Assembly: GCF_038397785.1 (NCBI RefSeq)
Contig: NZ_CP151642.1
Coordinates: forward strand, 1,674,001-1,738,000
DNA from: Salinibacterium sp. TMP30
GTDB taxonomy: Bacteria; Actinomycetota; Actinomycetes; Actinomycetales; Microbacteriaceae
DNA length: 64,000 bases
Reading direction: 5' to 3'
Part shown: in pieces, positions 1 through 64,000 of the stretch
Layout of the letters: the number at the start of each line of letters is the position of its first letter
How positions within the stretch are numbered: position 1 is the stretch's first letter
Notes under the pieces: generated by a model
What the model was told of the DNA's origin: nothing
Database searches by the model: none
Seen by the model: the letters and a program-made list of their open reading frames with translations, nothing else
Position numbers and translations under genes: made by a program

Positions 1-2
1 TT

Positions 3-110
3 TCGCTTGTGGCGATTGGCGCCATCCTGATGATCGCCGTGAGCGTCACCACGCTGCTGACACTCCCCCGCCGCGTCAAAAAGAACTCGGCAGCGGCGCC
101 CACCGGATAA
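3..110 (+). CDS. C-terminal end of a membrane protein (partial)
   Basis: An open frame enters from the left edge and stops at TAA 108-110. The 35 visible residues start with a hydrophobic stretch (SLVAIGAILMIAVSVTTLL) that fits a last transmembrane helix, followed by a short basic tail (PRRVKK) and a small polar end. This is the usual C-terminus of a multi-pass transporter with its tail in the cytoplasm. The family cannot be told from this fragment. A strong hairpin terminator follows about 50 bases later. Confidence 0.6.
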   Translation, partial: SLVAIGAILMIAVSVTTLLTLPRRVKKNSAAAPTG

Positions 111-161
111 AACACCCGACCGCACGGGAACGTGCCGGGCCCGTTCTACTCTCGCAACAAC

Positions 162-194
162 AAAGGCCGCCATCGCGAAGCGATGGCGGCCTTT
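162..194. terminator. Bidirectional hairpin terminator
   Basis: A perfect 14-bp inverted repeat has arms aaaggccgccatcg (162-175) and cgatggcggccttt (181-194) around a 5-base loop. It lies between the end of the rightward gene at 110 and the end of leftward rpsO at 214, so it can serve both. Each strand ends its stem in a short T stretch. Confidence 0.85.
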
Positions 195-213
195 GGCAAG
201 TGTGACGAATCGA

Positions 214-483
214 CTAGCGACGCAGTCCCAGCTTCTCGATCAGCGTGCGGTAACGCGTGATGTCGATGTTCTGGAGGTAACCCAGCAGACGACGACGCTG
301 ACCAACAAGAAGAAGCAGTCCACGACGTGAGTGGTGGTCGTGCTTGTGCATCTTGAGGTGCTCCGTGAGGTCGAAGATGCGACGAGTCATCATCGCGATC
401 TGGACCTCGGGGGATCCCGTGTCACCTGGGTGAGTTGCGTATTCTTCGATGATCGCCTTCTTGATACTTGCTTCAAGTGCCAT
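214..483 (-). CDS. rpsO: 30S ribosomal protein S15
   Basis: At 89 residues this is the normal bacterial S15 length. It carries the family features: [21 protein letters not shown] near residue 16, [16 protein letters not shown] near 43, and RRRLLGYLQ followed by the C-terminal arginines. S15 binds the central domain of 16S rRNA early in small-subunit assembly. The ATG at 483 is preceded by a GGGGA ribosome binding site. The gene is transcribed alone, from a promoter about 90 bases upstream, and ends at the hairpin at 162-194. In many bacteria rpsO lies next to truB-ribF; here it is over 30 kb away. Confidence 0.97.
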
Positions 484-550
484 AAGGTAATCCCCTCTCT
501 AGTCGTTGCGCGGTGCCCATAGCTGAATGCGTGAGCTCTCTTTATCCGCG

Positions 551-578
551 GCCGTTAGACGGCAACCTTGAGATTCTA
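551..578 (-). promoter_or_regulatory. rpsO promoter and leader hairpin
   Basis: Read on the minus strand, TGCTAGAAT gives a -10 hexamer TAGAAT (573-578) with an upstream TGC, an extended -10. Transcription would start near 566. The leader of roughly 80 bases begins with a small hairpin GCCGT-CTA-ACGGC (551-563). S15 autoregulates through its leader in several bacteria, but the structured motif needed for that is not evident to me here. Confidence 0.45.
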
Positions 579-637
579 GCAGAATAGGGCGCCACGCAGG
601 ACTACAGCTAGGACCACGGCCAGAACTACAATCACAG

Positions 638-1483
638 CTAACCGGAGAACACTCCAGCGATCGCGGGAGCTACAAGCACCAGCACGGTGACTGTAGCCGC
701 GATCGCAGCCGTGCCGCCCGCAACAACCCACAAGCGGTATCGCTGGCGCGCAGCATCCACTTCCGTACGAAGTCGTTCGAAACGCGCGGTGAGCCGCACG
801 CTCGCACTTCCAGCGGCCGGTTGCCCGTGCCACGATTCGAGCCGACCAGCAACAGCAACAAGCGCATTCACTTCCGCCGCCGAGTACACGGTTGGTTCAT
901 AAAGAAGCCACCGCACAAGTTCACCGAGCTGGAGAACCGGAACAGGCGCGCGCATACGGCCGTAGATGACGCCCGAGGCTCCGACAAATACGACAAGCGG
1001 ACGCACCGTTATCGATGCAGCTCCGAGGTTTGCCAAGGCCGCCGTCATCCGCTCTGCACCAACCATCGCATCGCGAACATAGGCAACTCGGCGCCCATTC
1101 ACCATAACCATTCGCCCGGCTGTCACGATTCGTGAGTGCGCGTGCAATCTGCCGCACACCAAGAAAGCTCCCGATGGCCCCAGCACGAGATGATCAGCTG
1201 AGACGTGATCGTTGGCGCTGAGCGTCGAGTGGGCCACCATCCAATCGGGGCCGAGAGCCGAGAGCGCAACGGCAGTCTCCAACTCGCCGAGGGCTGCGGA
1301 ATAGAACTCACCGGCCGATGCAGAAAGCGGGTTTACGCCAAAAATTCGTGCCAACCGTCCGTGCGGCTCATGCACAGCCTGTTCCCGCAGGCAAGCGGCC
1401 ATGGCCGAGCCAAAACCGGATTCTGACCCGGTGCCAGCTCCCGAGACCGTTTCGGCACTCTCAACACGCTCACTACCACTCAC
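638..1483 (-). CDS. NERD-like domain protein with C-terminal membrane anchor (paralogue 1)
   Basis: Recognisable NERD (nuclease-related domain) features are GELETAVALSALGPDW near residue 67, ADHLVLGPSGAFLV near 95-110, and a C-terminal hydrophobic helix (VVAGGTAAIAATVTVLVLV) ending in a short tail. The block GRLARIFGVNPL near 42-53 is almost identical to GRLARIFGVSPL in the protein at 3986-4786, so the two are paralogues. In typical NERD proteins a lysine follows the gvfvv strand (NTK-like); here the position reads VCGRLH, so nuclease chemistry is doubtful. GTG start 1483 has GGGGGA six bases upstream. It is divergent from marP. Cellular role unknown. Confidence 0.65.
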   Translation of the reverse strand: MSGSERVESAETVSGAGTGSESGFGSAMAACLREQAVHEPHGRLARIFGVNPLSASAGEFYSAALGELETAVALSALGPDWMVAHSTLSANDHVSADHLVLGPSGAFLVCGRLHAHSRIVTAGRMVMVNGRRVAYVRDAMVGAERMTAALANLGAASITVRPLVVFVGASGVIYGRMRAPVPVLQLGELVRWLLYEPTVYSAAEVNALVAVAGRLESWHGQPAAGSASVRLTARFERLRTEVDAARQRYRLWVVAGGTAAIAATVTVLVLVAPAIAGVFSG

Positions 1484-1565
1484 TAAATTCCCCCACCTGC
1501 CTCACGCAGAGATTATCTCGGTTTCTCGGTTCCCCCAACTCGTCACTGTGAATCTCAGAGCGGTT

Positions 1566-1571
1566 TAGGGT
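1566..1571 (+). promoter_or_regulatory. -10 element for leaderless marP
   Basis: TAGGGT is followed by exactly six bases and then the GTG start at 1578, so transcription should begin at or next to the start codon. No ribosome binding site is present in the six bases. Confidence 0.6.
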
Positions 1572-1577
1572 TATGGA

Positions 1578-2759
1578 GTGAACGTTGCCCCGCTGCTCGA
1601 CCTGCTGCTCATTGCGCTGCTGCTCGGGTACGTGGCGTACGGCATCATCGTGGGACTCACGAGAAGCGCATTCGTCATCGGCGGAATCGTCGCTGGTGTC
1701 GTTGCAGCAGTACTTGTAGCACCGGCGATATCAAGCGCTATTCCGTCACCACAGGCTCGCGCGATAGTCACGATCGGCGCGGTGATCGGCCTCATCGCAA
1801 TTGGCCACGCGATTGGCCACGCGATCGCCAAAGCCCTTCGCGAAGAGTTCGAAACCAGCAGACTTCGGGTCATCGATCGCGCCGCCGGCGGCATTGTCAT
1901 CGGTGTGATCGCCGCACTCGTAGTGTCGACCGTGAGTTTCAGCGTCGCGCAGCTCGGTTCCCCGCTACTCTCACGAACAATTGCCGGTTCCGCCGTCGTC
2001 CGCACGATTCAGGATTTAACACCCCACGAAGTTGAAGCGCGAATCGCGCAATTGCGAACCGTGCTCACCGATACGAGTGCACCGTTCTTTACCGCCGAAT
2101 TAGGTATCGCAAACGCCACGATTCCGACGATCGACACCGATAGTGCGGTGCTCGCAGCGGCAGCCGAATCCGTCGTGCGGATTACTGGCAACGCCTACGC
2201 CTGCGGGCAAGCCCAAACCGGAACAGGGTTTGTCGTGACGGACGAACGAGTTGTGACCAACGCGCACGTCGTTGCCGGCACCAAACGCCCCGTCATCGAA
2301 GCGCCCAACGGGCAAGTGCTCACCGGAACGATCGTTTACTTCGATCCCCGCACCGATCTCGCCGTGATCGCCGTCCCCGGACTCACCCCCGGCCCATTGC
2401 CGATGGGAATTACTGCGCGTCCCGGCACCAGCACCGCAATCGAGGGCTACCCCTACGGCGGCCCCATCACGGTGGATCCGGCCTTGGTGCAACACGTCGG
2501 CATCACTAATAGCCCCAATATTTACGGATCAGGTGGCTCGCCCCGCGAGGTATACACTCTCGCGGGACAAGTGAATCCAGGAAACTCCGGAGGCCCCCTG
2601 CTCACTCTTGACGGCAACGTCGTCGGAGCGGTCTTTGCCCGCAGCGCCGACCAAGAAAATGTGGGCTATGCCATGACTCTTACTGAGCTTCAGCCGGTAG
2701 TCGACGAAGCCCCCGCGCTCACAGGCACGGTGTCCAGCGGGGCGTGCATTCCCGGCTAA
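1578..2759 (+). CDS. marP: MarP-like periplasmic serine protease with CvpA-type membrane domain
   Basis: The 393 residues are close to the length of mycobacterial MarP (Rv3671c). Residues 1-125 form four hydrophobic segments of the CvpA/colicin V production type; the rest is a trypsin-fold protease. The triad is visible: His230 (VVTNAHVVAG), Asp260 (DPRTDLAVIAV) and Ser337 (NPGNSGGPLL). Cys209 and Cys390 match the places of the MarP disulfide that stabilises the active protease. In mycobacteria MarP acts outside the membrane in acid and oxidative stress resistance; the same role is inferred here. The GTG start follows a TAGGGT -10 by six bases. The stop overlaps the stop of the convergent gene at 2756. 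Confidence 0.85.
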   Translation: MNVAPLLDLLLIALLLGYVAYGIIVGLTRSAFVIGGIVAGVVAAVLVAPAISSAIPSPQARAIVTIGAVIGLIAIGHAIGHAIAKALREEFETSRLRVIDRAAGGIVIGVIAALVVSTVSFSVAQLGSPLLSRTIAGSAVVRTIQDLTPHEVEARIAQLRTVLTDTSAPFFTAELGIANATIPTIDTDSAVLAAAAESVVRITGNAYACGQAQTGTGFVVTDERVVTNAHVVAGTKRPVIEAPNGQVLTGTIVYFDPRTDLAVIAVPGLTPGPLPMGITARPGTSTAIEGYPYGGPITVDPALVQHVGITNSPNIYGSGGSPREVYTLAGQVNPGNSGGPLLTLDGNVVGAVFARSADQENVGYAMTLTELQPVVDEAPALTGTVSSGACIPG

Positions 2760-3436
2760 TCGTCTTGCTCAAACATGAGGGTCTCAAAGGACCCCGGATC
2801 GCTCGGGCACGCATCGACTGAAGCTTCGCCGAGCGTGGTAAAGGCAAACCACGACCATTCATCACCCAGCTTCTTGGCAACGTTGCGAGGCACAACAAAG
2901 CGAACAACAGCACCGTCGACCTCGGCATCATCGGCGTTCATTCGGTCGCCTCTCTCGCGGTCAAACTCATAGGAAGTGACGCTCTCAATGTCACCATCGT
3001 TAAACTCGACAGAGAACTGATAGGCGCGTTCGTCGTCTACCGGTTCAGCATAGATACCAAGTTGTGCTGCTCCGTCAGGAACACCGGAAGTGAGAGTGAA
3101 TGTGACCATCAGGTCGTCGCGATCAGACAGCGCAACGGAAACTTCATCGATATCGAGCGCGTCAGTCTCTGCCGTGAAGTCAACGCAACGCGCGCCTGAC
3201 GATTCTCCGGTCGGTGCGACGGCTGACGATTCTGGTGCAACACCATCCGCGCCCTCCGCAGTCGGCGTGGTGCTCGGGGCGGGCGGTTGTGACGTACCAG
3301 TGGGTGCCGTCGCTGCCGCCAAGGTAATCACGATCGTCACGATGACAGAGAAAACCAGCACCGCGACAACAGCCACGACTACCGGAACCACGGCGACACG
3401 ACGCTGAACGGGGTCTAACGGAGGGTCAGAAGTCAC
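2756..3436 (-). CDS. Membrane-anchored extracytoplasmic protein of unknown function
   Basis: One transmembrane helix (about residues 15-42) is followed by a Pro/Thr/Ser/Ala-rich linker (45-80) and an acidic globular domain of about 140 residues. Two cysteines (RCVDF near 83, DACPS near 210) could form a disulfide outside the membrane. The protein is therefore a type II anchored or uncleaved-signal exported protein. I do not recognise the domain. The GTG start at 3436 lies six bases after a TACCGT hexamer. It converges on marP with overlapping stop codons, so the two messages would be antisense at their 3' ends. Confidence 0.7.
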   Translation of the reverse strand: MTSDPPLDPVQRRVAVVPVVVAVVAVLVFSVIVTIVITLAAATAPTGTSQPPAPSTTPTAEGADGVAPESSAVAPTGESSGARCVDFTAETDALDIDEVSVALSDRDDLMVTFTLTSGVPDGAAQLGIYAEPVDDERAYQFSVEFNDGDIESVTSYEFDRERGDRMNADDAEVDGAVVRFVVPRNVAKKLGDEWSWFAFTTLGEASVDACPSDPGSFETLMFEQDD

Positions 3437-3442
3437 CGTGAC

Positions 3443-3448
3443 ACGGTA
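3443..3448 (-). promoter_or_regulatory. -10 element for leaderless gene at 3436
   Basis: On the minus strand TACCGT is followed by six bases and the GTG start at 3436. No ribosome binding site lies between. Confidence 0.5.
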
Positions 3449-3469
3449 GCAGTCTCGCGCAGCGCGCGA

Positions 3470-3934
3470 TCATCTGGATTCTGAAGAATTTTCGTTATTC
3501 AATTTTCGGTGCAGTGCACTACGAGCGCGCTGGCGAGCCGCAGCAACGCTCAGCGTAATCACAACACCAATGGCTGCACCAAGAGAATTCGAGAGAATGT
3601 CGCGCACATCAGAGACTCTCGACGGAATGAACTGCTGAACCCACTCGATACCCGCCGTAAGCACAATAGCCAGACCCAACGCAAGCCACCACTGACGCTT
3701 GCCGACAAGCAAGACAAAGAACAAACCGAGAGGCACAAAAAGCGCGATGTTTGCCACAAACTCGAGGTCATTGAATGTCAGCCACTGTGTCGCAGAGAAG
3801 CGATCAAGGAAAAGCGCGAGCTGCCAGAGCGGCCCATCGCGCTGGTCTGGTGCCTGAGGGCTCAACGTCAACCAGGCCACGACGGCCAAATACCCGAACG
3901 TGGCAGCGCTCAAATAGGGGTGACGCCGAAACAT
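3470..3934 (-). CDS. VanZ-like family membrane protein
   Basis: The 154-residue protein has the VanZ fold signature: an N-terminal helix, a WLTLSP-type loop, NIALFVPLGLFFVLL near residues 62-76, and the GIEWVQQFIPSR-DVRDILSNSLGAAIG block near 95-125. About four transmembrane helices are predicted by eye. VanZ-like proteins are found across Gram-positive bacteria; only the original VanZ has a known effect, low-level teicoplanin resistance, and most relatives have no assigned role. The ATG is preceded by CACGAT at six bases, a possible weak leaderless promoter. Neighbours do not indicate a glycopeptide resistance cluster. Confidence 0.8.
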   Translation of the reverse strand: MFRRHPYLSAATFGYLAVVAWLTLSPQAPDQRDGPLWQLALFLDRFSATQWLTFNDLEFVANIALFVPLGLFFVLLVGKRQWWLALGLAIVLTAGIEWVQQFIPSRVSDVRDILSNSLGAAIGVVITLSVAAARQRARSALHRKLNNENSSESR

Positions 3935-3940
3935 CCATCA

Positions 3941-3946
3941 ATCGTG
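3941..3946 (-). promoter_or_regulatory. Possible -10 element for VanZ-like gene
   Basis: Minus-strand CACGAT keeps the key A and final T of a -10 hexamer and lies six bases before ATG 3934. It is weaker than the TANNNT cases elsewhere. Confidence 0.3.
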
Positions 3947-3985
3947 CCTCATCGAACCAGAGAAAATGCTCGATTCAGGAGAAAA

Positions 3986-4786
3986 TTAGGACGAACCCAT
4001 AACAACAGACGTCAAGATCGACACCAAAACCCACACCGAGAGAAAAGTGGCAATCAACGCAGCGACAACCCACAGGAACCGCCGCACTGTCGCAGAACGC
4101 ACCTCGTGATGGATGCGCACGAAAGCCCGCGTCAGATGTCGCGCCTTGTAGGCGGCCGGCTGGGGATGCGGCCACGTGCCATTCGCCTCGGCCGCGCCAG
4201 AGATCTCTGCGACATCCACCCCAGAGAGCACTGCTGGAGCAGAAAGTAGCCATTGCTCAAGCTGCATCGACGTGAGCACGTGAACGTCGACGGGGGCCTG
4301 CACCGTGGTGACCTTGGTTGGCTCGACCACAACAAGCACCGCGGTGACGGGTACGGGAACGCCAAGAGCGCCACTCAAGGCAGTCGAGACGAGAGAGGCT
4401 GCCTCTCGCGCATCACGGAGGCCGCCGGTGAAGTTCTTGGCGACGATTAGCTCATCACTATTGATTGCGACCTCATCACCCTGGCAATTGACAACCACAA
4501 ACGCGAAAACTCCAGCGCGCCCAACAGCAAAGTGATCAAGCGCGGAGGCACCGAGCGGTACGCCGTGGAGCACATCCCAACTGTGGCCGAGGTGATCAAG
4601 GATCGACCCAACGAGGAGTTCACCGACTGCGCCACGGTAGTGAGCTTTTCCGTCATCGGTGAGCGGTGACACACCAAAAATTCGCGCCAGTCGTCCTCGC
4701 GGCGCACGATGCGATTGCGCTTCGATCACGGCGGCCATCGCTGACTGTCCAGCAATTCGGCCGCGAAGATCATTACTCTGCGACAC
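3986..4786 (-). CDS. NERD-domain protein with C-terminal membrane anchor (paralogue 2)
   Basis: I place the start at GTG 4786 because GGGAGGA lies seven bases upstream. A longer frame to 4915 has no such site. The 266-residue product has GAVGELLVGSILDHLGHSWDV, a typical NERD opening, then ALDHFAVGRAGVFAFVVVNCQGD, where the usual NTK lysine is replaced (VNCQGD). A C-terminal hydrophobic helix anchors it. GRLARIFGVSPL and the surrounding order of blocks match the protein at 638-1483. NERD proteins are thought to act in DNA or RNA processing; the lost lysine argues against ordinary nuclease activity. The gene follows the helicase gene on the same strand with a 220-base gap. Confidence 0.65.
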   Translation of the reverse strand: MSQSNDLRGRIAGQSAMAAVIEAQSHRAPRGRLARIFGVSPLTDDGKAHYRGAVGELLVGSILDHLGHSWDVLHGVPLGASALDHFAVGRAGVFAFVVVNCQGDEVAINSDELIVAKNFTGGLRDAREAASLVSTALSGALGVPVPVTAVLVVVEPTKVTTVQAPVDVHVLTSMQLEQWLLSAPAVLSGVDVAEISGAAEANGTWPHPQPAAYKARHLTRAFVRIHHEVRSATVRRFLWVVAALIATFLSVWVLVSILTSVVMGSS

Positions 4787-4835
4787 GCAGATCCTCCCGC
4801 TCTCACATGCACCAAAATGCATGCAGACATACGTT

Positions 4836-4863
4836 GGGCCGGAGGCTCCCCCGCCTCCGGCCC
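4836..4863 (-). other. Strong hairpin upstream of the NERD gene
   Basis: Arms gggccggaggc (4836-4846) and gcctccggccc (4853-4863) form a perfect 11-bp stem with a 6-base loop, about 50 bases before the GTG at 4786. No T-run follows on either strand, so it is more likely a leader structure or a weak terminator than a classical one. Confidence 0.5.
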
Positions 4864-4955
4864 GACTCGTGGCGAAGAATCGCTCCCGAGTGAAGGTCCC
4901 TCCCCCGAGGAACAACTTCTAGATCTATAGTGCCTAACCTGAGAATTTCATGAAA

Positions 4956-4985
4956 CCCCCACTTTTGGGCCTACCCGAGTGGGGG
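4956..4985 (-). terminator. Hairpin downstream of the helicase gene
   Basis: Arms cccccact (4956-4963) and agtggggg (4978-4985) pair perfectly, with an inner ggg/ccc pairing in the loop. It follows the helicase stop at 5008 on the minus strand and is a terminator candidate. The T-run is poor. Confidence 0.5.
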
Positions 4986-5007
4986 GGGTGAACTCTCTGA
5001 AGGACTC

Positions 5008-7257
5008 TTATTTCGGTTCGGGAATACCTTCTGGCAGTCCCTCCGAAGCGAGGATGCTGAGTCGCTGTGTTGGACGTGTCATCGCAACATAGAGTGCGGC
5101 CGCTCCGCGCGCGATCTCATCAACGATGCGCTGTGGCTCAACCACAATCACCGAGTCAAACTCCAGACCCTTCGATTCGCGCGGTGTGAGCACCGCGATC
5201 GGTCTATCAAGACCAGCAGCCCCTTCTCCTACGTCATGAGGAAGCTCGCGCTTGAGCGCATCCACAATGTCGGCCGTCAACGACTCGCTAACGATGACCG
5301 CGATCGTACCGTCAGTTGAGATGGCACGATCAGCGAGCACCGCCTCGACAACACTCGACTCACGGTTCTCTGCGGATACGGTGGTGACGGAAACCGGCCA
5401 CGGGCTCTCACGCACCGCGCGCGATGGTGTGATTGACACCCGGTGCGCCAGCGCCACCGCCTCAGCTACGGCAACAATCTGCGACGGTGTGCGGTAATTC
5501 ACGGTGAGTTCTTCTAACCGCCACGCACTCCCGACGTGTGCCGCGAGCGCAGTATCCCACCGAGTGGCCGCCGCGGCAGCACTCGCTTGCGCGACATCGC
5601 CGACAATCGTGAACGACTTCAGCGGGTTACGGCGCGCGAGGAGTCGCCACTGCATGGGGGAAAGCTCTTGTGCCTCATCCACGACGATGTGTCCGTACGC
5701 CCACGAGCGATCAGCGGCGGCAATGTCAGCTGTTGTGGCTCGCTCTGCTGTCACGTCAAATCCGTCGGCAAGAGTTTCGGCATCGATCATCCCCTCAACG
5801 CCCATGTTCTGGATGGCAGCGGCCGCGTTTTCGAGGTCTCGCTTGCGTTGCTGAGAACGTTCATGCTCGGCAGCGGTATGTGCGACATCCACTTCGCCCA
5901 GCCACTCTGCTGCTTCATCGAGCAACGCTACGTCACTGATCGTGAATGCTGCATCGCGTTCGCGCAGCAGCAGTTGCCTCTCCTCGGGCGTCCAGCGCGG
6001 CGTGAGACTGCGCAGCCACGTCGGCCGAGCGTAGAGGTCATTGAGGAGCTTCTGCGGCGAGAGTGGCATCCACGCGGTGTTGAGCGCGACCTTGACATCG
6101 TGCGCGGTGCGAAGATCTTCCCGCAACCATTTCTGATCAGAATCATCGATCGTATTGCCGTGCGACCGGAGCTGATCGGCAAGCATACGGCTCAGAGCAG
6201 AAATAGCCGCCTTGTTGAAGGTAACCCTCGCAAGATTGTGTGGCTTGTGAGAATCCCACGCTTTCTGCATTGCCCCGCGAATCAGTCCGGCCGGAACATC
6301 AAGAATCTCTCCATTGATCTCCACGCGCTGGGTTTCGGTAGGCACCACCTGGCGAGAACGCACCGCTCGACGGATGAGAGCGGCCATTTCTAGAGAACCC
6401 TTCAGGCTCGCGACGGCATCGACATCTTCGCGCCGAGCATCCACTCCAGGGAACAACTGCCCAAGACTCGCCAACACCACACCGGTCTCCCCCAGCGAGG
6501 GCAAAACAGCTTCGATGTAACGCAAGAACGACCGTGACGGCCCGACAATCAGCACACCGGATGTCGAGAGCCGTTCACGGTGCGAATACAGCAGGTAGGC
6601 AGCACGATGCAGCGCAACCGCCGTCTTGCCAGTACCCGGACCACCCTGAACTACGAGGGCGCCACTGAGCTCGGATCGAATAATAGCGTCTTGCTCGGCC
6701 TGAATGGTCGCCACAATGTCGCCCATGCGACCCGTGCGCTCAGCGGTGAGGCTCGCCATGAGGGCCGCTTCACCCTGGAGCGATGCCACATCACTTTCAA
6801 GGATTTCAGAATCAAAGATCTCATCGTCGATGCGCACAATGTCACGCCCGCTGCTTTGCAAGTGGCGCCTGGCGCGTGCACCGAGCGGGGTTGCCGCGGT
6901 TGCTTGATAGAACGCTCGCGCTTGCGGAACCCGCCAGTCGAGCAAAAGTGGCAGTTGGTCATCATCCCGGAGACCAATCCGCCCGATGTAGCGCAGCACT
7001 CGCTCGCTGCCGTCGTCATCCGGTTCCAGTTCGAGCCGCCCAAATGCGAGTCGCTCATCAATTTCACGCAATTGACCGACACGGTCTTCATAAATTCGGG
7101 CGAATGCGTCGCGCTCGGAACGGTTCTGATGCGTTCCTCCAGGCGCGCTCCTGCGCACTGCCTCAAGCTGCTGTTGCGCCGCATCTCGAAGCGAATCGAG
7201 TCGGCGATAAAGTCCGTGGACGTAGTCCCGTTCTCGTGCAAGCTCACTCGATGACAT
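5008..7257 (-). CDS. HelD/HelR-like RNA polymerase-associated helicase (UvrD/Rep superfamily 1)
   Basis: I use ATG 7257 because GGAGAGG lies seven bases upstream; an upstream frame adds ten residues without such a site. The 749-residue protein has an N-terminal coiled-coil arm (RERDYVHGLYRRLDSLRDAA), a Walker A motif GGPGTGKTAVALHR near residue 205, Walker B VVDEAQELSPMQW near 525, and C-terminal motifs RESKGLEFDSVIVVEP and ALYVAMTRPTQRL. This is the layout of actinobacterial HelD, which removes stalled RNA polymerase from DNA; the Streptomyces and Mycobacterium HelR members also displace rifampicin. I do not see the rifampicin-associated element upstream, so induction by rifamycins is not supported. 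It could also be a UvrD-like helicase of other function. Confidence 0.8.
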   Translation of the reverse strand: MSSSELARERDYVHGLYRRLDSLRDAAQQQLEAVRRSAPGGTHQNRSERDAFARIYEDRVGQLREIDERLAFGRLELEPDDDGSERVLRYIGRIGLRDDDQLPLLLDWRVPQARAFYQATAATPLGARARRHLQSSGRDIVRIDDEIFDSEILESDVASLQGEAALMASLTAERTGRMGDIVATIQAEQDAIIRSELSGALVVQGGPGTGKTAVALHRAAYLLYSHRERLSTSGVLIVGPSRSFLRYIEAVLPSLGETGVVLASLGQLFPGVDARREDVDAVASLKGSLEMAALIRRAVRSRQVVPTETQRVEINGEILDVPAGLIRGAMQKAWDSHKPHNLARVTFNKAAISALSRMLADQLRSHGNTIDDSDQKWLREDLRTAHDVKVALNTAWMPLSPQKLLNDLYARPTWLRSLTPRWTPEERQLLLRERDAAFTISDVALLDEAAEWLGEVDVAHTAAEHERSQQRKRDLENAAAAIQNMGVEGMIDAETLADGFDVTAERATTADIAAADRSWAYGHIVVDEAQELSPMQWRLLARRNPLKSFTIVGDVAQASAAAAATRWDTALAAHVGSAWRLEELTVNYRTPSQIVAVAEAVALAHRVSITPSRAVRESPWPVSVTTVSAENRESSVVEAVLADRAISTDGTIAVIVSESLTADIVDALKRELPHDVGEGAAGLDRPIAVLTPRESKGLEFDSVIVVEPQRIVDEIARGAAALYVAMTRPTQRLSILASEGLPEGIPEPK

Positions 7258-7286
7258 CCGGGATCCTCTCCAAATTGCGACCTTCA

Positions 7287-7292
7287 ATGTTA
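7287..7292 (-). promoter_or_regulatory. -10 candidate for the helicase gene
   Basis: Minus-strand TAACAT would start transcription near 7280, giving a leader of about 23 bases that contains the GGAGAGG ribosome binding site. Confidence 0.4.
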
Positions 7293-7365
7293 CGCCGTTT
7301 TTGACTATTGATTCACCGATTTGCTCTTGCGCTTAGCGAAACTCAGTGGCACTCTAAATAAACCA

Positions 7366-7416
7366 ACTCATCGCTCACCAGAGTCGCAGGCAGTGCCGCA
7401 CCGGTGAGCGATGAGT
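7366..7416. repeat. 14-bp perfect inverted repeat in a divergent intergenic region
   Basis: Arms actcatcgctcacc (7366-7379) and ggtgagcgatgagt (7403-7416) are exact reverse complements around 23 bases. The element sits midway between two divergent genes (helicase and the gene at 7492), where a terminator has no obvious use. An operator for a dimeric regulator or a small structured RNA are possibilities. Confidence 0.6.
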
Positions 7417-7442
7417 CTTGATACGGGCCAGCCACCCAATAC

Positions 7443-7482
7443 AAGCGGTGGCTACGCAATGTAAGTGGTGGCGACGCAATAC
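7443..7482. repeat. Tandem 20-base near-duplication
   Basis: Units 7443-7462 and 7463-7482 match at 16 of 20 positions, and the base pattern CAATRY recurs at 7437-7442, 7457-7462 and 7477-7482 with exact 20-base spacing. It ends inside the -10 element of the next gene, so it covers the promoter's spacer and -35 region. Confidence 0.55.
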
Positions 7483-7485
7483 GAT
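7480..7485 (+). promoter_or_regulatory. -10 element for leaderless gene at 7492
   Basis: TACGAT, six bases (GGGCGC), then ATG 7492. No ribosome binding site precedes the ATG. Confidence 0.6.
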
Positions 7486-7491
7486 GGGCGC

Positions 7492-8568
7492 ATGCTTCGC
7501 TCTATCGACTACTCCGGGCTGATCTATCCTGTTGCCCCTCATGATGTCTCCGAGTTCAGAGCCACTCGGCGTGATCACTTCGGTTACTCCCAGCTGAGGC
7601 TCACGGCCAAAGTAGTGATTGTCGTGATCGTCGTGACAATCTTCGCAATGGTCGCCGGTGGGCCTCTCCTAGCAGTGTTCGGCAGCGCTCTCCGCTCCGC
7701 GTTCATGGACGGCGCTGTTCTCGCGGCGCTTCCCATTCTCCTTTTTGCACTCGCCTTCGTCGCAATAGCCGGTGGAGCGGTCGTTGCCGGAGTGCGTGCC
7801 TGGCGCCGCAACGGCGGACCCTGGCAGCGGTTCTACCGGATGAACAAATTTGCTGACGACAACGATCTCAGCTTCGTGCCTCTCGATACGACGATTAGCT
7901 ATCCAGGCCTCATCTTCAACGAGGGCGGAAACCGCTCGATCAGAAACCGCTTTCGCAGCAGAGCGGGCCGTACTCTCGACTACGGCAACTACAGCTACAC
8001 CACCGGCTCGGGCAAGAATCGTCAAACCCACAACTGGGGTTTTATGGCACTAGAGCTCGACCGCGCGCTCCCCCACATGGTGCTGGATGCACGCTCAAAC
8101 AACCAACTATTTGGTGTCAGTAACCTTCCCAAGTCGTTCGCTCGGGATCAAGTGTTGAAGCTCGAGGGTGATTTCAACTCGCATTTCACTCTGTATTCCC
8201 CTCGGCAGTATGAACGTGATGCACTCTACGTTTTCACCCCAGACCTCATGGCACTTCTCATTGATCACGCCGCGGTCTACGACGTAGAGGTCGTCGACAC
8301 CTGGCTACTTGTCTACTCACCTAAAGAATTCGACCTGGTAGACCCTGCCCAGCACCGCAGACTGCTCGGCATCGCCGACACCGTCGGTGCGAAGACTCTC
8401 CGCCAGTCCCGAAACTACGCAGACGAACGCATTGGTGATTTCAGCGTCAACCTTGTTGCACCACAGGGGCAGCGGCTCAAGAGCGGAGCCTCAATCGCCG
8501 CCGTGGCCATGATCGGAATCGTGCTCACATTCTGGGCCGTTCCGTTCCTGTTCCGCCTGTTCTCATAG
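7492..8568 (+). CDS. Multi-pass membrane protein of unknown family
   Basis: I choose ATG 7492 over the GTG at 7465 because TACGAT stands six bases before it and the upstream GTG falls inside a tandem repeat. The 358-residue product has a short N-terminal cytoplasmic part, two hydrophobic segments (about residues 38-60 and 70-98), a soluble middle of about 220 residues rich in aromatic and charged residues (NRFRSRAGRTLDYGNYSY; NWGFMALELDR), and a last transmembrane helix at the C-terminus. A similar plan occurs in several uncharacterised actinobacterial families. I do not recognise this one and assign no function. It is divergent from the helicase gene. Confidence 0.7.
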   Translation: MLRSIDYSGLIYPVAPHDVSEFRATRRDHFGYSQLRLTAKVVIVVIVVTIFAMVAGGPLLAVFGSALRSAFMDGAVLAALPILLFALAFVAIAGGAVVAGVRAWRRNGGPWQRFYRMNKFADDNDLSFVPLDTTISYPGLIFNEGGNRSIRNRFRSRAGRTLDYGNYSYTTGSGKNRQTHNWGFMALELDRALPHMVLDARSNNQLFGVSNLPKSFARDQVLKLEGDFNSHFTLYSPRQYERDALYVFTPDLMALLIDHAAVYDVEVVDTWLLVYSPKEFDLVDPAQHRRLLGIADTVGAKTLRQSRNYADERIGDFSVNLVAPQGQRLKSGASIAAVAMIGIVLTFWAVPFLFRLFS

Positions 8569-8601
8569 CCGCTGGCTTGCAGTAACAAGTTCGTGCGGGA
8601 C

Positions 8602-9846
8602 CTACTGGGGCGGATGGTGCGAGCCCGTGAGTGCGTGGCGCGCCTCAACAACGGCGCCCAATAGCACCGCCTCGTCGGTAGTCGCGCTGATTCGGTCTCG
8701 ACCCGTAATGATGCGCTGGCGAGCGAACGCGAGACGAGTCGCATCCTGAATGTAGGTCTTCATTTCGGCGCGCTTGTTGTGTTGATTCGCCCAGGTGAGG
8801 GCCTGCCGACGACCGCGCCCGGTAGCAAGCACGGCGACCTCATCACGGTTGAACCAGCCAACGCTTGCGTATTCCGTGAGCCGATCGAATGTCAGTCTTT
8901 CTTCTTGCTTGCGCAAATAGAGGACGATCACGATGGCCACCACAAAGAGCGGGAATTGAACGATCGCGTAGTAGCCGAAGAAGTCATTGACGAAGAACAG
9001 CGCACCATTCCACAGCGCATGCAGTCCGATCGCGAGGGCAAAGCCCACCGCAAAGATTCCGACACCGCCGGCAGAGCGCGAGGATCGTGCCGCGAACCCT
9101 AGCGCGATGCCGGTGCAGGCAGTAAACATCACGTGGGCAAACGGTGACATGAGTCCGCGGACGAGGAACATCTGAAAGATTCCGGAGCCACTACCGTCGA
9201 GGGTCACAAGTTCCGTTCCGAAATACAAAATGTTCTCAGTAAACGCGAACCCTCCGGCGATCCAGGCGGCATAGACCAATCCATCAATCGGGCCATCGAA
9301 ATGGCGGCGAGCAACCCAGAAGATCACGAGAATGCCGAGCGCCTTGCCTGCCTCTTCAACAATCGGGGCCTGGATAGCCGCGGCGAAGAAGTCGTAGGCC
9401 GGTCCAGGGCCGCCAAGAGCCGCGATAACGTTGTCAATTTCAGCGCCAACGATGAGCGCAAGAAGAACAGCAACGCCGGCTCCCCAGAGGAACGCGAAGA
9501 CCACGGCCAAGCGTGGTTCGGGCTCCCACCGGTCAATCCAGCGCACCGTAAGGAAGACAACCGCGAGAGGCACGACGGCTAATACGCCGCCGAGTGCAAA
9601 GGCATCAGTGCCGATTCCTGAAATCACATAGACAACAACGAAGAGCAAGACAAACGAAAGCGCGATAACTCCCAAGATTCCGAGCACAAGAAGGCCGGCT
9701 CCGTGACGTCGCGGCGGACCAATCGGCAACAGATTGTGCTGAGCTTCGCTGGCGATTTCCTTGGGAGCCGCTGCTAGCTGCTGGGCGGCCCTACCTGCGG
9801 ATGCCGTGAAATCTGGAATCGCAGATGGTGAATCGCGCGCGGTCAT
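8602..9846 (-). CDS. PrsW family intramembrane metalloprotease
   Basis: The 414-residue protein has about eight transmembrane helices and the PrsW/CPBP superfamily motifs: VEEAGKALG near residue 163, GGFAFTENILYF near 205, PFAHVMFTACTG near 240 and GLHALWNGALFF near 282. The glutamates and histidines are the expected metal ligands. B. subtilis PrsW cleaves the anti-sigma factor RsiW; many actinobacterial members have unknown substrates. The cytoplasmic tail after residue 320 is long and basic. No sigma/anti-sigma pair lies nearby, so the target cannot be guessed. ATG 9846 follows TAGGGT by seven bases. Confidence 0.85.
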   Translation of the reverse strand: MTARDSPSAIPDFTASAGRAAQQLAAAPKEIASEAQHNLLPIGPPRRHGAGLLVLGILGVIALSFVLLFVVVYVISGIGTDAFALGGVLAVVPLAVVFLTVRWIDRWEPEPRLAVVFAFLWGAGVAVLLALIVGAEIDNVIAALGGPGPAYDFFAAAIQAPIVEEAGKALGILVIFWVARRHFDGPIDGLVYAAWIAGGFAFTENILYFGTELVTLDGSGSGIFQMFLVRGLMSPFAHVMFTACTGIALGFAARSSRSAGGVGIFAVGFALAIGLHALWNGALFFVNDFFGYYAIVQFPLFVVAIVIVLYLRKQEERLTFDRLTEYASVGWFNRDEVAVLATGRGRRQALTWANQHNKRAEMKTYIQDATRLAFARQRIITGRDRISATTDEAVLLGAVVEARHALTGSHHPPQ

Positions 9847-9853
9847 GTCAACG

Positions 9854-9859
9854 ACCCTA
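9854..9859 (-). promoter_or_regulatory. -10 element for the PrsW gene
   Basis: Minus-strand TAGGGT, seven bases, then ATG 9846: probable leaderless or near-leaderless transcript. Confidence 0.5.
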
Positions 9860-9887
9860 GCGTGCGCGCGACACCTCGGCCGCAGGG

Positions 9888-10715
9888 CTATTGCGACTCT
9901 TGCTGCTCCCTGAGGATGCTCAACGCACGAGCCACACGATCACCGAGGCCCGCTACCCGCTTCTTCGAGGACTTTTCCGCTTCGACGATGAGACCGATCA
10001 GCTCGCGACGATAGACGTCCTGCGTTGAGCGAACAGCAGTGCGAAGGGCCAATGACGCGCGGGCCGCGACGATTCCCCCAGAAATACTGATGGCGACAGT
10101 AAATAGCGCGACAACGAGCACCCACGGTCGCGAAGTGTCGGTGACTAGGTCAACGACTGCCGCAATGGCTACGGCGATCGAAATAGCGGGAGCGATCAAT
10201 CGTTGTGGCGTTCGCACGACCAGTTGCAGTGCTGAAGGAATCGTTGTGGCATCCGATGGCTTACGATCTTTCGACGCGGCATCGATTGCGCTTACGCGAG
10301 CGTGGAACTCGTCGACCTGGTCTTGATGAAGGCGCACACCAGCCAGCTCGATCAGTTCATCACGGACGAGCCGATAGCTGTCGGCTGGCGGGCGCACAAC
10401 GACAACGGTGATGGTTGACGCTATCGCGACGATGATGACTACCGTACTGAGAGTGATCAGCACTGCTGCGGGAATCTGGGTGGGGTTGGCAAAAAACATC
10501 CTTGTGCCCCAATCCACACCCACCGCGGTGATGACAAGCGCTAGGCCCGCAACGGGGACTACCCAGGCGACGGGATGCGCACGCACGCGGGTGCGTACAC
10601 CGCGCGCTAGCCGGAGGTGATCGAAGCGCGCTGTCGCATAGTCGGCAACTTGCGTTGAGAACGCGACGAGCCAGAGTGCAGCGAGGAAGGTGAGTACTGT
10701 CCACGAAGATTCCAC
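9888..10715 (-). CDS. Conserved membrane protein of unknown function
   Basis: The 275-residue product has an N-terminal transmembrane helix (WTVLTFLAALWLVAFST), a pair near residues 50-105, a soluble loop of about 60 residues with RLVRDELIELAGVRLHQDQVDEF, a further pair near 170-215, and a charged C-terminal tail with a possible coiled coil (IGLIVEAEKSSKKR...LSILREQQESQ). I do not recognise a family. GTG 10715 follows TACAGT by exactly six bases, so it is probably leaderless. It reads in the same direction as the PrsW gene 41 bases on, which has its own hexamer. Confidence 0.65.
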   Translation of the reverse strand: MESSWTVLTFLAALWLVAFSTQVADYATARFDHLRLARGVRTRVRAHPVAWVVPVAGLALVITAVGVDWGTRMFFANPTQIPAAVLITLSTVVIIVAIASTITVVVVRPPADSYRLVRDELIELAGVRLHQDQVDEFHARVSAIDAASKDRKPSDATTIPSALQLVVRTPQRLIAPAISIAVAIAAVVDLVTDTSRPWVLVVALFTVAISISGGIVAARASLALRTAVRSTQDVYRRELIGLIVEAEKSSKKRVAGLGDRVARALSILREQQESQ

Positions 10716-10721
10716 GGTGCG

Positions 10722-10727
10722 ACTGTA
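10722..10727 (-). promoter_or_regulatory. -10 element for leaderless gene at 10715
   Basis: Minus-strand TACAGT, six bases (CGCACC), then GTG 10715. Confidence 0.55.
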
Positions 10728-10829
10728 GTCGCTCCTGGCGCGTTCCGTGAGATTGCGCTAGCAGTACTCGGTCAGAAAACCCGGCGAAGTGATGTCTGAT
10801 TTCCGCTGGTCAGGCCTGGTCGAAAGTGG

Positions 10830-10835
10830 CACCCT
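10830..10835 (+). promoter_or_regulatory. Possible -10 element for the AlkA fusion
   Basis: CACCCT keeps the second-position A and final T and lies six bases before ATG 10842. It is weaker than TANNNT, as expected for an inducible gene, but this is inference. Confidence 0.3.
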
Positions 10836-10841
10836 TGAGTC

Positions 10842-12317
10842 ATGTCCACCATCACGCTGAGCTTCGATGAGCAATACCGGGCGCTGTGCTCGCGCGACGC
10901 CCGCTTCGACGGGCAGTTCATCGCCGGCGTTCACTCCACCGGGATTTACTGCCGACCCAGCTGCCCTGCCGTCCCACCCAAACCACGCAACGTGCGGTTC
11001 TATCGCACTGCGGCAGCCGCGCACGAAGCGGGACTTCGCGCCTGCAAACGGTGCCAGCCCGACGCTGTGCCCGGCTCCCCCGACTGGAACCTCAACGACG
11101 ATCTTGCGTCCCGAGCGATGCGCCTCATCGGAGATGGAATCGTCGAACGCGAAGGAGTGTCGGGGCTTTCCTCACGACTTGGATACACCAGCCGTCACCT
11201 CACCAGGGTGCTCTCGGCAGAACTCGGCGCCGGCCCCCTCGCCCTTGCCCGAGCTCACCGGGCCCAAGCAGCGCGCACCCTGTTGAGTGCAACGGACTTG
11301 ACAATCTCAGACGTCGCTTTTGCTGCCGGTTTCTCAAGCATCCGACAGTTCAATGACACCATCCAAGCCGTGTACGAAACCACGCCAACTCAACTACGCA
11401 CCCTCGCTCGACGGAGCACATCAGTGCATCCGCAGCGCGCGCAAGAACAACCATCAACGCTGACCCTGCGACTGCCCACTCGCACACCTTTCGATGGTGC
11501 TGGACTCATGACGTTCTTCGCTAACCATGCTGTCGACGGCATCGAGACAGCGACCGAGAACAGCCTTGAGCGAGCCCTGCGCCTGCCGGGAGGAGTCGCG
11601 GCCGTGCGAATGCAACTGCTCGACCAAGGCATCGTCTGCACAGCACAACTCGCAACAATTTCGGATGTCGCACCGCTCGTTTCTCGAGTGCGCCGCCTCT
11701 TCGACCTCGACGCCGATTCGCACGCAATCGATCGGGCTCTGAGCTCCGACCCAGCGTTGGCTACGCCCATCGCGCGGACACCGGGAATCAGGCTGCCGGG
11801 AAGCGTTGATACCGAGGAGACCCTGTTCCGCACCCTAATTGGACAACAAATTTCGGTGGCGGCCGCACGCACTGTCCACGCCCGAGTTGCGCGGGAACTC
11901 GGCAGCGACGGACTGTTTCCTACCTCCACACAATTGGCAGAGTCAGGGGCTGACGTTCTCCGTGGGCCTCGCACTCGTGTCGCCAGCATTATTGCGGTCG
12001 CCGAGGCACTCGCATCGGGCGATCTCACCCTCGATATCTCAACTCCGGTCGACGAATTCACCGCCAAGTTGATCGCTATGCCGGGAATTGGCCCGTGGAC
12101 AGCCGGCTACATGGCGATGCGCGTGCTGGGCAATCCCGACATCATGCTCAGCAGCGACCTTGTTGTCCGCCAGGGTGCAGCCGAGTTACGCCTTCCCTCT
12201 ACCGCATCAGCACTCACCCAGTATTCCAACCGGTGGGCGCCGTGGCGCAGCTATGCCTGCATGCACTTGTGGCGTTCGCGGCCCGCGCAGGTAGAGCGAA
12301 AGACCACCTCACCGTAG
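10842..12317 (+). CDS. Ada-AraC-AlkA fusion: methyl-sensing regulator and 3-methyladenine DNA glycosylase
   Basis: The 491-residue protein has three parts. Residues 1-75 form an Ada-type zinc domain with Cys37, Cys41, Cys68 and Cys71 (YCRPSC, CKRC), equal to Ada Cys38/42/69/72; the first can accept a methyl from DNA phosphotriesters. Residues 85-195 form an AraC-type double HTH. Residues 205-490 form AlkA with a helix-hairpin-helix (MPGIGPWTAGYMAMR) and catalytic Asp439 (LSSDLVVRQGA). It excises alkylated bases and probably activates its own and other repair genes on methylation. No separate O6-methylguanine methyltransferase gene is adjacent. Such Ada-AlkA fusions are common in actinobacteria. 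Confidence 0.92.
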   Translation: MSTITLSFDEQYRALCSRDARFDGQFIAGVHSTGIYCRPSCPAVPPKPRNVRFYRTAAAAHEAGLRACKRCQPDAVPGSPDWNLNDDLASRAMRLIGDGIVEREGVSGLSSRLGYTSRHLTRVLSAELGAGPLALARAHRAQAARTLLSATDLTISDVAFAAGFSSIRQFNDTIQAVYETTPTQLRTLARRSTSVHPQRAQEQPSTLTLRLPTRTPFDGAGLMTFFANHAVDGIETATENSLERALRLPGGVAAVRMQLLDQGIVCTAQLATISDVAPLVSRVRRLFDLDADSHAIDRALSSDPALATPIARTPGIRLPGSVDTEETLFRTLIGQQISVAAARTVHARVARELGSDGLFPTSTQLAESGADVLRGPRTRVASIIAVAEALASGDLTLDISTPVDEFTAKLIAMPGIGPWTAGYMAMRVLGNPDIMLSSDLVVRQGAAELRLPSTASALTQYSNRWAPWRSYACMHLWRSRPAQVERKTTSP

Positions 12318-12320
12318 GCT
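12315..12320 (+). promoter_or_regulatory. -10 element for leaderless YtxH-like gene
   Basis: TAGGCT (overlapping the stop codon TAG of the preceding gene), six bases (GGACTC), then ATG 12327. Confidence 0.5.
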
Positions 12321-12326
12321 GGACTC

Positions 12327-12923
12327 ATGAACGTCAGACTCTTCACACTCGGACTCGGAATAGCCATCGGATACGTCATTGGCGCGCGCGCGGGCCGCGA
12401 ACGCTATGACCAGATGAAGGGAAAGGCTACGGAGCTCTGGGAGAGCCCTCGTGTGACCAAAGCGCGCATAAGCGTCGAAGACTATGCACGAACTCAGGGC
12501 CCGATTCTGCTCGATAGGGCTGAGGCCGTGGCAAAGGCAACGCCAGGATTCGTCACTAGCACCGCCAAGGATGTTGCCGAGACGGCGCGCGAGGTTGCCG
12601 AATCAGCCAGAAGTAGTGCTAAAGAATTCGCGCAGACAGCCAAAGTGTCTGCCAAGGATCTCGCAGAAAACGCTAAGGGCTCGGCGAAAGACCTCGCAGA
12701 CCGGGCATCCACATCGGCGCGGGATGTTGTTGGTCGCGTGACGCACACGGCGAGCGACGTGCGCGACAACGCCACCAAGTCCGCTGCTGAACTACGCGAG
12801 CGTGGCGAAAACGCGATCGATCGTGCGTTTACTACTGCAGGCAAAGCACGCGACGAAGCTCTCGCGCCTCTGGATGACGAAGATGACGGGCCAGCGCCCG
12901 ACGTCATCGCCTCACAGAAGTAA
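12327..12923 (+). CDS. YtxH-like / LEA-type helical repeat protein
   Basis: The 198-residue protein opens with a short hydrophobic segment with glycines (LGLGIAIGYVIGARAGRER), as in YtxH-family stress proteins. Residues 60-180 are an Ala/Lys/Asp/Ser-rich amphipathic helix with 11-residue periodicity (TAKVSAKDLAENAKGSAKDL), like LEA group 3 repeats. Such proteins are associated with membrane or desiccation stress; the biochemical role is unknown. It begins 10 bases after the AlkA fusion but has its own -10 hexamer. It converges on aspA with a 16-base gap and no visible terminator. Confidence 0.7.
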   Translation: MNVRLFTLGLGIAIGYVIGARAGRERYDQMKGKATELWESPRVTKARISVEDYARTQGPILLDRAEAVAKATPGFVTSTAKDVAETAREVAESARSSAKEFAQTAKVSAKDLAENAKGSAKDLADRASTSARDVVGRVTHTASDVRDNATKSAAELRERGENAIDRAFTTAGKARDEALAPLDDEDDGPAPDVIASQK

Positions 12924-12939
12924 CCCTCGGGGCCGCGCG

Positions 12940-14433
12940 CTACTTTTCCTCGGTCAACCAGGGAAGAGTAATCGCCGCAGTCATAGGCGAAACTCCGCTG
13001 AGTCGTTCCGGGGTAAGAACACGAGCGACGTCTTCTTCCTTCATAAGCCCAGTAGACACGACGAGCTGCGCGATGGACGCGTTTGTCGTGAGTGCGGTAT
13101 GTGCAAGCGTGGCCGCCGCGGCGTAGCCAATGTATGGCGTGAGCGCGGTGACGACGCCGACACTCGACTCAACCTGAGCCGCGAGTCGTGCCTCGTTCGC
13201 CGTGATACCAACGATGCAGTTTTCGCGCAGCGTTCGGCAGGCGTTTGTCATCCACTCCAACGACTGAAGGAGCGAGTGCGCGATAACCGGCTCGAAGGCA
13301 TTGAGCTGCAACTGGCCGCCTTCCGCAGCAGCAGTCACCGTGGCATCCGCACCGATCACGCTGAAGGCAACCTGGTTGACGACCTCGGGGATGACCGGAT
13401 TCACCTTGCCCGGCATGATTGACGATCCTGCCTGCTTGGCGGGGAGGTTGATCTCGCCGAATCCTGCCTGCGGCCCACTCGAGAGCAAGCGGAGGTCGTT
13501 GCAAATCTTGGAAAGCTTGACAGCGGAACGCTTAAGCACGCCGCTCAGCGTCATGAAAACTCCCACGTCGCTGGTGGCTTCAATAAGGTCGAATGCGGTT
13601 TGCATTTCGATGCCGGTGGCATCCGTGAGGTGGCGACGAACCGCCTCTGCATAGCGAGAATCAGCGGTGATACCCGTGCCGATTGCGGTCGCGCCCATGT
13701 TGATCTCACTCATGAAGGGAAGAACCGCAGTCAGTCTGGCGTGATCCTCTTCGAGCGTGTGCGAGAAGCCGGAGAACTCTTGGCCTAAGGTCATCGGAAC
13801 GGCATCCTGCATTTGTGTGCGCCCGATTTTGAGAATACTGACGAATTCGCGTCCCTTGACTGCGAAAGAATCCGACAGTAGTTGGTGTTCGGCGAGCAGA
13901 CGGTGAACGCCAAAGACCATCGCGAGCTTGATCGCAGTCGGGTAGACATCGTTGGTGCTCTGGCTCCGGTTGACGTCGTCAATGGGATGAAGAAACGAGT
14001 ACTCGCCCTTCTCATGTCCCAAAATCTCGAGGGCCCGATTCGCGATAACTTCGTTCGCGTTCATGTTGGTCGACGTGCCTGCGCCACCCTGAATAACGCC
14101 GACGCAGAACTCTGCGTGCAAAGCGCCATCGAGGATCTCTTGGCACGCGGCATCGATCGCGTGCGCTTTCTTGGATTCGATTACCCCCAGCTCGGCGTTC
14201 GCGCGAGCGGCAGCCTGCTTGATATGAGCCAGTGCGAGAACTAAATCGGGGTAGACGGAGATCGCCCGCCGCGTAATCGGAAAGTTCTGCATCGCACGAA
14301 GCGTGTGCACTCCCCAATAGGCGTCTGCGGGAATCTCAAGGGAGCCGAGCGAGTCTGATTCGATGCGGGTAGCGGTGTTGTGCGAAGAGGCGTTGCTCAA
14401 CTGTTGGTTCTCATCTCCGTTGACGGTTGGCAC
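12940..14433 (-). CDS. aspA: Aspartate ammonia-lyase
   Basis: The 497-residue fumarase/aspartase superfamily enzyme has VNRSQSTNDVYPTAIKLA near residue 160 and the signature GSSIMPGKVNPV near 330, which contains the flexible active-site loop. Aspartases favour the AYWGVHTLRAMQNFPI N-terminal block seen here, where fumarases have a different opening. It deaminates L-aspartate to fumarate and ammonia. The N-terminal 25 residues are polar and extend past the usual start; an internal start cannot be excluded. Transcription probably starts near 14456, from TAGACT, giving a leader of about 23 bases without a clear ribosome binding site. A class II fumarase remains possible. Confidence 0.88.
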   Translation of the reverse strand: MPTVNGDENQQLSNASSHNTATRIESDSLGSLEIPADAYWGVHTLRAMQNFPITRRAISVYPDLVLALAHIKQAAARANAELGVIESKKAHAIDAACQEILDGALHAEFCVGVIQGGAGTSTNMNANEVIANRALEILGHEKGEYSFLHPIDDVNRSQSTNDVYPTAIKLAMVFGVHRLLAEHQLLSDSFAVKGREFVSILKIGRTQMQDAVPMTLGQEFSGFSHTLEEDHARLTAVLPFMSEINMGATAIGTGITADSRYAEAVRRHLTDATGIEMQTAFDLIEATSDVGVFMTLSGVLKRSAVKLSKICNDLRLLSSGPQAGFGEINLPAKQAGSSIMPGKVNPVIPEVVNQVAFSVIGADATVTAAAEGGQLQLNAFEPVIAHSLLQSLEWMTNACRTLRENCIVGITANEARLAAQVESSVGVVTALTPYIGYAAAATLAHTALTTNASIAQLVVSTGLMKEEDVARVLTPERLSGVSPMTAAITLPWLTEEK

Positions 14434-14462
14434 GACGAAATCTGCGTGTCACTCACGCCCTC

Positions 14463-14468
14463 AGTCTA
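14463..14468 (-). promoter_or_regulatory. -10 candidate for aspA
   Basis: Minus-strand TAGACT. Six bases later is an out-of-frame GTG; the in-frame aspA GTG is 23 bases further, so either the message has a short leader or the hexamer is fortuitous. Confidence 0.35.
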
Positions 14469-14531
14469 CGCTTCACGACACTGGGGTGCCGACGGTGATC
14501 AGTGGTCAGAAAACCAGTTCTTAACGGAGCG

Positions 14532-16676
14532 CTAATTCTTGATCGCGTCGCGCAGCAGAGCGGAGAGCGCCTGCAACTGTACGTTCGCCTCAGCGACTAC
14601 TGCTTCGTCCGAACCGTCGAGTGCTCGTGCCGCGAGACCGGCCTTGCTGTCGATGAGTTCGGCGATACGCGCGTCAATGGTGTGCGCGGCGATGATGCGC
14701 CATGCGGTGACAGGAAGCTCTTGACCGATGCGGTGCACGCGGTCGATCGCTTGAGTCTGTTCCGCGTTCGTCCAGCTCAGTTCTGCCAGAACCACGTTGG
14801 ATGCTGCCTGCAGGTTTAATCCGACGCCTGCTGCGGTGAGCGACGCGACTACTACCGCGACCTCGGGGTCATCAGCAAACGAGTCGATCGCGTGCTGACG
14901 CGCTTTGGAGCTCTGGTCTCCGCGAATGGAAACAGATTTGAGGCCAACCTTGGCGAAGTGGGCTTCGGCGGTGTCCATTACGTCAATGTGCTTGGCAAAG
15001 AAGACGACCTTGCCCACGGACCGAGCCAGTTGCGCGGTGTAATCGGCGGCGAGCATTGCTTTTGCTTGACCGATGCGGCGCACCATGGTGAAGACGTTCT
15101 CTCCCGTGGTTGCGCTCTTGGACTCTTCGAGCTCGGCATGTGCGACCACACGAATGAGGTCTTCAACGGCCACATCTGGTTTGAGGTTGCGCACACGAGT
15201 AAACCGATCAACCAGTCGTGCGGTGAGGGCTTGCTCCGCGGCTCGAATAGAGCGGCCAAGATCATCGTCAAGCTCGACCGGGATATCGGCGATGCGACGA
15301 GCAGGAATGTCTGCTGCGACATCCACCTTTTTGCGGCGCACGATGCCCATGTCGATAACTGCGCGTCTGGCTTCAGAGAAGAAGCCAGGGTCGGCGGGAG
15401 TCAGGTCGAACTCTTCGAGCTTTGCCATGAGTGGCGCGAGTGGCTTGGTGCCGTCGATCCAGCCGAGGAACTGCCAAATTGCGCGGAAGTCTTCAATCGA
15501 GTTGATGAGCGGGGTTCCGGTGAGCGCCATCATGAGCGCTTTGGGATACGTCGCGCGAATGCTGCGCGACAGGCTCAGCACGTGCTTTGATCGTTCAGAT
15601 TTCAGGTTTTTAATGAAGTGGGCTTCGTCAACGACCATGCCCTTGAACCCGAAGCGGCCGAGCCACCCGACATGGCGGTCGAGCACTTCATAGTTGACGA
15701 TGACGACGTCGCTGAATGCATCAACAGTGTCGCCGTCGCCATGAACGACCGTCGCGCTGCGACCGGGTGTCCACAGTTCCACTTCGCGCTCCCAGTTGGT
15801 CTTGACAACGTTAGGAACTACGACAAGCAGTGGGTAGGAGTTTGAGGCTTCCGCCGCCATCAACGCCTGAGCAGTCTTGCCAAGCCCGGGCTCGTCGGCC
15901 AACAGGAAGGTGCGGTGACCCTGTTTAACAACTTCGATAAATCGCGCCTGGTGGCGCATGAGGTCAAGGCTTCCGCGTGTGCGCAGCGATGCCGCTTCTG
16001 GCAGATCCATGGTGGCCGCGCCGCCACCAGAGCCGTGCTCGAACGCACGAAATAGCGGGTCAATGAGTTCCCAATTAGCAAGACGATTCCCGTGCTCGGG
16101 CTTAGCGGCCGCGGCGGTGAAATCGGGCGCCAAGAATGGGTTTGCCATCTGCATCTGACGAACAGACGCTGGCACGACCTGCTTGTCGACTTGCTTGTCG
16201 ACAGGCTTTGGTTCGGCCGAAATGATCAGCTCTTCTGGGCTCAGCTTGACGCCGGCGGCCAGCAGAAGATCGCGGCGCAGCGCTTTCGCTGCGGGAGTGA
16301 TCGGGGCTGCTTCTCCCAGCATCGACAGCAAACTGGTGTCGCGGGCAGCGGTCTTTGCGAGGATGCCCGCGAGACCATCGAGTCGCTTCTGTTCGTTGGC
16401 TCGTTCAGAGTCCGACAGCGTTGGGTCAATCTTTACTCTGGCGCGCTCTTCACGCAGCAAGAGTGCGGCAACCTGAAAGCGGGCACGGTTGGTCGGCTTG
16501 AGCGGGCCCTTCTGCACGGCTGTTTCTACCTCGCGAGCGGCGCGAGCGAGTACCGGGATTACCCCTGTGTCGTCACCGGGTCGCGCGCGTCGACGTTGAG
16601 CGCCCGCTTGTCGCTGGCCCGAATTTTTGGGTCGCTTGTTGCGCTGCGAGGGATCGGTCTGTGACGAGTTGGTCAA
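14532..16676 (-). CDS. SNF2-family DNA-dependent ATPase
   Basis: The 714-residue protein starts with a basic disordered region (RNKRPKNSGQRQAGAQRRR) and a helical domain, then carries SNF2 helicase motifs: I LADEPGLGKTAQALMAAEA near residue 260, II VVDEAHFIKN near 345, III MALTGTPLIN, and VI QAIDRVHRIGQELPV near 660. SNF2 enzymes translocate on duplex DNA and remodel protein-DNA complexes; in bacteria, RapA is the known example, while many stand-alone members are uncharacterised. It lacks a SWIM or bromo-type extra domain. No restriction or defence partner lies beside it. TTG start 16676 has AGGAG seven bases upstream. Confidence 0.85.
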   Translation of the reverse strand: MTNSSQTDPSQRNKRPKNSGQRQAGAQRRRARPGDDTGVIPVLARAAREVETAVQKGPLKPTNRARFQVAALLLREERARVKIDPTLSDSERANEQKRLDGLAGILAKTAARDTSLLSMLGEAAPITPAAKALRRDLLLAAGVKLSPEELIISAEPKPVDKQVDKQVVPASVRQMQMANPFLAPDFTAAAAKPEHGNRLANWELIDPLFRAFEHGSGGGAATMDLPEAASLRTRGSLDLMRHQARFIEVVKQGHRTFLLADEPGLGKTAQALMAAEASNSYPLLVVVPNVVKTNWEREVELWTPGRSATVVHGDGDTVDAFSDVVIVNYEVLDRHVGWLGRFGFKGMVVDEAHFIKNLKSERSKHVLSLSRSIRATYPKALMMALTGTPLINSIEDFRAIWQFLGWIDGTKPLAPLMAKLEEFDLTPADPGFFSEARRAVIDMGIVRRKKVDVAADIPARRIADIPVELDDDLGRSIRAAEQALTARLVDRFTRVRNLKPDVAVEDLIRVVAHAELEESKSATTGENVFTMVRRIGQAKAMLAADYTAQLARSVGKVVFFAKHIDVMDTAEAHFAKVGLKSVSIRGDQSSKARQHAIDSFADDPEVAVVVASLTAAGVGLNLQAASNVVLAELSWTNAEQTQAIDRVHRIGQELPVTAWRIIAAHTIDARIAELIDSKAGLAARALDGSDEAVVAEANVQLQALSALLRDAIKN

Positions 16677-16869
16677 TTATTCTCCTGGCGCTAGGCAAAG
16701 GGCTCAGTCACATGGATCGAAGGCTCGTAGACGTTGCCACGAATGGAACCTCAACTGAGTGACAACATCCACTTGAGTGAGCCAGACCCAACTGCGGTGC
16801 GATTGGTGGTCTCAAGGGATGCGTCCCTAGTCTACGCAGAAATGTGCGATAGTGCGCTACTTGAGCGAA
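16677..16869 (-). promoter_or_regulatory. Intergenic region upstream of the SNF2 gene
   Basis: 193 bases without a gene. On the minus strand TAGACT (16829-16834) is a -10 candidate, followed by a small hairpin with arms agggA/Tccct (16815-16819, 16824-16828) just at the predicted start. The leader to the TTG start would be about 145 bases. Nothing else was recognised. Confidence 0.3.
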
Positions 16870-17214
16870 CTAACCTCGACTTGCGGAATCCGTGACCCGG
16901 ACCATGACACCGATAGCAATGAATATGAGCGCTGCGGTGTAGTGCAATCCCGCGAACAATTGGGTATCAGCGATCTCAATCGGAAACACCGGATTCCAGA
17001 GAATCGCGATCGGAACCAAGCCGATCGCCCACCACCATTGGCGCGCCTGAACAACGAGCACTACACAGATAAGCGCCAGAATGCTCACGACGTAGCGAAC
17101 CACGGTGAAAATCTCGGTTTCGATGATTGCTGCGCCAACGAGAAGCACGAGTACAGCGATTATGGCCGCCGGCAGAACAACTCGGCGAGGTCGATCAGGA
17201 TACGTTGCACTCAC
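16870..17214 (-). CDS. Small four-helix membrane protein (DUF6804-like)
   Basis: I choose GTG 17214 because TATATT lies seven bases upstream; a TTG three codons earlier is possible. The 114-residue product has about four hydrophobic segments and the block WWWAIGLVPIAILWNPVFPIEI, which resembles small actinobacterial membrane proteins grouped as DUF6804. The family assignment is from memory of its pattern and uncertain. No function is known. Confidence 0.6.
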   Translation of the reverse strand: MSATYPDRPRRVVLPAAIIAVLVLLVGAAIIETEIFTVVRYVVSILALICVVLVVQARQWWWAIGLVPIAILWNPVFPIEIADTQLFAGLHYTAALIFIAIGVMVRVTDSASRG

Positions 17215-17221
17215 TAGACCC

Positions 17222-17227
17222 AATATA
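17222..17227 (-). promoter_or_regulatory. -10 element for gene at 17214
   Basis: Minus-strand TATATT, seven bases, then GTG 17214. Confidence 0.5.
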
Positions 17228-17252
17228 CCGGTCGCCGCGATGCGAACGAGCG

Positions 17253-19145
17253 CTAGACGCCGCCTCCACCGCCACCGCCACCGCCACCGCCGGAAGAACC
17301 GCCTCCGCCCGAACCCCCGCTCGAGCTGCTGGACGCGCTGCCCGTGTATGAGCTCGCAATGGTGCCAGAAAAACTCGAAATGCTGGACGCAAAGATCGCA
17401 GCGTTAAAGGCGCCAGAACCCGTGTACCAGTCGGGTGAGCGCTCGGTGTAGTACCGACCCAGTTCCTGAGACCATTCTTTCTCCAGCCCAAACAGAACGG
17501 CGTAGGGCAAGAGCTTCTCGTAGATTTTGAGCACGTCACGATCACCTGTGGATTCGTTTCGTTCGCGCAGCGCCCCCTCGGGGCTCTGCAACATCCTCAG
17601 TCGGTCAGCTTCGGCCAGCCGGATGTACAGCTCAAGCCCCTCAAGGTGATCACGGGCTTCGGCGCCGCGGGCGGTCACCGGCGTACGGAACAGCAACACA
17701 AGGGTTGCGACTCCTGAGGCGATTGCGAATCCGATCAGCACAAACGGGACAGCGGATCCATAAGCACCGTCGATCAGAATAATCCCCAAGAGAATTGATA
17801 CGGCGACACCAATCGCCGAAACAACGATAGGCAGATAGCTGCTTGCCGATACTTTGCGCCGGAACCCCGCAGCAACGAGCCCTGAGTTTTCGCGTTCGAC
17901 AATCTTGTACAGCCTCCGGCTAAGCTTCTGGTTGGGCTTGGCCAGATCGCGCACTGATCCGTGCTGGAGTGATTTACCAAACAGTGCGCGCAGGATCTCA
18001 AGTTCCGCTCCGCTGACGCCCGTCGGGTCGACTAGCTCGAGACGATAGTCGGTGTGCGAGGAGAAGACTCCGCGTGACTCTGACTCGAGAATTCGCAGCT
18101 TCCTGTTCACCGCAAAGTCGAGAATCTGCGCAGCAATCGCCTTATTGCGCTTGCCAAGAAGAAGGGCAGCAGTCACTATCGGAATGTCGCGGGGAGCGGC
18201 ATATTCCGCGATGATTGTTGGTCGCCCCGCGGCATCGGCAAGTTTTGTTCGCCGTGTGCGGAACGCCCACACTAGCGCCGCCAGCGCCCCGAGCGCACCC
18301 ACAATCTGCAGATAGCCGGAACCGGATGCGAAATAGGAGCTATCGCGAGCAGTAAATGTTCCGGGCTCGAAGCCGAAGACAACAGTGACATTCTGACCCG
18401 AACCCAGAGAGCTTTGCGTCGCAACGAACTGATTCGAATCAACAGAGCCTATCTCGCAGACTTCTTGGGACCCCTCGTAGCCCCAATAACAGCGCGGTTC
18501 TGCAGTGAGTGCATCCGCAAGCCCCTCCCCCAGGTGAATAGTCGCGGTCACCGTTCCAAAGGGCTGAGCCCACCCGGTGCCGTTCGTGTCCCAGTACCAT
18601 TCGTCGGCATCGGTATTCGAAAAGTACCGCGTGACGTCTGACTGCTCATAGCTGAAAACGTAGGTCTGAGCCCCACTAACAAACGAGTCCGAGGCACTGG
18701 TGACGAGAGTGAAGCCGCCATCGTTCTCGACCTCGAAAGGACGTGGTTCTCCAGTCTCATCGGTCACTGAGATGTTCGACACCTCTACGGGTGCACTCTG
18801 GTAATAGTCAGGTATTGCGCGTCGCATCCCTCGGTTTTGATCGGCAGGGAACACCGCAACAAATGTTTCGACCGTGCGGAGCGTTGACCGGCCTGCACTG
18901 TCGCGATCGAGGAAGAAGTCAGCGTCGTAGCGGTCGAACTCGAAGTCATCAACTCCGGTCTGCACGATGCCGAGCGAGGAATGTGGGTGCGCACCCGCTG
19001 CAGTCGCCGTCGAAGATGCGGGTACCGTGTCGGCTGCTGCCGCGGTCGGCATCGCAATCGCCACAATTCCCAGAACAATTGCGCCAATGAGAATGCCACG
19101 GTGTCGCGCGTCTCGCGTGCTGCGAGTCGGCCACAGTTGTGCCAC
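17253..19145 (-). CDS. DUF2207 domain membrane protein with polyglycine tail
   Basis: I place the start at GTG 19145, since GGAAGGA lies about six bases upstream; the longer frame begins at a TTG with no such site. The 630-residue protein has a signal peptide ending near AAAADT, a large extracytoplasmic DUF2207 domain (FDRYDADFFLDRDSAGRSTLRTVETF...), a transmembrane helix near residue 275, a cytoplasmic part, a helix pair near 430-480, and a Ser/Gly-rich C-terminus ending in a run of eleven glycines before a final Val. DUF2207 proteins (YciQ type) are common in actinobacteria without a known role. Confidence 0.85.
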   Translation of the reverse strand: MAQLWPTRSTRDARHRGILIGAIVLGIVAIAMPTAAAADTVPASSTATAAGAHPHSSLGIVQTGVDDFEFDRYDADFFLDRDSAGRSTLRTVETFVAVFPADQNRGMRRAIPDYYQSAPVEVSNISVTDETGEPRPFEVENDGGFTLVTSASDSFVSGAQTYVFSYEQSDVTRYFSNTDADEWYWDTNGTGWAQPFGTVTATIHLGEGLADALTAEPRCYWGYEGSQEVCEIGSVDSNQFVATQSSLGSGQNVTVVFGFEPGTFTARDSSYFASGSGYLQIVGALGALAALVWAFRTRRTKLADAAGRPTIIAEYAAPRDIPIVTAALLLGKRNKAIAAQILDFAVNRKLRILESESRGVFSSHTDYRLELVDPTGVSGAELEILRALFGKSLQHGSVRDLAKPNQKLSRRLYKIVERENSGLVAAGFRRKVSASSYLPIVVSAIGVAVSILLGIILIDGAYGSAVPFVLIGFAIASGVATLVLLFRTPVTARGAEARDHLEGLELYIRLAEADRLRMLQSPEGALRERNESTGDRDVLKIYEKLLPYAVLFGLEKEWSQELGRYYTERSPDWYTGSGAFNAAIFASSISSFSGTIASSYTGSASSSSSGGSGGGGSSGGGGGGGGGGGV

Positions 19146-19204
19146 AGTATTCCTTCCCAAGAATCTCGGCCCCCGAGCGGGGGAAATCCATGCTCCGCTC
19201 TCGA

Positions 19205-19210
19205 TAGAGT
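19205..19210 (+). promoter_or_regulatory. -10 element for leaderless M20 peptidase gene
   Basis: TAGAGT, six bases (CGACGT), then ATG 19217. Confidence 0.6.
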
Positions 19211-19216
19211 CGACGT

Positions 19217-20548
19217 ATGAAGAGTGCCTTGGCTATCGAACACCTGCAAGAGCTCGTGCGAATCCCCACAGTTTCACGAGAAGCCGTCGATACTACCGAG
19301 TGGAACGAGTTCACCCGCTTCGCCTTGGCGCTCCGCAAACTCTATCCGTTGTGCCACAGCCGGCTCGAGCGTGAAACAGTTCTTGACTACTCGTTGGTGT
19401 TCCGTTGGCGCGGCCGGGCATCCACCGAACCCTCTGTGCTGCTGGCGCACTATGACGTTGTGGCGGCACCCTCCGAGGGGTGGAAACGCCCGCCCTTTGC
19501 TGCCGAGCTAAGCGGAAAAGGTGAAGAACAGCTCATTTGGGGCCGGGGAACCCTCGACAACAAAGGCTCCGTTGTCGCCATCTTTGAAGCGGTTGAATCC
19601 CAGTTGGAAGCCGGGCTTGTGCCCGCTCAGGACATTTATTTGTGTTTCGGACACGACGAAGAAACTCACGGCACCGGCGCGTCCGCGATCGTCGATTTAC
19701 TCGAACAGCGGGGAGTGAAACCTGTCCTCGTGCTTGATGAGGGTGGCGCAATCGTTGACGACGTCTTTGATCAGGTAGAGGCGCCCATGGCCGTTGTTGG
19801 CGTCGCCGAAAAAGGTACAGCGTCGCTGCGTCTCATCGTCGATCAGTCGGGCGGCCACGCATCAACACCGCCTCGGATGACTGCTTCGGTCCGACTCGCG
19901 CGGGCGATTATTAGACTCAACTCGAGCCCATTCCCCGCACACCTGACCCCGACGGGCTCCGATCTGCTGCGAATTTTGGGCCATCACGTAAAGGGATTCA
20001 CGGGGTTCCTGCTGCGGAATGTGTCCTGGACTCGCCCCATACTTGTGCCTATCTTGGTACGCAAAAGCGATGAGCTTGCGGCAATGCTTCGCACGACGCA
20101 GGCGGTGACGATGCTCGAAGGCGGTCACGCCGTGAACGCACTGCCCGAACGGGTGAGCGCAATCATCAATGTTCGAATCGCCGTGAACTCCACTCTCGAA
20201 GCCACTCTCAAGCATGTGACCCACGCCATTAACGACAAGCGAGTCAGAATTATTGTGGAATCCCCCGGCGAACCCTCACCGATCTCGCCCACCACCGGTC
20301 TTTCGTGGGAACTACTGCGTTCGACCATCGAAAAGAGCTTCCCAGGAACAATTGTGACCCCGTACGTACAAAACGGCGCTACAGACAGTCGCCATTTCAC
20401 TCGCATCAGTCGCGGCGTATACCGTTTCACGCCGTTCGCGATGGCGCGTGAAGTACGAGACACACTTCATGCTCGAAACGAACGGATGCTCGTCAGTAGC
20501 TACCTCGACGGCATCGATTTTTACCGAGCGCTCATCGCCTCGCTCTAG
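19217..20548 (+). CDS. M20-family metallopeptidase (Gly-Xaa carboxypeptidase-like)
   Basis: The 443-residue protein has the M20 di-zinc site: LLAHYDVV near residue 75, WGRGTLDNKG near 112 (bridging Asp), CFGHDEETHGTG near 145 (catalytic and ligand Glu), LVLDEGG near 175, a dimerisation lid domain with SGGHASTPP near 213, and the last ligand His in ATDSRHF near 395. The insert and order resemble carboxypeptidase S/PM20D1-type enzymes, which split or form N-acyl or peptide bonds of hydrophobic amino acids. No signal peptide, so it acts in the cytoplasm. Its stop overlaps the stop of convergent GDPD by four bases. Confidence 0.85.
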   Translation: MKSALAIEHLQELVRIPTVSREAVDTTEWNEFTRFALALRKLYPLCHSRLERETVLDYSLVFRWRGRASTEPSVLLAHYDVVAAPSEGWKRPPFAAELSGKGEEQLIWGRGTLDNKGSVVAIFEAVESQLEAGLVPAQDIYLCFGHDEETHGTGASAIVDLLEQRGVKPVLVLDEGGAIVDDVFDQVEAPMAVVGVAEKGTASLRLIVDQSGGHASTPPRMTASVRLARAIIRLNSSPFPAHLTPTGSDLLRILGHHVKGFTGFLLRNVSWTRPILVPILVRKSDELAAMLRTTQAVTMLEGGHAVNALPERVSAIINVRIAVNSTLEATLKHVTHAINDKRVRIIVESPGEPSPISPTTGLSWELLRSTIEKSFPGTIVTPYVQNGATDSRHFTRISRGVYRFTPFAMAREVRDTLHARNERMLVSSYLDGIDFYRALIASL

Positions 20549-21489
20549 CCTGTCGCGCGGACCCTGCTCGCGAAGGGACGGTTATCGGTTCCGGTGAACT
20601 CCTGTGCAATCCACTGCCCTAATTCGGCGGGGCGATCAGTGACAATTCCATCGACTCCCAGCGAAACGGCATCCGACCACGTTTCAGAGTCGTTGAGCGT
20701 GTAGATGAGGATGCCGAGACCGGCATCATGCACTAGCTGAACGAGCTCTGGGTTGTGCGTGATTGCTTTCTTGCTTGTCACAAGTGCTACCGCCCCTGCA
20801 GCGGCTGCGAGCGCACTGGGATCGCCAATAATGTCTCGCACAATGAGCATTCCCGGCAGCTCTGGACTCACCCGCTGCAGTGATTGGAGGGTCATGATGT
20901 CGAAGCTGGCGATGATGACGTGATCGGTGACACCGTGACGCGCAATCAGGTCGGCAATGAGCGTGACCTGTGAGTCGGTCCAGGAACCTTTGAGCTCGAG
21001 GATTGCGTTCTTTGTTGACCACCGCAACAGGTTGAGAAACTCTTCGAGTGTCGGAACGCGGGCACCAACGAATTCCTCCCCGAACCATGAGCCCGCATCG
21101 AGTGTGGCGAGTTCTTCGTAGCTGTAGTTCCAGACCGGTCCTGACCCGTTGGTCGTGCGGTCAACCGTCCAGTCGTGCATGAGCACAGGAACACCGTCTG
21201 CGGTGAGCTGCACATCAGTTTCTACGTAGTCCGCGGCGCTATTGAGGGCATTCCCGAGAGCTTCGAGGGTGTTTTCTGGGGCACCCATTTTGTCGCCACG
21301 ATGACCTGCAACGAAGGCGGCTTCGCCGGGCGACCGGAGCGATGAGAATGTTCCGGCGGCGTGAACGCGGCTGACATTGGCATTGAGCACGAGCGCGAGC
21401 GTGAGTGCAGTGACGATTGCCGCTGCGAGGGCAGCCCTGCGTGCGCGATGGTCTCGATACGTCGGTACTGGGTTCCGCGATGTCGCCAT
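20545..21489 (-). CDS. Glycerophosphodiester phosphodiesterase, exported or membrane-anchored
   Basis: An N-terminal hydrophobic segment (about residues 18-44) is followed by a GDPD TIM barrel: AGHRGDKMGAPENTL near residue 63 with catalytic His, YVETDVQLTADGVPVLMHD near 88-107 with metal-binding Glu/Asp and the second His, and LELKGSWTDSQ near 168. It would hydrolyse glycerophosphodiesters from phospholipid or teichoic acid turnover outside the membrane. The predicted message starts near 21529 with AAAGGA before the ATG. Confidence 0.88.
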   Translation of the reverse strand: MATSRNPVPTYRDHRARRAALAAAIVTALTLALVLNANVSRVHAAGTFSSLRSPGEAAFVAGHRGDKMGAPENTLEALGNALNSAADYVETDVQLTADGVPVLMHDWTVDRTTNGSGPVWNYSYEELATLDAGSWFGEEFVGARVPTLEEFLNLLRWSTKNAILELKGSWTDSQVTLIADLIARHGVTDHVIIASFDIMTLQSLQRVSPELPGMLIVRDIIGDPSALAAAAGAVALVTSKKAITHNPELVQLVHDAGLGILIYTLNDSETWSDAVSLGVDGIVTDRPAELGQWIAQEFTGTDNRPFASRVRATG

Positions 21490-21535
21490 TGACTCGCCAT
21501 CCTTTGTCGGGTTGCCGCACGTTCACGGTGCCCCC

Positions 21536-21541
21536 ACTATA
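21536..21541 (-). promoter_or_regulatory. -10 candidate for the GDPD gene
   Basis: Minus-strand TATAGT, giving a leader of about 40 bases that contains AAAGGA upstream of ATG 21489. Confidence 0.4.
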
Positions 21542-21565
21542 GCGAGCCTGTTATCAATCCGTTAC

Positions 21566-22480
21566 CTAGAGTGCAGATTCTTTTGCGCGTGTCTCGATAG
21601 CGTCCCGCAGCGGGATCGACGGCACCGCGCCGTGGCTCTCTACCGAAATGGATGCCGCGGCGACCGCGAAACGCAGAGCGTCGTCTTCCCGCATCCCCTC
21701 AACCACACCTGCAGCAAATGCGCCACAAAAGGTGTCACCGGCCCCCGTGGCGTCGACCGCAGTTACCCGATGCGCAGGCACCACGACCTCATCGGCTCCG
21801 ACGCGGTGCAACGACGCACCCTGAGACCCCAAGGTCACAATCACCATCGGGACAAGCGCAAGCAGTCTCTGGCCCAAACCGTCGAGCTCGGGAGCTAGAC
21901 CATTGTCGCGGGCAAGCTCCGCGGCTTCATGCTCGTTGACAATCAGCACGTCAAGGGTGTCGAGCAACGCCTGCGGCAACTCGTCGATAGGAGCAGCGTT
22001 GAGGATCACCCGAGTGCCAACCGCCTGGGCTATGCGCGCTGCCTCCACAACCGTGTCGAGCGGGATCTCCAATTGCATCACTAGGGCAGAGGCAGCACTG
22101 ATTACTGCGGCATCCGCGCTCGTGAGAGCTGTTAAATCGCTATTGGCACCCGGCTCAACGATGATCGTGTTCTCACCCGTGCCATCGACAGCGATCAGGG
22201 CCGTGCCGGTGGGCTTGGCTGAGGTGCGCAGTTGACTCACCCCAATGGAATCTTTGCTCAGTCCAGCCCGCACCATCTCACCAAAGGAATCAGTCCCCAC
22301 GGCGCCAATGAACGTGGTCTCGGCGCCAGCGCGAGCAGCCGCCACAGCTTGATTCTGGCCCTTGCCGCCCAGAGCCGTGCTCAGTCCGTGCGAAAGTACG
22401 GTCTCTCCCGGGGAAGGGATGCGCTCCACACGGAAGACCTGATCAATGTTTGCACTGCCGACAACGACGATTCCTGACAT
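21566..22480 (-). CDS. rbsK: Ribokinase (PfkB family)
   Basis: The 304-residue protein has the PfkB signatures GGKGQNQAVAAARAGA near residue 38 and VDATGAGDTFCGAFAAG near 240, with the catalytic Asp in GAGD. The opening GIVVVGSANIDQVFRVERIPSPGETV matches ribokinase rather than fructokinase or adenosine kinase. It phosphorylates D-ribose (or deoxyribose in relatives) at O5. No ribose transporter is adjacent. ATG 22480 follows TACTTT by six bases. Confidence 0.88.
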   Translation of the reverse strand: MSGIVVVGSANIDQVFRVERIPSPGETVLSHGLSTALGGKGQNQAVAAARAGAETTFIGAVGTDSFGEMVRAGLSKDSIGVSQLRTSAKPTGTALIAVDGTGENTIIVEPGANSDLTALTSADAAVISAASALVMQLEIPLDTVVEAARIAQAVGTRVILNAAPIDELPQALLDTLDVLIVNEHEAAELARDNGLAPELDGLGQRLLALVPMVIVTLGSQGASLHRVGADEVVVPAHRVTAVDATGAGDTFCGAFAAGVVEGMREDDALRFAVAAASISVESHGAVPSIPLRDAIETRAKESAL

Positions 22481-22486
22481 TAGTCA

Positions 22487-22492
22487 AAAGTA
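22487..22492 (-). promoter_or_regulatory. -10 element for leaderless rbsK
   Basis: Minus-strand TACTTT, six bases (TGACTA), then ATG 22480. Confidence 0.5.
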
Positions 22493-22520
22493 TCGTAATC
22501 TGACCGTTCGCGGAGCACTG

Positions 22521-23993
22521 TCAGTCTGCTTCGCTCGTTTCCGCCGTCGCGACGATCCGGTTGACCATACCGCTGAAAATTACGCCGTGGAACGGAAGAA
22601 TGGCCAGCCAATAGAGTCGACCACCCAAACCACTGGGGAAAAACACTGCGCGCTGTCGATACAACGAACCGCCATCGCCGGCAGCCTTAACAGTCAACTC
22701 CAACCAGGCTCTACCCGGCAGTTTCATCTCCGCCCGCAAACGAAGAGAGTGTCCCCGCTCGATGCTTTCTACCCGCCAAAAGTCAAGCGCGTCACCGGTG
22801 TTGAGGGTGCTCGGATGCCGCCGGCCACGTCGCAGACCAACCCCACCAACAAGTTTGTCAGCCCAGCCACGCAGGGCCCACGCCAGCGGGAACGAATACC
22901 ATCCGTTGTCGCCACCAATCCCCTCCACAACCGACCACAGTGCCTCCGGGGATGCAGGAGTATGCTGTTCACGCAGGTCGGTATAGACAGTATGGCCGGT
23001 CCACTCCGGGTCGCTCGGGATCGGGTCACTTGGGGCACCCGCTACGGTGGCATCCTGCCAACTCGTCTCCACTTCGCCGTCACGCTCCTTGACGAGCGCC
23101 AGCCGCACAGAGGCGCGATAGCCCGTGAGGCCGCCCTCCGGCACCGGGATGAAATCAGAAACGGAATCGTCGCGCACAACGCAGTCAAACTGCAGCGACT
23201 CAATGATGGGCACCGCGAGGAGCCGTGGGATGGGAGTCACCAGGTTAACCCACTGCGAAGCGAGCCAGGGGGTCAGCACAGGCAGAGACGCGATGGGGCG
23301 CTGGTGGAGACCAGCCTCGACGGCATAACCGTTCATCATCTGACCGTAGCGCAGCACATCCGGTCCACCGATATCGAAACTGCGATTCAGGTCCTTGTCT
23401 AGCTCAAGCGCCGAAACCAAGTAGTACAAGACGTCGCGAACGGCGATCGGCTGAATAAAGTTGCGCACCCATTTCGGCGCGGGCATATAAGGCAACACCT
23501 CGGTGAGATGGCGGATCATCTCAAATGAGGCCGAGCCTGAGCCGATTACTACGCCAGCATTGAAGGCGATCGTTGGCACCCCAGAGTTCAGCAGGATGCG
23601 ACCGACTTCAGCGCGACTGCGCAAGTGACGGCTGAGCTCCGTGATGTCGCCCTCGGGATGGAGGCCACCCAGGTAGACGATGCGGGACACCCCGGCGCCC
23701 TTGGCCGCTTCGGCAACATTGGTTGCCGAGAGCAGTTCGGTCTTCTCAAAGTCGCCTTTAGCGCCCATAGCGTGGACGAGGTAGTACACCGCATCGATAT
23801 CGGCAACCGCGTCGATGAGCGTCGCCGCGTCCGTGAGATCACCAACGACAGTTTCGACATCGTCGCGCCACGGAACGTCGCGGAGTTTGCGAGGGTTACG
23901 CACGAGCACACGCACAGTATGCCCAGCATCGATTAGCCGAGGTACGAGTCGACCACCCAGATATCCGGTTGCTCCGGTTACAAGAACGCGCAT
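22521..23993 (-). CDS. NAD(P)-binding SDR fused to DUF2867
   Basis: Residues 1-290 are an atypical short-chain dehydrogenase: VLVTGATGYLGGRLVPRL at 3-20, VVGDLTD near 50, YYLVHAMG near 70, and no classical YxxxK. Residues 300-490 form DUF2867, with LRGWADKLVGGVGLRRGRR near 375 and PGRAWLELTV near 435. These two-part proteins are frequent in actinobacteria and have no established substrate. ATG 23993 follows TAGGGT by six bases. Confidence 0.85.
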   Translation of the reverse strand: MRVLVTGATGYLGGRLVPRLIDAGHTVRVLVRNPRKLRDVPWRDDVETVVGDLTDAATLIDAVADIDAVYYLVHAMGAKGDFEKTELLSATNVAEAAKGAGVSRIVYLGGLHPEGDITELSRHLRSRAEVGRILLNSGVPTIAFNAGVVIGSGSASFEMIRHLTEVLPYMPAPKWVRNFIQPIAVRDVLYYLVSALELDKDLNRSFDIGGPDVLRYGQMMNGYAVEAGLHQRPIASLPVLTPWLASQWVNLVTPIPRLLAVPIIESLQFDCVVRDDSVSDFIPVPEGGLTGYRASVRLALVKERDGEVETSWQDATVAGAPSDPIPSDPEWTGHTVYTDLREQHTPASPEALWSVVEGIGGDNGWYSFPLAWALRGWADKLVGGVGLRRGRRHPSTLNTGDALDFWRVESIERGHSLRLRAEMKLPGRAWLELTVKAAGDGGSLYRQRAVFFPSGLGGRLYWLAILPFHGVIFSGMVNRIVATAETSEAD

Positions 23994-23999
23994 GTCAGA

Positions 24000-24005
24000 A
24001 CCCTA
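24000..24005 (-). promoter_or_regulatory. -10 element for leaderless SDR-DUF2867 gene
   Basis: Minus-strand TAGGGT, six bases (TCTGAC), then ATG 23993. Confidence 0.6.
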
Positions 24006-24060
24006 AGCATCGCAACTGGGAAGCAGCGCACAGCGGCAACGAATTCTGCCGAAACAGTAG

Positions 24061-24879
24061 TTACTGTCGAGTTCGCCGACGCCAGAACACGAACCGACCG
24101 ACACCACCCAGCAGCACTATTCCACCGAACACAGCCCAAACCGCCCCGGCTTGTTCGGGTTTGCTGCCATACACACTCGACTGCAACTCGGTGGGTGACA
24201 TTGTCGATGGAAGCTGTGAGCCTGCGCCCTCTGCCCTGCCAGCGGATGCGCTGGGCATGGGTGAGTTCGTCGCGGCCGGGATGCCCGCCTTCGATGGTTC
24301 TGCCTTAGGTGCCGGCGCGGGAGGTGGGGCTGGAGCAGCGGCTGGAGCGGGAGCCGGGGCAGGAGCCGCTGCAGGCGGCGGAGCGGGTGCCGGGGCGGGA
24401 GCCGCTGGCCCCGAGCTTCCGGCATACCTGGCAAAAACCTGCACGCCCCACGTTGTTCCACCACTTTCGAAGAACGCGATGCCAACGTCGGTAAACGACC
24501 CAAGAATGTTTGCCCGGTGACCAGACGATGACATCCAGCCATCGTGCATTGCCTGGGCTGTGGGGTAACCCTGCGCAACATTCTCGCCCGCTTGGTTCCA
24601 GCCACCCGGTATTTGACTCGAGTAACTGGGGTTGTGCGACATTGTATTGTTTGCGGCCATCTGTTGGGCCCAATTGAGCGCGACAGCATCCATCGCAGAG
24701 TTGCGGGTGAGCCCAGGCAGACCGTTGTCCCACCGGGCCTGGTTCACCAAGTTATGAATTGTGTCGGCTGGGGCCGCACTGACCGGAGTAGCGACAGCAA
24801 CAGGCAGCACGACGACAGCAATCAGTAGCGCGAAGAGCGCGCTACTGATGCGCGGGATGGTGCGGCGTGAAAAGAACAT
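24061..24879 (-). CDS. CAP-domain surface protein with signal peptide and C-terminal anchor
   Basis: The ATG at 24879 gives a normal signal peptide (basic FFSRRTIPR, hydrophobic core, cleavage near VSA-APAD); a GTG at 24930 would lengthen it. The CAP/SCP domain follows, with NTMSHNPSY, AGENVAQG and SSSGHRANILG, containing the two His and Glu residues of the CAP cavity. A Pro/Ala repeat linker of about 60 residues leads to a C-terminal helix and basic FWRRRTRQ tail. LPSTMS before the helix is LPxT-like but lacks the glycine of a sortase motif. CAP proteins bind lipids or other ligands; the target is unknown. Confidence 0.82.
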   Translation of the reverse strand: MFFSRRTIPRISSALFALLIAVVVLPVAVATPVSAAPADTIHNLVNQARWDNGLPGLTRNSAMDAVALNWAQQMAANNTMSHNPSYSSQIPGGWNQAGENVAQGYPTAQAMHDGWMSSSGHRANILGSFTDVGIAFFESGGTTWGVQVFARYAGSSGPAAPAPAPAPPPAAAPAPAPAPAAAPAPPPAPAPKAEPSKAGIPAATNSPMPSASAGRAEGAGSQLPSTMSPTELQSSVYGSKPEQAGAVWAVFGGIVLLGGVGRFVFWRRRTRQ

Positions 24880-24937
24880 TATCAAGCAAGTATCCGCAGA
24901 TTTTCGCGTTGAGCAAACTCCACGCCGCACCTTTCGC

Positions 24938-25795
24938 TTAAATCAGAGACTTGGTGTGCCACACCGTCTTGGTCTCGGTCCATTGAACGATGCGTTCAAT
25001 GGACGGTGCGGGAACACCGCCAACGGGACCAGAAACGCGCTTGAGGGTGTCTGCCGCGGAGATCTGCAGGTCGACCCATTCGAGCTGTTCAGCCCCGGCG
25101 AGGTCAAGGCCGTTGACGTCAGCGTGGCTCGCAAGCCAGGGCACGATCTCGGCCGGCGAACCGGTGAGGATGTTGACGACACCACCGGGAACGTCGCTCG
25201 TGGCGAGAACCTCCGAGAGGCTGATCGCGCTGAGCGGTGCACCCTGGTGAGCAACAACTACAACAGTGTTACCGCTGACGAGCGCCGGAGCGATGACGCT
25301 CACGAGGCCCAGCAGCGATGATGACTCCTGAGGCGCAACGATCGCGATGACACCGCTCGGCTCCGGCGTCGAGAGGTTGAAGTACGGGCCAGAGACTGGG
25401 TTGCCATTTCCAGCGACCTGCACATATTTGTCTGCCCAGCCCGCGTACCAGACCCAGGCATCAATGGCGGTGTCGAGTTGCGCTGTCGCCGCCGCCTTCG
25501 AGAGCGACTCGGTAGCCATGAGCTCATCGATGAACTGCTCACGACGGCCCTCCAGCAGTTCGGCGATGCGGTACAGCACCTGGCCGCGGTTGTAGCCGGT
25601 GGCGCCCGACCAACCACCGAAGGCTGCCCGTGCCGCGACAACGGCATCCCGAGCATCCTTGCGGCTCGCTAGAGCAGCGTTTGCGAGGAAGGCGCCCTTC
25701 GTGGTTGCCACCTCATACGTGCGGCCGCTCTCGCTGCGCGGGAACTTGCCACCGATGTAGAGCTTGTAGGTCTTAGAAACCGTGAGACGGGTCAT
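24938..25795 (-). CDS. Non-catalytic, truncated aldehyde dehydrogenase-like protein
   Basis: The 285-residue protein aligns with the N-terminal part of ALDH: YIGGKFPRSESGRTYEV, FGGWSGATGYNRGQVLYRIAELLE, and PSGVIAIVAPQESSSLLGLVSVIAPALVSGNTVVVV. It lacks the catalytic cysteine segment (GxxCCAGSR), the LELGGK glutamate and a proper GSTxVG nucleotide loop. It overlaps the full-length ALDH by four bases and is surely co-translated. In ALDH16 enzymes a catalytic ALDH domain is fused to a second, inactive ALDH domain; these two genes look like that arrangement split in two. It is probably a structural partner subunit. Confidence 0.8.
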   Translation of the reverse strand: MTRLTVSKTYKLYIGGKFPRSESGRTYEVATTKGAFLANAALASRKDARDAVVAARAAFGGWSGATGYNRGQVLYRIAELLEGRREQFIDELMATESLSKAAATAQLDTAIDAWVWYAGWADKYVQVAGNGNPVSGPYFNLSTPEPSGVIAIVAPQESSSLLGLVSVIAPALVSGNTVVVVAHQGAPLSAISLSEVLATSDVPGGVVNILTGSPAEIVPWLASHADVNGLDLAGAEQLEWVDLQISAADTLKRVSGPVGGVPAPSIERIVQWTETKTVWHTKSLI

Positions 25796-27303
25796 TTCTT
25801 GCCACCTTTCGTGACGGCGGGTGCGGCCCAGCCAGCGGATTCCAAGTAAGCGGCCAGTCCGTGACGGCCACCCTCGCGGCCGTAGCCACTCTCCTTGTAG
25901 CCACCGAACGGCGACGCAGGATCGAAACGGTTGAAAGTGTTGGCCCAGATCACGCCGGCACGCAGCTTGTCAGCCACGGCGAGAATGCGCGAGCCCTTGT
26001 CGCTCCAGATGCCCGCTGAGAGCCCGTAGGGTGTGTTGTTGGCCTTGGCGATGGCTTCTGCCGGAGTGCGGAAGGTCAGCACACTCAGCACGGGGCCAAA
26101 GACCTCTTCGCGAGCAATACGGCTCGAGGTCGACACGTTCGTGAAGATCGTTGGTGCGAACCAGAATCCGGTCTCGGGCATGTCACATTTAGCGGTCCAG
26201 CGCTCGGCACCCTCGGCCTCGCCGATATTACTGAGTTCATGGATGCGATCGAGCTGAGCCTTAGAGTTGATCGCCCCAATGTCGGTGTTCTTGTCGAGCG
26301 GGTCACCCATTCGCAGGGTGGAGAGCCGCGCCTTGAGCCGGTCGACGACCTCGTCGTGAATGTTTTCCTGCACCAAAAGACGCGAACCGGCACAGCAGAC
26401 GTGACCCTGATTGAAGAAAATGCCGTCGACGATTCCCTCAATGGCCTGATCGATAGGTGCATCGTCAAAGACGATATTCGCAGCCTTTCCACCGAGTTCC
26501 AGCGTGACTTTCTTGCCTGTTCCGGCAACCGACTTAGCGATCGCACGGCCAACTCCGGTCGAACCGGTGAAGGCAACCTTGTTGACGTCGGGGTGGTTCA
26601 CGAGCGCCTGCCCTGTGTCGCCTGCGCCAGTGATGATGTTGACGACGCCCTTGGGCAGGTCAGCCTGCTGCAAGATTTCGGCAAAAATCATCGCGCTCAA
26701 CGGAGTGGTCTCGGCCGGCTTGATCACAACAGTGTTGCCCGCCGCGAGCGCCGGAGCGATCTTCCATGCCAGCATGAGGAGCGGGAAATTCCACGGGATC
26801 ACCTGAGCGGCAACGCCCAGCGACCGCGGATTCGGACCAAGGCCGGCGTAGTCGAGTTTGTCGGCCCATCCGGCGTAGTAGAAGAACCACGCAGCAACGA
26901 GAGGGATGTCGACGTCGCGGCTTTCCTTGATCGGCTTGCCATTGTCGAGGCTCTCTGCCACGGCAAGCTCGCGAGCGCGCTCTTGGACGAGGCGCGCAAT
27001 GCGGAACAGGTACTTGCCGCGATCTGCACCGGAAAGCTTTGACCAGGTGCGGTCGTATGCCCGGCGTGCGGCAACCACTGCGGTATCCACGTCGGCGCTA
27101 TTCGCATTAGAGATTGAGGCGATCTTCTTCTCGGTTGCCGGTGAAATCGTGGTGAACGCATCTCCACGCCCGTCAACAAATTCGCCATCGATGAAGAGGC
27201 CGTAGTGCTTCTTTAGGTGAAGAATCGAGGTTGATTCGGGAGCGGGCGCGTAGTCGAGAAAACTCGGTGCCTTCACGCTCAGGGCAGTGTCTTTTTCAGT
27301 CAT
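25792..27303 (-). CDS. Aldehyde dehydrogenase, catalytic subunit
   Basis: The 503-residue enzyme has VIPWNFPLLMLAWKIAPALAAGNTVVIKPAE near residue 165, FTGSTGVGRAI near 240, general-base Glu in LELGGK near 265, and catalytic Cys303 in GHVCCAGSR. It oxidises an aldehyde with NAD(P)+. Downstream of deoC it probably removes acetaldehyde from deoxyribose-5-phosphate cleavage, giving acetate. It lies 8 bases after deoC and overlaps the partner ALDH-like gene. Confidence 0.92.
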   Translation of the reverse strand: MTEKDTALSVKAPSFLDYAPAPESTSILHLKKHYGLFIDGEFVDGRGDAFTTISPATEKKIASISNANSADVDTAVVAARRAYDRTWSKLSGADRGKYLFRIARLVQERARELAVAESLDNGKPIKESRDVDIPLVAAWFFYYAGWADKLDYAGLGPNPRSLGVAAQVIPWNFPLLMLAWKIAPALAAGNTVVIKPAETTPLSAMIFAEILQQADLPKGVVNIITGAGDTGQALVNHPDVNKVAFTGSTGVGRAIAKSVAGTGKKVTLELGGKAANIVFDDAPIDQAIEGIVDGIFFNQGHVCCAGSRLLVQENIHDEVVDRLKARLSTLRMGDPLDKNTDIGAINSKAQLDRIHELSNIGEAEGAERWTAKCDMPETGFWFAPTIFTNVSTSSRIAREEVFGPVLSVLTFRTPAEAIAKANNTPYGLSAGIWSDKGSRILAVADKLRAGVIWANTFNRFDPASPFGGYKESGYGREGGRHGLAAYLESAGWAAPAVTKGGKK

Positions 27304-27311
27304 GGGGTGCC

Positions 27312-28325
27312 TTAATCGATCGTGACGTAGTCGGGGCCGGAGTAGTGGCCGGTGGTGAGCTTCTGACGCTGCATGAGAACGTCATTGAGGAGACTGGATG
27401 CCCCGAAACGGAACAGGTGCGGCTGCAGCCACTCCTCACCAACTGTTTCGGCAACAGTCACCAGATACTTGATCGCATCCTTCGAGCTGCGAATGCCGCC
27501 GGCTGGCTTCACGCCGATCTTCTCGCCGGTGAGTAGGTGCCAGTCGCGCACAACCTCAAGCATCAACAGGGTTACCGGCAGGGTGGCTGCCGGTGACACC
27601 TTTCCGGTGGAGGTCTTGATGAAGTCTCCCCCGGCCAGAATTGCCAACCACGATGCTTTGCGCACGTTGTCGTAGGTGTTCAGTTCGCCGGTCTCAAGAA
27701 TCACCTTGAGGTGGGTGTAGGTGCCGTTTTCGCGGCGGCACGCCTCTTTCACCGCGACGATTTGGTCGAAGACGACACCATACCGGCCGGAAAGGAATGC
27801 GCCACGGTCGATGACCATGTCGATTTCGTCAGCGCCGTTGGCGACGGCCTCTTTCGTGTCGGCAATCTTGATGGGCAGTGACGCGCGCCCGCTCGGGAAC
27901 GCCGTCGCCACAGCGGCAATGTTGATTCCGTTGTCTGAACCGTTCGACCAGGCTGATCCCAACGCATCTGCCGTGTACGGAACCATGTCACCGTAAACGC
28001 AGACAGCAGCAACCTGTGGGGTGCTGGCATCCGAGGGGTCGGGCAGCATGGCCTTGGCCGCCAGCGAACGTACCTTGCCAGGAGTGTCAGCGCCTTCAAG
28101 GGTGGTGAGGTCAATGAGCCTGATGATGGTGTCGAGAGCCCATGCCTTTGAGGTGGTCTTGATCGAGCGTGTGCCCAACCCTGCGGCACGCTGCTCAAGC
28201 CCGACCGCGTCGACGCCCGAGAGGCCCTCAAGGTGAAGCTTGAGAGATTTCTCGGTGAGATCTGCTCCGATGAGATTGACCGCGCGCTCAGCAGGAGCGA
28301 GCGCGATGGCCGATTCGATTGTCAT
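27312..28325 (-). CDS. deoC: Deoxyribose-phosphate aldolase
   Basis: The 337-residue class I aldolase has the Schiff-base lysine in GGDFIKTSTGKVSPAATLP near residue 230 and a second active lysine in GVKPAGGIRSSKDA near 268. It splits 2-deoxyribose-5-phosphate into glyceraldehyde-3-phosphate and acetaldehyde. It is longer than the 220-250 residue E. coli-type enzyme by an N-terminal extension, as in other actinobacterial copies. Its start overlaps the stop of the upstream regulator by four bases. Confidence 0.93.
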   Translation of the reverse strand: MTIESAIALAPAERAVNLIGADLTEKSLKLHLEGLSGVDAVGLEQRAAGLGTRSIKTTSKAWALDTIIRLIDLTTLEGADTPGKVRSLAAKAMLPDPSDASTPQVAAVCVYGDMVPYTADALGSAWSNGSDNGINIAAVATAFPSGRASLPIKIADTKEAVANGADEIDMVIDRGAFLSGRYGVVFDQIVAVKEACRRENGTYTHLKVILETGELNTYDNVRKASWLAILAGGDFIKTSTGKVSPAATLPVTLLMLEVVRDWHLLTGEKIGVKPAGGIRSSKDAIKYLVTVAETVGEEWLQPHLFRFGASSLLNDVLMQRQKLTTGHYSGPDYVTID

Positions 28326-29266
28326 GTGGTTTCCTCCAGAAGTGCGTGTGCTGTGGCCTCATCGGTAACGATGACGGAACACAACCCACTCGTAACGACG
28401 GCGCGCGCGACGTCATGCTTAGCGTCGCCTGCGACGACAAAAATTGCGTGCCCTGCTGCACGAAGCTCGTCAAGACCGAGCCCGACGGTACGTTCATCCA
28501 GAGCAGAATCGACAATCGCGCCATTGCGATCGATATAGCGCCCGACAACATCGCCCACCGCGCCCTTGGCCACAAGAGCGTCAACATCACCCTCGGTCAA
28601 ATAGCCGCTATCGACGTGAACCGAACTCGCCCCGGCAACACCAGCGCTATACAAATAGGCGGATGCCGAAGCGCCGAGGGCACGAACGCTAGCAACCGTG
28701 CGGTCACGCTCAATCGCGCGCTTCGTTTCGACCTGCTCAAGAATTGCGGGGATCGGCAGTAGCGTTGCCTGACCGTGCCCCTTCTGGGCAATCGTTACCG
28801 CAGTCTGTGCTGCGGTGCCCTGCTTGCTATTGAGACTCACCCCACCATTGATCTGCACAACCTGCACCCCAACGGTCCAGCCGGGTGCGAGCAGGCGTGC
28901 AACCTCATCGAGCGTGCGGCCCCAGCTCACACCGAGAGTGCGAGGAACGGGTCGGACTGCGGCGAGGTAGTCGGCAGCAGCTTGGGCGACGCGAGGGTTG
29001 ATCTCTTCGCTCTCGGTGGGAAGCGGAACGACGACTGCATCTTTGAGACCGAAACGGTCTCGGAGCTGACGTTCGACATCTAATCGCCTGGCGCGAGGGT
29101 GCACGATCTCGATTCGCACAATTCCGACTTCGCGGGCGCGCGTGAGGAGTCGACCCACTTTCCACCGGGTGATACCGAGGAGCGCGCCGACTTCATCTTG
29201 AGTCTTGTTCTCTTCGTAGTACAGCTCGGCAACGCGCACGGCCAAGAGTTCGGTTGATTCGTCCAC
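28322..29266 (-). CDS. SorC/DeoR-type sugar-binding transcriptional regulator
   Basis: Residues 1-60 hold a helix-turn-helix (KTQDEVGALLGITRWKVGRLL), and 65-314 form the SorC sugar-phosphate binding domain (PRTLGVSWGRTLDEVARLL; QVVQINGGVSLNSKQG). The B. subtilis homologue DeoR represses the deoxyribose operon until deoxyribose-5-phosphate binds. As first gene of the deoC operon it would regulate itself, and the palindromes just upstream are likely operators. Confidence 0.88.
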   Translation of the reverse strand: MDESTELLAVRVAELYYEENKTQDEVGALLGITRWKVGRLLTRAREVGIVRIEIVHPRARRLDVERQLRDRFGLKDAVVVPLPTESEEINPRVAQAAADYLAAVRPVPRTLGVSWGRTLDEVARLLAPGWTVGVQVVQINGGVSLNSKQGTAAQTAVTIAQKGHGQATLLPIPAILEQVETKRAIERDRTVASVRALGASASAYLYSAGVAGASSVHVDSGYLTEGDVDALVAKGAVGDVVGRYIDRNGAIVDSALDERTVGLGLDELRAAGHAIFVVAGDAKHDVARAVVTSGLCSVIVTDEATAHALLEETT

Positions 29267-29303
29267 TGCTGCCTCCTACCTCAACGATAGAGCTACCGCA
29301 CTC

Positions 29304-29322
29304 GCTGCACAACATATGCAGC
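29304..29322. promoter_or_regulatory. Palindrome upstream of the deo operon (1)
   Basis: GCTGCA (29304-29309) and TGCAGC (29317-29322) pair across 7 bases, 38 bases before the regulator start at 29266. Confidence 0.4.
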
Positions 29323-29326
29323 AGCA

Positions 29327-29344
29327 TCTGCTCAGATGAGCAGA
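29327..29344. promoter_or_regulatory. Palindrome upstream of the deo operon (2)
   Basis: TCTGCTC-AGAT-GAGCAGA is a perfect 18-base palindrome with 7-bp arms. It shares the TGC core with the palindrome at 29304 and lies between the divergent regulator and ROK genes. It is the best operator candidate for the SorC-type regulator. Confidence 0.5.
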
Positions 29345-29455
29345 CGCGCACGACTAGTGACGCGCACTTGCGCAGCCAACACCCTCAACCTGAAAATCAC
29401 ACGAACGAAACCCTTTGCACGGAGAGCACCCCCGCAACCCAATAAGGTGGATCCC

Positions 29456-30418
29456 GTGACCACCACCACATCAAATCTTTATGCCCTCGCCATCGACATC
29501 GGCGGAACCAAAGTTGAGGCCGCGCTCGTTGACCCAAACGGTGTTGTTTTCGCGTCAAGTCGCTTCCGCGCCCCCACTGGCCGCTCCTCCTCGAGCGAAC
29601 AACTCGCGGAGAGCGTGCGCACCGTTATTCGCCAGTCAGCCGCAGCGTTGCCGGATGGGGCGAAACTACTCGGCGTCGGCATCGGCAGTGCCGGCCCCAT
29701 CTCTGTTTCTCGCGGCGAAGTCTCTCCACTGAATCTGCCCGCGTGGCGTGATTACGGCGTGCGGGCTCTCGTCGAGGACGAACTGCCGGGACTCACTGTC
29801 GCGCTGCGCGGCGACGGCAACTGCATCGCGCTCGCGGAGCACTGGATCGGTGCAGCTCAGGGAGTGAAGTATTTCATGGGGATGGTTGTTTCGACCGGTG
29901 TCGGCGGCGGGCTCATCCTCGACAACCGGCTCATCGATGGCCCGACCGGAAACGGTGGCCACTTCGGTCATGTTGAAGTCGGCGGAGAAGATGTCGCCTG
30001 TGGCTGCGGCGGAACAGGCTGCGTCGAAGCCGTCGCTTCCGGACCGAAAACAGTCGAATGGGCGCAAGCTCACGGCTGGTCCGGAACCACGGGAGAAGAA
30101 CTGGCAGCAGACTATGCCGCCGGAAACGACATCGCCGTGAAAGCTGTGCGGCGCTCGGCTCGTGCTGTCGGGCACGGAATCGCGTCCGCAACAGCGCTCG
30201 TAGACCTTGAACTCGTCGCTATTGGCGGCGGCTTCTCTCACGTCTCCGATGACTACATCAACCTCGTGGCCGAAGCCATCACCGATCGAGTGCCCTTCCC
30301 CTTTATTACGAAGGTTCGCGTAGTGGCATCCGCTCTTTCCAGCGACGGCCCGCTGATCGGAGCTGCTGCCCTAGTGCACCACCCTGAACGACTGAGCAAC
30401 TCAGCCCTCGCGAACTAG
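29456..30418 (+). CDS. ROK-family sugar kinase
   Basis: I use GTG 29456, since AAGGTGG stands five bases upstream; the longer frame to 29336 runs through the operator palindrome and a basic, low-complexity stretch. The 320-residue protein has ALAIDIGGTKVEAALVD at 10-26 (phosphate 1 motif), GHVEVGGEDVACGCGGTGCVEAVASG near 165-190 with the zinc-binding Cys cluster, and a C-terminal ADENOSINE-type loop. ROK kinases phosphorylate glucose, N-acetylmannosamine or related sugars. The substrate is not set by the sequence. It may share regulation with the divergent deoC operon. Confidence 0.88.
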   Translation: MTTTTSNLYALAIDIGGTKVEAALVDPNGVVFASSRFRAPTGRSSSSEQLAESVRTVIRQSAAALPDGAKLLGVGIGSAGPISVSRGEVSPLNLPAWRDYGVRALVEDELPGLTVALRGDGNCIALAEHWIGAAQGVKYFMGMVVSTGVGGGLILDNRLIDGPTGNGGHFGHVEVGGEDVACGCGGTGCVEAVASGPKTVEWAQAHGWSGTTGEELAADYAAGNDIAVKAVRRSARAVGHGIASATALVDLELVAIGGGFSHVSDDYINLVAEAITDRVPFPFITKVRVVASALSSDGPLIGAAALVHHPERLSNSALAN

Positions 30419-31666
30419 TTAGTTTTCGAACTCGGCGGTGGAAATCTCCAGTTCATCTTCAACGAAGCTTGGACGGCTGAGCATGACGGCACTCACGAGT
30501 GCCAGAAGGCTCGTGAAGAGCAGAAACATCAATGGCCAGACCCATCCGCCCGTCAGCTCTCGCACGAGCGCGACGGCGAAAGGACCGAGTGCTGCAACCG
30601 AGTATGCGACGCTCTGAACAAATCCACTGAGAGCGGCTGAACCTTCGTGGCTACGTGTTCGCAGATTGATGAGCACAAGGCACAGCGGGAACAGAATCGT
30701 CCCTATGCCGGCGAGTGCCACCCAGAGCCACGTGACAGCCGTTGGAGCAAATGCCAGCCCTAGGTAACCGAACGCACCAGCCAACACTCCCGCGAACATC
30801 ACGAGTCCTATATTGGAAATTCGACTGGCAAGGACGGGACTCAGAATGCCCAGCGGGATACCGATGAGGCCAAAGAGCGACAGCATAGCTCCGGCTTCAA
30901 TGGGGGTAAAGCGAGCCGATTCGACGAGGATCTCCGGAAGCCACGCAAAGAAAGAATAGAAGCCGATCGACGAGACGCCAAAAGCGAGCGTAATCGCCCA
31001 GGCTGTCTTCGAACGCGCCATCGACCACACCGAGATGCTGCTCGAGATGGGCAGCAGGGCTTCGTCGTTCGCTGCGGTGCGACGCGCATGACGCGCTCGC
31101 ACCCAGAGCACCAACCAGGGAATAAGTGCAGTGAGCGCCAGCAGAGCCCATACCGCAACCGACACACGCCATCCAGCCGCCGCCGCTATCGGCGCCGCAA
31201 AAAAGGCGGGGATCGCAGCACCCAGCGAGATGAGCATCACATACCCGCCGGTAACCGTGCCCAAGCGATCAGGGAAGTACTTCTTCACGGCAGGAGGGAG
31301 GAGTACGTTGCCGATTCCCATTCCAACCAACGCAATGATGCTGCCGAGCGCCAGTATGACGTAGTTGTCGCTGACAGCACGCAGGCTTGATCCAGCGACC
31401 ATTGCCGCCGCGGCAATCAGTAAGCTCGCGTCAAGACCGCGAGCTCGAGCAATAGCCGGCGCAGTGATGCCGGCAAGGGCAAAGGCGATCGGAGGCAGCA
31501 TCCCGAGCACTCCGAGCCCGAGGCTACTTATCGGAATATCGTTCTCGATTACTCCAAGAATGGGAGAAATTGCCGCAACCGCGGTGCGCACATTGAGGGC
31601 GATAAGGAGGATGCCCAAGAGTGCGAGGGTTCGCCCTCTCCAGAGAGTGCGCGTGCTTGTAGTCAT
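30419..31666 (-). CDS. MFS transporter, CynX/NimT family
   Basis: The 415-residue protein has about twelve hydrophobic segments and the CynX/NimT opening LIALNVRTAVAAISPIL, in which the Arg is typical. The family includes putative cyanate and 2-nitroimidazole transporters; most members have no proven substrate. The gene ends on the base next to the end of the ROK gene, tail to tail. ATG 31666 follows TAGACT by seven bases. Confidence 0.85.
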   Translation of the reverse strand: MTTSTRTLWRGRTLALLGILLIALNVRTAVAAISPILGVIENDIPISSLGLGVLGMLPPIAFALAGITAPAIARARGLDASLLIAAAAMVAGSSLRAVSDNYVILALGSIIALVGMGIGNVLLPPAVKKYFPDRLGTVTGGYVMLISLGAAIPAFFAAPIAAAAGWRVSVAVWALLALTALIPWLVLWVRARHARRTAANDEALLPISSSISVWSMARSKTAWAITLAFGVSSIGFYSFFAWLPEILVESARFTPIEAGAMLSLFGLIGIPLGILSPVLASRISNIGLVMFAGVLAGAFGYLGLAFAPTAVTWLWVALAGIGTILFPLCLVLINLRTRSHEGSAALSGFVQSVAYSVAALGPFAVALVRELTGGWVWPLMFLLFTSLLALVSAVMLSRPSFVEDELEISTAEFEN

Positions 31667-31673
31667 TCGAACA

Positions 31674-31679
31674 AGTCTA
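31674..31679 (-). promoter_or_regulatory. -10 element for MFS gene
   Basis: Minus-strand TAGACT, seven bases, then ATG 31666. Confidence 0.5.
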
Positions 31680-31702
31680 GGTGCCGCTCAACCCTCACGA
31701 CG

Positions 31703-32659
31703 CTACTTCTGGGGCATCACTTTCGCCGGCACACCCAAGATCTCTCTTACTGCCAGTTCATCGAGACACATCTGCTCGACAAGGGCATCGATTGTTGAAA
31801 ACTTGACCATTCCGCGAACGTACTCAACGAACTCTATTTCGACGCGCTTGCCGTAGATGTCGAAATCTTGGTCGAGAGCGTGAGCTTCGACCTGCTTTTC
31901 GGCCACCCCCTGGAAGGTGGGATTGTTGCCAATCGAGACAGCCGCCGCAAATGGCGTTCCGTCGATTACTAGCCACGCGGCGTACACACCGTCCGCAGGA
32001 ATAAATCCTTCAGAGTTCGGCTCGAGGTTTGCCGTCGGGTATCCCAGCTCTCGACCGCGCTGCTGCCCGAGCACCACGATGCCACGCACAGCATGAAGCG
32101 CGGTAAGAATTCGGCCAGCCTCAGCAACGTGCCCGTCAGTCAGCAACTCTCGCACGAAGGTCGACGAAATACGACGGCCACCCTCGAGTTCAATGTCATC
32201 AACAACGACGACGTCAAAACCGTGGCTCTCGCCCAGCGAACGCAGCAGTTTGACGTCGCCAGCGCCCTTCGCGCCAAACCGAAAGTCAGCACCAACAAGA
32301 ATGACGTGAGTCTCCAACGCGCCAGCCAGGACTGTTGTGACAAAATCTTCAGCGCTGACATCGCTCAACGCTCGGTCAAAAGTGAGCATGAGAGTTGCAT
32401 CAACGCCGGTAGACCCTAGCCGCTCCAGCTTCTGCTGCTTGCTCAGCAGCGGTTGCGGGCAGGCCTCAGGGTTCAACAAGCTCATCGGGTTGCGATCGAA
32501 AGTCACCACGACCGAACGCAACCCCCGTTCGGCAGCAATCTGCTGAAGTTGCGCAAGCACCGCACGGTGGCCACCGTGCACGCCATCGAACTTGCCGATC
32601 GTCACAGCAACGGGACCAAAGTCCTCCGGCACGGCGTCGACTGATTCGAACAAATCCAT
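31703..32659 (-). CDS. ribF: Bifunctional riboflavin kinase / FAD synthetase
   Basis: I start at ATG 32659, which has CAGGAGA about ten bases upstream; a longer frame runs back into the neighbouring gene. The 318-residue enzyme has the nucleotidyltransferase motif GKFDGVHGGHR at 22-32, then ISSTFVRELLTDGHV near 160, and the riboflavin kinase domain with RGRELGYPTANL near 190 and DGVYAAWLVI near 212. It makes FMN and FAD from riboflavin. It belongs to the truB-ribF segment but two small membrane protein genes separate it from truB. Confidence 0.95.
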   Translation of the reverse strand: MDLFESVDAVPEDFGPVAVTIGKFDGVHGGHRAVLAQLQQIAAERGLRSVVVTFDRNPMSLLNPEACPQPLLSKQQKLERLGSTGVDATLMLTFDRALSDVSAEDFVTTVLAGALETHVILVGADFRFGAKGAGDVKLLRSLGESHGFDVVVVDDIELEGGRRISSTFVRELLTDGHVAEAGRILTALHAVRGIVVLGQQRGRELGYPTANLEPNSEGFIPADGVYAAWLVIDGTPFAAAVSIGNNPTFQGVAEKQVEAHALDQDFDIYGKRVEIEFVEYVRGMVKFSTIDALVEQMCLDELAVREILGVPAKVMPQK

Positions 32660-32660
32660 G

Positions 32661-33074
32661 TCAGCGATTCTCCTGAGAATTGCGCACCCGATACAGCCAG
32701 AGCAAACCGAGAATTGGAAGCACGAGAGGCACGAACAGGTAGCCTGCCCCGAACGATGACCACACCGTGTCGGAGGGGAACAGAACAGCATCAACAAGGC
32801 TCAGCGTGCCAATCGTCAGTACACCGACGAGCTCGAAAATGATCGCCACTACGGCGACCCTAAACCAGAGCGCACCGGTGCGGACGAGAGCGACCGTTGC
32901 CACAATGTAAACAACGCCTGCGAGCCCCGACAGCAGATAGGCGACCGGTGCTTCATCGAACTTCGTCGCGATCTGAAAGAGTGACCGAGCGGTAGCACCC
33001 AGTGCCATCACCGCGTACACGGCGATCAGCACACGGCCAATCCCCGTTGAGGTAGAAGAATCCTTGCTAGTCAT
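32661..33074 (-). CDS. Small four-helix membrane protein, unknown
   Basis: The 137-residue protein has four hydrophobic segments with a short polar N-terminus and an RVRNSQENR tail. It ends one base before the ribF start region, so the two are likely co-transcribed. ATG 33074 follows TAAAGT by seven bases. I do not recognise a family; similar genes near ribF occur in relatives, but that is recollection. Confidence 0.65.
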   Translation of the reverse strand: MTSKDSSTSTGIGRVLIAVYAVMALGATARSLFQIATKFDEAPVAYLLSGLAGVVYIVATVALVRTGALWFRVAVVAIIFELVGVLTIGTLSLVDAVLFPSDTVWSSFGAGYLFVPLVLPILGLLWLYRVRNSQENR

Positions 33075-33081
33075 CGCATCA

Positions 33082-33087
33082 ACTTTA
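33082..33087 (-). promoter_or_regulatory. -10 element for gene at 33074
   Basis: Minus-strand TAAAGT, seven bases, then ATG 33074. Confidence 0.45.
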
Positions 33088-33098
33088 GGCGCTCTGGG

Positions 33099-33479
33099 CT
33101 AGGCCAACTGCACAAACCAGATTTGACTCATCCGATACACCATCACCGCGATTGACAGGCAAGCCACCCCCAGTACAACACTGCTCCAGCGATTGCGTTC
33201 GATGAGCCCCCACATGACCGCTGCGGGCGGAATCAGGATGGCCGACACCAGATAAATCCAAAACTCTAAGCCACTACCGGTCGCGACATTGCCAAACGCT
33301 GGCGCAATAATTGCCATCACCAGTTGGACCACAAGCAAAGCCTCAACGAGCAGGGTGGCTCCTAGCGTGTAGTCGTTCGGTTTCACCCCCGCAAAGCCAA
33401 CAACTATCGCCGCCGTTCCAGCAAGCACCGCAATGACAATCTGTGCCCACACAAACCACTCAACCATCGCTCGGCTCAC
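33099..33479 (-). CDS. Small four-helix membrane protein, unknown
   Basis: The 126-residue protein has four hydrophobic segments and ends WFVQLA. Its start lies 20 bases inside the 3' end of truB on the same strand, so translation is probably coupled to truB. No family recognised. Confidence 0.65.
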   Translation of the reverse strand: MSRAMVEWFVWAQIVIAVLAGTAAIVVGFAGVKPNDYTLGATLLVEALLVVQLVMAIIAPAFGNVATGSGLEFWIYLVSAILIPPAAVMWGLIERNRWSSVVLGVACLSIAVMVYRMSQIWFVQLA

Positions 33480-34395
33480 CTTCCTGCGAGACTGCTACCG
33501 CATCTGCGGGAAAATTAGACAGGATGCGAGTGCGCCCGTCGACGACTTCGGCGAGGCCAATGAGGCGACCAGAAGGGTTAACAACCGCAATGGGGCCCGT
33601 GCCCACATCGCCAAGCGGAATCTGCCTACCTCGCGACAATTCGAACGATAGCTGGTCATCGAGTTCAACGCTTTCGAATAGCGTGCCTGCGACCTGTGCC
33701 GGAGCAATGAGGCACGCCTCAAGGTCATCGCCGAGCGTGCTAGCTGTCTCGACGGTGAACGGGCCGACCTTGGTGCGGCGCAATACCGTAAGGTGGCCGC
33801 CAACTCCCAACGCGTCACCCACGTCGCGGGCAAGAGCCCGGATGTAGGTACCCGAGGAACAATCCACGCGAACCTTGACGTCGATGAACTCGTTTCGCTC
33901 AATCTCGAGCACGTCGAATGCTGACACCGTCACGGCACGCTCTGCGAGCACTACCTCCTCGCCCGAACGAGCCAGGGTGTACGCCCGCTTGCCATCGACT
34001 TTGATGGCGCTGACGGAGCTTGGGCGCTGCATGATGGGGCCCGTGAACTTCGCTACCGCCGCGGAGATCGCATCATCCGTTATTGCGGCAAGGGCGGCAG
34101 CAGCAGCAGGGGTCGAAAGTTCACCCTCGGCATCATCGGTGTTTGATGACGCACCCAGCCGAATCGTGGCCGTGTACTGCTTGTCGAGACCAACCAGATA
34201 GGTCAGAAGCCGGGTCGCGTTGTTCGCACCCAGCACGAGGAGGCCTGTCGCCATCGGGTCAAGGGTTCCCGCATGGCCAATTTTGCGGGTGCCAACGGAT
34301 GCCCGAGCCCGGGCGATCACGCCGTGACTGGTGATTCCTTGTGGTTTATCAATGAACAGGATTCCGCTGGCAGGGTTACGCGGGGGCTTAGCCAT
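33460..34395 (-). CDS. truB: tRNA pseudouridine(55) synthase
   Basis: The start is ATG 34395, with GGGGAGG seven bases upstream; a GTG six codons earlier overlaps that site. The 311-residue enzyme has catalytic Asp46 in GHAGTLDPMATGLL, the opening GILFIDKPQGITSH, and the KVGPF-type PUA-proximal end. It makes pseudouridine 55 in the T-loop of tRNAs. It is separated from rbfA by the panE-mutY pair on the opposite strand. Confidence 0.95.
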   Translation of the reverse strand: MAKPPRNPASGILFIDKPQGITSHGVIARARASVGTRKIGHAGTLDPMATGLLVLGANNATRLLTYLVGLDKQYTATIRLGASSNTDDAEGELSTPAAAAALAAITDDAISAAVAKFTGPIMQRPSSVSAIKVDGKRAYTLARSGEEVVLAERAVTVSAFDVLEIERNEFIDVKVRVDCSSGTYIRALARDVGDALGVGGHLTVLRRTKVGPFTVETASTLGDDLEACLIAPAQVAGTLFESVELDDQLSFELSRGRQIPLGDVGTGPIAVVNPSGRLIGLAEVVDGRTRILSNFPADAVAVSQEGEPSDG

Positions 34396-34519
34396 GACCG
34401 CACCTCCCCACACCGGCGGCCTCGGATGGGCAGCGCAACAACATTAGCCAATTCTCTCGCACCTCGCCGACGTATCGACACCGCCGGCTACTCCCCAGAG
34501 GATTGTCCCACGGTGCCCG

Positions 34520-34525
34520 TAGACT
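34520..34525 (+). promoter_or_regulatory. -10 element for leaderless panE-like gene
   Basis: TAGACT, six bases (TCGGCT), then ATG 34532. Confidence 0.6.
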
Positions 34526-34531
34526 TCGGCT

Positions 34532-35539
34532 ATGCGAATCGGCATCATTGGGGCGGGTGCCGTTGGCGGCGCCATTGCGTCGTTGCTTGCCCGCGCCGGC
34601 AACGATGTTGAAGTGACCGCCCGCGGAGCGCACCTTCATGCCATCCGCTCATCGGGCCTCATTCTGACCGGCGCGTGGGGCGAAAGCACATCGCAGGTAT
34701 TGGCTGGCGCGACTCTCACTCGGGTCAACGAGCTTGTGGTCGTGGCAACGAAAGCGCACGACGCTGAAGCCGCGCTTCGCGACAACATCAAGTACCTCCG
34801 CAACGTGCCGGTCGTCATTTTTCAGAACGGGCTCGACTCGTTGGAGAATGCGATACACGCGTCGCCGCGGTCGGATGTGATCGGTGGCCTCGCAACCTTC
34901 GCATCATCGTTTCTTTCCCCAGGCAAGATCCACGTCACGGCTGCAGGCCCCAGCTACCTCGGTGTTTCCGGGGACAACGATGTTCCTGCCCGCTACGCTG
35001 CCCACATCCTCAATGAGGTAATGCCCACTTTCGCGGTGCCCAACTTTCGCGGCGCTCAGTGGACCAAGCTCATCATCAATCAGGTCAACGCTCTCCCCGC
35101 AATAACCGGGCGGAGTGTGCAGTCGGTAGTTCGAGATTCCGGACTCCGACGCGTGATGACGGCGAGTATGCGTGAGACGGTGCGGATCGCTCTTGCCGAA
35201 GGCATCCACTGTGAAACACTGCAGGGTCTCAGCCATCGCCGTCTGCGGCTTTTCGCTCGACTGCCACTGTGGCTCGGCGAACTACTCCCCCGCCTCATGG
35301 CGAACCGTATGGGTCGCACTCCCAACCCTGGATCTACCTTGCAAAGCATTCGACGCGGACAACTCAGCGAAGTGGATGCCCTCAACGGTGCCGTGGTTCG
35401 CTCAGCGGCCACGCTTAACCGCAGCGCGAAGGTGAATGCGCTCATGGTCGAACTCGTGCACGCAGTCGAATCGAGTGGCACATTCTTCACCCCTGACGAC
35501 GTCGTCGCCCGTTACGCGGCGCTCTCGCGTGACGCCTGA
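34532..35539 (+). CDS. Ketopantoate reductase family protein (ApbA/PanE)
   Basis: The 335-residue protein opens with the NADP Rossmann motif MRIGIIGAGAVGGAIASLLARAG and has VVVATKAHD and FQNGLDSLE, as in PanE, where the Asn binds substrate. The C-terminal helical domain carries the Lys in WTKLIINQVNALPAITG. It may reduce 2-dehydropantoate for coenzyme A synthesis, but the family includes other oxidoreductases and no pan genes are adjacent. It overlaps mutY by 11 bases, suggesting an operon. Confidence 0.85.
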   Translation: MRIGIIGAGAVGGAIASLLARAGNDVEVTARGAHLHAIRSSGLILTGAWGESTSQVLAGATLTRVNELVVVATKAHDAEAALRDNIKYLRNVPVVIFQNGLDSLENAIHASPRSDVIGGLATFASSFLSPGKIHVTAAGPSYLGVSGDNDVPARYAAHILNEVMPTFAVPNFRGAQWTKLIINQVNALPAITGRSVQSVVRDSGLRRVMTASMRETVRIALAEGIHCETLQGLSHRRLRLFARLPLWLGELLPRLMANRMGRTPNPGSTLQSIRRGQLSEVDALNGAVVRSAATLNRSAKVNALMVELVHAVESSGTFFTPDDVVARYAALSRDA

Positions 35540-36440
35540 AACATCGGCCGCTGAGCTGCATACACTTTCTCGTCTGATTCGAGAGTGGTTCGGCCAGCAC
35601 GGCCGCGACCTTCCTTGGCGACACGATGACTTTGGGGCTTGGGGCATTCTTGTCAGCGAAATCATGTTGCAACAGACTCCCGTGGTGCGGGTGATCCCTC
35701 GGCTCGAGCAATGGCTCGAACGATGGCCAACGCCGGAAGCCCTCGCCTCGGCTTCGCCCGGAGATGCTGTGCGGGCATGGGAACGTCTCGGCTACCCGCG
35801 CCGCGCACTCAATCTGCATGCCGCCGCAACCATGATCACTGAGAACCACGGCGGTATCGTGCCTGAGGACCTGGCCTCACTGTTAGCCCTGCCAGGAGTT
35901 GGGGATTACACCGCTCGCGCGGTCGCCGCTTTTGCTTACGGGCACCGGCATCCGGTAGTCGACACCAATGTGCGGAGAGTAATCGCTCGCACCGTGCTCG
36001 GGCAGGGGGAGGCTGGTCCGCCGTCAACACAGCGAGATCTCTCGTCGATGGAACAACTGCTCCCCACTAACGATGCAGCGGCTCGCGCCACTAATGCGGC
36101 GGTCATGGAGCTGGGGGCAATCGTCTGCACCGCCAGAAAGCCGTTGTGTGACGACTGCCCGGTGAGGCAGCTCTGCCAGTGGCGAGCAACGGGATACCCC
36201 GCCTATGAGGGAAAACGACAAGCTACACAGAAGCGATTCGAAGGTTCGGACCGTCAAGTGCGCGGTCTAATCCTCGCCGAATTACGCGCAAGCGATGTGC
36301 CAGTTACGGCTGCCGAGATAGCTCAGGTTTGGCCCGATGACGAACAACGTGATCGAGCCCTCGCCGGACTACTGATCGACGGACTGCTCGTGCACGACGG
36401 CTCTGATTACGAGTTGCCGCCGTCGTCCTTACTTTCGTAA
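35529..36440 (+). CDS. mutY: A/G-specific adenine glycosylase
   Basis: GTG 35529 is chosen since the product then starts just before the conserved WFGQHGRDLPWR block; the longer frame runs antisense-like through panE. The 303-residue protein has catalytic Glu44 in SEIMLQQT, the helix-hairpin-helix LPGVGDYTARAVAAFAYG with the Asp in VDTNVRR, and the [4Fe-4S] cysteines 200, 207, 210 and 216. It removes adenine opposite 8-oxoguanine. It lacks a long MutT-like C-terminal domain, as short actinobacterial MutY does. Its 3' end overlaps rbfA, tail to tail, by 34 bases. Confidence 0.93.
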   Translation: MTPETSAAELHTLSRLIREWFGQHGRDLPWRHDDFGAWGILVSEIMLQQTPVVRVIPRLEQWLERWPTPEALASASPGDAVRAWERLGYPRRALNLHAAATMITENHGGIVPEDLASLLALPGVGDYTARAVAAFAYGHRHPVVDTNVRRVIARTVLGQGEAGPPSTQRDLSSMEQLLPTNDAAARATNAAVMELGAIVCTARKPLCDDCPVRQLCQWRATGYPAYEGKRQATQKRFEGSDRQVRGLILAELRASDVPVTAAEIAQVWPDDEQRDRALAGLLIDGLLVHDGSDYELPPSSLLS

Positions 36441-36931
36441 ACCGCATCGTCGTCCGAGTCGTCGTCATTAGCATCGTCATCAAAACCGGCCGCGTCTTCT
36501 TCGGCAGCGAAATCACGGGGCTTGACGTACGGGTCTTCGTCGCCAGCGTAGGTTGCGTTTTGCTTCAACGAACCGATTGATGCGTCACGCAGGTGCGCTT
36601 CTGTAAGGAGCGACTCGATCAGCGCAGCGTTCTCGGGAATGCCGTCGGGGATGAACTCGATTGACGGGGTGAGTCGTGCTGTGAGGTTCTTGCCGACTTC
36701 GCGACGGACTAGCCCAGTAGCCGACTTGAGGGCCGCCGCGCTGTCGATACGTTCCTCGTCTGTGCCGTAAACGGTGAAGAATATTGAGGCGTGCTGCAGG
36801 TCGCCGGTCACCCGGACGTCGGTGATGGTGACGAATCCTAGGCGCGGGTCTCTGATGCCGCGCTCCAGAGTTTTCGCAACGATTACCTTGATGCGGTCCG
36901 CCATTTTTGCGGCACGAGCTGCGTCAACCAT
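36407..36931 (-). CDS. rbfA: Ribosome-binding factor A
   Basis: The 174-residue protein has the KH-like core (RIKVIVAKTLERGIRDPRLGFVTITDVRVTGDL) and a long acidic C-terminal tail rich in Asp. It matures the small subunit by binding near helix 45 of 16S rRNA. AAGGAG stands 5 bases before ATG 36931. The acidic tail is encoded partly over the antisense mutY end. It lies downstream of infB, separated by a large hairpin. Confidence 0.95.
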   Translation of the reverse strand: MVDAARAAKMADRIKVIVAKTLERGIRDPRLGFVTITDVRVTGDLQHASIFFTVYGTDEERIDSAAALKSATGLVRREVGKNLTARLTPSIEFIPDGIPENAALIESLLTEAHLRDASIGSLKQNATYAGDEDPYVKPRDFAAEEDAAGFDDDANDDDSDDDAVYESKDDGGNS

Positions 36932-36977
36932 CTTTACTCCTTCTTACTATTCGCTGCCGTGATGTTACCCGCGGCGT

Positions 36978-37037
36978 TGACATTGACCCCGTCCTAGAAG
37001 CGGAGCTTCGCAAGCTTCTTGAACGGGGTCAATGTCA
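36978..37037 (-). repeat. 60-base nested inverted repeat between infB and rbfA
   Basis: Outer arms tgacattgaccccgt (36978-36992) and acggggtcaatgtca (37023-37037) are a perfect 15-bp pair. Inside, agaagc (36996-37001) pairs with gcttct (37014-37019). Together they form a long nearly complete hairpin. It could end part of the infB message, stabilise the rbfA message, or be a small mobile repeat. I saw no second copy in the window. Confidence 0.75.
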
Positions 37038-37049
37038 TAAACCAAACGG

Positions 37050-39878
37050 CTAAACCCGCGGCTTTTCCTTCATTTCAATTGTTTCGATCTCGTCACCGAT
37101 TTGGATGTCGTTGAACTTGCCAAGGCCAATACCGGCTTCAAAGTCGGTACGGACCTCAGTGACGTCATCCTTGAAGCGACGCAGCGAGTCGATCGCCAGG
37201 TTGTCGCCAACGACGACACCATCGCGGATAACTCGAGCCTTGGCGTTTCGCGTGATCGTTCCCGATCGCACGATGACACCAGCGATGTTTCCGACCTTGG
37301 AGGAACGGAAGATCTCGCGGATCTCTGCAAAACCAGACTGGACTTCTTCGAACTCAGGCTTGAGCATGCCCTTGAGTGAGTTCTCGACGTCTTCGAGTGC
37401 CGCGTAGATAACCGAATAGAAACGAACGTCGACACCTTCGCGGGTGGCACGCTCGCGGGCTTTCGGATCGGGGCGAACGTTGAATCCGATGATGATCGCG
37501 TTGTCGACCGTAGCGAGGTTGATGTCGCTCTCGGTAACAGCACCAACACCGCGGTGGATGATGCGCAGCTGAACGGAGTCATCAACATCAATCTTGAGCA
37601 GCGACTCTTCGAGGGCTTCAACAGCACCCGAAACGTCACCCTTGATGATGAGGTTGAGCGATTCGACCTTGCCATCTTCGAGGGCCTTAGTGAAGTCCTC
37701 AAGGCTGATGCGCTTACGGCTACGGGCCAGCAGGGCGTTACGTTCTGCAGCTTCACGCTTCTCAGCGATCTGACGTGCCATACGGTCATCGTCGGTGACA
37801 AGGAACACGTCGCCGGCCTTGGGAACCGAGGTCAAACCAAGCACAGCAACGGGACGCGAAGGCTCAGCCTTGGTGACCGAATCGCCATTCTCATCGAACA
37901 TCGCACGAACGCGACCGTAGGCGGTACCCGCAACGATCGGATCTCCGACCGACAGCGTTCCCGACTGGATGAGCACGGTTGCCACAGCACCGCGACCCTT
38001 GTCGAGCTTGGCTTCAATCGCGACACCACGAGCATCCTTGTTGGGGTTTGCGCGCAGGTCGAGCCCAGCATCCGCTGTCAGAAGCACAGCATCAAGAAGC
38101 TCGGTGATACCGACGTTGTTGAGTGCCGATACATCCATGAACATGGTGTCTCCACCGTATTCTTCAGCTACGAGACCGAATTCGGTGAGCTGCTGGCGAA
38201 CCTTGGCCGGGTTTGCTCCCTCTTTATCGATCTTGTTGATCGCGACAACGATCGGAACGTTGGCTGCCTGAGCGTGGTTGAGTGCTTCAACCGTCTGCGG
38301 CATGATTCCGTCGTCGGCAGCAACCACCAGGATTGCGACGTCGGTGACCTGCGCACCACGAGCACGCATAGCCGTGAACGCCTCGTGGCCCGGGGTGTCA
38401 ATAAAGGTGATCGGACGTTCGATGCCGTCATGCTCTTTGACAACCTGGTAGGCACCAATGTGCTGCGTGATGCCACCAGCTTCGCCAGCAACAACGTTGG
38501 CGTTACGGATCGAGTCAAGCAGCTTGGTCTTACCGTGGTCGACGTGACCCATGACGGTGACAACGGGAGGGCGAACAATGAGTTCGTCATCCGACTCGTC
38601 CTCGAGCTCTTGATCGAGATCCATATCGAAGCCGAGCAAGAGTTCGCGATCCTCTTCTTCGGGCGAGACCATTTCGATCTTGAAGCCGAGTTCATCGCCC
38701 AAAATGCCGAAGGTTGCCTCATCAAGAGACTCCGTTGCCGTCGCCATCTGGCCCAAGTGGAACAGTACGGTGACGAGGTTTCCGGGGCTCGTGTCTATCT
38801 TGTCGGCAAAGTCGGTGATCGATGCGCCACGGCGAAGGCGGATAACTTCGTTGCCATCGCCACGAGGAACGCTGACGCCACCAAGCGACGGAGCTTCTCT
38901 CAGTTCGAACTCTGCCCGCTTCGCCCGCTTCGACTTGCGTGCCTTGCTCTTGCCGCCACCGCGACCGAAGGCACCAGCGGTACCTCCACCGGGGCCGCGA
39001 CCGCGACCGCCACCGGGCGGACGGTTAGGACCAAAGTTGTTTCCCGGTGCTCCGCCTGGGCGCGCAGCCCCACCAGCTCCACCGGGGCGCTGACCGCCGC
39101 CAGCACCGGGACCGCCTGGGCGCTGACCGAAGCCGCCCGGACGTGCACCCTGGCCGGGGCCACCGGGACGCGGAGCGCCAAGACGTGGCGTTCCGGGGCG
39201 AGGTGCACCAGGACGCGGGGCTCCGGGGCGAGGTGCGCCGGGGCGGGGGATGCCGCTGCCAGCACTGCCCCCGCCACCAGCACGCTGCGAGCCTTGGTTG
39301 GATGCGTATGGATTGTTTCCGGGGCGAGCGCCACCGCGTTGCATTCCTTGATTGGATGCGAACGGGTTGTTGCCCGGACGGGGTGAACCCGGCCGGGGAA
39401 TTGCCGACGGGCTCGGCGCCGCAGGCGTGTTGCCCTCGGGCTTCGCGCTAGCTTCGGCGGATGCTTTCTCTGCGGCCAAAGCTTTCTCTGCTGCCAACGC
39501 CTGAGCCTGACGCTCAGCGACAGTCAACGGTGCGGGAGCCGCACCCTCTTCTGGTTCGTGAGCCTGCTCAGACGTTGGAACAGCAGCCGGAGCTTCTTCA
39601 GCAACCACTGCAGGGGTCGGGGCACTGGGTGTCGGGGTCTTGGGTTTCGGCGCAGCTTTCGGCGAAGCCTTGGGAGCAGCCTTAGGCTTCTCCGGCTCTG
39701 CCGGTGCTTGTGCAGCGTCTGCCTCTAGGGCAGCTTTCAGCCGTCGTGCAACGGGTGGTTCAATGCTTGACGAAGGGCCTTTAACGAATTCGCCCATTTC
39801 TTTGAGCTTCGCTAGTGCAGCCTTGCTATCGACGCCTGCTTCGGCGGCGACTTCGTGTACGCGTGGTTTGGCAGCCAC
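37050..39878 (-). CDS. infB: Translation initiation factor IF-2
   Basis: The 942-residue protein starts at GTG 39878, preceded by AGGAG. Residues 1-330 are an Ala/Pro/Gly-rich extension with many RPGAPRPG-type repeats and a basic end ([15 protein letters not shown]). The GTPase core has GHVDHGKT near residue 445, DTPGHEAFT and AINKID, followed by IF2 domains 2-4 that bind fMet-tRNA. It is the third gene of the nusA-ylxR-infB segment. The ribosome binding site can be hidden in a hairpin (see 39885). Confidence 0.97.
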
Positions 39879-39884
39879 ATTTCT

Positions 39885-39918
39885 CCTGTCTGGGTCTGCG
39901 CCCAGACAGGGGCAGACC
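39885..39918 (-). promoter_or_regulatory. Mutually exclusive hairpins over the infB ribosome binding site
   Basis: Stem A pairs 39885-39894 with 39901-39910 (perfect 10 bp, 6-base loop). Its 3' arm on the message takes in AGG of the AGGAG ribosome binding site (39883-39887), so it would block infB translation. Stem B pairs ggtctgc (39893-39899) with gcagacc (39912-39918) and cannot form together with A, leaving the site free. The switch is inferred from base pairing only. Confidence 0.5.
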
Positions 39919-39968
39919 GCTAATTACGGACGGAACTCATTTCGAGCCGCTCATTAGTTGTCCATAGG

Positions 39969-40259
39969 TCAATCAGCCTGTTCGTTAGGGGGCACCGGTT
40001 GATGCCCCGCCTCATATTCAGCTAACACTGAAAGAAGTGCTCCGGTATTTAGCGGTGAATTCACCATCAGTGCACGCTCAAAAGCTCTGCGTTTGACTGC
40101 AGACTCACAACACGTGGTACTGGGGTGAAGCCACGCACCGCGACCCGGAAGTGCGGCCGAATGGTCGGCCACAACCGCACCGTGAGATGCGATAACCCTC
40201 AGTAACGAGGATCTGCTGCCGCTTGCACGACAGCCAATACACGTTCTTACTGCGTCCAT
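39969..40259 (-). CDS. ylxR: YlxR family (DUF448) RNA-binding protein
   Basis: I start at ATG 40259 because the family opens with the MDAVRTCIGCRA motif; the upstream frame is basic and lacks support. The 96-residue protein has CIGCRA, LLRVIA and PGRGAWLHPS, as in YlxR. It sits in its usual place between nusA and infB and may modulate RNase P or ribosome-linked processes. Confidence 0.92.
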   Translation of the reverse strand: MDAVRTCIGCRASGSRSSLLRVIASHGAVVADHSAALPGRGAWLHPSTTCCESAVKRRAFERALMVNSPLNTGALLSVLAEYEAGHQPVPPNEQAD

Positions 40260-40386
40260 GATACCCCTACTCTCCAATCGTGCACTCCCCCGCGCCCAGT
40301 TTTGGCGCATAAGCAGCACTCGGGAGCCGCGCGCCACCGCTGGCGACTCCGCCTTATGGCGAACGAAGTCACGAGCGGTCGTGCGA

Positions 40387-41388
40387 CTACTCGCCGTCGA
40401 GAATTGAGTCGGGCTGGATGTCTATGCGTGCGCCAGTCAGCTTGGCTGCCAGGCGAGCATTTTGCCCCTCTTTTCCGATCGCCAGCGAAAGCTGGTAGTC
40501 GGGAACGAGAGCACGCACTGCTTTCGTCGCCTCATCAATGACGAAGGAGCTCGAGACTTTGGCTGGGGAAAGCGCATTAGCGACAAACACTGCAAGATTC
40601 TCTGAGTAGTCAACAATGTCGATTTTCTCGTTGTTGAGCTCCGCCGTTACCGCACGGACGCGCTGGCCAAGCTCACCAATGCACGATCCCTTGGCGTTGA
40701 TTCCTGCTTCTGTGGCGCGCACAGCCATCTTTGTGCGGTGGCCGGCCTCGCGAGCCACTGACGTGATCTCGACGAGTCCGCTGGCGATCTCAGGAACTTC
40801 GAGCGCAAAGAGTTTGCGCACGAGCGAAGGATGGGTGCGACTGACAGTGATCTGAGGACCCTTGTCGCCCTTGTTCACCGCAGTGACGTAGACACGAAGT
40901 CGCGAGCCGTGGGTGTATTCCTCGCTCGGAACCTGCTCCTCCGGAGGCATAATCGCCTCGACGGTGCCCAGATCAATGTGGATCATGCGCGGGTTGGGAC
41001 CCTGCTGGATCACGCCGGCAACGATGTCTCCTTCGCGACCTTTGAATTCGCCGAGAACCTTGTCGTCGCCGATGTCGCGAAGACGTTGGTTGATGACTTG
41101 CTTCGCTGCGAAAGCCGCAATGCGACCGAAATCACCGGGGCTGTCTTCAGCCTCACCGACAATTGCGCCGTCATCGTCGTATTCAGGAACCCACACACTG
41201 ACGTGGCCGGTCTTGCGATCGAGCACGACGCGAGCCGTCGGCGCAATCTCTGCAGCCTTACCTTCGGGAGCCTCAACGTGCTTGAGATAGGCACTCATGA
41301 TTGCCTGCTCAATGATCTGCACCAGTTCTTCGAACGGTATCTCTCGCTCGCGCTCCATCATGCGCAGCACGCTCAAGTCGATATCCAT
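40387..41388 (-). CDS. nusA: Transcription termination/antitermination factor NusA
   Basis: The 333-residue protein has the N-terminal RNA polymerase-binding domain ([23 protein letters not shown]), an S1 domain ([26 protein letters not shown]) and two KH domains ([34 protein letters not shown]). It lacks the E. coli C-terminal repeats, as is normal in actinobacteria. CGGAGG precedes the ATG. No rimP gene lies before it. Confidence 0.96.
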
Positions 41389-41423
41389 TGAGGGCCTCCG
41401 ATATTCATTTAGGGGTGATAAAC

Positions 41424-41442
41424 CGGAGCCTCACTGGCTCCG
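41424..41442 (-). terminator. Hairpin terminator after proS
   Basis: Arms cggagcc (41424-41430) and ggctccg (41436-41442), 5-base loop; on the minus strand the stem is followed by GTTTAT. It lies between proS and nusA. Confidence 0.6.
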
Positions 41443-41462
41443 AATAGGCTAGTTTAGCCGCC

Positions 41463-43244
41463 TTAACCGAGCAGTGCTGCACCAACCTCAGCGATGCTGG
41501 TGCTGGTTCGCTCATTCGTGACGCGATCCCAGACCTCGACCATTCCGTTGGCAGCATCGCGGCCGACAATCACTATCTTGGGCACGCCAAGCAACTCAGC
41601 ATCGCCAAACTTTACGCCAGGTGAGACCTTGGGTCGGTCGTCGAAGAGCACGTCGAGTCCCGCACTTTCGAGCGAGGAAACCAAGCTCTCGGCTGTTTCG
41701 AAAACGACGGGGTCTTTACCTGCCGCCACAATGTGCACGTCAAACGGGCTGATGTTCTTGGGCCACAATAGGCCCTTGCCATCGTTGGTGGTCTCCGCAA
41801 TCGCCGCCATGAGACGCGTGACACCGATGCCGTATGAGCCCATCGTCACGGTGACGAGCTTGCCGTTCTCATCAAGCACCTTGAGTCCAAGAACCTCGGC
41901 ATATTTGCGACCGAGCTGGAAGACGTGACCAATCTCCATTCCCCGAGCGGTCTCAATTGGGCCGCTGCCGTCAGGAGCGGGGTCACCCGCGCGAACATCC
42001 GAGATCTCGACGGTGCCGTCATTAATGAAGTCGCGACCGGCCACGAGACCAAGAACATGCTTTTCATGGATGTTGGCTCCGGTGATCCACTGCGTGCCGT
42101 CAACGACACGAGGGTCAAGCACGAATCGAACACCGGTTGACGACTTCTCACCGATAACGGCGCCCTCGGGCGACCACGGTCCGATGTAGCCCTTCACGAA
42201 GCCGGGATTTCCCTCACGCTTCGCAAGGGCAGCGAAGTCTTCCGGTGTTGCCGCTTCGACCTCTGCCGGCGCGAAGGCAACTTCGGCACGCTTGAGGTCA
42301 ACGTCGCGGTCGCCAGGTAAGCCCACGACAACAAGCTCGCGGGATCCATCGAGGGAACTCAGAGCCAGCACAACGTTCTTGAGAGTGTCAGCTGCGGTCC
42401 ACGGACGATCCGCGCGAGGCTGCTTCTCGTTTGCCAAGGCGACGAGCGTCTCAATCGTCGGCGTATTAGGCGAATCGAAAATCAGCGGCTCAGGCAGCCC
42501 CTCAATCGGCTGCGCCTCAGGCGGAGTCGTGCGATAGGCCTCGACGTTCGCGGCATACCCTCCCGCTGAACGAACGAACGTGTCTTCACCGATCGGGGTG
42601 GGGTGCAAAAACTCTTCGCTCTTCGAGCCACCCATGGCGCCCGCATCCGCGGCAACCACGACGTACTCCAAGCCCAAGCGGGTGAAGATTCGCTCATACG
42701 CGTCACGGTGCTGCTGATACGAAACGTCGAGTCCGGCATCCGTGTAGTCGAAGGAGTAGGAGTCTTTCATCGAGAACTCACGACCCCGCAGCAGGCCAGC
42801 GCGTGGGCGCGCCTCGTCTCGGTACTTGTCCTGAATCTGGTAGAGCGCCAGCGGCAGGTCTTTGTAGCTCGAGTAGAGATCCTTCACGAGCAGCGTGAAG
42901 ACCTCTTCGTGAGTTGGGGCCAGCAAGTAATCAACATCTCTGCGGTCCTTCAGCCGAAAGATTCCATCACCGTACTCCGACCAACGGCCCGTCAATTCAT
43001 AGGGTTCGCGCGGCAAAAGCGCCGGAAAGAGCACCTCTTGCGCACCAAACGCTTCGAGCTCCTCACGAATGATCGCCTCAATCTTGCGGCGAACCTTGAG
43101 ACCGAGCGGTAACCAGGCAAACACCCCTGGTGCCTGACGGCGGATGTAGCCAGCACGCACCAAAAGACGGTGGCTGGCTACCTCAGCATCGACGGGATCT
43201 TCGCGGAGCGTGCGGACAAAGAGTTGAGAGAGACGTGTAGACAC
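41463..43244 (-). CDS. proS: Prolyl-tRNA synthetase, bacterial type
   Basis: The 593-residue class II synthetase has the bacterial opening [17 protein letters not shown], motif 2 in [25 protein letters not shown] near residue 140, a bacterial insertion (editing) domain near 225-400, motif 3 [17 protein letters not shown] near 440 and the anticodon-binding C-terminus. It charges tRNA-Pro. GTG 43244 follows TAACAT by six bases. Confidence 0.97.
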
Positions 43245-43250
43245 GCCTCA

Positions 43251-43256
43251 ATGTTA
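43251..43256 (-). promoter_or_regulatory. -10 element for leaderless proS
   Basis: Minus-strand TAACAT, six bases (TGAGGC), then GTG 43244. Confidence 0.5.
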
Positions 43257-43262
43257 GTGCGG

Positions 43263-44411
43263 CTATGGCGTGAGTACTTGCGGGCTGCCGATCTCCCCCG
43301 CGGGCATCTCCGCAGCAATCCGGTTCGCCTCTTCGATGAGGGTGGCAACGATCTCTGATTCGGGAACGGTCTTAATGACTTCACCCTTGACAAAGATCTG
43401 CCCCTTGCCGTTACCGCTGGCAACACCGAGGTCAGCTTCACGAGCCTCACCCGGACCGTTCACGACACAGCCCATGACGGCAACACGCAGCGGAACGGTC
43501 ATGCCTTCAAGACCCTCAGTGACATCGTTGGCCAGCTTGTAGACATCAACCTGCGCGCGACCACAGCTGGGGCACGAGACGATTTCAAGCTTGCGCTCAC
43601 GCAGGTTGAGCGACTGGAGAATCTGCAGCCCTACCTTGACCTCAAGAGCAGGAGGTGCCGAAAGCGAGACACGAATTGTGTCTCCAATTCCCTCACCCAG
43701 AAGGATGCCAAATGCTGTAGCGCTTTTGATAGTGCCCTGAAACTCGGGGCCAGCTTCGGTGACGCCCAAGTGCAGAGGCCAGTCCCCGCGCTCAGCGAGC
43801 ATCCGATAAGCCTTGACCATCACTATGGGGTCATTGTGCTTGACCGAAATCTTGAAATCATGGAAGTCGTGCTCTTCGAAAAGGCCCGCCTCCCAGACAG
43901 CACTCTCGACGAGTGCTTCTGCAGTGGCCTTGCCGTACTTCTGAAGAATGCTTGGCTCAAGTGAACCGGCGTTGACACCGATTCGCAGGCTCACGCCGGC
44001 ATCCTTCGCAGCTTTCGCGATATCGCCAACCTTGTCATCAAACTTGCGGATGTTGCCCGGGTTTACGCGAACAGCGCCCACCCCGGCATCAATCGCCGAG
44101 AACACGTAGCGCGGCTGAAAGTGAATGTCGGCAATAACGGGAATCTGGCTCTTCTTCGCGATGATGTGCAAGACATCCGCGTCGTCCTGATGAGGAACCG
44201 CGACTCGAACAATGTCACAGCCCGAGGCGGTAAGTTCGGCGATCTGCTGAAGAGTTCCGTCGATATTCGTGGTCTGCGTTGTAGTCATTGACTGCACGCT
44301 GACTTGCGAATCGCTGCCGATTCCTACCGAACCGACCTTGATCTGGCGGGTCTTGCGACGAGGAGCGAGGACTTCGGGAACTTTCGGCATTCCAAGATTG
44401 ATTGCTGGCAC
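43263..44411 (-). CDS. ispG: 4-hydroxy-3-methylbut-2-enyl diphosphate synthase
   Basis: The 382-residue protein has the GcpE/IspG TIM barrel ([33 protein letters not shown]) and the C-terminal [4Fe-4S] cysteines in [11 protein letters not shown] and [10 protein letters not shown]. It converts MEcPP to HMBPP in the non-mevalonate isoprenoid pathway, together with dxr in this window. GTG 44411 follows TAGACT by six bases, so it is transcribed independently of the catabolic genes upstream. Confidence 0.96.
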
Positions 44412-44417
44412 TATTCC

Positions 44418-44423
44418 AGTCTA
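44418..44423 (-). promoter_or_regulatory. -10 element for leaderless ispG
   Basis: Minus-strand TAGACT, six bases (GGAATA), then GTG 44411. Confidence 0.6.
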
Positions 44424-44451
44424 GAGCCGACTCCTGAACAACAGCGGAACG

Positions 44452-45510
44452 CTAGTCAACGGCGAGGTGCGCGCCGAGCACCTCAAGGAACTCTGCCGGA
44501 CGTTCAAGATGCGCCGAATGTCCACACTCTTCCCACGCGAGTTCGGTATAGCTGCCGCCGTTCGCGGCATACTTATCAAAAACGGCTCGGGTCTGCTCGA
44601 TCATCGGCTGCGGTGGGGCAACCTCGGCACCTGGCCACCCGGGGATAACGCCCAATTGCCCCAAGAAGTTGAGATCAAAACCTGACGCATCCGAGACGAT
44701 GGCGTCGTTGATGCCGCGAACCCACAGCACGGGAGGTTTGCTCGCCAATTCAGCTATTCCGCTGACGTTGAAGTGGTCGGGCGTCATGGTGTTGAGCACG
44801 CCGCGGCCGCCAGGTCCGAAGCCTGGCCACGCATCCACCGCAACAGAGTCGCCAGGGTAATTGTCTTCGCCCGTTGCCGTCGTGAGCATCGATTCGACCC
44901 ACAGATCTTCATGCTCGCTGTGAGCTTCCGGATGTGCCACGTAGGCCGTGCGAAATACCATCCGCGCGGATGCCGGAGAGTCGTCGCTCGTGTTTCCCGC
45001 AGTCAATTGGGCAATAAACTCAGGGTTCGCTCCCCCGCCACCGGTGCCGGGGCACTCCGCGGCAAGGAGCTCGCCAGTCGCTCCCTTTGTGCCACCAAAC
45101 CCGAATGGCGAGACAGGCGAAACGAAGGTTGCCGTGGAAACGCGCTCAGCGTGATCGAGCATGAACTGCATCACCACGCCACCGCCCATGCTCCATCCGA
45201 CAAAGTTTGCGCGCTCCACTCCGAGCGAATCAAGAACTGAAGCCACGTCGTCAGAAAAATCGCGAACGCCACGCGTGGCATCCACTGGCAAGGTTTCGCT
45301 TTCACCAAAGCCTCGAAGGTCAATTGCCAAGGCCCGCACTCCGCTGTTGAGGCCGAGCATCGTCGGCTGCCAGAACAGTGAAGAAGAGACGTTGCCGTGA
45401 ACGAAGACGACGGTGGATGTTGCGGAGTCTGCTGGCCGTTCGAGCACTGACGCGACGAGTCGCGGAGTCGTGACGCTGTGCTGAACGATGCCGTCGAGAA
45501 GAGTAGCCAT
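44452..45510 (-). CDS. Alpha/beta hydrolase (island, 1)
   Basis: The 352-residue protein has FVHGNVSSSLFW (oxyanion loop) near residue 37, the nucleophile Ser in VGWSMGGGVV near 107, and the His in EECGHSAHLERP near 332. A glycine-rich insertion (PGTGGGGANPEF) precedes a cap domain of about 100 residues. It lies 52 bases after scoB, with AAAAGGA before its ATG, and is the last gene of the island. It may hydrolyse an ester or oligomer of the substrate the transporter imports; the substrate is unknown. Confidence 0.85.
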   Translation of the reverse strand: MATLLDGIVQHSVTTPRLVASVLERPADSATSTVVFVHGNVSSSLFWQPTMLGLNSGVRALAIDLRGFGESETLPVDATRGVRDFSDDVASVLDSLGVERANFVGWSMGGGVVMQFMLDHAERVSTATFVSPVSPFGFGGTKGATGELLAAECPGTGGGGANPEFIAQLTAGNTSDDSPASARMVFRTAYVAHPEAHSEHEDLWVESMLTTATGEDNYPGDSVAVDAWPGFGPGGRGVLNTMTPDHFNVSGIAELASKPPVLWVRGINDAIVSDASGFDLNFLGQLGVIPGWPGAEVAPPQPMIEQTRAVFDKYAANGGSYTELAWEECGHSAHLERPAEFLEVLGAHLAVD

Positions 45511-45562
45511 GGGGTGTCCTTTTAGTTGGTAAAACTGCGGGGAGTACGGGTATTCAGGAAAT

Positions 45563-46207
45563 CTATGCCGAAATAAGGTCTACGGTCAGCTCGGGCTCAG
45601 TTGCCGCCCGAACGGTTGCTTCGTCAACGCCGGGGGCGAGCTCGCGCACAACGAGCCCACCGAGTGTGACGTCGATTACCGCGAGATCGGTGATGATGCG
45701 GTGAACAACACCGCGACCGGTGAGCGGCAGCGAGCACTCGTTAACGATCTTGGGAGTGCCGTCCTTGGCGACATGCTCCATGAGTACGATGACGCGAGCC
45801 GCACCGTGCACCAGATCCATCGCGCCGCCTGGCCCCTTGACCATCTTGCCGGGGATCATCCAGTTGGCAAGATCGCCGGCGACGGAAACCTGCATTGCGC
45901 CCAAAATGGCCGCGTCTATCTTGCCGCCGCGAATCATCCCGAAACTCATCGCAGAATCGAAGAAGGCCGTGCCCGGAAGGGTCGTGACGGTCTCTTTGCC
46001 CGCATTAATCAGGTCAGGGTCGACGTTCTCTTCTGTGGGATACGGCCCAACCCCCAGAATGCCATTCTCCGACTGCAGTACAACCGTGCGGCCCTCTGGC
46101 ACATAGTTGGGTACGAGCGTCGGCAACCCAATGCCCAAGTTCACATACGAACCATCAGCCAACTCGAGCGCGGCACGAGCCGCCATCTCTTCGCGTGTCA
46201 AAGCCAT
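45563..46207 (-). CDS. scoB: 3-oxoacid CoA-transferase subunit B
   Basis: The 214-residue subunit has the catalytic Glu47 in [13 protein letters not shown] and the [14 protein letters not shown] block. With the A subunit it moves CoA from succinyl-CoA (or another acyl-CoA) to acetoacetate. A 3-oxoadipate CoA-transferase (pcaJ) is the main alternative; the adjacent 3-hydroxybutyrate dehydrogenase favours acetoacetate. Its ATG shares one base with the stop of subunit A. Confidence 0.9.
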
Positions 46208-46983
46208 TACGCCACCCCCTGCCGCACAGTGCGACGTTCGATTCTCTTCTCGACATCGGAACCCACCTCGATCACTCGCGAAACGTAGACGCCCGGCAAA
46301 TGCACGGCATCCGGCTCAATTTCGCCAGGCTCGACAAGTTCTTCGACCTGAGCCACGCAGATGCGACCGGCCATAGCGGCGAGCGGCGAGAAGTTGCGCG
46401 CTGACTTAGCAAAAACAAGATTGCCGTGACGATCACCCTTGAGTGCGTGCACGAGCGAGAAATCTGTAGTGATCGACTCTTCGAGCACGAACTCTTTCGC
46501 AGCTCCCTTGACCTCGAAAGTGCGAACCTCTTTCTGAGGCGACGCAATCGCGATGCCACCCGCACCGTCGTAACGACGAGGCAGACCGCCCTCAGCAACC
46601 TGAGTTCCCACCCCCGTCTGAGTAAAGAATGCGGCAATCCCCGAACCGCCAGCGCGAAGTTTTTCAGCGAGCGTGCCCTGTGGCGTCAACTCAACCTCAA
46701 GCTCGCCGGTCAAGAACTGGCGCTCAAACTCCTTGTTCTCCCCAACATACGACGACGTCATCTTGCGGATGCGGCGAGCGCCAAGCAGCACGCCCAAGCC
46801 CCAGTCATCGACACCACAGTTGTTGCTCACGATGCTCAAATCGTCGGAGCCTAACTCCAGCAGCGCCTGGATCAGAACCATCGGATTACCGCAGAGGCCG
46901 AAACCTCCCACCGCAAGAGATGCCCCGTTCGGAATATCGGCGACAGCCTCTGCCGCCGACCCCACTGTCTTATCAATACTCAC
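46207..46983 (-). CDS. scoA: 3-oxoacid CoA-transferase subunit A
   Basis: The 258-residue subunit has [16 protein letters not shown] near residue 26, [14 protein letters not shown] near 54 and [13 protein letters not shown] near 195, as in SCOT A subunits. It is coupled to the hydrolase upstream by a 4-base overlap and to scoB by one base. Confidence 0.92.
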
Positions 46984-47888
46984 GCTCGGACCTCCCGGGG
47001 TTGACTCGTCAAAATTTCATTCATGACGCCCGCAACACGATCTGCACCACGCGGTGTCAAAGTAATTGTGTAGTGGTTGACGTCAACCGCCTCATGAAAA
47101 ATCACATTCGGAAGTTCGGAACGCCAGTGGTCACGCTGTTCCGGAGAATACAACGCGGGCACCTGATTGAGAAGACCCCGAGGTGCCCGAATGAAATGTA
47201 CCGGAACCGTCAGCCCTCGAAGAGCGCCAAGATAATGCTCATCCCCACTCAGCTGGAGGGCATCGAAACTCACCGCGGCGATATTACTCGCCGGATGCAG
47301 ACTGGGCTCGGAGCCGACTAGATCGTAATCCACATAGTCACGCACAGCACTCGTAAACTCCTGAGCAAACGCCGGATGCTTTTCCCAAAAATTTTGATAA
47401 CTCGCACGATCAACAAACGTCATCGACAGTCGCTCAGCAGCGGGCCCCAAAATCACCTGGGGAAGCTCCTCAACCGAAGTTCCCTCCGGCGCAGGAATGG
47501 GCAAACCGCCGTCAATGAGGATCAACGCGGACACACGCTCCGGATACTGCGCCGCCAAGCTCGCAGCGACGAAACCACCCATCGAATGCCCAACCACGAG
47601 CGCCGACGCCGTATCTGTCGCCGCCAACAGCGCGTTCATGTCTGCGGCGTGCTGCGGCATCCCGAACGGCGCCGGAAGGTCCCGGCTTGCACCGCGCCCT
47701 CGCAGATCGGGAGCGATGACCCGATACTCAGGCAAGGCGGCCGCGATAAGCGGCCACGACATGTGCGACGCCGTGATGCCGTGAATGAGCAGGATGGTGC
47801 CCTGAGGCTTCGAATCTGGCTCCCAGATCGCGGCCGTGAGTTCGCCACCCTCGACGGGGCACCGGATAGTTCGATAGTGCTGAGTCAT
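46980..47888 (-). CDS. Alpha/beta hydrolase (island, 2)
   Basis: I use ATG 47888, which overlaps the stop of the dehydrogenase gene as ATGA; the longer frame reads back into it. The 302-residue protein has LLIHGITASHMSW near residue 33, the nucleophile in VVGHSMGGFVAASL near 97 and the His in VNHYTIT near 280. No signal peptide. Placed between 3-hydroxybutyrate dehydrogenase and the CoA-transferase, it might split 3-hydroxybutyrate oligomers or esters, which is inference. Confidence 0.85.
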   Translation of the reverse strand: MTQHYRTIRCPVEGGELTAAIWEPDSKPQGTILLIHGITASHMSWPLIAAALPEYRVIAPDLRGRGASRDLPAPFGMPQHAADMNALLAATDTASALVVGHSMGGFVAASLAAQYPERVSALILIDGGLPIPAPEGTSVEELPQVILGPAAERLSMTFVDRASYQNFWEKHPAFAQEFTSAVRDYVDYDLVGSEPSLHPASNIAAVSFDALQLSGDEHYLGALRGLTVPVHFIRAPRGLLNQVPALYSPEQRDHWRSELPNVIFHEAVDVNHYTITLTPRGADRVAGVMNEILTSQPREVRA

Positions 47889-48631
47889 CGCGCGCTCCAG
47901 CCGCCATCCATCGTGTATGAGGCGCCCGTAACCATTCCGGCGGTGTTGCCGGCAAGCCACAAGACAAGATCAGCAACTTCCTCGGGTTCAAGCAATCGTT
48001 TGATGGCGCTCTCTGTCAGCATCACCTTCTCCACAACTTCAGATTCCGGGATGCCGTGCACTTTCGCTTGATCGGCGATCTGCTTCTCGACCAACGGGGT
48101 GCGCACATACCCGGGGTTCACGCAGTTGCTCGTGACGCCGTGAGCTCCACCCTCCAGCGCCGTAACCTTGGAGAAACCTTCCAGCGCGTGCTTCGCAGCA
48201 ACATAAGCCGATTTGTACGGTGACGCCCGCAATCCGTGCACAGAGCTGATGTTGATGATGCGACCGAACTCACGCTCGTACATTCGAGGCAAAGCGGCCC
48301 GCACGAGCAGGAACGGTGCCTCAATCATGAGATCGAGGATGCGGCTGAACATTGCTGGCTCAAAGCTCTCAATCGGACTCACGTGCTGAATGCCGGCATT
48401 GTTGACGAGAATGTCGATGTCGAGGCTGAGGTCTGCAAGGGCAGCCGTCTCGGTGAGGTCAACCTGCCAGGCGTCGCCGCCGATCCGGTTCGCTTGGGCG
48501 GTAGCTGCGTCGCCGTTGAGATCGGCAACGATCACGTGTGCCCCCGCGTTCGCAAGCGACACGGTACACGCGGCACCAATCCCGCTGGCACCACCGGTTA
48601 CGAGGGCCCTGCGTCCCGAAAGATCGGTCAT
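47885..48631 (-). CDS. 3-hydroxybutyrate dehydrogenase
   Basis: The 248-residue classical SDR has TGGASGIG at 12-19, NNAG at 77-80, Ser130, Tyr143 and Lys147 (YVAAK). NNAGIQHVSPIESF and the GYVRTPLVEKQIADQA block are typical of bacterial 3-hydroxybutyrate dehydrogenases, which oxidise (R)-3-hydroxybutyrate to acetoacetate with NAD+. The C-terminal GASYTMDGGWSAR also fits. Overlaps of four bases link it to the genes on either side. Confidence 0.9.
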   Translation of the reverse strand: MTDLSGRRALVTGGASGIGAACTVSLANAGAHVIVADLNGDAATAQANRIGGDAWQVDLTETAALADLSLDIDILVNNAGIQHVSPIESFEPAMFSRILDLMIEAPFLLVRAALPRMYEREFGRIINISSVHGLRASPYKSAYVAAKHALEGFSKVTALEGGAHGVTSNCVNPGYVRTPLVEKQIADQAKVHGIPESEVVEKVMLTESAIKRLLEPEEVADLVLWLAGNTAGMVTGASYTMDGGWSAR

Positions 48632-49284
48632 TTCTCGACTCCTGAACTGCTCGACTCCGGCACAGCCAGAGCACGGCGAATAAATGTGATCATGTGATCG
48701 AGAACATCATCGGGAACTCGTGAGGTTCCACTTGCGGTCGGATCGGCATCATTGCCTGCAGACGGTGAGTCGCCCCACAACACCCACCGCATCCCAATCA
48801 TTTCGCCAATCCCCATGAGCGCCCACGCTGCGACAGTCGGATCAATATCGCCAACCTCACCCAGCAACTGTGCTTCTTTGAGCCCCTCGATGTAGCCATC
48901 GACAATGCGCGAATAGTGCAGCCGCAGTGATTTGGGTGACACGAATTCGGCCTCACGAACCACTCGGTAGAGCGCCGGGTGCTCGGCCGTGAATTCAAAG
49001 AACGCACGAAAACCTGCACGCTCCGATTCGATCCGATTGGATGCCGCACCCGAGGCTTCGCTCAGTGCTCGACGAACGCGGCGGTTGAGATCCTCAACGA
49101 GTTCTTCAAAAATCTCAAGCTTGCTCGCGAAATAGAGATAAAACGTGCCCTGACCAACACCCGCTTCTTCTGTGATGCGCACGACGGACGCATCGGTATA
49201 GCCGTAGCGCGCGAAGACGGTTTCGGCTGCCTCAATCAGCTTCGTCTTGGTGCGGGTGCCGCGAGCGGTGAGTGGTGTGTTCAT
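48628..49284 (-). CDS. TetR-family regulator of the island
   Basis: ATG 49284 overlaps the stop of the acyl-CoA synthetase gene (ATGA). The 218-residue protein has a TetR HTH (ARYGYTDASVVRITEEAGVGQGTFYLYFASK) and a ligand domain of the fatty-acid or CoA-responsive type by length only. It is in the middle of the operon and probably represses it; a palindrome at 55520 is the likely operator. Confidence 0.87.
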   Translation of the reverse strand: MNTPLTARGTRTKTKLIEAAETVFARYGYTDASVVRITEEAGVGQGTFYLYFASKLEIFEELVEDLNRRVRRALSEASGAASNRIESERAGFRAFFEFTAEHPALYRVVREAEFVSPKSLRLHYSRIVDGYIEGLKEAQLLGEVGDIDPTVAAWALMGIGEMIGMRWVLWGDSPSAGNDADPTASGTSRVPDDVLDHMITFIRRALAVPESSSSGVEK

Positions 49285-50843
49285 GAACTGATCCGTCCTG
49301 CTTGTGCGGACTCTGATGTCCATTGGCCGAGCAGCACACGACGGCGCGCCTTGTCACTGGATGAGCGCGGGATCGACTCCACGAACATCACACGCTTGGG
49401 TACCTTGAATTTCGCCAGGGAAGCACGAGCAAAATCGAGCAGGTCGGTCTCGTCGGTTGACGCGCCCGAACGCACTACAACCCAGGCCACGGCAACTTCG
49501 CCCCATTGCTCGTCTGGCACCCCAACGACAGCGACATCGGCAACGGCGGGATGACCGAACAGCACACCCTCAATTTCGGCAGGAGCGACCGACTCTCCCC
49601 CGGTGATGAAAATGTCTTTGATGCGATCAAGCACGCGGTAGTAGCCTTCGGCATCCCTGCTCACTAAGTCACCCGTGGCAAGCCAGCCATCGCGAAGCGC
49701 GAGTGCGGTTGCTTCGGGTGCACGAAAGTAGCCGCTGAAAACACCGGGGCCGCGCACAAGCAGCTCACCCTGTCCCGCGCCCTCAATGCGTTCCCCCGTA
49801 ACCGAGTCAGCAATGTCGACGTCGACGTGCGGATACGGTTTTCCCGCAGAACCGATGCGAACCCGTGCTTCTTCATCGGGAAGACACAACACGTTGGGGG
49901 CGGCTTCGGTGAGTCCATAGCCCTGCGTGAGCGCAACGCCCCGGCTGTGCCACACCCGCAGAAGCGGTTCGGGCATGGGGGCGCCACCAACAATCGCGTG
50001 CGCGAGACTCGAGAGGTCACTGAGCGCAAACCGCGGATGCTGCGACAAGATCAGGTAGTTGGCTGGCACGCCCATCATGGTCGTGATGCGGCGATCGGCG
50101 ATGAGTTGAAGGACACGTGCAGGGTCGAAGGTGCGCTCAAGCACGACCGTGGCCCCCATCCACCAGGCCAGCAGCGGCTGAATATTCCAGCCCCCCACGT
50201 GGTACTGAGGCATAACCGCGAGCACCGTATCGGCACTCGTAATCTCAGCGGTGCGCGATAGCGAGAGGTTAGTCCAGAAGCAATTGGAGTGACTCAGGAT
50301 GGCACCCTTTGCGTGGTCAAGAGTTCCCGAAGTGAAAACAATAAGGAGTGCATCGTCGTCGCGCACTGCTCGCCGCACGGGCGGCGTCGCGTCGTTTCGC
50401 AGCGGGGCAACAATGTCGCGCTCGATACCGTGCGTTCCGAGAATGCCGCGGGCTATGGGGGCGATCAGTCGATCCTCCGCGAGACTGGCGAGAGTCGCAA
50501 ATTCGTCTTCCACCAACAACAGCGCTGGATCTGCCTGTTCGAGCTGTTGTGCGATCTCCCGCGGAGAGAGGCGCCACGAGAGCGGCACAAGCACGAGACC
50601 CGCCTTAGCACAGGCGAAGAACACCACAACGTGGTCAGAACTGTTTCCCGTAATCGTGGCGATGCGATCGCCAACACCGTAGCCGCCATCGAGAAAAGCC
50701 TCGGCGAGTGCAGTGGCTCGATCATCCAGTTGGCGGTAGGTCAACACCACGCCGCGGTCGTCGACGGCAACACGCTCAGGAGTGGCGATGGCGCGGTCAG
50801 AGGTCCACCGCCCTAACGTGTGTAGCCCATCAGGCTGACTCAT
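49281..50843 (-). CDS. Acyl-CoA synthetase (AMP-forming)
   Basis: The 520-residue ANL-family enzyme has VFTSGTLDHAKGAILSHSN near residue 168, where the usual TSGTTGxPKG is altered to TSGTLDHAKG while the Lys is kept. Later motifs are QGYGLTEAAPNV near 310, YRVLDRIKDIFITGGESVAPAEIE near 405 and KFKVPKRV near 490 with the catalytic Lys region. It activates a carboxylic acid with ATP and CoA. The substrate is unknown; a short or medium hydroxy- or branched acid fits the context. Confidence 0.88.
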   Translation of the reverse strand: MSQPDGLHTLGRWTSDRAIATPERVAVDDRGVVLTYRQLDDRATALAEAFLDGGYGVGDRIATITGNSSDHVVVFFACAKAGLVLVPLSWRLSPREIAQQLEQADPALLLVEDEFATLASLAEDRLIAPIARGILGTHGIERDIVAPLRNDATPPVRRAVRDDDALLIVFTSGTLDHAKGAILSHSNCFWTNLSLSRTAEITSADTVLAVMPQYHVGGWNIQPLLAWWMGATVVLERTFDPARVLQLIADRRITTMMGVPANYLILSQHPRFALSDLSSLAHAIVGGAPMPEPLLRVWHSRGVALTQGYGLTEAAPNVLCLPDEEARVRIGSAGKPYPHVDVDIADSVTGERIEGAGQGELLVRGPGVFSGYFRAPEATALALRDGWLATGDLVSRDAEGYYRVLDRIKDIFITGGESVAPAEIEGVLFGHPAVADVAVVGVPDEQWGEVAVAWVVVRSGASTDETDLLDFARASLAKFKVPKRVMFVESIPRSSSDKARRRVLLGQWTSESAQAGRISS

Positions 50844-51919
50844 TCCGCCTCCTCAAGCTGCTTGCGAGCAGCCGGCGAGACACTAGTGCCTGTTCCTAGG
50901 CGCTGTGCTGCACCGGCAATTCCTCCGGGAAGGAACAACACCACAAGGATAAACAGCGTGCCGAGAATAAAGAGTGGTTCTGAGAGAGGAATCCGCAAAA
51001 CTGCCGGAAGTCCGGCGATCGCCTCGGAGCCTGCGAGCGCTGTAAGCCGCTGATCGAGCAGCGTGTAAACGATTCCGCCGACGATCGCACCCCACCGGGA
51101 ACCGACACCTCCGAGCACCACAATCACCAAGATCGTGAGGGTAAAGTCTGCTGAGGTTGCCCGTGGAGTTGTTCCACTCTGCAGCAGCAGATGAACCATT
51201 CCGACAAGCGATGCCAGCACTGACGCGATGACGAACGCCATCAGCTTTACGCCGAATGGGCGCAAACCGAGCACGCGCACTCGCAACTCATTCTCGCGAG
51301 TTGCCGTCACCGCATGGCCCGCGCGGGAGTTCTCAAACCAGGCAACAATGACGAATACAATCACCAACAGCGCAAGAGCGAGCCAGTAGAGATTACGGGT
51401 GTTGATCACACCGATGAAGAAGTCGGGAATGTGCTCGGTATCGAGACGCAATCCTTCCTCTCCCCCCGTGACGGAGGGGTTGCGCCGCACGAGCACATTC
51501 CCTGCCTGGGCGAACGCCAGGGTGACCATCGCAAACGAGATTCCGGTGACTCGCAAGCTCAGTGCGCCAAGGAGATACGCGGCGGCAATGACGACCGCAA
51601 GTGTGAGCCCTAGCGCCGGAATCAGGGTGAGCTCGGTCTGCTGGAGCACAATCCCCAGTCCGTAGGCTCCGAGCGCAAAGTAGAGGGCGTGACCGAAGGA
51701 GAGCATCCCTGCAGTGCCAAACAGCAGATGGTAGCTGAGAGCGAGCGAAGCGAACAACAACGCTAATGCGAGCAGTTGCAGGGTCCCCGGCGTGTAGGTG
51801 GCCCCCGGCAGCACCCCGGGAATCGAAATATTCAGCAGAGGCAGGACCGCGGCAAACACCACGAAGGCACCACCCACGATCCACCACGTGCGTTGGCTGA
51901 GGTTCGTGAGCGACTTCAT
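50840..51919 (-). CDS. livM: Branched-chain/carboxylate ABC transporter permease LivM
   Basis: The 359-residue permease has about ten transmembrane segments with the LivM loop EEGLRLDTEHIPDFFIG and the EAA-like TRENELRVRVLGLRPFGVKLMAFVI. It pairs with LivH. It overlaps livH and the acyl-CoA synthetase by four bases each. Confidence 0.92.
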   Translation of the reverse strand: MKSLTNLSQRTWWIVGGAFVVFAAVLPLLNISIPGVLPGATYTPGTLQLLALALLFASLALSYHLLFGTAGMLSFGHALYFALGAYGLGIVLQQTELTLIPALGLTLAVVIAAAYLLGALSLRVTGISFAMVTLAFAQAGNVLVRRNPSVTGGEEGLRLDTEHIPDFFIGVINTRNLYWLALALLVIVFVIVAWFENSRAGHAVTATRENELRVRVLGLRPFGVKLMAFVIASVLASLVGMVHLLLQSGTTPRATSADFTLTILVIVVLGGVGSRWGAIVGGIVYTLLDQRLTALAGSEAIAGLPAVLRIPLSEPLFILGTLFILVVLFLPGGIAGAAQRLGTGTSVSPAARKQLEEAE

Positions 51920-52791
51920 GCTTTCTTCCCCAAAATTCCGGTCGGGCGGACCAACAGCACGATGGCAAGCAGCAGAACAACCATCAGGTCACCCGTGCCG
52001 CCGAGAAAATAGTTGGCAAACTGCTGCAGGATCGCGACCACTACCGAAGCAATCGCCGCGCCCGCGAGTGAACCCAAGCCACCGATCACCGTGACAATGA
52101 ACGCGAAGATCAGCAGGGATCCGCCCAATTGTGGTGAGACATAACCGAAATAGTGCGAGGCGAGAACCCCACCGAGGCCGGCCGCAGCACCACCGATAGC
52201 GAAAACAACGGTGAAGGCCTTACGCACATCAATACCCAAGGCGGTGACCATTGAACGGTTCTCGACACCGGCCCGAATGACCAAACCGAAGCGGGTGTAC
52301 CGCAAGAATGCGACGATTCCGAGCAGCACGAGCACGGCAGCCCCGATGAGCAAGAAGCGATCGTTGGGAACTCGTGCCCCCAAAATTTCTGTCGTCTGTG
52401 ACAGCCACGGCGGTGCCGTGACATAGATCGCGTCGGTGCCCCAGATGCCCTCAAACAGGGCGACCGTCGCGAGCGCCAGACCAACAGTCACGAGCACTTG
52501 CTCGATGTGCCGGTTGTACAAGCGTCTAATGAGCAAAAACTCGGTCGCGGCCGCAACGAGTGCGCCCACCACCATTCCGAGAAGCAGAGAGGCGATCAGC
52601 GTGCCCCAGCTTTCGCCGCCCATCCGCCTCGCCAACTCCCACCCCGCAAAAGCGCCGAGCGTGAGGAAGGATCCGTGGGCAAAATTCAGCACACCCATGA
52701 GGCCATAGATCAGTGAAAGACCGGATGCCACGAGGAAGTACAGCGCACCAAGCCCCAGACCCGTAATCAACAGGAGAATTATGGTGCTCAT
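51916..52791 (-). CDS. livH: Branched-chain/carboxylate ABC transporter permease LivH
   Basis: The 291-residue permease has the LivH opening GLGALYFLVASGLSLIYGLMGVLNFAHG and RAGVENRSMVTALGIDVRKAF, the ATPase contact loop. With LivM it forms the membrane channel. Confidence 0.93.
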   Translation of the reverse strand: MSTIILLLITGLGLGALYFLVASGLSLIYGLMGVLNFAHGSFLTLGAFAGWELARRMGGESWGTLIASLLLGMVVGALVAAATEFLLIRRLYNRHIEQVLVTVGLALATVALFEGIWGTDAIYVTAPPWLSQTTEILGARVPNDRFLLIGAAVLVLLGIVAFLRYTRFGLVIRAGVENRSMVTALGIDVRKAFTVVFAIGGAAAGLGGVLASHYFGYVSPQLGGSLLIFAFIVTVIGGLGSLAGAAIASVVVAILQQFANYFLGGTGDLMVVLLLAIVLLVRPTGILGKKA

Positions 52792-53522
52792 GCGACCCCT
52801 AGCAATTCTTTAGTCAACGCTTCATTGCCGAGCAGTTCCTCGGCGCTGCCGTCGTACACGACGCGTCCGCCTTCAAGCACGATGGCTTTCTGGGCGAGCC
52901 TCCGAACGACCTGAAGATTCTGTTCAACAAGCAGCACTGGCACTGTTTGAGCTGCCCGTTCAAGCGCGCGAGCCACATCCATCACAATCAGCGGGGCAAG
53001 TCCCTTAGTGGGCTCATCAACGAGCAGAACGCGGTTGTCGTTAACGAGGGCGCGAGCCAGTGACACCATCTGCTGTTGTCCCCCAGATAGCGTGCCCGCG
53101 AGTTGCCCGGCCCTAGCGGTGAGGTCAGGAAAAAGTTCAGCGATCAGTTCGCGATTCGGCGATGAATCTCGCTCCGCGAGTCGCAGATTCTCGGCCACCG
53201 TGAGCGAAGCGAAAACTTCGCGATCCTCGGGCACATACCCGACACCGCGCTGAACGATTCGATGAGTGGGTTCGCGATCGATTCGGTCACCGGCGAGGGT
53301 CACTTCGCCCGAGCGTTCAATGAGCCCCATGATTGCCCGGAGCGTGCTCGTCTTGCCAACACCATTGCGTCCCAGCAGAGCGGTCACTCCCACCGGGAGC
53401 ATCTCAAAGCTCACCGACTCAACAACCTGCTGGCCCTCAATGCTTGCGTTGAGATCCTTGACCGTCAGGATGGATTCCGTGACGGCTGCTGCCGTCGGTG
53501 TACTGTCGATCGATTCGGTCAT
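52788..53522 (-). CDS. livF: ABC transporter ATPase LivF
   Basis: The 244-residue ATPase has Walker A GRNGVGKTST, the signature LSGGQQQMVSLAR and Walker B VLLVDEPTKGLAP. LivF typically lacks the C-terminal extension found in LivG. Confidence 0.93.
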   Translation of the reverse strand: MTESIDSTPTAAAVTESILTVKDLNASIEGQQVVESVSFEMLPVGVTALLGRNGVGKTSTLRAIMGLIERSGEVTLAGDRIDREPTHRIVQRGVGYVPEDREVFASLTVAENLRLAERDSSPNRELIAELFPDLTARAGQLAGTLSGGQQQMVSLARALVNDNRVLLVDEPTKGLAPLIVMDVARALERAAQTVPVLLVEQNLQVVRRLAQKAIVLEGGRVVYDGSAEELLGNEALTKELLGVA

Positions 53523-54274
53523 AGTGGTGCCCCCAAATAAGCCTTCTGCACCGCTTCGTCTGCCATCACGGCCTCCGGGGTGTCACACGCGAGCAACTGA
53601 CCGTGGTGCATAACCGCAACGCGGTCAACCAAGCCAAGAACAACATCCATGTGGTGTTCCACCATGAGCACGGTGCGCCCCGACTTATGAACCTGACGGA
53701 TTACCTCGCTAAGCCCGGCAACGTCACCAGAAGCGACCCCGGCCATCGGCTCATCGAGCAAAATCACGCTCGGATCGGTTGCGAGCAGCATCGCGATTTC
53801 GAGTTTGCGTTTGTCACCGTGCGAGAGCACACCCGCGAGCGTCTCGCTGTGGTGGCCCAATCCAACTTCATCGAGTCCCGCCCGGGCAATCGTTGTTGCC
53901 GCATCGTTCGGCCGCGGAAAGCGCAGCACCGAAGTGGCACCGCCCAGTTTCACTTGAGCTGCCAGTCGCACGTTCTCCACGGCGCTGAGCGCCGGGAACA
54001 GACTGGATGTTTGAAAAGTTCTGCCGAGCCCAGCCCGGGCTCGCGCATCAATGGTCTGATTCGTGACGCTACGCCCCTCAAGAGTGACGGTTCCGCTAGT
54101 GGGTGTCATCACCCCGGAGATGAGGTTGAATAGCGTGGTCTTTCCGGCCCCATTGGGGCCGATCACGCCGAGCATCTCGCCCTGGGAAACCGAGAGTGAC
54201 ACATCATCGATGATGACGGCACCGCCGATTGTGAGGGCAAGGTGCTCGACCGTGAGCACGGGCTGGTTCGACAT
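53519..54274 (-). CDS. livG: ABC transporter ATPase LivG
   Basis: The 251-residue ATPase has Walker A GPNGAGKTTLFN, a signature-like LSHGDKRKLEIAM in place of the usual LSYGQQRRLEIA, Walker B VILLDEPMAGV and the H-loop MVEHHMDVV. The length and C-terminus are of the LivG type. Confidence 0.93.
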   Translation of the reverse strand: MSNQPVLTVEHLALTIGGAVIIDDVSLSVSQGEMLGVIGPNGAGKTTLFNLISGVMTPTSGTVTLEGRSVTNQTIDARARAGLGRTFQTSSLFPALSAVENVRLAAQVKLGGATSVLRFPRPNDAATTIARAGLDEVGLGHHSETLAGVLSHGDKRKLEIAMLLATDPSVILLDEPMAGVASGDVAGLSEVIRQVHKSGRTVLMVEHHMDVVLGLVDRVAVMHHGQLLACDTPEAVMADEAVQKAYLGAPL

Positions 54275-54288
54275 AGCTTCTGAGCTAC

Positions 54289-55479
54289 TTACTCTGCGAT
54301 GGGCGGGGTTACGGTGTCAGCGTCAACTGCCGTGACCAGCTCAGGCGTCCATGAGTTACCATCAGCGACAAGCGTTACCTGGAACATCGGCTGGATCATT
54401 GCGTGGTCTTCAGCACGAACCGTGATCGATCCCTTGACGGAGTCGAAAGTCCATCCCTCAAGAGCGGCGATCATTGCGTCGACATCGTCGCCACCTTCGC
54501 GCACGGCCTGAACAACCATCTGAGCGGCAACGAATCCGTCAGGCGAGAAGAGGTCTGCCTGCTTGCCCTCAGCTTCGAGGAAGCTGACCATGGCCGTGTT
54601 GGCATCGTTGTCAGTTGCACCACCGAAGTAGTGGTTGAGGAAGCTAATCTTGTCACTCGCGGGGCCATAGGCACCGTAAGTCGAGACGTCGCCAAGACCG
54701 GTTGCTACCGGAACGCTATCGAACACGCCCTGCTGGCTGAGCGCTTCCCACATCGCTCCGGAGGTTGCTCCAGCCCACGCAACGAACACGAGGTCAGGCT
54801 GGGCGTCAACGATCTGCTGCGCGAACGGGGTGAACTCTGTTGCGTCTTCGGGAACGAGCAAACTCGTCACGTCAGCGCCTTGGCCGCCGAGCACGGCAGT
54901 TGCCGCAGCAACGTTGCCTTGACCGAATGCGGTGTCCTGGGCGAACACGAGAACCGACTTGCCTGCAGGATCACCGATGAAGGTACCTGCGGTGGCAACG
55001 TCTTGGTAGCTCTGACGCCCCGACCGGAACGTGTAGCTGTTGACGCCGGTAATGGCATCAGCGGCGGCGGGGCCTGAAATGTAGAGCACCTTGTTCTGCT
55101 CAGCCTGTTCGGCCAATGCCAAGGCGATTCCGGATGACACGGTGCCGATGATGATCTTCTTACCTTGACCGATTACATCCTTGGCCGCGGTAACGGCCTT
55201 GTCTGCGTCTCCGGCGTCATCAGTGATCTCAATGTTGAGTTCGCGGCCGTCGACGGTGCCTGTGCCGTCGGTGGCGTAGTCGAGACCGGCGTCGAAGCCA
55301 GCGAGGTAGGCCTCGCCGTAGGCCGCGAGGGGGCCGGTTTGTGAAGTGATGATCGAAATGTCGACCGGAGCGAGTTCATCGCCACCCGATCCGGTGTCAA
55401 CGCTGGGGGCACAGCCCGCCAGTGTGAGTGCAACCGTCGCAATTAACGCCGGAGCGAGGTACTTTTTACTGACCCGCAT
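54289..55479 (-). CDS. livK: ABC transporter substrate-binding lipoprotein LivK-like
   Basis: The 396-residue protein has a lipoprotein signal with LTLAGC and Cys23, then a Leu/Ile/Val-binding-type periplasmic fold (VDISIITSQTGPLAAYGEA; NIEITDDAGDADKA). Such proteins also bind aromatic, hydroxy and short-chain acids, so the ligand is open. It is the first gene of the operon, with GGAAAGG before ATG 55479. Confidence 0.9.
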   Translation of the reverse strand: MRVSKKYLAPALIATVALTLAGCAPSVDTGSGGDELAPVDISIITSQTGPLAAYGEAYLAGFDAGLDYATDGTGTVDGRELNIEITDDAGDADKAVTAAKDVIGQGKKIIIGTVSSGIALALAEQAEQNKVLYISGPAAADAITGVNSYTFRSGRQSYQDVATAGTFIGDPAGKSVLVFAQDTAFGQGNVAAATAVLGGQGADVTSLLVPEDATEFTPFAQQIVDAQPDLVFVAWAGATSGAMWEALSQQGVFDSVPVATGLGDVSTYGAYGPASDKISFLNHYFGGATDNDANTAMVSFLEAEGKQADLFSPDGFVAAQMVVQAVREGGDDVDAMIAALEGWTFDSVKGSITVRAEDHAMIQPMFQVTLVADGNSWTPELVTAVDADTVTPPIAE

Positions 55480-55519
55480 GATGGGACCTTTCCTGCTGCC
55501 TTAGGAGGATTGTGATCTG

Positions 55520-55541
55520 AACCTGAGACCCGGTTCAGGTT
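55520..55541. promoter_or_regulatory. Palindrome between livK and the divergent thiolase
   Basis: AACCTGA (55520-55526) and TCAGGTT (55535-55541) are perfect inverted arms across 8 bases; TGAACC (55518-55523) and GGTTCA (55532-55537) form a second overlapping pair. It is the natural place for the TetR operator controlling both directions. Confidence 0.55.
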
Positions 55542-55546
55542 TCATG

Positions 55547-55553
55547 TAGCCTA
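55547..55553. promoter_or_regulatory. Overlapping -10 hexamers of the divergent promoters
   Basis: TAGCCT (55547-55552) on the plus strand and TAGGCT (55548-55553) on the minus strand overlap and lie just beside the palindrome. The plus hexamer would start thiolase transcription near 55559. Confidence 0.4.
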
Positions 55554-55606
55554 TGGTTGCACAACCTCGCTGTCAACAACGGCACATAAACAAAGGAGTT
55601 TGCACA

Positions 55607-56803
55607 GTGGCCAACACCCCTGCACCCAACGATGTAGTAATCCTTTCCGCGACTCGCACCCCACAAGGGAAACTGCGCGGACAACTAGGTTCCCTTACCG
55701 CCGTCGAGCTCGGCGCTGTCGCACTTCGCGCCGCCGTCGAACGCTCCGGAGTTGATGTCGACAACATCGATCAGGTGATCTTCGGACAAGTGATTCAAGC
55801 CGGTGCCGGCCAGAACCCCGCACGACAGACCGCCATCGCAGCAGGACTCGCCTGGAAGACCCCCGCCGTCACGGTCAACAAAGTCTGTCTCTCGGGACTT
55901 GCCGCCATCGTGGATGCTGCGCGCCTCATCCGCCTCGGCGAAGCCGACGTTGTTGCTGCCGGTGGTCAAGAATCAATGACTAATGCCCCACACGTGCTCC
56001 CCGGGTCACGCACGGGCTGGGCCTATGGCACTGTCTCCGCGCTCGACTCCGCTGCCCATGATGCGCTCACCGACGCGTTTGATGCTGAGTCGATGGGTGC
56101 GAGCACCGAACGCCACAACGGCCGCCTCACCATCGGCCGCACCGAGCAGGACGAAATAGCCGCCGCTTCGCATCAGCGTGCCGCCGCCGCGATTGAGGCA
56201 GGCATTTTCACTGACGAGATCGCTCCTGTCACGATCCCACAGCGCAAGGGCGACGACCTCGTTATCGACACCGATGAGGGCGTTCGCGCCACCACTACAG
56301 TCGAGACTCTGGCCGGCCTGCGCCCTGCTTTCGACCCGGAAGGGACCATCACCGCCGGCAACTCGTCGCCCTTGAGCGATGGAGCTTCCGCCGTGATTTT
56401 GGCCAGCCGCTCATGGGCTGAAGAACACGGTCTCACCTGGCTGGCAGTGCTCGACCGGTCGGGTCATGTCGCCGGCCCCGACAACTCCCTGCACTCTCAG
56501 CCCGCACGCGCAATCGCTGCGGCACTCAAGAACGCCGGGTGGACGGCGGAAGACCTCGACTTCGCGGAAATCAACGAAGCATTTGCGGCAGTGAGCCTGC
56601 GCTCAACCGCCGAACTCGGGCTCAGCCACGACATCGTCAATATTCACGGTGGTGCAATTGCGATCGGACATCCCGTCGGGGCATCCGGGGCACGACTCGT
56701 CGTGCACGCAGCTCACGAACTCGCTCGCCGTGGCTCAGGTCGCGCCGCTGTGGCACTCTGTGGTGGTGGCGGTCAGGGTGACGCGCTGCTGCTAACTCGC
56801 TAG
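55607..56803 (+). CDS. Acetyl-CoA acetyltransferase (thiolase)
   Basis: I use GTG 55607 with AAAGGAG eight bases upstream; a longer frame to 55553 enters the promoter. The 398-residue thiolase has nucleophile Cys94 in VNKVCLSGLAA, GGAIAIGHPVGASGAR near 350 with the His, and CGGGGQGDALL near 385 with the second Cys. It splits acetoacetyl-CoA to two acetyl-CoA, completing the pathway of the divergent operon. Confidence 0.94.
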   Translation: MANTPAPNDVVILSATRTPQGKLRGQLGSLTAVELGAVALRAAVERSGVDVDNIDQVIFGQVIQAGAGQNPARQTAIAAGLAWKTPAVTVNKVCLSGLAAIVDAARLIRLGEADVVAAGGQESMTNAPHVLPGSRTGWAYGTVSALDSAAHDALTDAFDAESMGASTERHNGRLTIGRTEQDEIAAASHQRAAAAIEAGIFTDEIAPVTIPQRKGDDLVIDTDEGVRATTTVETLAGLRPAFDPEGTITAGNSSPLSDGASAVILASRSWAEEHGLTWLAVLDRSGHVAGPDNSLHSQPARAIAAALKNAGWTAEDLDFAEINEAFAAVSLRSTAELGLSHDIVNIHGGAIAIGHPVGASGARLVVHAAHELARRGSGRAAVALCGGGGQGDALLLTR

Positions 56804-56848
56804 CGTTGCGCCGGTTGTCGACGTCTGGCTGCCGGTGAGGTTGCCGTT

Positions 56849-56888
56849 GCGGTTGCGGTTCGATCCCTCGGGCTCGGGCTGCAACCGC
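56849..56888. terminator. Possible terminator between thiolase and rseP
   Basis: gcggttgc (56849-56856) and gcaaccgc (56881-56888) can pair across 24 bases, between convergent genes. The long loop and lack of a T-run make this weak. Confidence 0.35.
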
Positions 56889-56893
56889 TGCTC

Positions 56894-58222
56894 TTAGAAG
56901 ATCGAGATCGGCTTCACAATGTCTGCATAGATGAGTATCGCGCTCATGGCCCCGAGCAGCACCACGACGACGAGAGTCAATGGGATGATCTTCGCTGTGT
57001 CCACTGGGCCAGGGTCGGGCCTGCCGAAAAGCTTCGCAAAGAACCGACGAATACCCTCATAAAGCGCTCCCGCGACGTGCCCGCCATCCAGCGGCATCAG
57101 CGGAACAAGGTTGAAAACAAACAGGGCGACGTTAAGCGAGCCAATCAAGCCTACGAGTGACGCCACGCGGCTTGCAACCGGAGTGGACTCAAGACTAGTG
57201 ATTTCACCGGCGATACGGCCGACACCAACAACACTGATCGGACCATTAGGGTCGCGCTCGTCAGGGCCAAATGCCGCATTCACGACGTCGATCATGCGCT
57301 GCGGAAGATTCAGAATGACGTGGGTTACGGCGACGACGTTCTCGCCCACCGCGGGCAACACAGCGGTCGCTGGCTGGCGCACGATCTCAGACGCCGCACC
57401 GATTCCTAAGAATCCGTAGTTCTCGGTCTGGGCGACACCATCGGCATCCTCAACGATCTGACCCCGGTCATCGTAAACGTAACGTTCCGTGAGAAGTGGC
57501 TCTGCGACGAGCGTCACTTCGGCTCCGTCGCGTTCAACGACAATTGTGAGTTCTTTGCCTGCTGCAGCACGGATGTAGTCCGTGGCTTCAGCCCAGGAGG
57601 CCACAGGGTTACCGTCCATCGCAACGAATCGGTCGCCCGGGAGTAGCCCTGCGGCAAAGCCTGGTGCTTCAGGGTCAGTGCTCTCGCACGTCTGGCGCTC
57701 GGAGGTCGCTGCGAGAACACACTCGGAGACGCTACCAATCGTGGTGGAAGTTTGAGCCACGCCGAATCCCATGAACAAGATCGCGAACATGACTACTGCA
57801 ATCAGTAAGTTCATGACGGGGCCGCCAAGCATGATGACAACGCGCTTGAGCACCGGAAGTTTGTAGAAAGCACGCGATTCGTCGACATCGACGAGCGTGT
57901 CAGCACTCGCCGTGCGGGCATCCTGAACCAGCGCTTGGAACATGCCGGTCGTGGCAGTACGACCTTTGTCGTTTGCCTTACCGGGAGGATACATTCCTGC
58001 CATCGCGATATAGCCACCAAGTGGGATTGCCTTAACCCCATATTCGGTCTCACCACGCTTGCGGGAGAAGATAGTCGGACCAAAGCCAATCATGTACTGA
58101 CTAACCCGCACCCCGAAGAGCTTTGCCGGCAGCAGATGACCGATTTCGTGCAGGCCAATCGACACGGCAAGACCCACAACGACAACGAGGATGCCGAGGA
58201 TGTACAAGAGCACGTTTTCCAC
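56894..58222 (-). CDS. rseP: Site-2 intramembrane zinc protease (M50, RseP/Rip1-like)
   Basis: The 442-residue protein has HEIGH at 25-29, a PDZ domain near 175-265 (GDRFVAMDGNPVASWAEA), and NLVPLMPLDGGHVAGALYEGIRR near 385 with the third ligand Asp. It cleaves membrane-bound anti-sigma factors and other substrates, as mycobacterial Rip1 does. It keeps the usual position next to dxr. GTG 58222 follows TATTCT by six bases. Confidence 0.94.
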   Translation of the reverse strand: MENVLLYILGILVVVVGLAVSIGLHEIGHLLPAKLFGVRVSQYMIGFGPTIFSRKRGETEYGVKAIPLGGYIAMAGMYPPGKANDKGRTATTGMFQALVQDARTASADTLVDVDESRAFYKLPVLKRVVIMLGGPVMNLLIAVVMFAILFMGFGVAQTSTTIGSVSECVLAATSERQTCESTDPEAPGFAAGLLPGDRFVAMDGNPVASWAEATDYIRAAAGKELTIVVERDGAEVTLVAEPLLTERYVYDDRGQIVEDADGVAQTENYGFLGIGAASEIVRQPATAVLPAVGENVVAVTHVILNLPQRMIDVVNAAFGPDERDPNGPISVVGVGRIAGEITSLESTPVASRVASLVGLIGSLNVALFVFNLVPLMPLDGGHVAGALYEGIRRFFAKLFGRPDPGPVDTAKIIPLTLVVVVLLGAMSAILIYADIVKPISIF

Positions 58223-58228
58223 TCGCTA

Positions 58229-58234
58229 AGAATA
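58229..58234 (-). promoter_or_regulatory. -10 element for leaderless rseP
   Basis: Minus-strand TATTCT, six bases (TAGCGA), then GTG 58222. Confidence 0.5.
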
Positions 58235-58314
58235 GCCACGCGCACCGACGCCGACCTGTGCCAGCGCTGTGGAAGCGTCGGAACTACCCCGCACTGGGGG
58301 TGTGACTAGGGCGC

Positions 58315-59397
58315 CTAGCGACGCGTCGCTACAACCGAATCTGCCTCGCGCCGAGCCCACTCTTCAGCATCCCGAAGCGCATCGAGGCTCAATTCTCTTG
58401 CCTCGTGACTCTGCACAACCTGCTCTACAACATCCAAAATATCGAGGTAGCCGATAGCACCCGCATGGAACGCCAGCACCGCTTGCTCGTTGGCGGCGTT
58501 GAATACTGCAGGATACGTGAGACCGGCAACACCCACCGCTTTCGCCATCTCAACAGCAGGAAAAACCTCGCTGTCGAGCGGCTCAAAGTTCCACGTGCTT
58601 GCGGTAGTCCAATCCAGCGGAACGCCCACTCCAGCCACTCGGCGAGGCCAATCCAGCGCGAGAGAAATCGGCAAGCGCATATTGGGCGGGCTGGCCTGAG
58701 CAATAGTGGATCCATCAACGAACTCGACCATGGAATGCACGATCGATTGCGGATGCACTGTGACCGCAATGCGGTCATAGGGGATCCCGAACAGCACATG
58801 TGCCTCAATGACCTCGAGACCCTTATTGACGAGAGTTGAGGAATTCGTCGTGATCACCAGACCCATGTCCCAGGTGGGATGTGCGAGAGCTTCTTGGGGC
58901 GTGACATCGCGCAGCGAGTCGCGGGTGCGACCTCGGAACGGGCCGCCAGAGGCCGTCAACACCAAGCGGCGCACCTCAGAGTGCTCCCCCGACCTGAGCG
59001 CCTGCGCGATCGCCGAATGCTCGGAATCTACCGGAACAATTTGTCCAGGCTGTGCCCGTGACATCACCAAATCGCCGCCGACGATCAGGCTCTCTTTGTT
59101 AGCCAACGCCAACACCGCGCCCGAATCGAGCGCCGCAAGCGTAGGACCGAGCCCTACCGAACCCGTGATGCCGTTGACGACAACGTCAGCCGCGACATCC
59201 CGAACCAACTGAGCTGCTTGCTCAGCACCAAACGCGATGTGCTCGACGCCGAAACGTGCGGCCTGCTCTTCAACAAGCGCGCGATTCGAGCCAGCGGCCA
59301 ATCCCACAACGCGAAACTGATCACGATTCGCGTCAATGACCTCAAGCGCCTGCGTGCCGATTGAGCCGGTCGAGCCGAGCAAAATTATCTTGCGCAT
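58315..59397 (-). CDS. dxr: 1-deoxy-D-xylulose-5-phosphate reductoisomerase
   Basis: The 360-residue enzyme has the NADPH loop [12 protein letters not shown] at 6-17, [12 protein letters not shown] near 97, [11 protein letters not shown] near 123 and [10 protein letters not shown] near 148. It makes MEP from DXP in isoprenoid synthesis. ATG 59397 follows TAAGGT by six bases. Confidence 0.96.
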
Positions 59398-59403
59398 TCC
59401 GCT

Positions 59404-59409
59404 ACCTTA
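59404..59409 (-). promoter_or_regulatory. -10 element for leaderless dxr
   Basis: Minus-strand TAAGGT, six bases (AGCGGA), then ATG 59397. Confidence 0.55.
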
Positions 59410-59447
59410 GCGAGACTGACAGAGGCAGCGCGCGCGACGAGCGGACG

Positions 59448-60431
59448 CTAACCGATGCCGAGAATGTCGACAACAAACACGATCGTGTCTGTGCCGCTGA
59501 TCTTTGCACCCTCGTTGCCTGCTTCGCCGTAACCCTCGCTCGGCGGGAGGACAGCGATAATTTGAGAACCAACCTTTTGGCCCTCAAGCGCAGTCTTGAA
59601 ACCGGGGACGACCTGACCGGTGTTGAACGTCGATGGAGTTCCTCGAGCCCAGCTCTCGTCAAAGATCTCGCCCGTAGTCCAGTTCATACCTACATAGTGA
59701 ACCGTGACGTCAGAATTTTCTTCGACGGTAGCCCCGTCGCCCTGCTTGAGCACGGCAACCGCTAACTCCGACGGCGGGTCGGTCGAAGGGGTCGTGATAG
59801 TCGGGCGACCATCCTCGTCTAGCTCAACGGTCGGGAAACCATCTTCCGCCGGCTGGTCTTTACCATCGGCGCGAGGAAGTGCAGGATCTGCAGGAGGATC
59901 AACCGACACAACATCGGCAACAAAAACGATGTCGTCGTCTGCGGCAACGCCGAGCTGCTCGCGAGCTGCGTCATCCGCGAAAGACTCCTCGGGCGGAATC
60001 ACTCCGACAACGCGCGCGCCGGCAGTCGAGCACTGAATTGTCTTAACGATGCCCACAAGGAACTGCTCGGCATCAACGGGTAGCGGAGCAAGTCCGGCCT
60101 CGTCATAGGACGTAGCGGAAAGTTCTTTACCCGTGGCACCGCTGTACAACGTGAAGTGCACGTTTGCGATAGCGCCTTCAACGGCAACCACGTCGCCGTC
60201 ACCCTCGATCGCCACTGAACGCTCAGTCTCAGCAACGTCGGTGGGGAAATCAATTGTCACTGTCGGTTTGCTTCCGAAGTCGCCGCTGGCCTCAACACCT
60301 GTCGAAGCAGAGCCCGCTGCTGTCGGTACGCAATCAGCTGACTGCTGAGCCGTCGTCGATTCGGTGGGGGCACAGGCGGCAAGAGATGCCACAAGACCGA
60401 GGGTCATCAAGAACGGAATCGCTTTACGCAC
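59448..60431 (-). CDS. FKBP-type peptidyl-prolyl isomerase lipoprotein with two FKBP-like domains
   Basis: The 327-residue protein has a lipoprotein signal (LAAC, Cys20), a degenerate FKBP-like domain near 45-165, a Pro/Asp-rich linker, and a canonical C-terminal FKBP domain with VTVHYVGMNW, GQVVPGFKTALEG and LPPSEGYGEAG. It should catalyse prolyl isomerisation of exported proteins at the outer face of the membrane. AAAGG precedes GTG 60431. Confidence 0.9.
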   Translation of the reverse strand: MRKAIPFLMTLGLVASLAACAPTESTTAQQSADCVPTAAGSASTGVEASGDFGSKPTVTIDFPTDVAETERSVAIEGDGDVVAVEGAIANVHFTLYSGATGKELSATSYDEAGLAPLPVDAEQFLVGIVKTIQCSTAGARVVGVIPPEESFADDAAREQLGVAADDDIVFVADVVSVDPPADPALPRADGKDQPAEDGFPTVELDEDGRPTITTPSTDPPSELAVAVLKQGDGATVEENSDVTVHYVGMNWTTGEIFDESWARGTPSTFNTGQVVPGFKTALEGQKVGSQIIAVLPPSEGYGEAGNEGAKISGTDTIVFVVDILGIG

Positions 60432-60545
60432 AGGAACCTTTCACAGCAAAAACAAAGACCACTCATCCTCCCCTACCGTCGCTGTGTGTAGCGTGTGGAA
60501 CCGCCGCTGGGTTCACTATCACCACAATGGCTGCCCGGGCGGGAC

Positions 60546-61016
60546 CTAATCCTCAACGATGACGCGCGGCTGGTGAAGCACCGGAAAATTGACGGATGAC
60601 GCGATGAAGCACTTCTGACTGGCCTCGGCGTGTGCATCCATGGCTTCGTCGACGCTACCTGCTGCGATCGTCACGATGGGCCGCAGGGTGACTGAGGTGA
60701 AGTGCCCACCCCCGTTGTCGGTCTGCTTCATGGTGCCAGACACCTCGTCGTGGTAGGCGGTGACGATAATTCCGCGACTGACTGCGACGTGCAGGTAGCT
60801 CAACATGTGGCACTGGCTGAGGGCGGCGATGAGTAGTTCCTCAGGGTTCCAGCGGTCAGCGGAACCATGGAAGACTCGCGCACTCGAACCATCAATGCCG
60901 TGTTTTCCCACAGCGGTGATCTCGTTGTGACGGGAGTACCCGCGATATTCGCGTGTGCCCTCGCCAAGGTTTCCCGTCCATTCGAGTCGCACTTCAAAGT
61001 TGTGGTCGATGTTCAT
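60546..61016 (-). CDS. OsmC-family peroxide-reductase-like protein
   Basis: I use ATG 61016 with GAGGGA six bases upstream; the longer frame is a basic read-through. The 156-residue protein has the family cysteines Cys69 (LSQCHML) and Cys136 (QKCFIAS) and the Arg/Glu region RWNPEELLIAAL. OsmC/Ohr proteins reduce organic peroxides. It resembles the OsmC-like branch with SQCHMLSYLH rather than Ohr. Confidence 0.88.
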   Translation of the reverse strand: MNIDHNFEVRLEWTGNLGEGTREYRGYSRHNEITAVGKHGIDGSSARVFHGSADRWNPEELLIAALSQCHMLSYLHVAVSRGIIVTAYHDEVSGTMKQTDNGGGHFTSVTLRPIVTIAAGSVDEAMDAHAEASQKCFIASSVNFPVLHQPRVIVED

Positions 61017-61169
61017 CAGAATCTCCCTCGCCAGCATCCAGCTCAACGCCCGTGACTGCAGCGCACTCTCGCACTGCCGATCGAGATTCCACCGTAGCGC
61101 TCCAGCGTGTGATCTGCCGACTGAACTTCCTGGTGGGGCGGCCATCGCAGCACCGGGCTGAGATACCGC

Positions 61170-61175
61170 TAGCGT
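61170..61175 (+). promoter_or_regulatory. -10 element for the asparaginase gene
   Basis: TAGCGT, then ATG 61179 three bases later and GTG 61182 six bases later. The usual spacing favours GTG 61182 as start of a leaderless message. Confidence 0.45.
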
Positions 61176-61178
61176 GGG

Positions 61179-62165
61179 ATGGTGAATGCAACCCGCTCAA
61201 GCCCTGCCAACGTCCTTACCGTCGACGACACCGTGCAACTAGCCGTTCTGGAGCGGTCAGGGATGATCGAATCCCGCCACCTCGGAGCTGCCGTAGTACT
61301 CGCTCCCGACGGCAGAGAACTGCGAAGACTCGGCAACCCCGACGCGCTAATTTACCCGCGTTCCACTCTCAAACCCATGCAGGCAATAACCGTACTTCGA
61401 TCGGGGGTGACGCTTACCGAGGAACAACTCGTACTCGCCAGCGCTAGCCACACCGGCAGTCAGCGCCACCAAGATGTTGTCGCATCAGCACTCGCCGCCT
61501 ACGGACTCAGCGTCGACGATTTACGATGCCCACCAGACTGGCCCGCGGATTCGGATGCGCGACGCGCAGCTGACGCTCCAACCCGCCTCGCGATGAACTG
61601 TTCAGGCAAGCACGCGAGCTTTCTCGCGGCATGCGTTGTCAATGGCTGGCCACGCGAAAGCTACCTCGAGCACGATCATCCACTGCAGGCCCGAATCCGC
61701 GACACGGTCGTTGAGTTCACGGGTACCGAGTTGGCGCATGAAGGAACTGACGGATGCGGTGCGCCAGTATTCGCCATGAGTCTCACCTCGCTAGCCACGG
61801 CAATCCAGCGCGTGGCCATGGCCACGGCGGAGAGCGACCCGCACGCACACGCGCTTGTTAGCGCCATCCGGGCACAGGCGTGGGGACTCGACATGCCACA
61901 GGTTGCTGAAGCGATGGATACCTTGGGGATTATCGCCAAGCGCGGCGCGGAGGGGGTTCTGATTGCGGCAGCCCCTGATGGCACCACAACGACGCTAAAA
62001 GTTCTTGATGGTTCGATCCGCCCACTCTTGCCTGTCGGATTGTCGCTTCTCGCTGAAGTTGGAGCAATCGATAAGGACGCTGCCGCCGCCGTTATTGCAG
62101 TGACAACGGAAAAAGTACTTGGCCGCGGTTTACCTGTCGGTGAACTGCGCTTTCAGCTCTCCTAA
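61179..62165 (+). CDS. Asparaginase II family protein
   Basis: The 328-residue protein has IYPRSTLKPMQAI near residue 65, SASHTGSQRHQD near 88, NCSGKHASFLAAC near 133 and DGCGAPVFAMSL near 188, all conserved in the asparaginase II family (Rhizobium etli type), unlike classical AnsA/AnsB. It should hydrolyse L-asparagine to aspartate and ammonia. GTG 61182 may be the true start given the -10 spacing. Confidence 0.87.
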   Translation: MVNATRSSPANVLTVDDTVQLAVLERSGMIESRHLGAAVVLAPDGRELRRLGNPDALIYPRSTLKPMQAITVLRSGVTLTEEQLVLASASHTGSQRHQDVVASALAAYGLSVDDLRCPPDWPADSDARRAADAPTRLAMNCSGKHASFLAACVVNGWPRESYLEHDHPLQARIRDTVVEFTGTELAHEGTDGCGAPVFAMSLTSLATAIQRVAMATAESDPHAHALVSAIRAQAWGLDMPQVAEAMDTLGIIAKRGAEGVLIAAAPDGTTTTLKVLDGSIRPLLPVGLSLLAEVGAIDKDAAAAVIAVTTEKVLGRGLPVGELRFQLS

Positions 62166-62173
62166 AACTGCTC

Positions 62174-62199
62174 CGCGCTAGCGACGTGGGGCTAGCGCG
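62174..62199. terminator. Bidirectional hairpin terminator
   Basis: cgcgctagc (62174-62182) and gctagcgcg (62191-62199) form a perfect 9-bp stem with an 8-base loop between convergent genes. Confidence 0.7.
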
Positions 62200-62214
62200 T
62201 GGGCTTAACGCGAA

Positions 62215-63420
62215 CTATCCCTTGCCGGTAATGCGGCGGAATTCTGCGTTAAACGCTTGGTCGTCCGTTGTGGTGAGCGTTCGGAAGATGCTGGCACGTG
62301 ACATTGCTGAGGCGTTCGGGAACGTGAACTGGTTTTCGGCCAGCTTCGGGTAGTTCTCAATTGCGTATTCAAGCGTTCCATCGACGGGGCTTACGCACCG
62401 AATCCAGTCCACAACTTCTGCGGCATTTGCGGGCTCATAGTAGAAGTTCATGAGCTTCTCAGCGTTGGTCTTGTGCTGAGCACCGGCAGGAATCACGAGA
62501 GAATCGGTGAAGAACGTTCCGCGCGAACCCGGGAGCAAGAACTTGTACTTCTCGTAGCCTGCTTTCGCGTTGAGCACGGCGATATCTCCGGCACGAGCGA
62601 ACCCTGCAATAGCTTCACCCGACTTGAACGTGTCGATGTAGTCACTGCCCATGACGCCAAGAATGTGCTTTGAGGCGAGGTGTTGCTCGAGCACCGCACT
62701 CGCTTTCTTGAACTCGTCGATTCCCCAACCATCTTGGGAAATATCAACACCCTGCGAGAGCAAAAGCATGCCCATCGTGTGACGCATCTCGGCAAGCACA
62801 ACGACTTTTCCTTTGAGATCGTCTCGCCATAGCTGCTCAACGGCTGACAGGCCTTCAGGATATTCTTCTGTGTTCCAGGCGAGCCCGATAAAACCGCTCT
62901 GCCACGGCAATGAGTAGTCGCGGTTGGGATCGAAATCTGGTTGGGCCAGCGACGAGTTCAGGTTCACCTTGTTCGGGATGTTTTCTGAGTTGAGTTTCTG
63001 GGCGTACCCGAACCTGATAAGGCGGGCAGCCATCCAGTCACTGACGACGATGACGTCTGCCCCCGTGGGCTTGGCGAGCGCGAGCTGGTCTTTCATCGTC
63101 AAGTAGAACCCGACATTGTCTTTCACAACAGCGCGGTATTCAACGCTGATGCCTGACTGCTTCGTGAACTCCTTAAGCGTCGGAGAGTGACCGCTGAGGT
63201 CTTCGTCGAGGTACGACGGCCAGCTCGCCCACACCAGCGAGCTGTCACTTTCAGAAATATCAATAGCACTCGAATCACCCGGTGCAGCACATGCTGCAAG
63301 AGCTAGCGCAGTTGCGCCAAGCCCCGCTCCCTGCAATAGCCGCCTGCGGCTGAGTTGAGATTGCTTCGCCTGCAGCGCTAGCTGCTGGATCGATGGATCC
63401 TGCGGAAGTGGTCTCGTCAC
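62215..63420 (-). CDS. PotD-like ABC transporter substrate-binding lipoprotein (orphan)
   Basis: I use GTG 63420 with AAGGAG about six bases upstream; a longer frame to 63621 runs into the alanine dehydrogenase promoter. The 401-residue protein has a twin-arginine-like SRRRLLQG at 24-31 followed by LALAAC with Cys44, so export may be by Tat with lipidation. The fold matches spermidine/putrescine-binding PotD/PotF (LVWASWPSYLDEDL; FIGLAWNTEEYP). No potABC genes are adjacent, so the permease must lie elsewhere. Confidence 0.85.
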   Translation of the reverse strand: MTRPLPQDPSIQQLALQAKQSQLSRRRLLQGAGLGATALALAACAAPGDSSAIDISESDSSLVWASWPSYLDEDLSGHSPTLKEFTKQSGISVEYRAVVKDNVGFYLTMKDQLALAKPTGADVIVVSDWMAARLIRFGYAQKLNSENIPNKVNLNSSLAQPDFDPNRDYSLPWQSGFIGLAWNTEEYPEGLSAVEQLWRDDLKGKVVVLAEMRHTMGMLLLSQGVDISQDGWGIDEFKKASAVLEQHLASKHILGVMGSDYIDTFKSGEAIAGFARAGDIAVLNAKAGYEKYKFLLPGSRGTFFTDSLVIPAGAQHKTNAEKLMNFYYEPANAAEVVDWIRCVSPVDGTLEYAIENYPKLAENQFTFPNASAMSRASIFRTLTTTDDQAFNAEFRRITGKG

Positions 63421-63480
63421 GTTTTCTCCTTCGCCCCCACCAATTACCCCGATGGTAGTGAGCGCAGTTTGGGTAGTTGT

Positions 63481-63500
63481 AGCCCCAGTTAGGAGGGGCT
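63481..63500. other. Small hairpin in the divergent potD-ald region
   Basis: AGCCCC (63481-63486) and GGGGCT (63495-63500) pair across 8 bases. The 172-base region between the two divergent genes otherwise shows only AT-rich stretches near the ald promoter. Confidence 0.3.
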
Positions 63501-63579
63501 TTGTGGGCGCGTGGTAATAATTCCATGTTTTGCGCTGAAAATCGCGCCATAATTGTGCCCAATTCGGGTACCGCGCCGT

Positions 63580-63585
63580 TACGCT
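63580..63585 (+). promoter_or_regulatory. -10 element for ald
   Basis: TACGCT, seven bases, then ATG 63593. No ribosome binding site. Confidence 0.5.
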
Positions 63586-63592
63586 CTGGACT

Positions 63593-64000
63593 ATGAAGAT
63601 TGCTGTTCCCACCGAAATCAAAAATAACGAGTTCCGCGTCGCGATTACCCCAGCAGGGGTGCACGACTTAGTTGCACACGGTCACGAGGTTCTCGTTCAG
63701 TCGGGCGCTGGCCTTGGCTCGTCCATTACCGATGAGCAATATGTTGTGGCAGGTGCGACGCTAGCTCCGGATGCTGCGAGCACGTGGGCTGCAGCCGATG
63801 TGCTCGTGAAAGTTAAGGAGCCCGTGGCTTCGGAGTACCAGTACTTCCGTGAAGATCTCGTACTTTTCACCTACTTACACCTTGCTGCGGAAGAAGAACT
63901 TACTCGCGCTCTGCTCGACGCCAAGGTCACTTCGATCGCCTATGAGACTGTTCAGCTCCCATCGCGCGCGTTGCCGTTGTTGGCTCCGATGAGCGAAGTC
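63593..64000 (+). CDS. ald: Alanine dehydrogenase (5' part)
   Basis: The 136 visible residues start [23 protein letters not shown] and include [19 protein letters not shown] and [18 protein letters not shown], the conserved N-terminal domain of alanine dehydrogenase, with the substrate-binding Arg15 and Lys75 region. It interconverts L-alanine and pyruvate with NADH. The frame runs off the right edge. In actinobacteria ald is often controlled by AldR/Lrp, but no clear site was found. Confidence 0.95.

Follow-up and report, generated by a model that had tools for sequence, protein, structure and literature searches.

A Liv-type importer operon of Salinibacterium sp. TMP30 that probably takes up and breaks down products of extracellular polyhydroxybutyrate digestion

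We examined a 64,000-nucleotide window of the Salinibacterium sp. TMP30 genome, and within it an island (44452–56803) that sits inside a dxr–rseP–ispG–proS run, between rseP and ispG. An earlier note on this DNA had named the genes and their families correctly and counted 12 of them; there are 13, made up of a minus-strand operon of 12 (livKGFHM-acs-tetR-hbdh-abh1-scoAB-abh2) and a single divergent thiolase gene on the plus strand (Table 1). Three likely starts were revised by reading the sequence: abh1 moved from 47960 to an ATG at 47888, tetR from 49323 to an ATG at 49284, and the thiolase from an ATG at 55553, which falls in the livK promoter, to a GTG at 55607 closely preceded by AAAGGAG. 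With these starts, eight of the 11 minus-strand junctions overlap by 4 bases (ATGA or GTGA). G+C content is flat across the island (59%–60%) and so leaves no mark of recent import; a recent horizontal origin argued from composition was set aside.

Table 1. Genes and control elements of the island, with window coordinates and basis of assignment
Feature	Coordinates	Strand	Basis
livK, lipoprotein substrate-binding protein	54289..55479	-	Peripla_BP_6; lipobox LAGC
livG, ATP-binding subunit	53519..54274	-	family search
livF, ATP-binding subunit	52788..53522	-	family search
livH, permease	51916..52791	-	family search
livM, permease	50840..51919	-	family search
acs, AMP-dependent acyl-CoA synthetase	49281..50843	-	nearest solved: feruloyl/fatty-acyl-CoA synthetase
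tetR, TetR-family regulator	48628..49284	-	family search
hbdh, D-3-hydroxybutyrate dehydrogenase (HBDH)	47885..48631	-	TIGR01963 + conserved residues
abh1, alpha/beta hydrolase, probable oligomer/ester hydrolase	46980..47888	-	Pfam Abhydrolase_1
scoA, 3-oxoacid CoA-transferase (SCOT) subunit A	46207..46983	-	TIGR02429; best PDB matches named SCOT
scoB, 3-oxoacid CoA-transferase (SCOT) subunit B	45563..46207	-	TIGR02428; best PDB match 3cdk_B, SCOT subunit B
abh2, alpha/beta hydrolase like intracellular PHB depolymerase	44452..45510	-	box GWSMGG
thl, acetyl-CoA C-acetyltransferase (thiolase), divergent	55607..56803	+	TIGR01930, 427.7 bits
livK promoter: TTGACA (55576-55571), 17-base spacer, TAGGCT (55553-55548)	55548..55576	-	read from sequence
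Predicted operator in the livK–thl gap, palindrome AACCTGA-N8-TCAGGTT	55520..55541	.	motif search

The full Liv-type transporter described earlier was borne out: a binding protein, two permeases, and two ATPases lie side by side and complete the importer set. LivK scored 62 against the NCBIfam amino-acid binding model, far below its cut-off of 477. Its top structure match was 3n0x (RPA4397; 35% identity by structural alignment), a protein whose name we did not find in the open-licence papers searched. The fold is that of the Liv family, leucine-binding proteins included, and the match is uninformative on ligand class. Arg155, in the motif RSGR, is invariant in all 19 aligned LivK proteins and is replaced by other residues in E. 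coli LivJ and LivK.

Family assignments were likewise confirmed for HBDH, SCOT A/B, the thiolase, the acyl-CoA synthetase, the TetR regulator, and the two alpha/beta hydrolases. HBDH scored 312.9 bits against TIGR01963 (cut-off 307.05) and 246.7 against the stricter NF009931, below its cut-off of 340. Alignment to 1wmb placed its residues Q82, S130, H132, K140, Y143, and Q184 at Gln94, Ser142, His144, Lys152, Tyr155, and Gln196 (P. fragi numbering), which we take to be the residues that bind D-3-hydroxybutyrate; in an alignment of 63 relatives, each of the six is conserved in 97% or more. ScoA and ScoB both passed their family cut-offs, in models that also hold 3-oxoadipate transferases, and their nearest solved structures are SCOT. 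The best PDB matches of Abh2 were 8ynv/8ynw, a poly(3-hydroxybutyrate) (PHB) depolymerase, presumably the intracellular enzyme of Bacillus, whose GWSMG box Abh2 would share. The alignment covers the N-terminal part (residues 31–142), and Abh2, with 352 residues and 100 bits against the 300-bit cut-off of NF050089 (intracellular scl-PHA depolymerase), is a relative of that family and not a member. PHB synthase, searched for as PhaC_N, was found in none of 32 genomes.

The cluster is conserved as a unit far more than chance would allow. The earlier note had suggested looking for the gene order in related genomes, and among the genes present it recurs in 30 of 31 related family loci, with single genes missing in some; the 31st (L038) meets a contig end just after livK. 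The order also recurs in named genomes, mainly Micrococcales. Eight of the 31 family clusters lack SCOT and two lack HBDH, which both of the latter genomes carry elsewhere. In genomes whose cluster has no SCOT, the remaining CoA-transferases are for the most part remote (scoA 27%–51%), with closer ones only in G228 (scoA 82%, scoB 86%) and G078 (64%, 72%). We considered whether acs makes good the loss of SCOT, but the L117 and L147 clusters lack both, so there is no strict exchange.

The predicted operator starts 6 bases downstream of the livK promoter, and we propose that TetR binds it; as indirect signs, tetR and the operator are lost together in relatives and recur side by side in Alphaproteobacteria. 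One-mismatch sites were about as frequent as expected by chance (near the reversed control, among the matches listed), and operator counts were therefore limited to perfect sites or to those whose position ahead of a partner gene had been established. The 20-base core had 30 perfect sites in 24 of the 32 genomes, compared with one for the reversed pattern. Twenty-four were located at livK, and six elsewhere: three before PHB depolymerase genes, one before a thiolase gene, one before a second Liv transporter, and one partnerless. The partnerless site is in G001, with no evident partner gene nearby. One-mismatch sites in G265, G174, G119, and G049 were tried as markers of relocated thiolases and rejected, there being no thiolase nearby.

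The depolymerases at these sites appear to be secreted enzymes. Protein P0001 and its counterpart in G283 passed NF050058, the model for extracellular type-1 scl-PHA depolymerases (169.3 and 171.4 vs. 150 bits), and the relatives' N-termini look signal-like by eye. P0001-type depolymerases were found in four of 299 family genomes, three of them from one genus, and all four genomes have the island and an operator site before the depolymerase gene (no mismatches in three, one in G082). In loci from other genera (L166, L169, and L170) the depolymerase gene is divergent from livK with an operator site between them, and in L162, from another genus, it comes after abh1. PF10503 gave no match over cut-off in 27 of 32 genomes, including the window genome, which matched neither PF10503 nor the P0001-type depolymerase. 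Other PF10503 proteins occur in G036 (over cut-off) and in G078 and G265 (under it), and none of the three genes has a site with one mismatch or fewer nearby, among the matches listed. The island had been called self-contained; this holds for PHB products only, since the window genome yielded no match to PF10503 or the P0001 type and since the clusters of some relatives lack SCOT, the thiolase, HBDH, or acs with tetR.

We conclude that the island is probably a regulated operon for uptake and catabolism of the products of extracellular PHB digestion. The operator shared with secreted PHB depolymerases, the position of their genes next to the cluster in some relatives, and the conserved HBDH residues strengthen the case for the path that the earlier note had drawn from 3-hydroxybutyrate, or its oligomers, to acetyl-CoA. 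The recurring gene order and the lack of a PhaC_N match in 32 genomes favor it too. Secreted depolymerases, the carrier's own in some relatives and probably those of other organisms for the window genome, would release (R)-3-hydroxybutyrate and short oligomers, which LivK would bind and LivHMGF import. Abh1, with Abh2 where present, may then cleave oligomers in the cytoplasm. Judging by family and, for HBDH, by residues, HBDH would convert 3-hydroxybutyrate to acetoacetate, SCOT acetoacetate to acetoacetyl-CoA, and the divergent thiolase acetoacetyl-CoA to acetyl-CoA. The acyl-CoA synthetase has no place in a simple 3-hydroxybutyrate pathway, and its nearest solved relatives are named for feruloyl or fatty-acyl substrates, which counts against this reading, as do the clusters that lack SCOT or HBDH, the 27 genomes with no PF10503 match over cut-off, and the presence of HBDH in only one of six alphaproteobacterial loci. 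The synthetase probably converts some of the acids taken up to CoA esters, with longer 3-hydroxy- or 3-oxo-acids as possible substrates. TetR would repress from the palindrome, which directly follows the livK −10 element, until an intermediate, such as an acyl-CoA perhaps, lifts it off the DNA.

Nested within this reading is the idea, which we think unlikely, that the importer mainly serves the 3-hydroxybutyrate monomer (or acetoacetate) and that the hydrolases act as esterases on minor substrates. An HBDH orthologue is present in all 32 genomes, and in Mariluticola, the one of six alphaproteobacterial loci with HBDH, the annotated gene directly precedes the sister transporter. A monomer, however, needs no hydrolase, Abh2 resembles a PHB depolymerase, and abh1 is the most constant enzyme gene: 77 of 80 loci have it (a contig end precedes its place in the remaining three), compared with at least 64 for HBDH and at least 52 for scoA, all counts being lower bounds. 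Because other cluster genes are missing in some relatives, the transporter and abh1 form the constant core.

It also seems doubtful, in partial overlap with the PHB-product reading, that the system is a general importer of hydroxy acids, fatty acids, or esters activated by acs, with 3-hydroxybutyrate one substrate of several and PHB use a lineage-specific addition. Four alphaproteobacterial sister clusters have the transporter, a hydrolase, TetR, acs, MaoC, enoyl-CoA hydratase, and a similar operator but neither HBDH nor SCOT, and the combination of acs, MaoC, and enoyl-CoA hydratase fits a broader substrate. TetRs 45% and 41% identical adjoin the similar operator in two alphaproteobacterial plasmids; two-mismatch sites were used only for their place in these loci and occur elsewhere in the scanned loci as well (two in L186, three in L178, one in L173, three in L177). 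Set against this, the partner genes in Actinomycetota are repeatedly specific to 3-hydroxybutyrate and PHB. Highly improbable is uptake of branched-chain amino acids with leucine-type catabolism, in which HMG-CoA-derived acetoacetate feeds SCOT and the thiolase: the LivK fold and enzymes able to handle such acetoacetate would allow it, but the island holds no leucine-pathway or other amino-acid catabolism genes, the link to PHB depolymerases speaks against it, and LivK has Thr260 where E. coli LivJ has a Glu that we take to bind the amino group of the ligand.

In a known route, PHB is degraded outside the cell and the products pass through HBDH, SCOT, and thiolase. The island shares the steps of this route from 3-hydroxybutyrate to acetyl-CoA, and some relatives have a secreted type-1 scl-PHA depolymerase as well, there under the island's operator; the island differs in that two hydrolases and an ABC importer of the Liv type are tied in, and the window genome in its lack of a PF10503 or P0001-type match. 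Among proteins proposed for 3-hydroxybutyrate uptake, ALC24_2082 of Alcanivorax sp. 24 is presumably of the TRAP type. According to the available part of PMC7187450, ALC24_2082 and ALC24_2998 are binding proteins raised on PHB, with the same proposed uptake role as LivK; the former is annotated as an alpha-keto-acid binding protein, unlike LivK, and the latter, whose family that part does not give, may be related to LivK. The available text of a 2021 review describes the bacterial 3-hydroxybutyrate importer as not known, except for the presumed HbuT of B. subtilis, whose proposed uptake role matches that of the island transporter (PMC8000602). The degradation route is also outlined in the accessible portion of PMC13373117. 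Open-licence literature, searched by titles and abstract openings, yielded no Liv-type transporter tied to PHB or 3-hydroxybutyrate.

Such a link had been expected to open a new substrate class, Liv transporters being usually assigned to amino acids. That expectation does not stand: as far as the available part of PMC3223731 goes, 22 COG0683 proteins of R. palustris have ligands that do not match their annotation, namely other amino acids and aromatic, fatty, or dicarboxylic acids. 3-Hydroxybutyrate would thus be a new substrate and not the first non-amino-acid class, and the fatty-acid binders lend some weight to a general importer. The island transporter has its fold and subunit set in common with R. 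palustris and other LivKHMGF importers and, unlike them, is coupled to PHB-product genes.

In further support of the PHB-product reading, Deinococcus plasmids carry an abh2 homologue (48.6%), HBDH (47%), and two Liv transporters; those adjoining HBDH are more distant from the island's than the alphaproteobacterial sister is. A Streptomyces relative of abh2 beside a lipase-like gene was rejected as too weak (23 bits to PhaZ7), and contexts in Halalkalicoccus, Rhodococcus, and Chloroflexota were uninformative or mixed. We tentatively put forward, at somewhat less than even confidence, that two Liv-importer subfamilies, which occur in Actinomycetota, Alphaproteobacteria, and Deinococcota, are specialized carriers of oligomers, either of 3-hydroxybutyrate or of related hydroxy acids; that in the first two phyla a TetR reads AACCTGA-N8-TCAGGTT; and that some carriers secrete a depolymerase under the same switch, while many, the window genome included, lost or never had one and scavenge.

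PHB serves bacteria as a storage polymer and is sold as a bioplastic; the cluster offers a concrete candidate importer, regulator, and operator for 3-hydroxybutyrate, linked to PHB depolymerases. An uptake system without a depolymerase would make its carrier a natural scavenger of PHB degradation products, as the window genome, with no P0001-type depolymerase, may be.

We judge the island, with some confidence, most likely to serve the uptake and catabolism of products of PHB, a bioplastic and storage polymer. It lies in a genome of 2,685,429 bases in a single contig, and the island proposed in the earlier note stood, with 13 genes instead of the 12 counted there. After start corrections, 8 of the 11 gene junctions on the minus strand overlap by 4 bases, so these genes would fit a single transcript. 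The flanks are rseP/dxr on one side and ispG/proS on the other, a housekeeping run that holds the island at the same spot in many relatives; in one (L046), it sits on the opposite side of ispG. The thiolase frame has its first ATG inside the livK promoter, and the automatic annotation may therefore make the thiolase 18 residues too long.

Locations of the island, related elements and second Liv-type transporters
Feature	Location	Remarks
Island	window 44452-56803	13 genes: 12 on minus strand (livK, livG, livF, livH, livM, acs, tetR, hbdh, abh1, scoA, scoB, abh2), thiolase on plus
Housekeeping run dxr-rseP-ispG-proS	window 41463-60431	
First thiolase ATG (inside the livK promoter) to corrected thiolase start	window 55553-55607	
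Operator palindrome	window 55520-55541	
Second Liv-type transporter	L187 7441-7460 and 9023-10273 (G006)	perfect operator; TTGACA-N17-TACTTT promoter
Second Liv-type transporter	L117 4178-5410	
Second Liv-type transporter	L184 6615-7817	
Second Liv-type transporter	L173 24077-25315	
Partial second depolymerase copy	L063 5837-6037 (G082:C2:660836-661036)	C-terminal part alone

The 3-hydroxybutyrate dehydrogenase (HBDH) passed its family cut-off by a narrow margin and keeps equivalents of Gln94, Ser142, His144, Lys152, Tyr155 and Gln196, the substrate-binding residues of the P. fragi enzyme. For ScoA and ScoB, the best-matching structure chains are named as 3-oxoacid CoA-transferase (SCOT). The hydrolase abh2 best matched the solved PHB depolymerases 8ynv and 8ynw, at a score well below the depolymerase family cut-off, and the search found no specific match for abh1. 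The nearest relatives of acs are feruloyl- and fatty-acyl-CoA synthetases.

The window's LivK shares 97% identity with its counterpart in marine actinobacterium PHSC20C1 and 94%–96% with those of six Salinibacterium loci, one from S. amurskyense. Matches (E up to 1e-40) occurred in 32 of 299 sampled family genomes and 18 of 85 genera, the window's genome included; all 32 have a single HBDH match apiece (E up to 1e-50). We fetched and gene-mapped the loci of the 31 relatives. The earlier note had called for a search for the same gene order in related genomes, and the genes present kept their order in all 30 judgeable loci (L038 was left out, its contig ending just past livK). SCOT is missing between abh1 and abh2 in eight loci (L035, L036, L039, L045, L046, L048, L051, L052), HBDH from the cluster in two (L051, L052), and acs with tetR in one (L039). 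The thiolase adjoins livK in 16 of 31 and follows scoB in L061, while the L036 locus is cut on the thiolase side.

A scan of named genomes, using the best 80 of 213 relatives, extended to, among others, Agromyces, Cryobacterium, Microbacterium, Georgenia, Arthrobacter, Cellulosimicrobium, Promicromonospora, Nocardioides and a Propionibacteriaceae MAG. Counts are lower bounds, as each locus stops ∼10 kb away from livK or where its contig ends: abh1 at least 77, acs 73, tetR 72, hbdh 64, abh2 59, scoA 52 and thiolase 50. Since the three loci without abh1 (L106, L120, L155) are all cut, the constant core is the transporter plus abh1.

On the livK strand we read TTGACA, 17 bases, TAGGCT, 6 bases and the palindrome AACCTGA-N8-TCAGGTT, a placement after the promoter that would be usual for a repressor site. 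Searching the 250 bases upstream of livK for the core ACCTGA-N8-TCAGGT gave a best match with zero mismatches in the window and in 23 of 31 relatives, one in five, two in two and four in one (L039, which lacks tetR). Across the 32 whole genomes, the perfect core occurred 30 times, in 24 genomes (reversed-pattern control, 1). Twenty-four occurrences are at livK; others precede a PHB-depolymerase gene (G145, G197, G283), a thiolase gene (53% identical; G223) and, behind its promoter, the second Liv transporter of G006, and one (G001) has no evident partner gene.

The island's TetR is the candidate reader of this palindrome, as co-occurrence and alphaproteobacterial loci suggest. With the three cut loci excluded, the operator (≤1 mismatch) was found in 69 of 72 tetR-bearing named loci (exceptions L102, L105, L133) and in none of the five that have neither acs nor tetR between livM and hbdh (L107, L117, L135, L147, L150; Fisher p 2.8e-6, which overstates the case because the loci are related). 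Counting by genus without a tree, we would guess at four independent losses. Of six alphaproteobacterial plasmid loci, four carry an annotated TetR within the cluster (L179, L180, L184, L186), and in these the palindrome begins 36–68 bases before the binding-protein gene (one or two mismatches), with a second palindrome at the tetR start in three of them (one or two mismatches); none was found in L183 and L185, without such a TetR. The two TetRs compared are 45% (L179) and 41% (L180) identical to the window's.

In G145, the gene after the second site encodes P0001, a probably secreted 458-aa protein scoring 169.3 as an extracellular type-1 scl-PHA depolymerase (cut-off 150); its G283 counterpart scored 171.4. 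This type occurs in four of 299 family genomes, three from one genus; all four carry the island and an operator upstream of the depolymerase gene, perfect in three and with one mismatch in G082. A partial second copy, 70% identical, adjoins the G082 gene. Four of the 80 named loci have a depolymerase in or beside the cluster: after abh1 in Nocardioides (L162), and divergent from livK with the operator between in Cellulosimicrobium (L166 and L170, one mismatch each) and Promicromonospora (L169, none). PF10503 proteins exceeded the cut-off in five of 32 genomes, the window's not among them; the fifth (G036) has a protein not of the P0001 type (E 1e-20), with no operator nearby among the matches listed. 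Intracellular-type hydrolases serving a storage polymer are unlikely, because PhaC_N was found in none of the 32 genomes.

In three phyla, the same regulon or neighborhood repeatedly includes a second Liv-type transporter, which has a binding-protein subfamily of its own. The alphaproteobacterial sister clusters L179, L184 and L186 have additional MaoC-type and crotonase-type hydratases, which could jointly turn (R)- into (S)-3-hydroxyacyl-CoA, an idea only.

Published work describes two Alcanivorax binding proteins proposed for 3-hydroxybutyrate uptake on PHB (PMC7187450) and R. palustris Liv-type binding proteins that bound aromatic and fatty acids (PMC3223731). Apart from the presumed HbuT, a review calls the transporter for 3-hydroxybutyrate in bacteria unknown (PMC8000602). 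For LivK, the constancy of abh1 leans toward oligomers over the monomer as cargo. The alphaproteobacterial sister clusters counsel caution for the wider transporter family, which may take other hydroxy or fatty acids as substrates.
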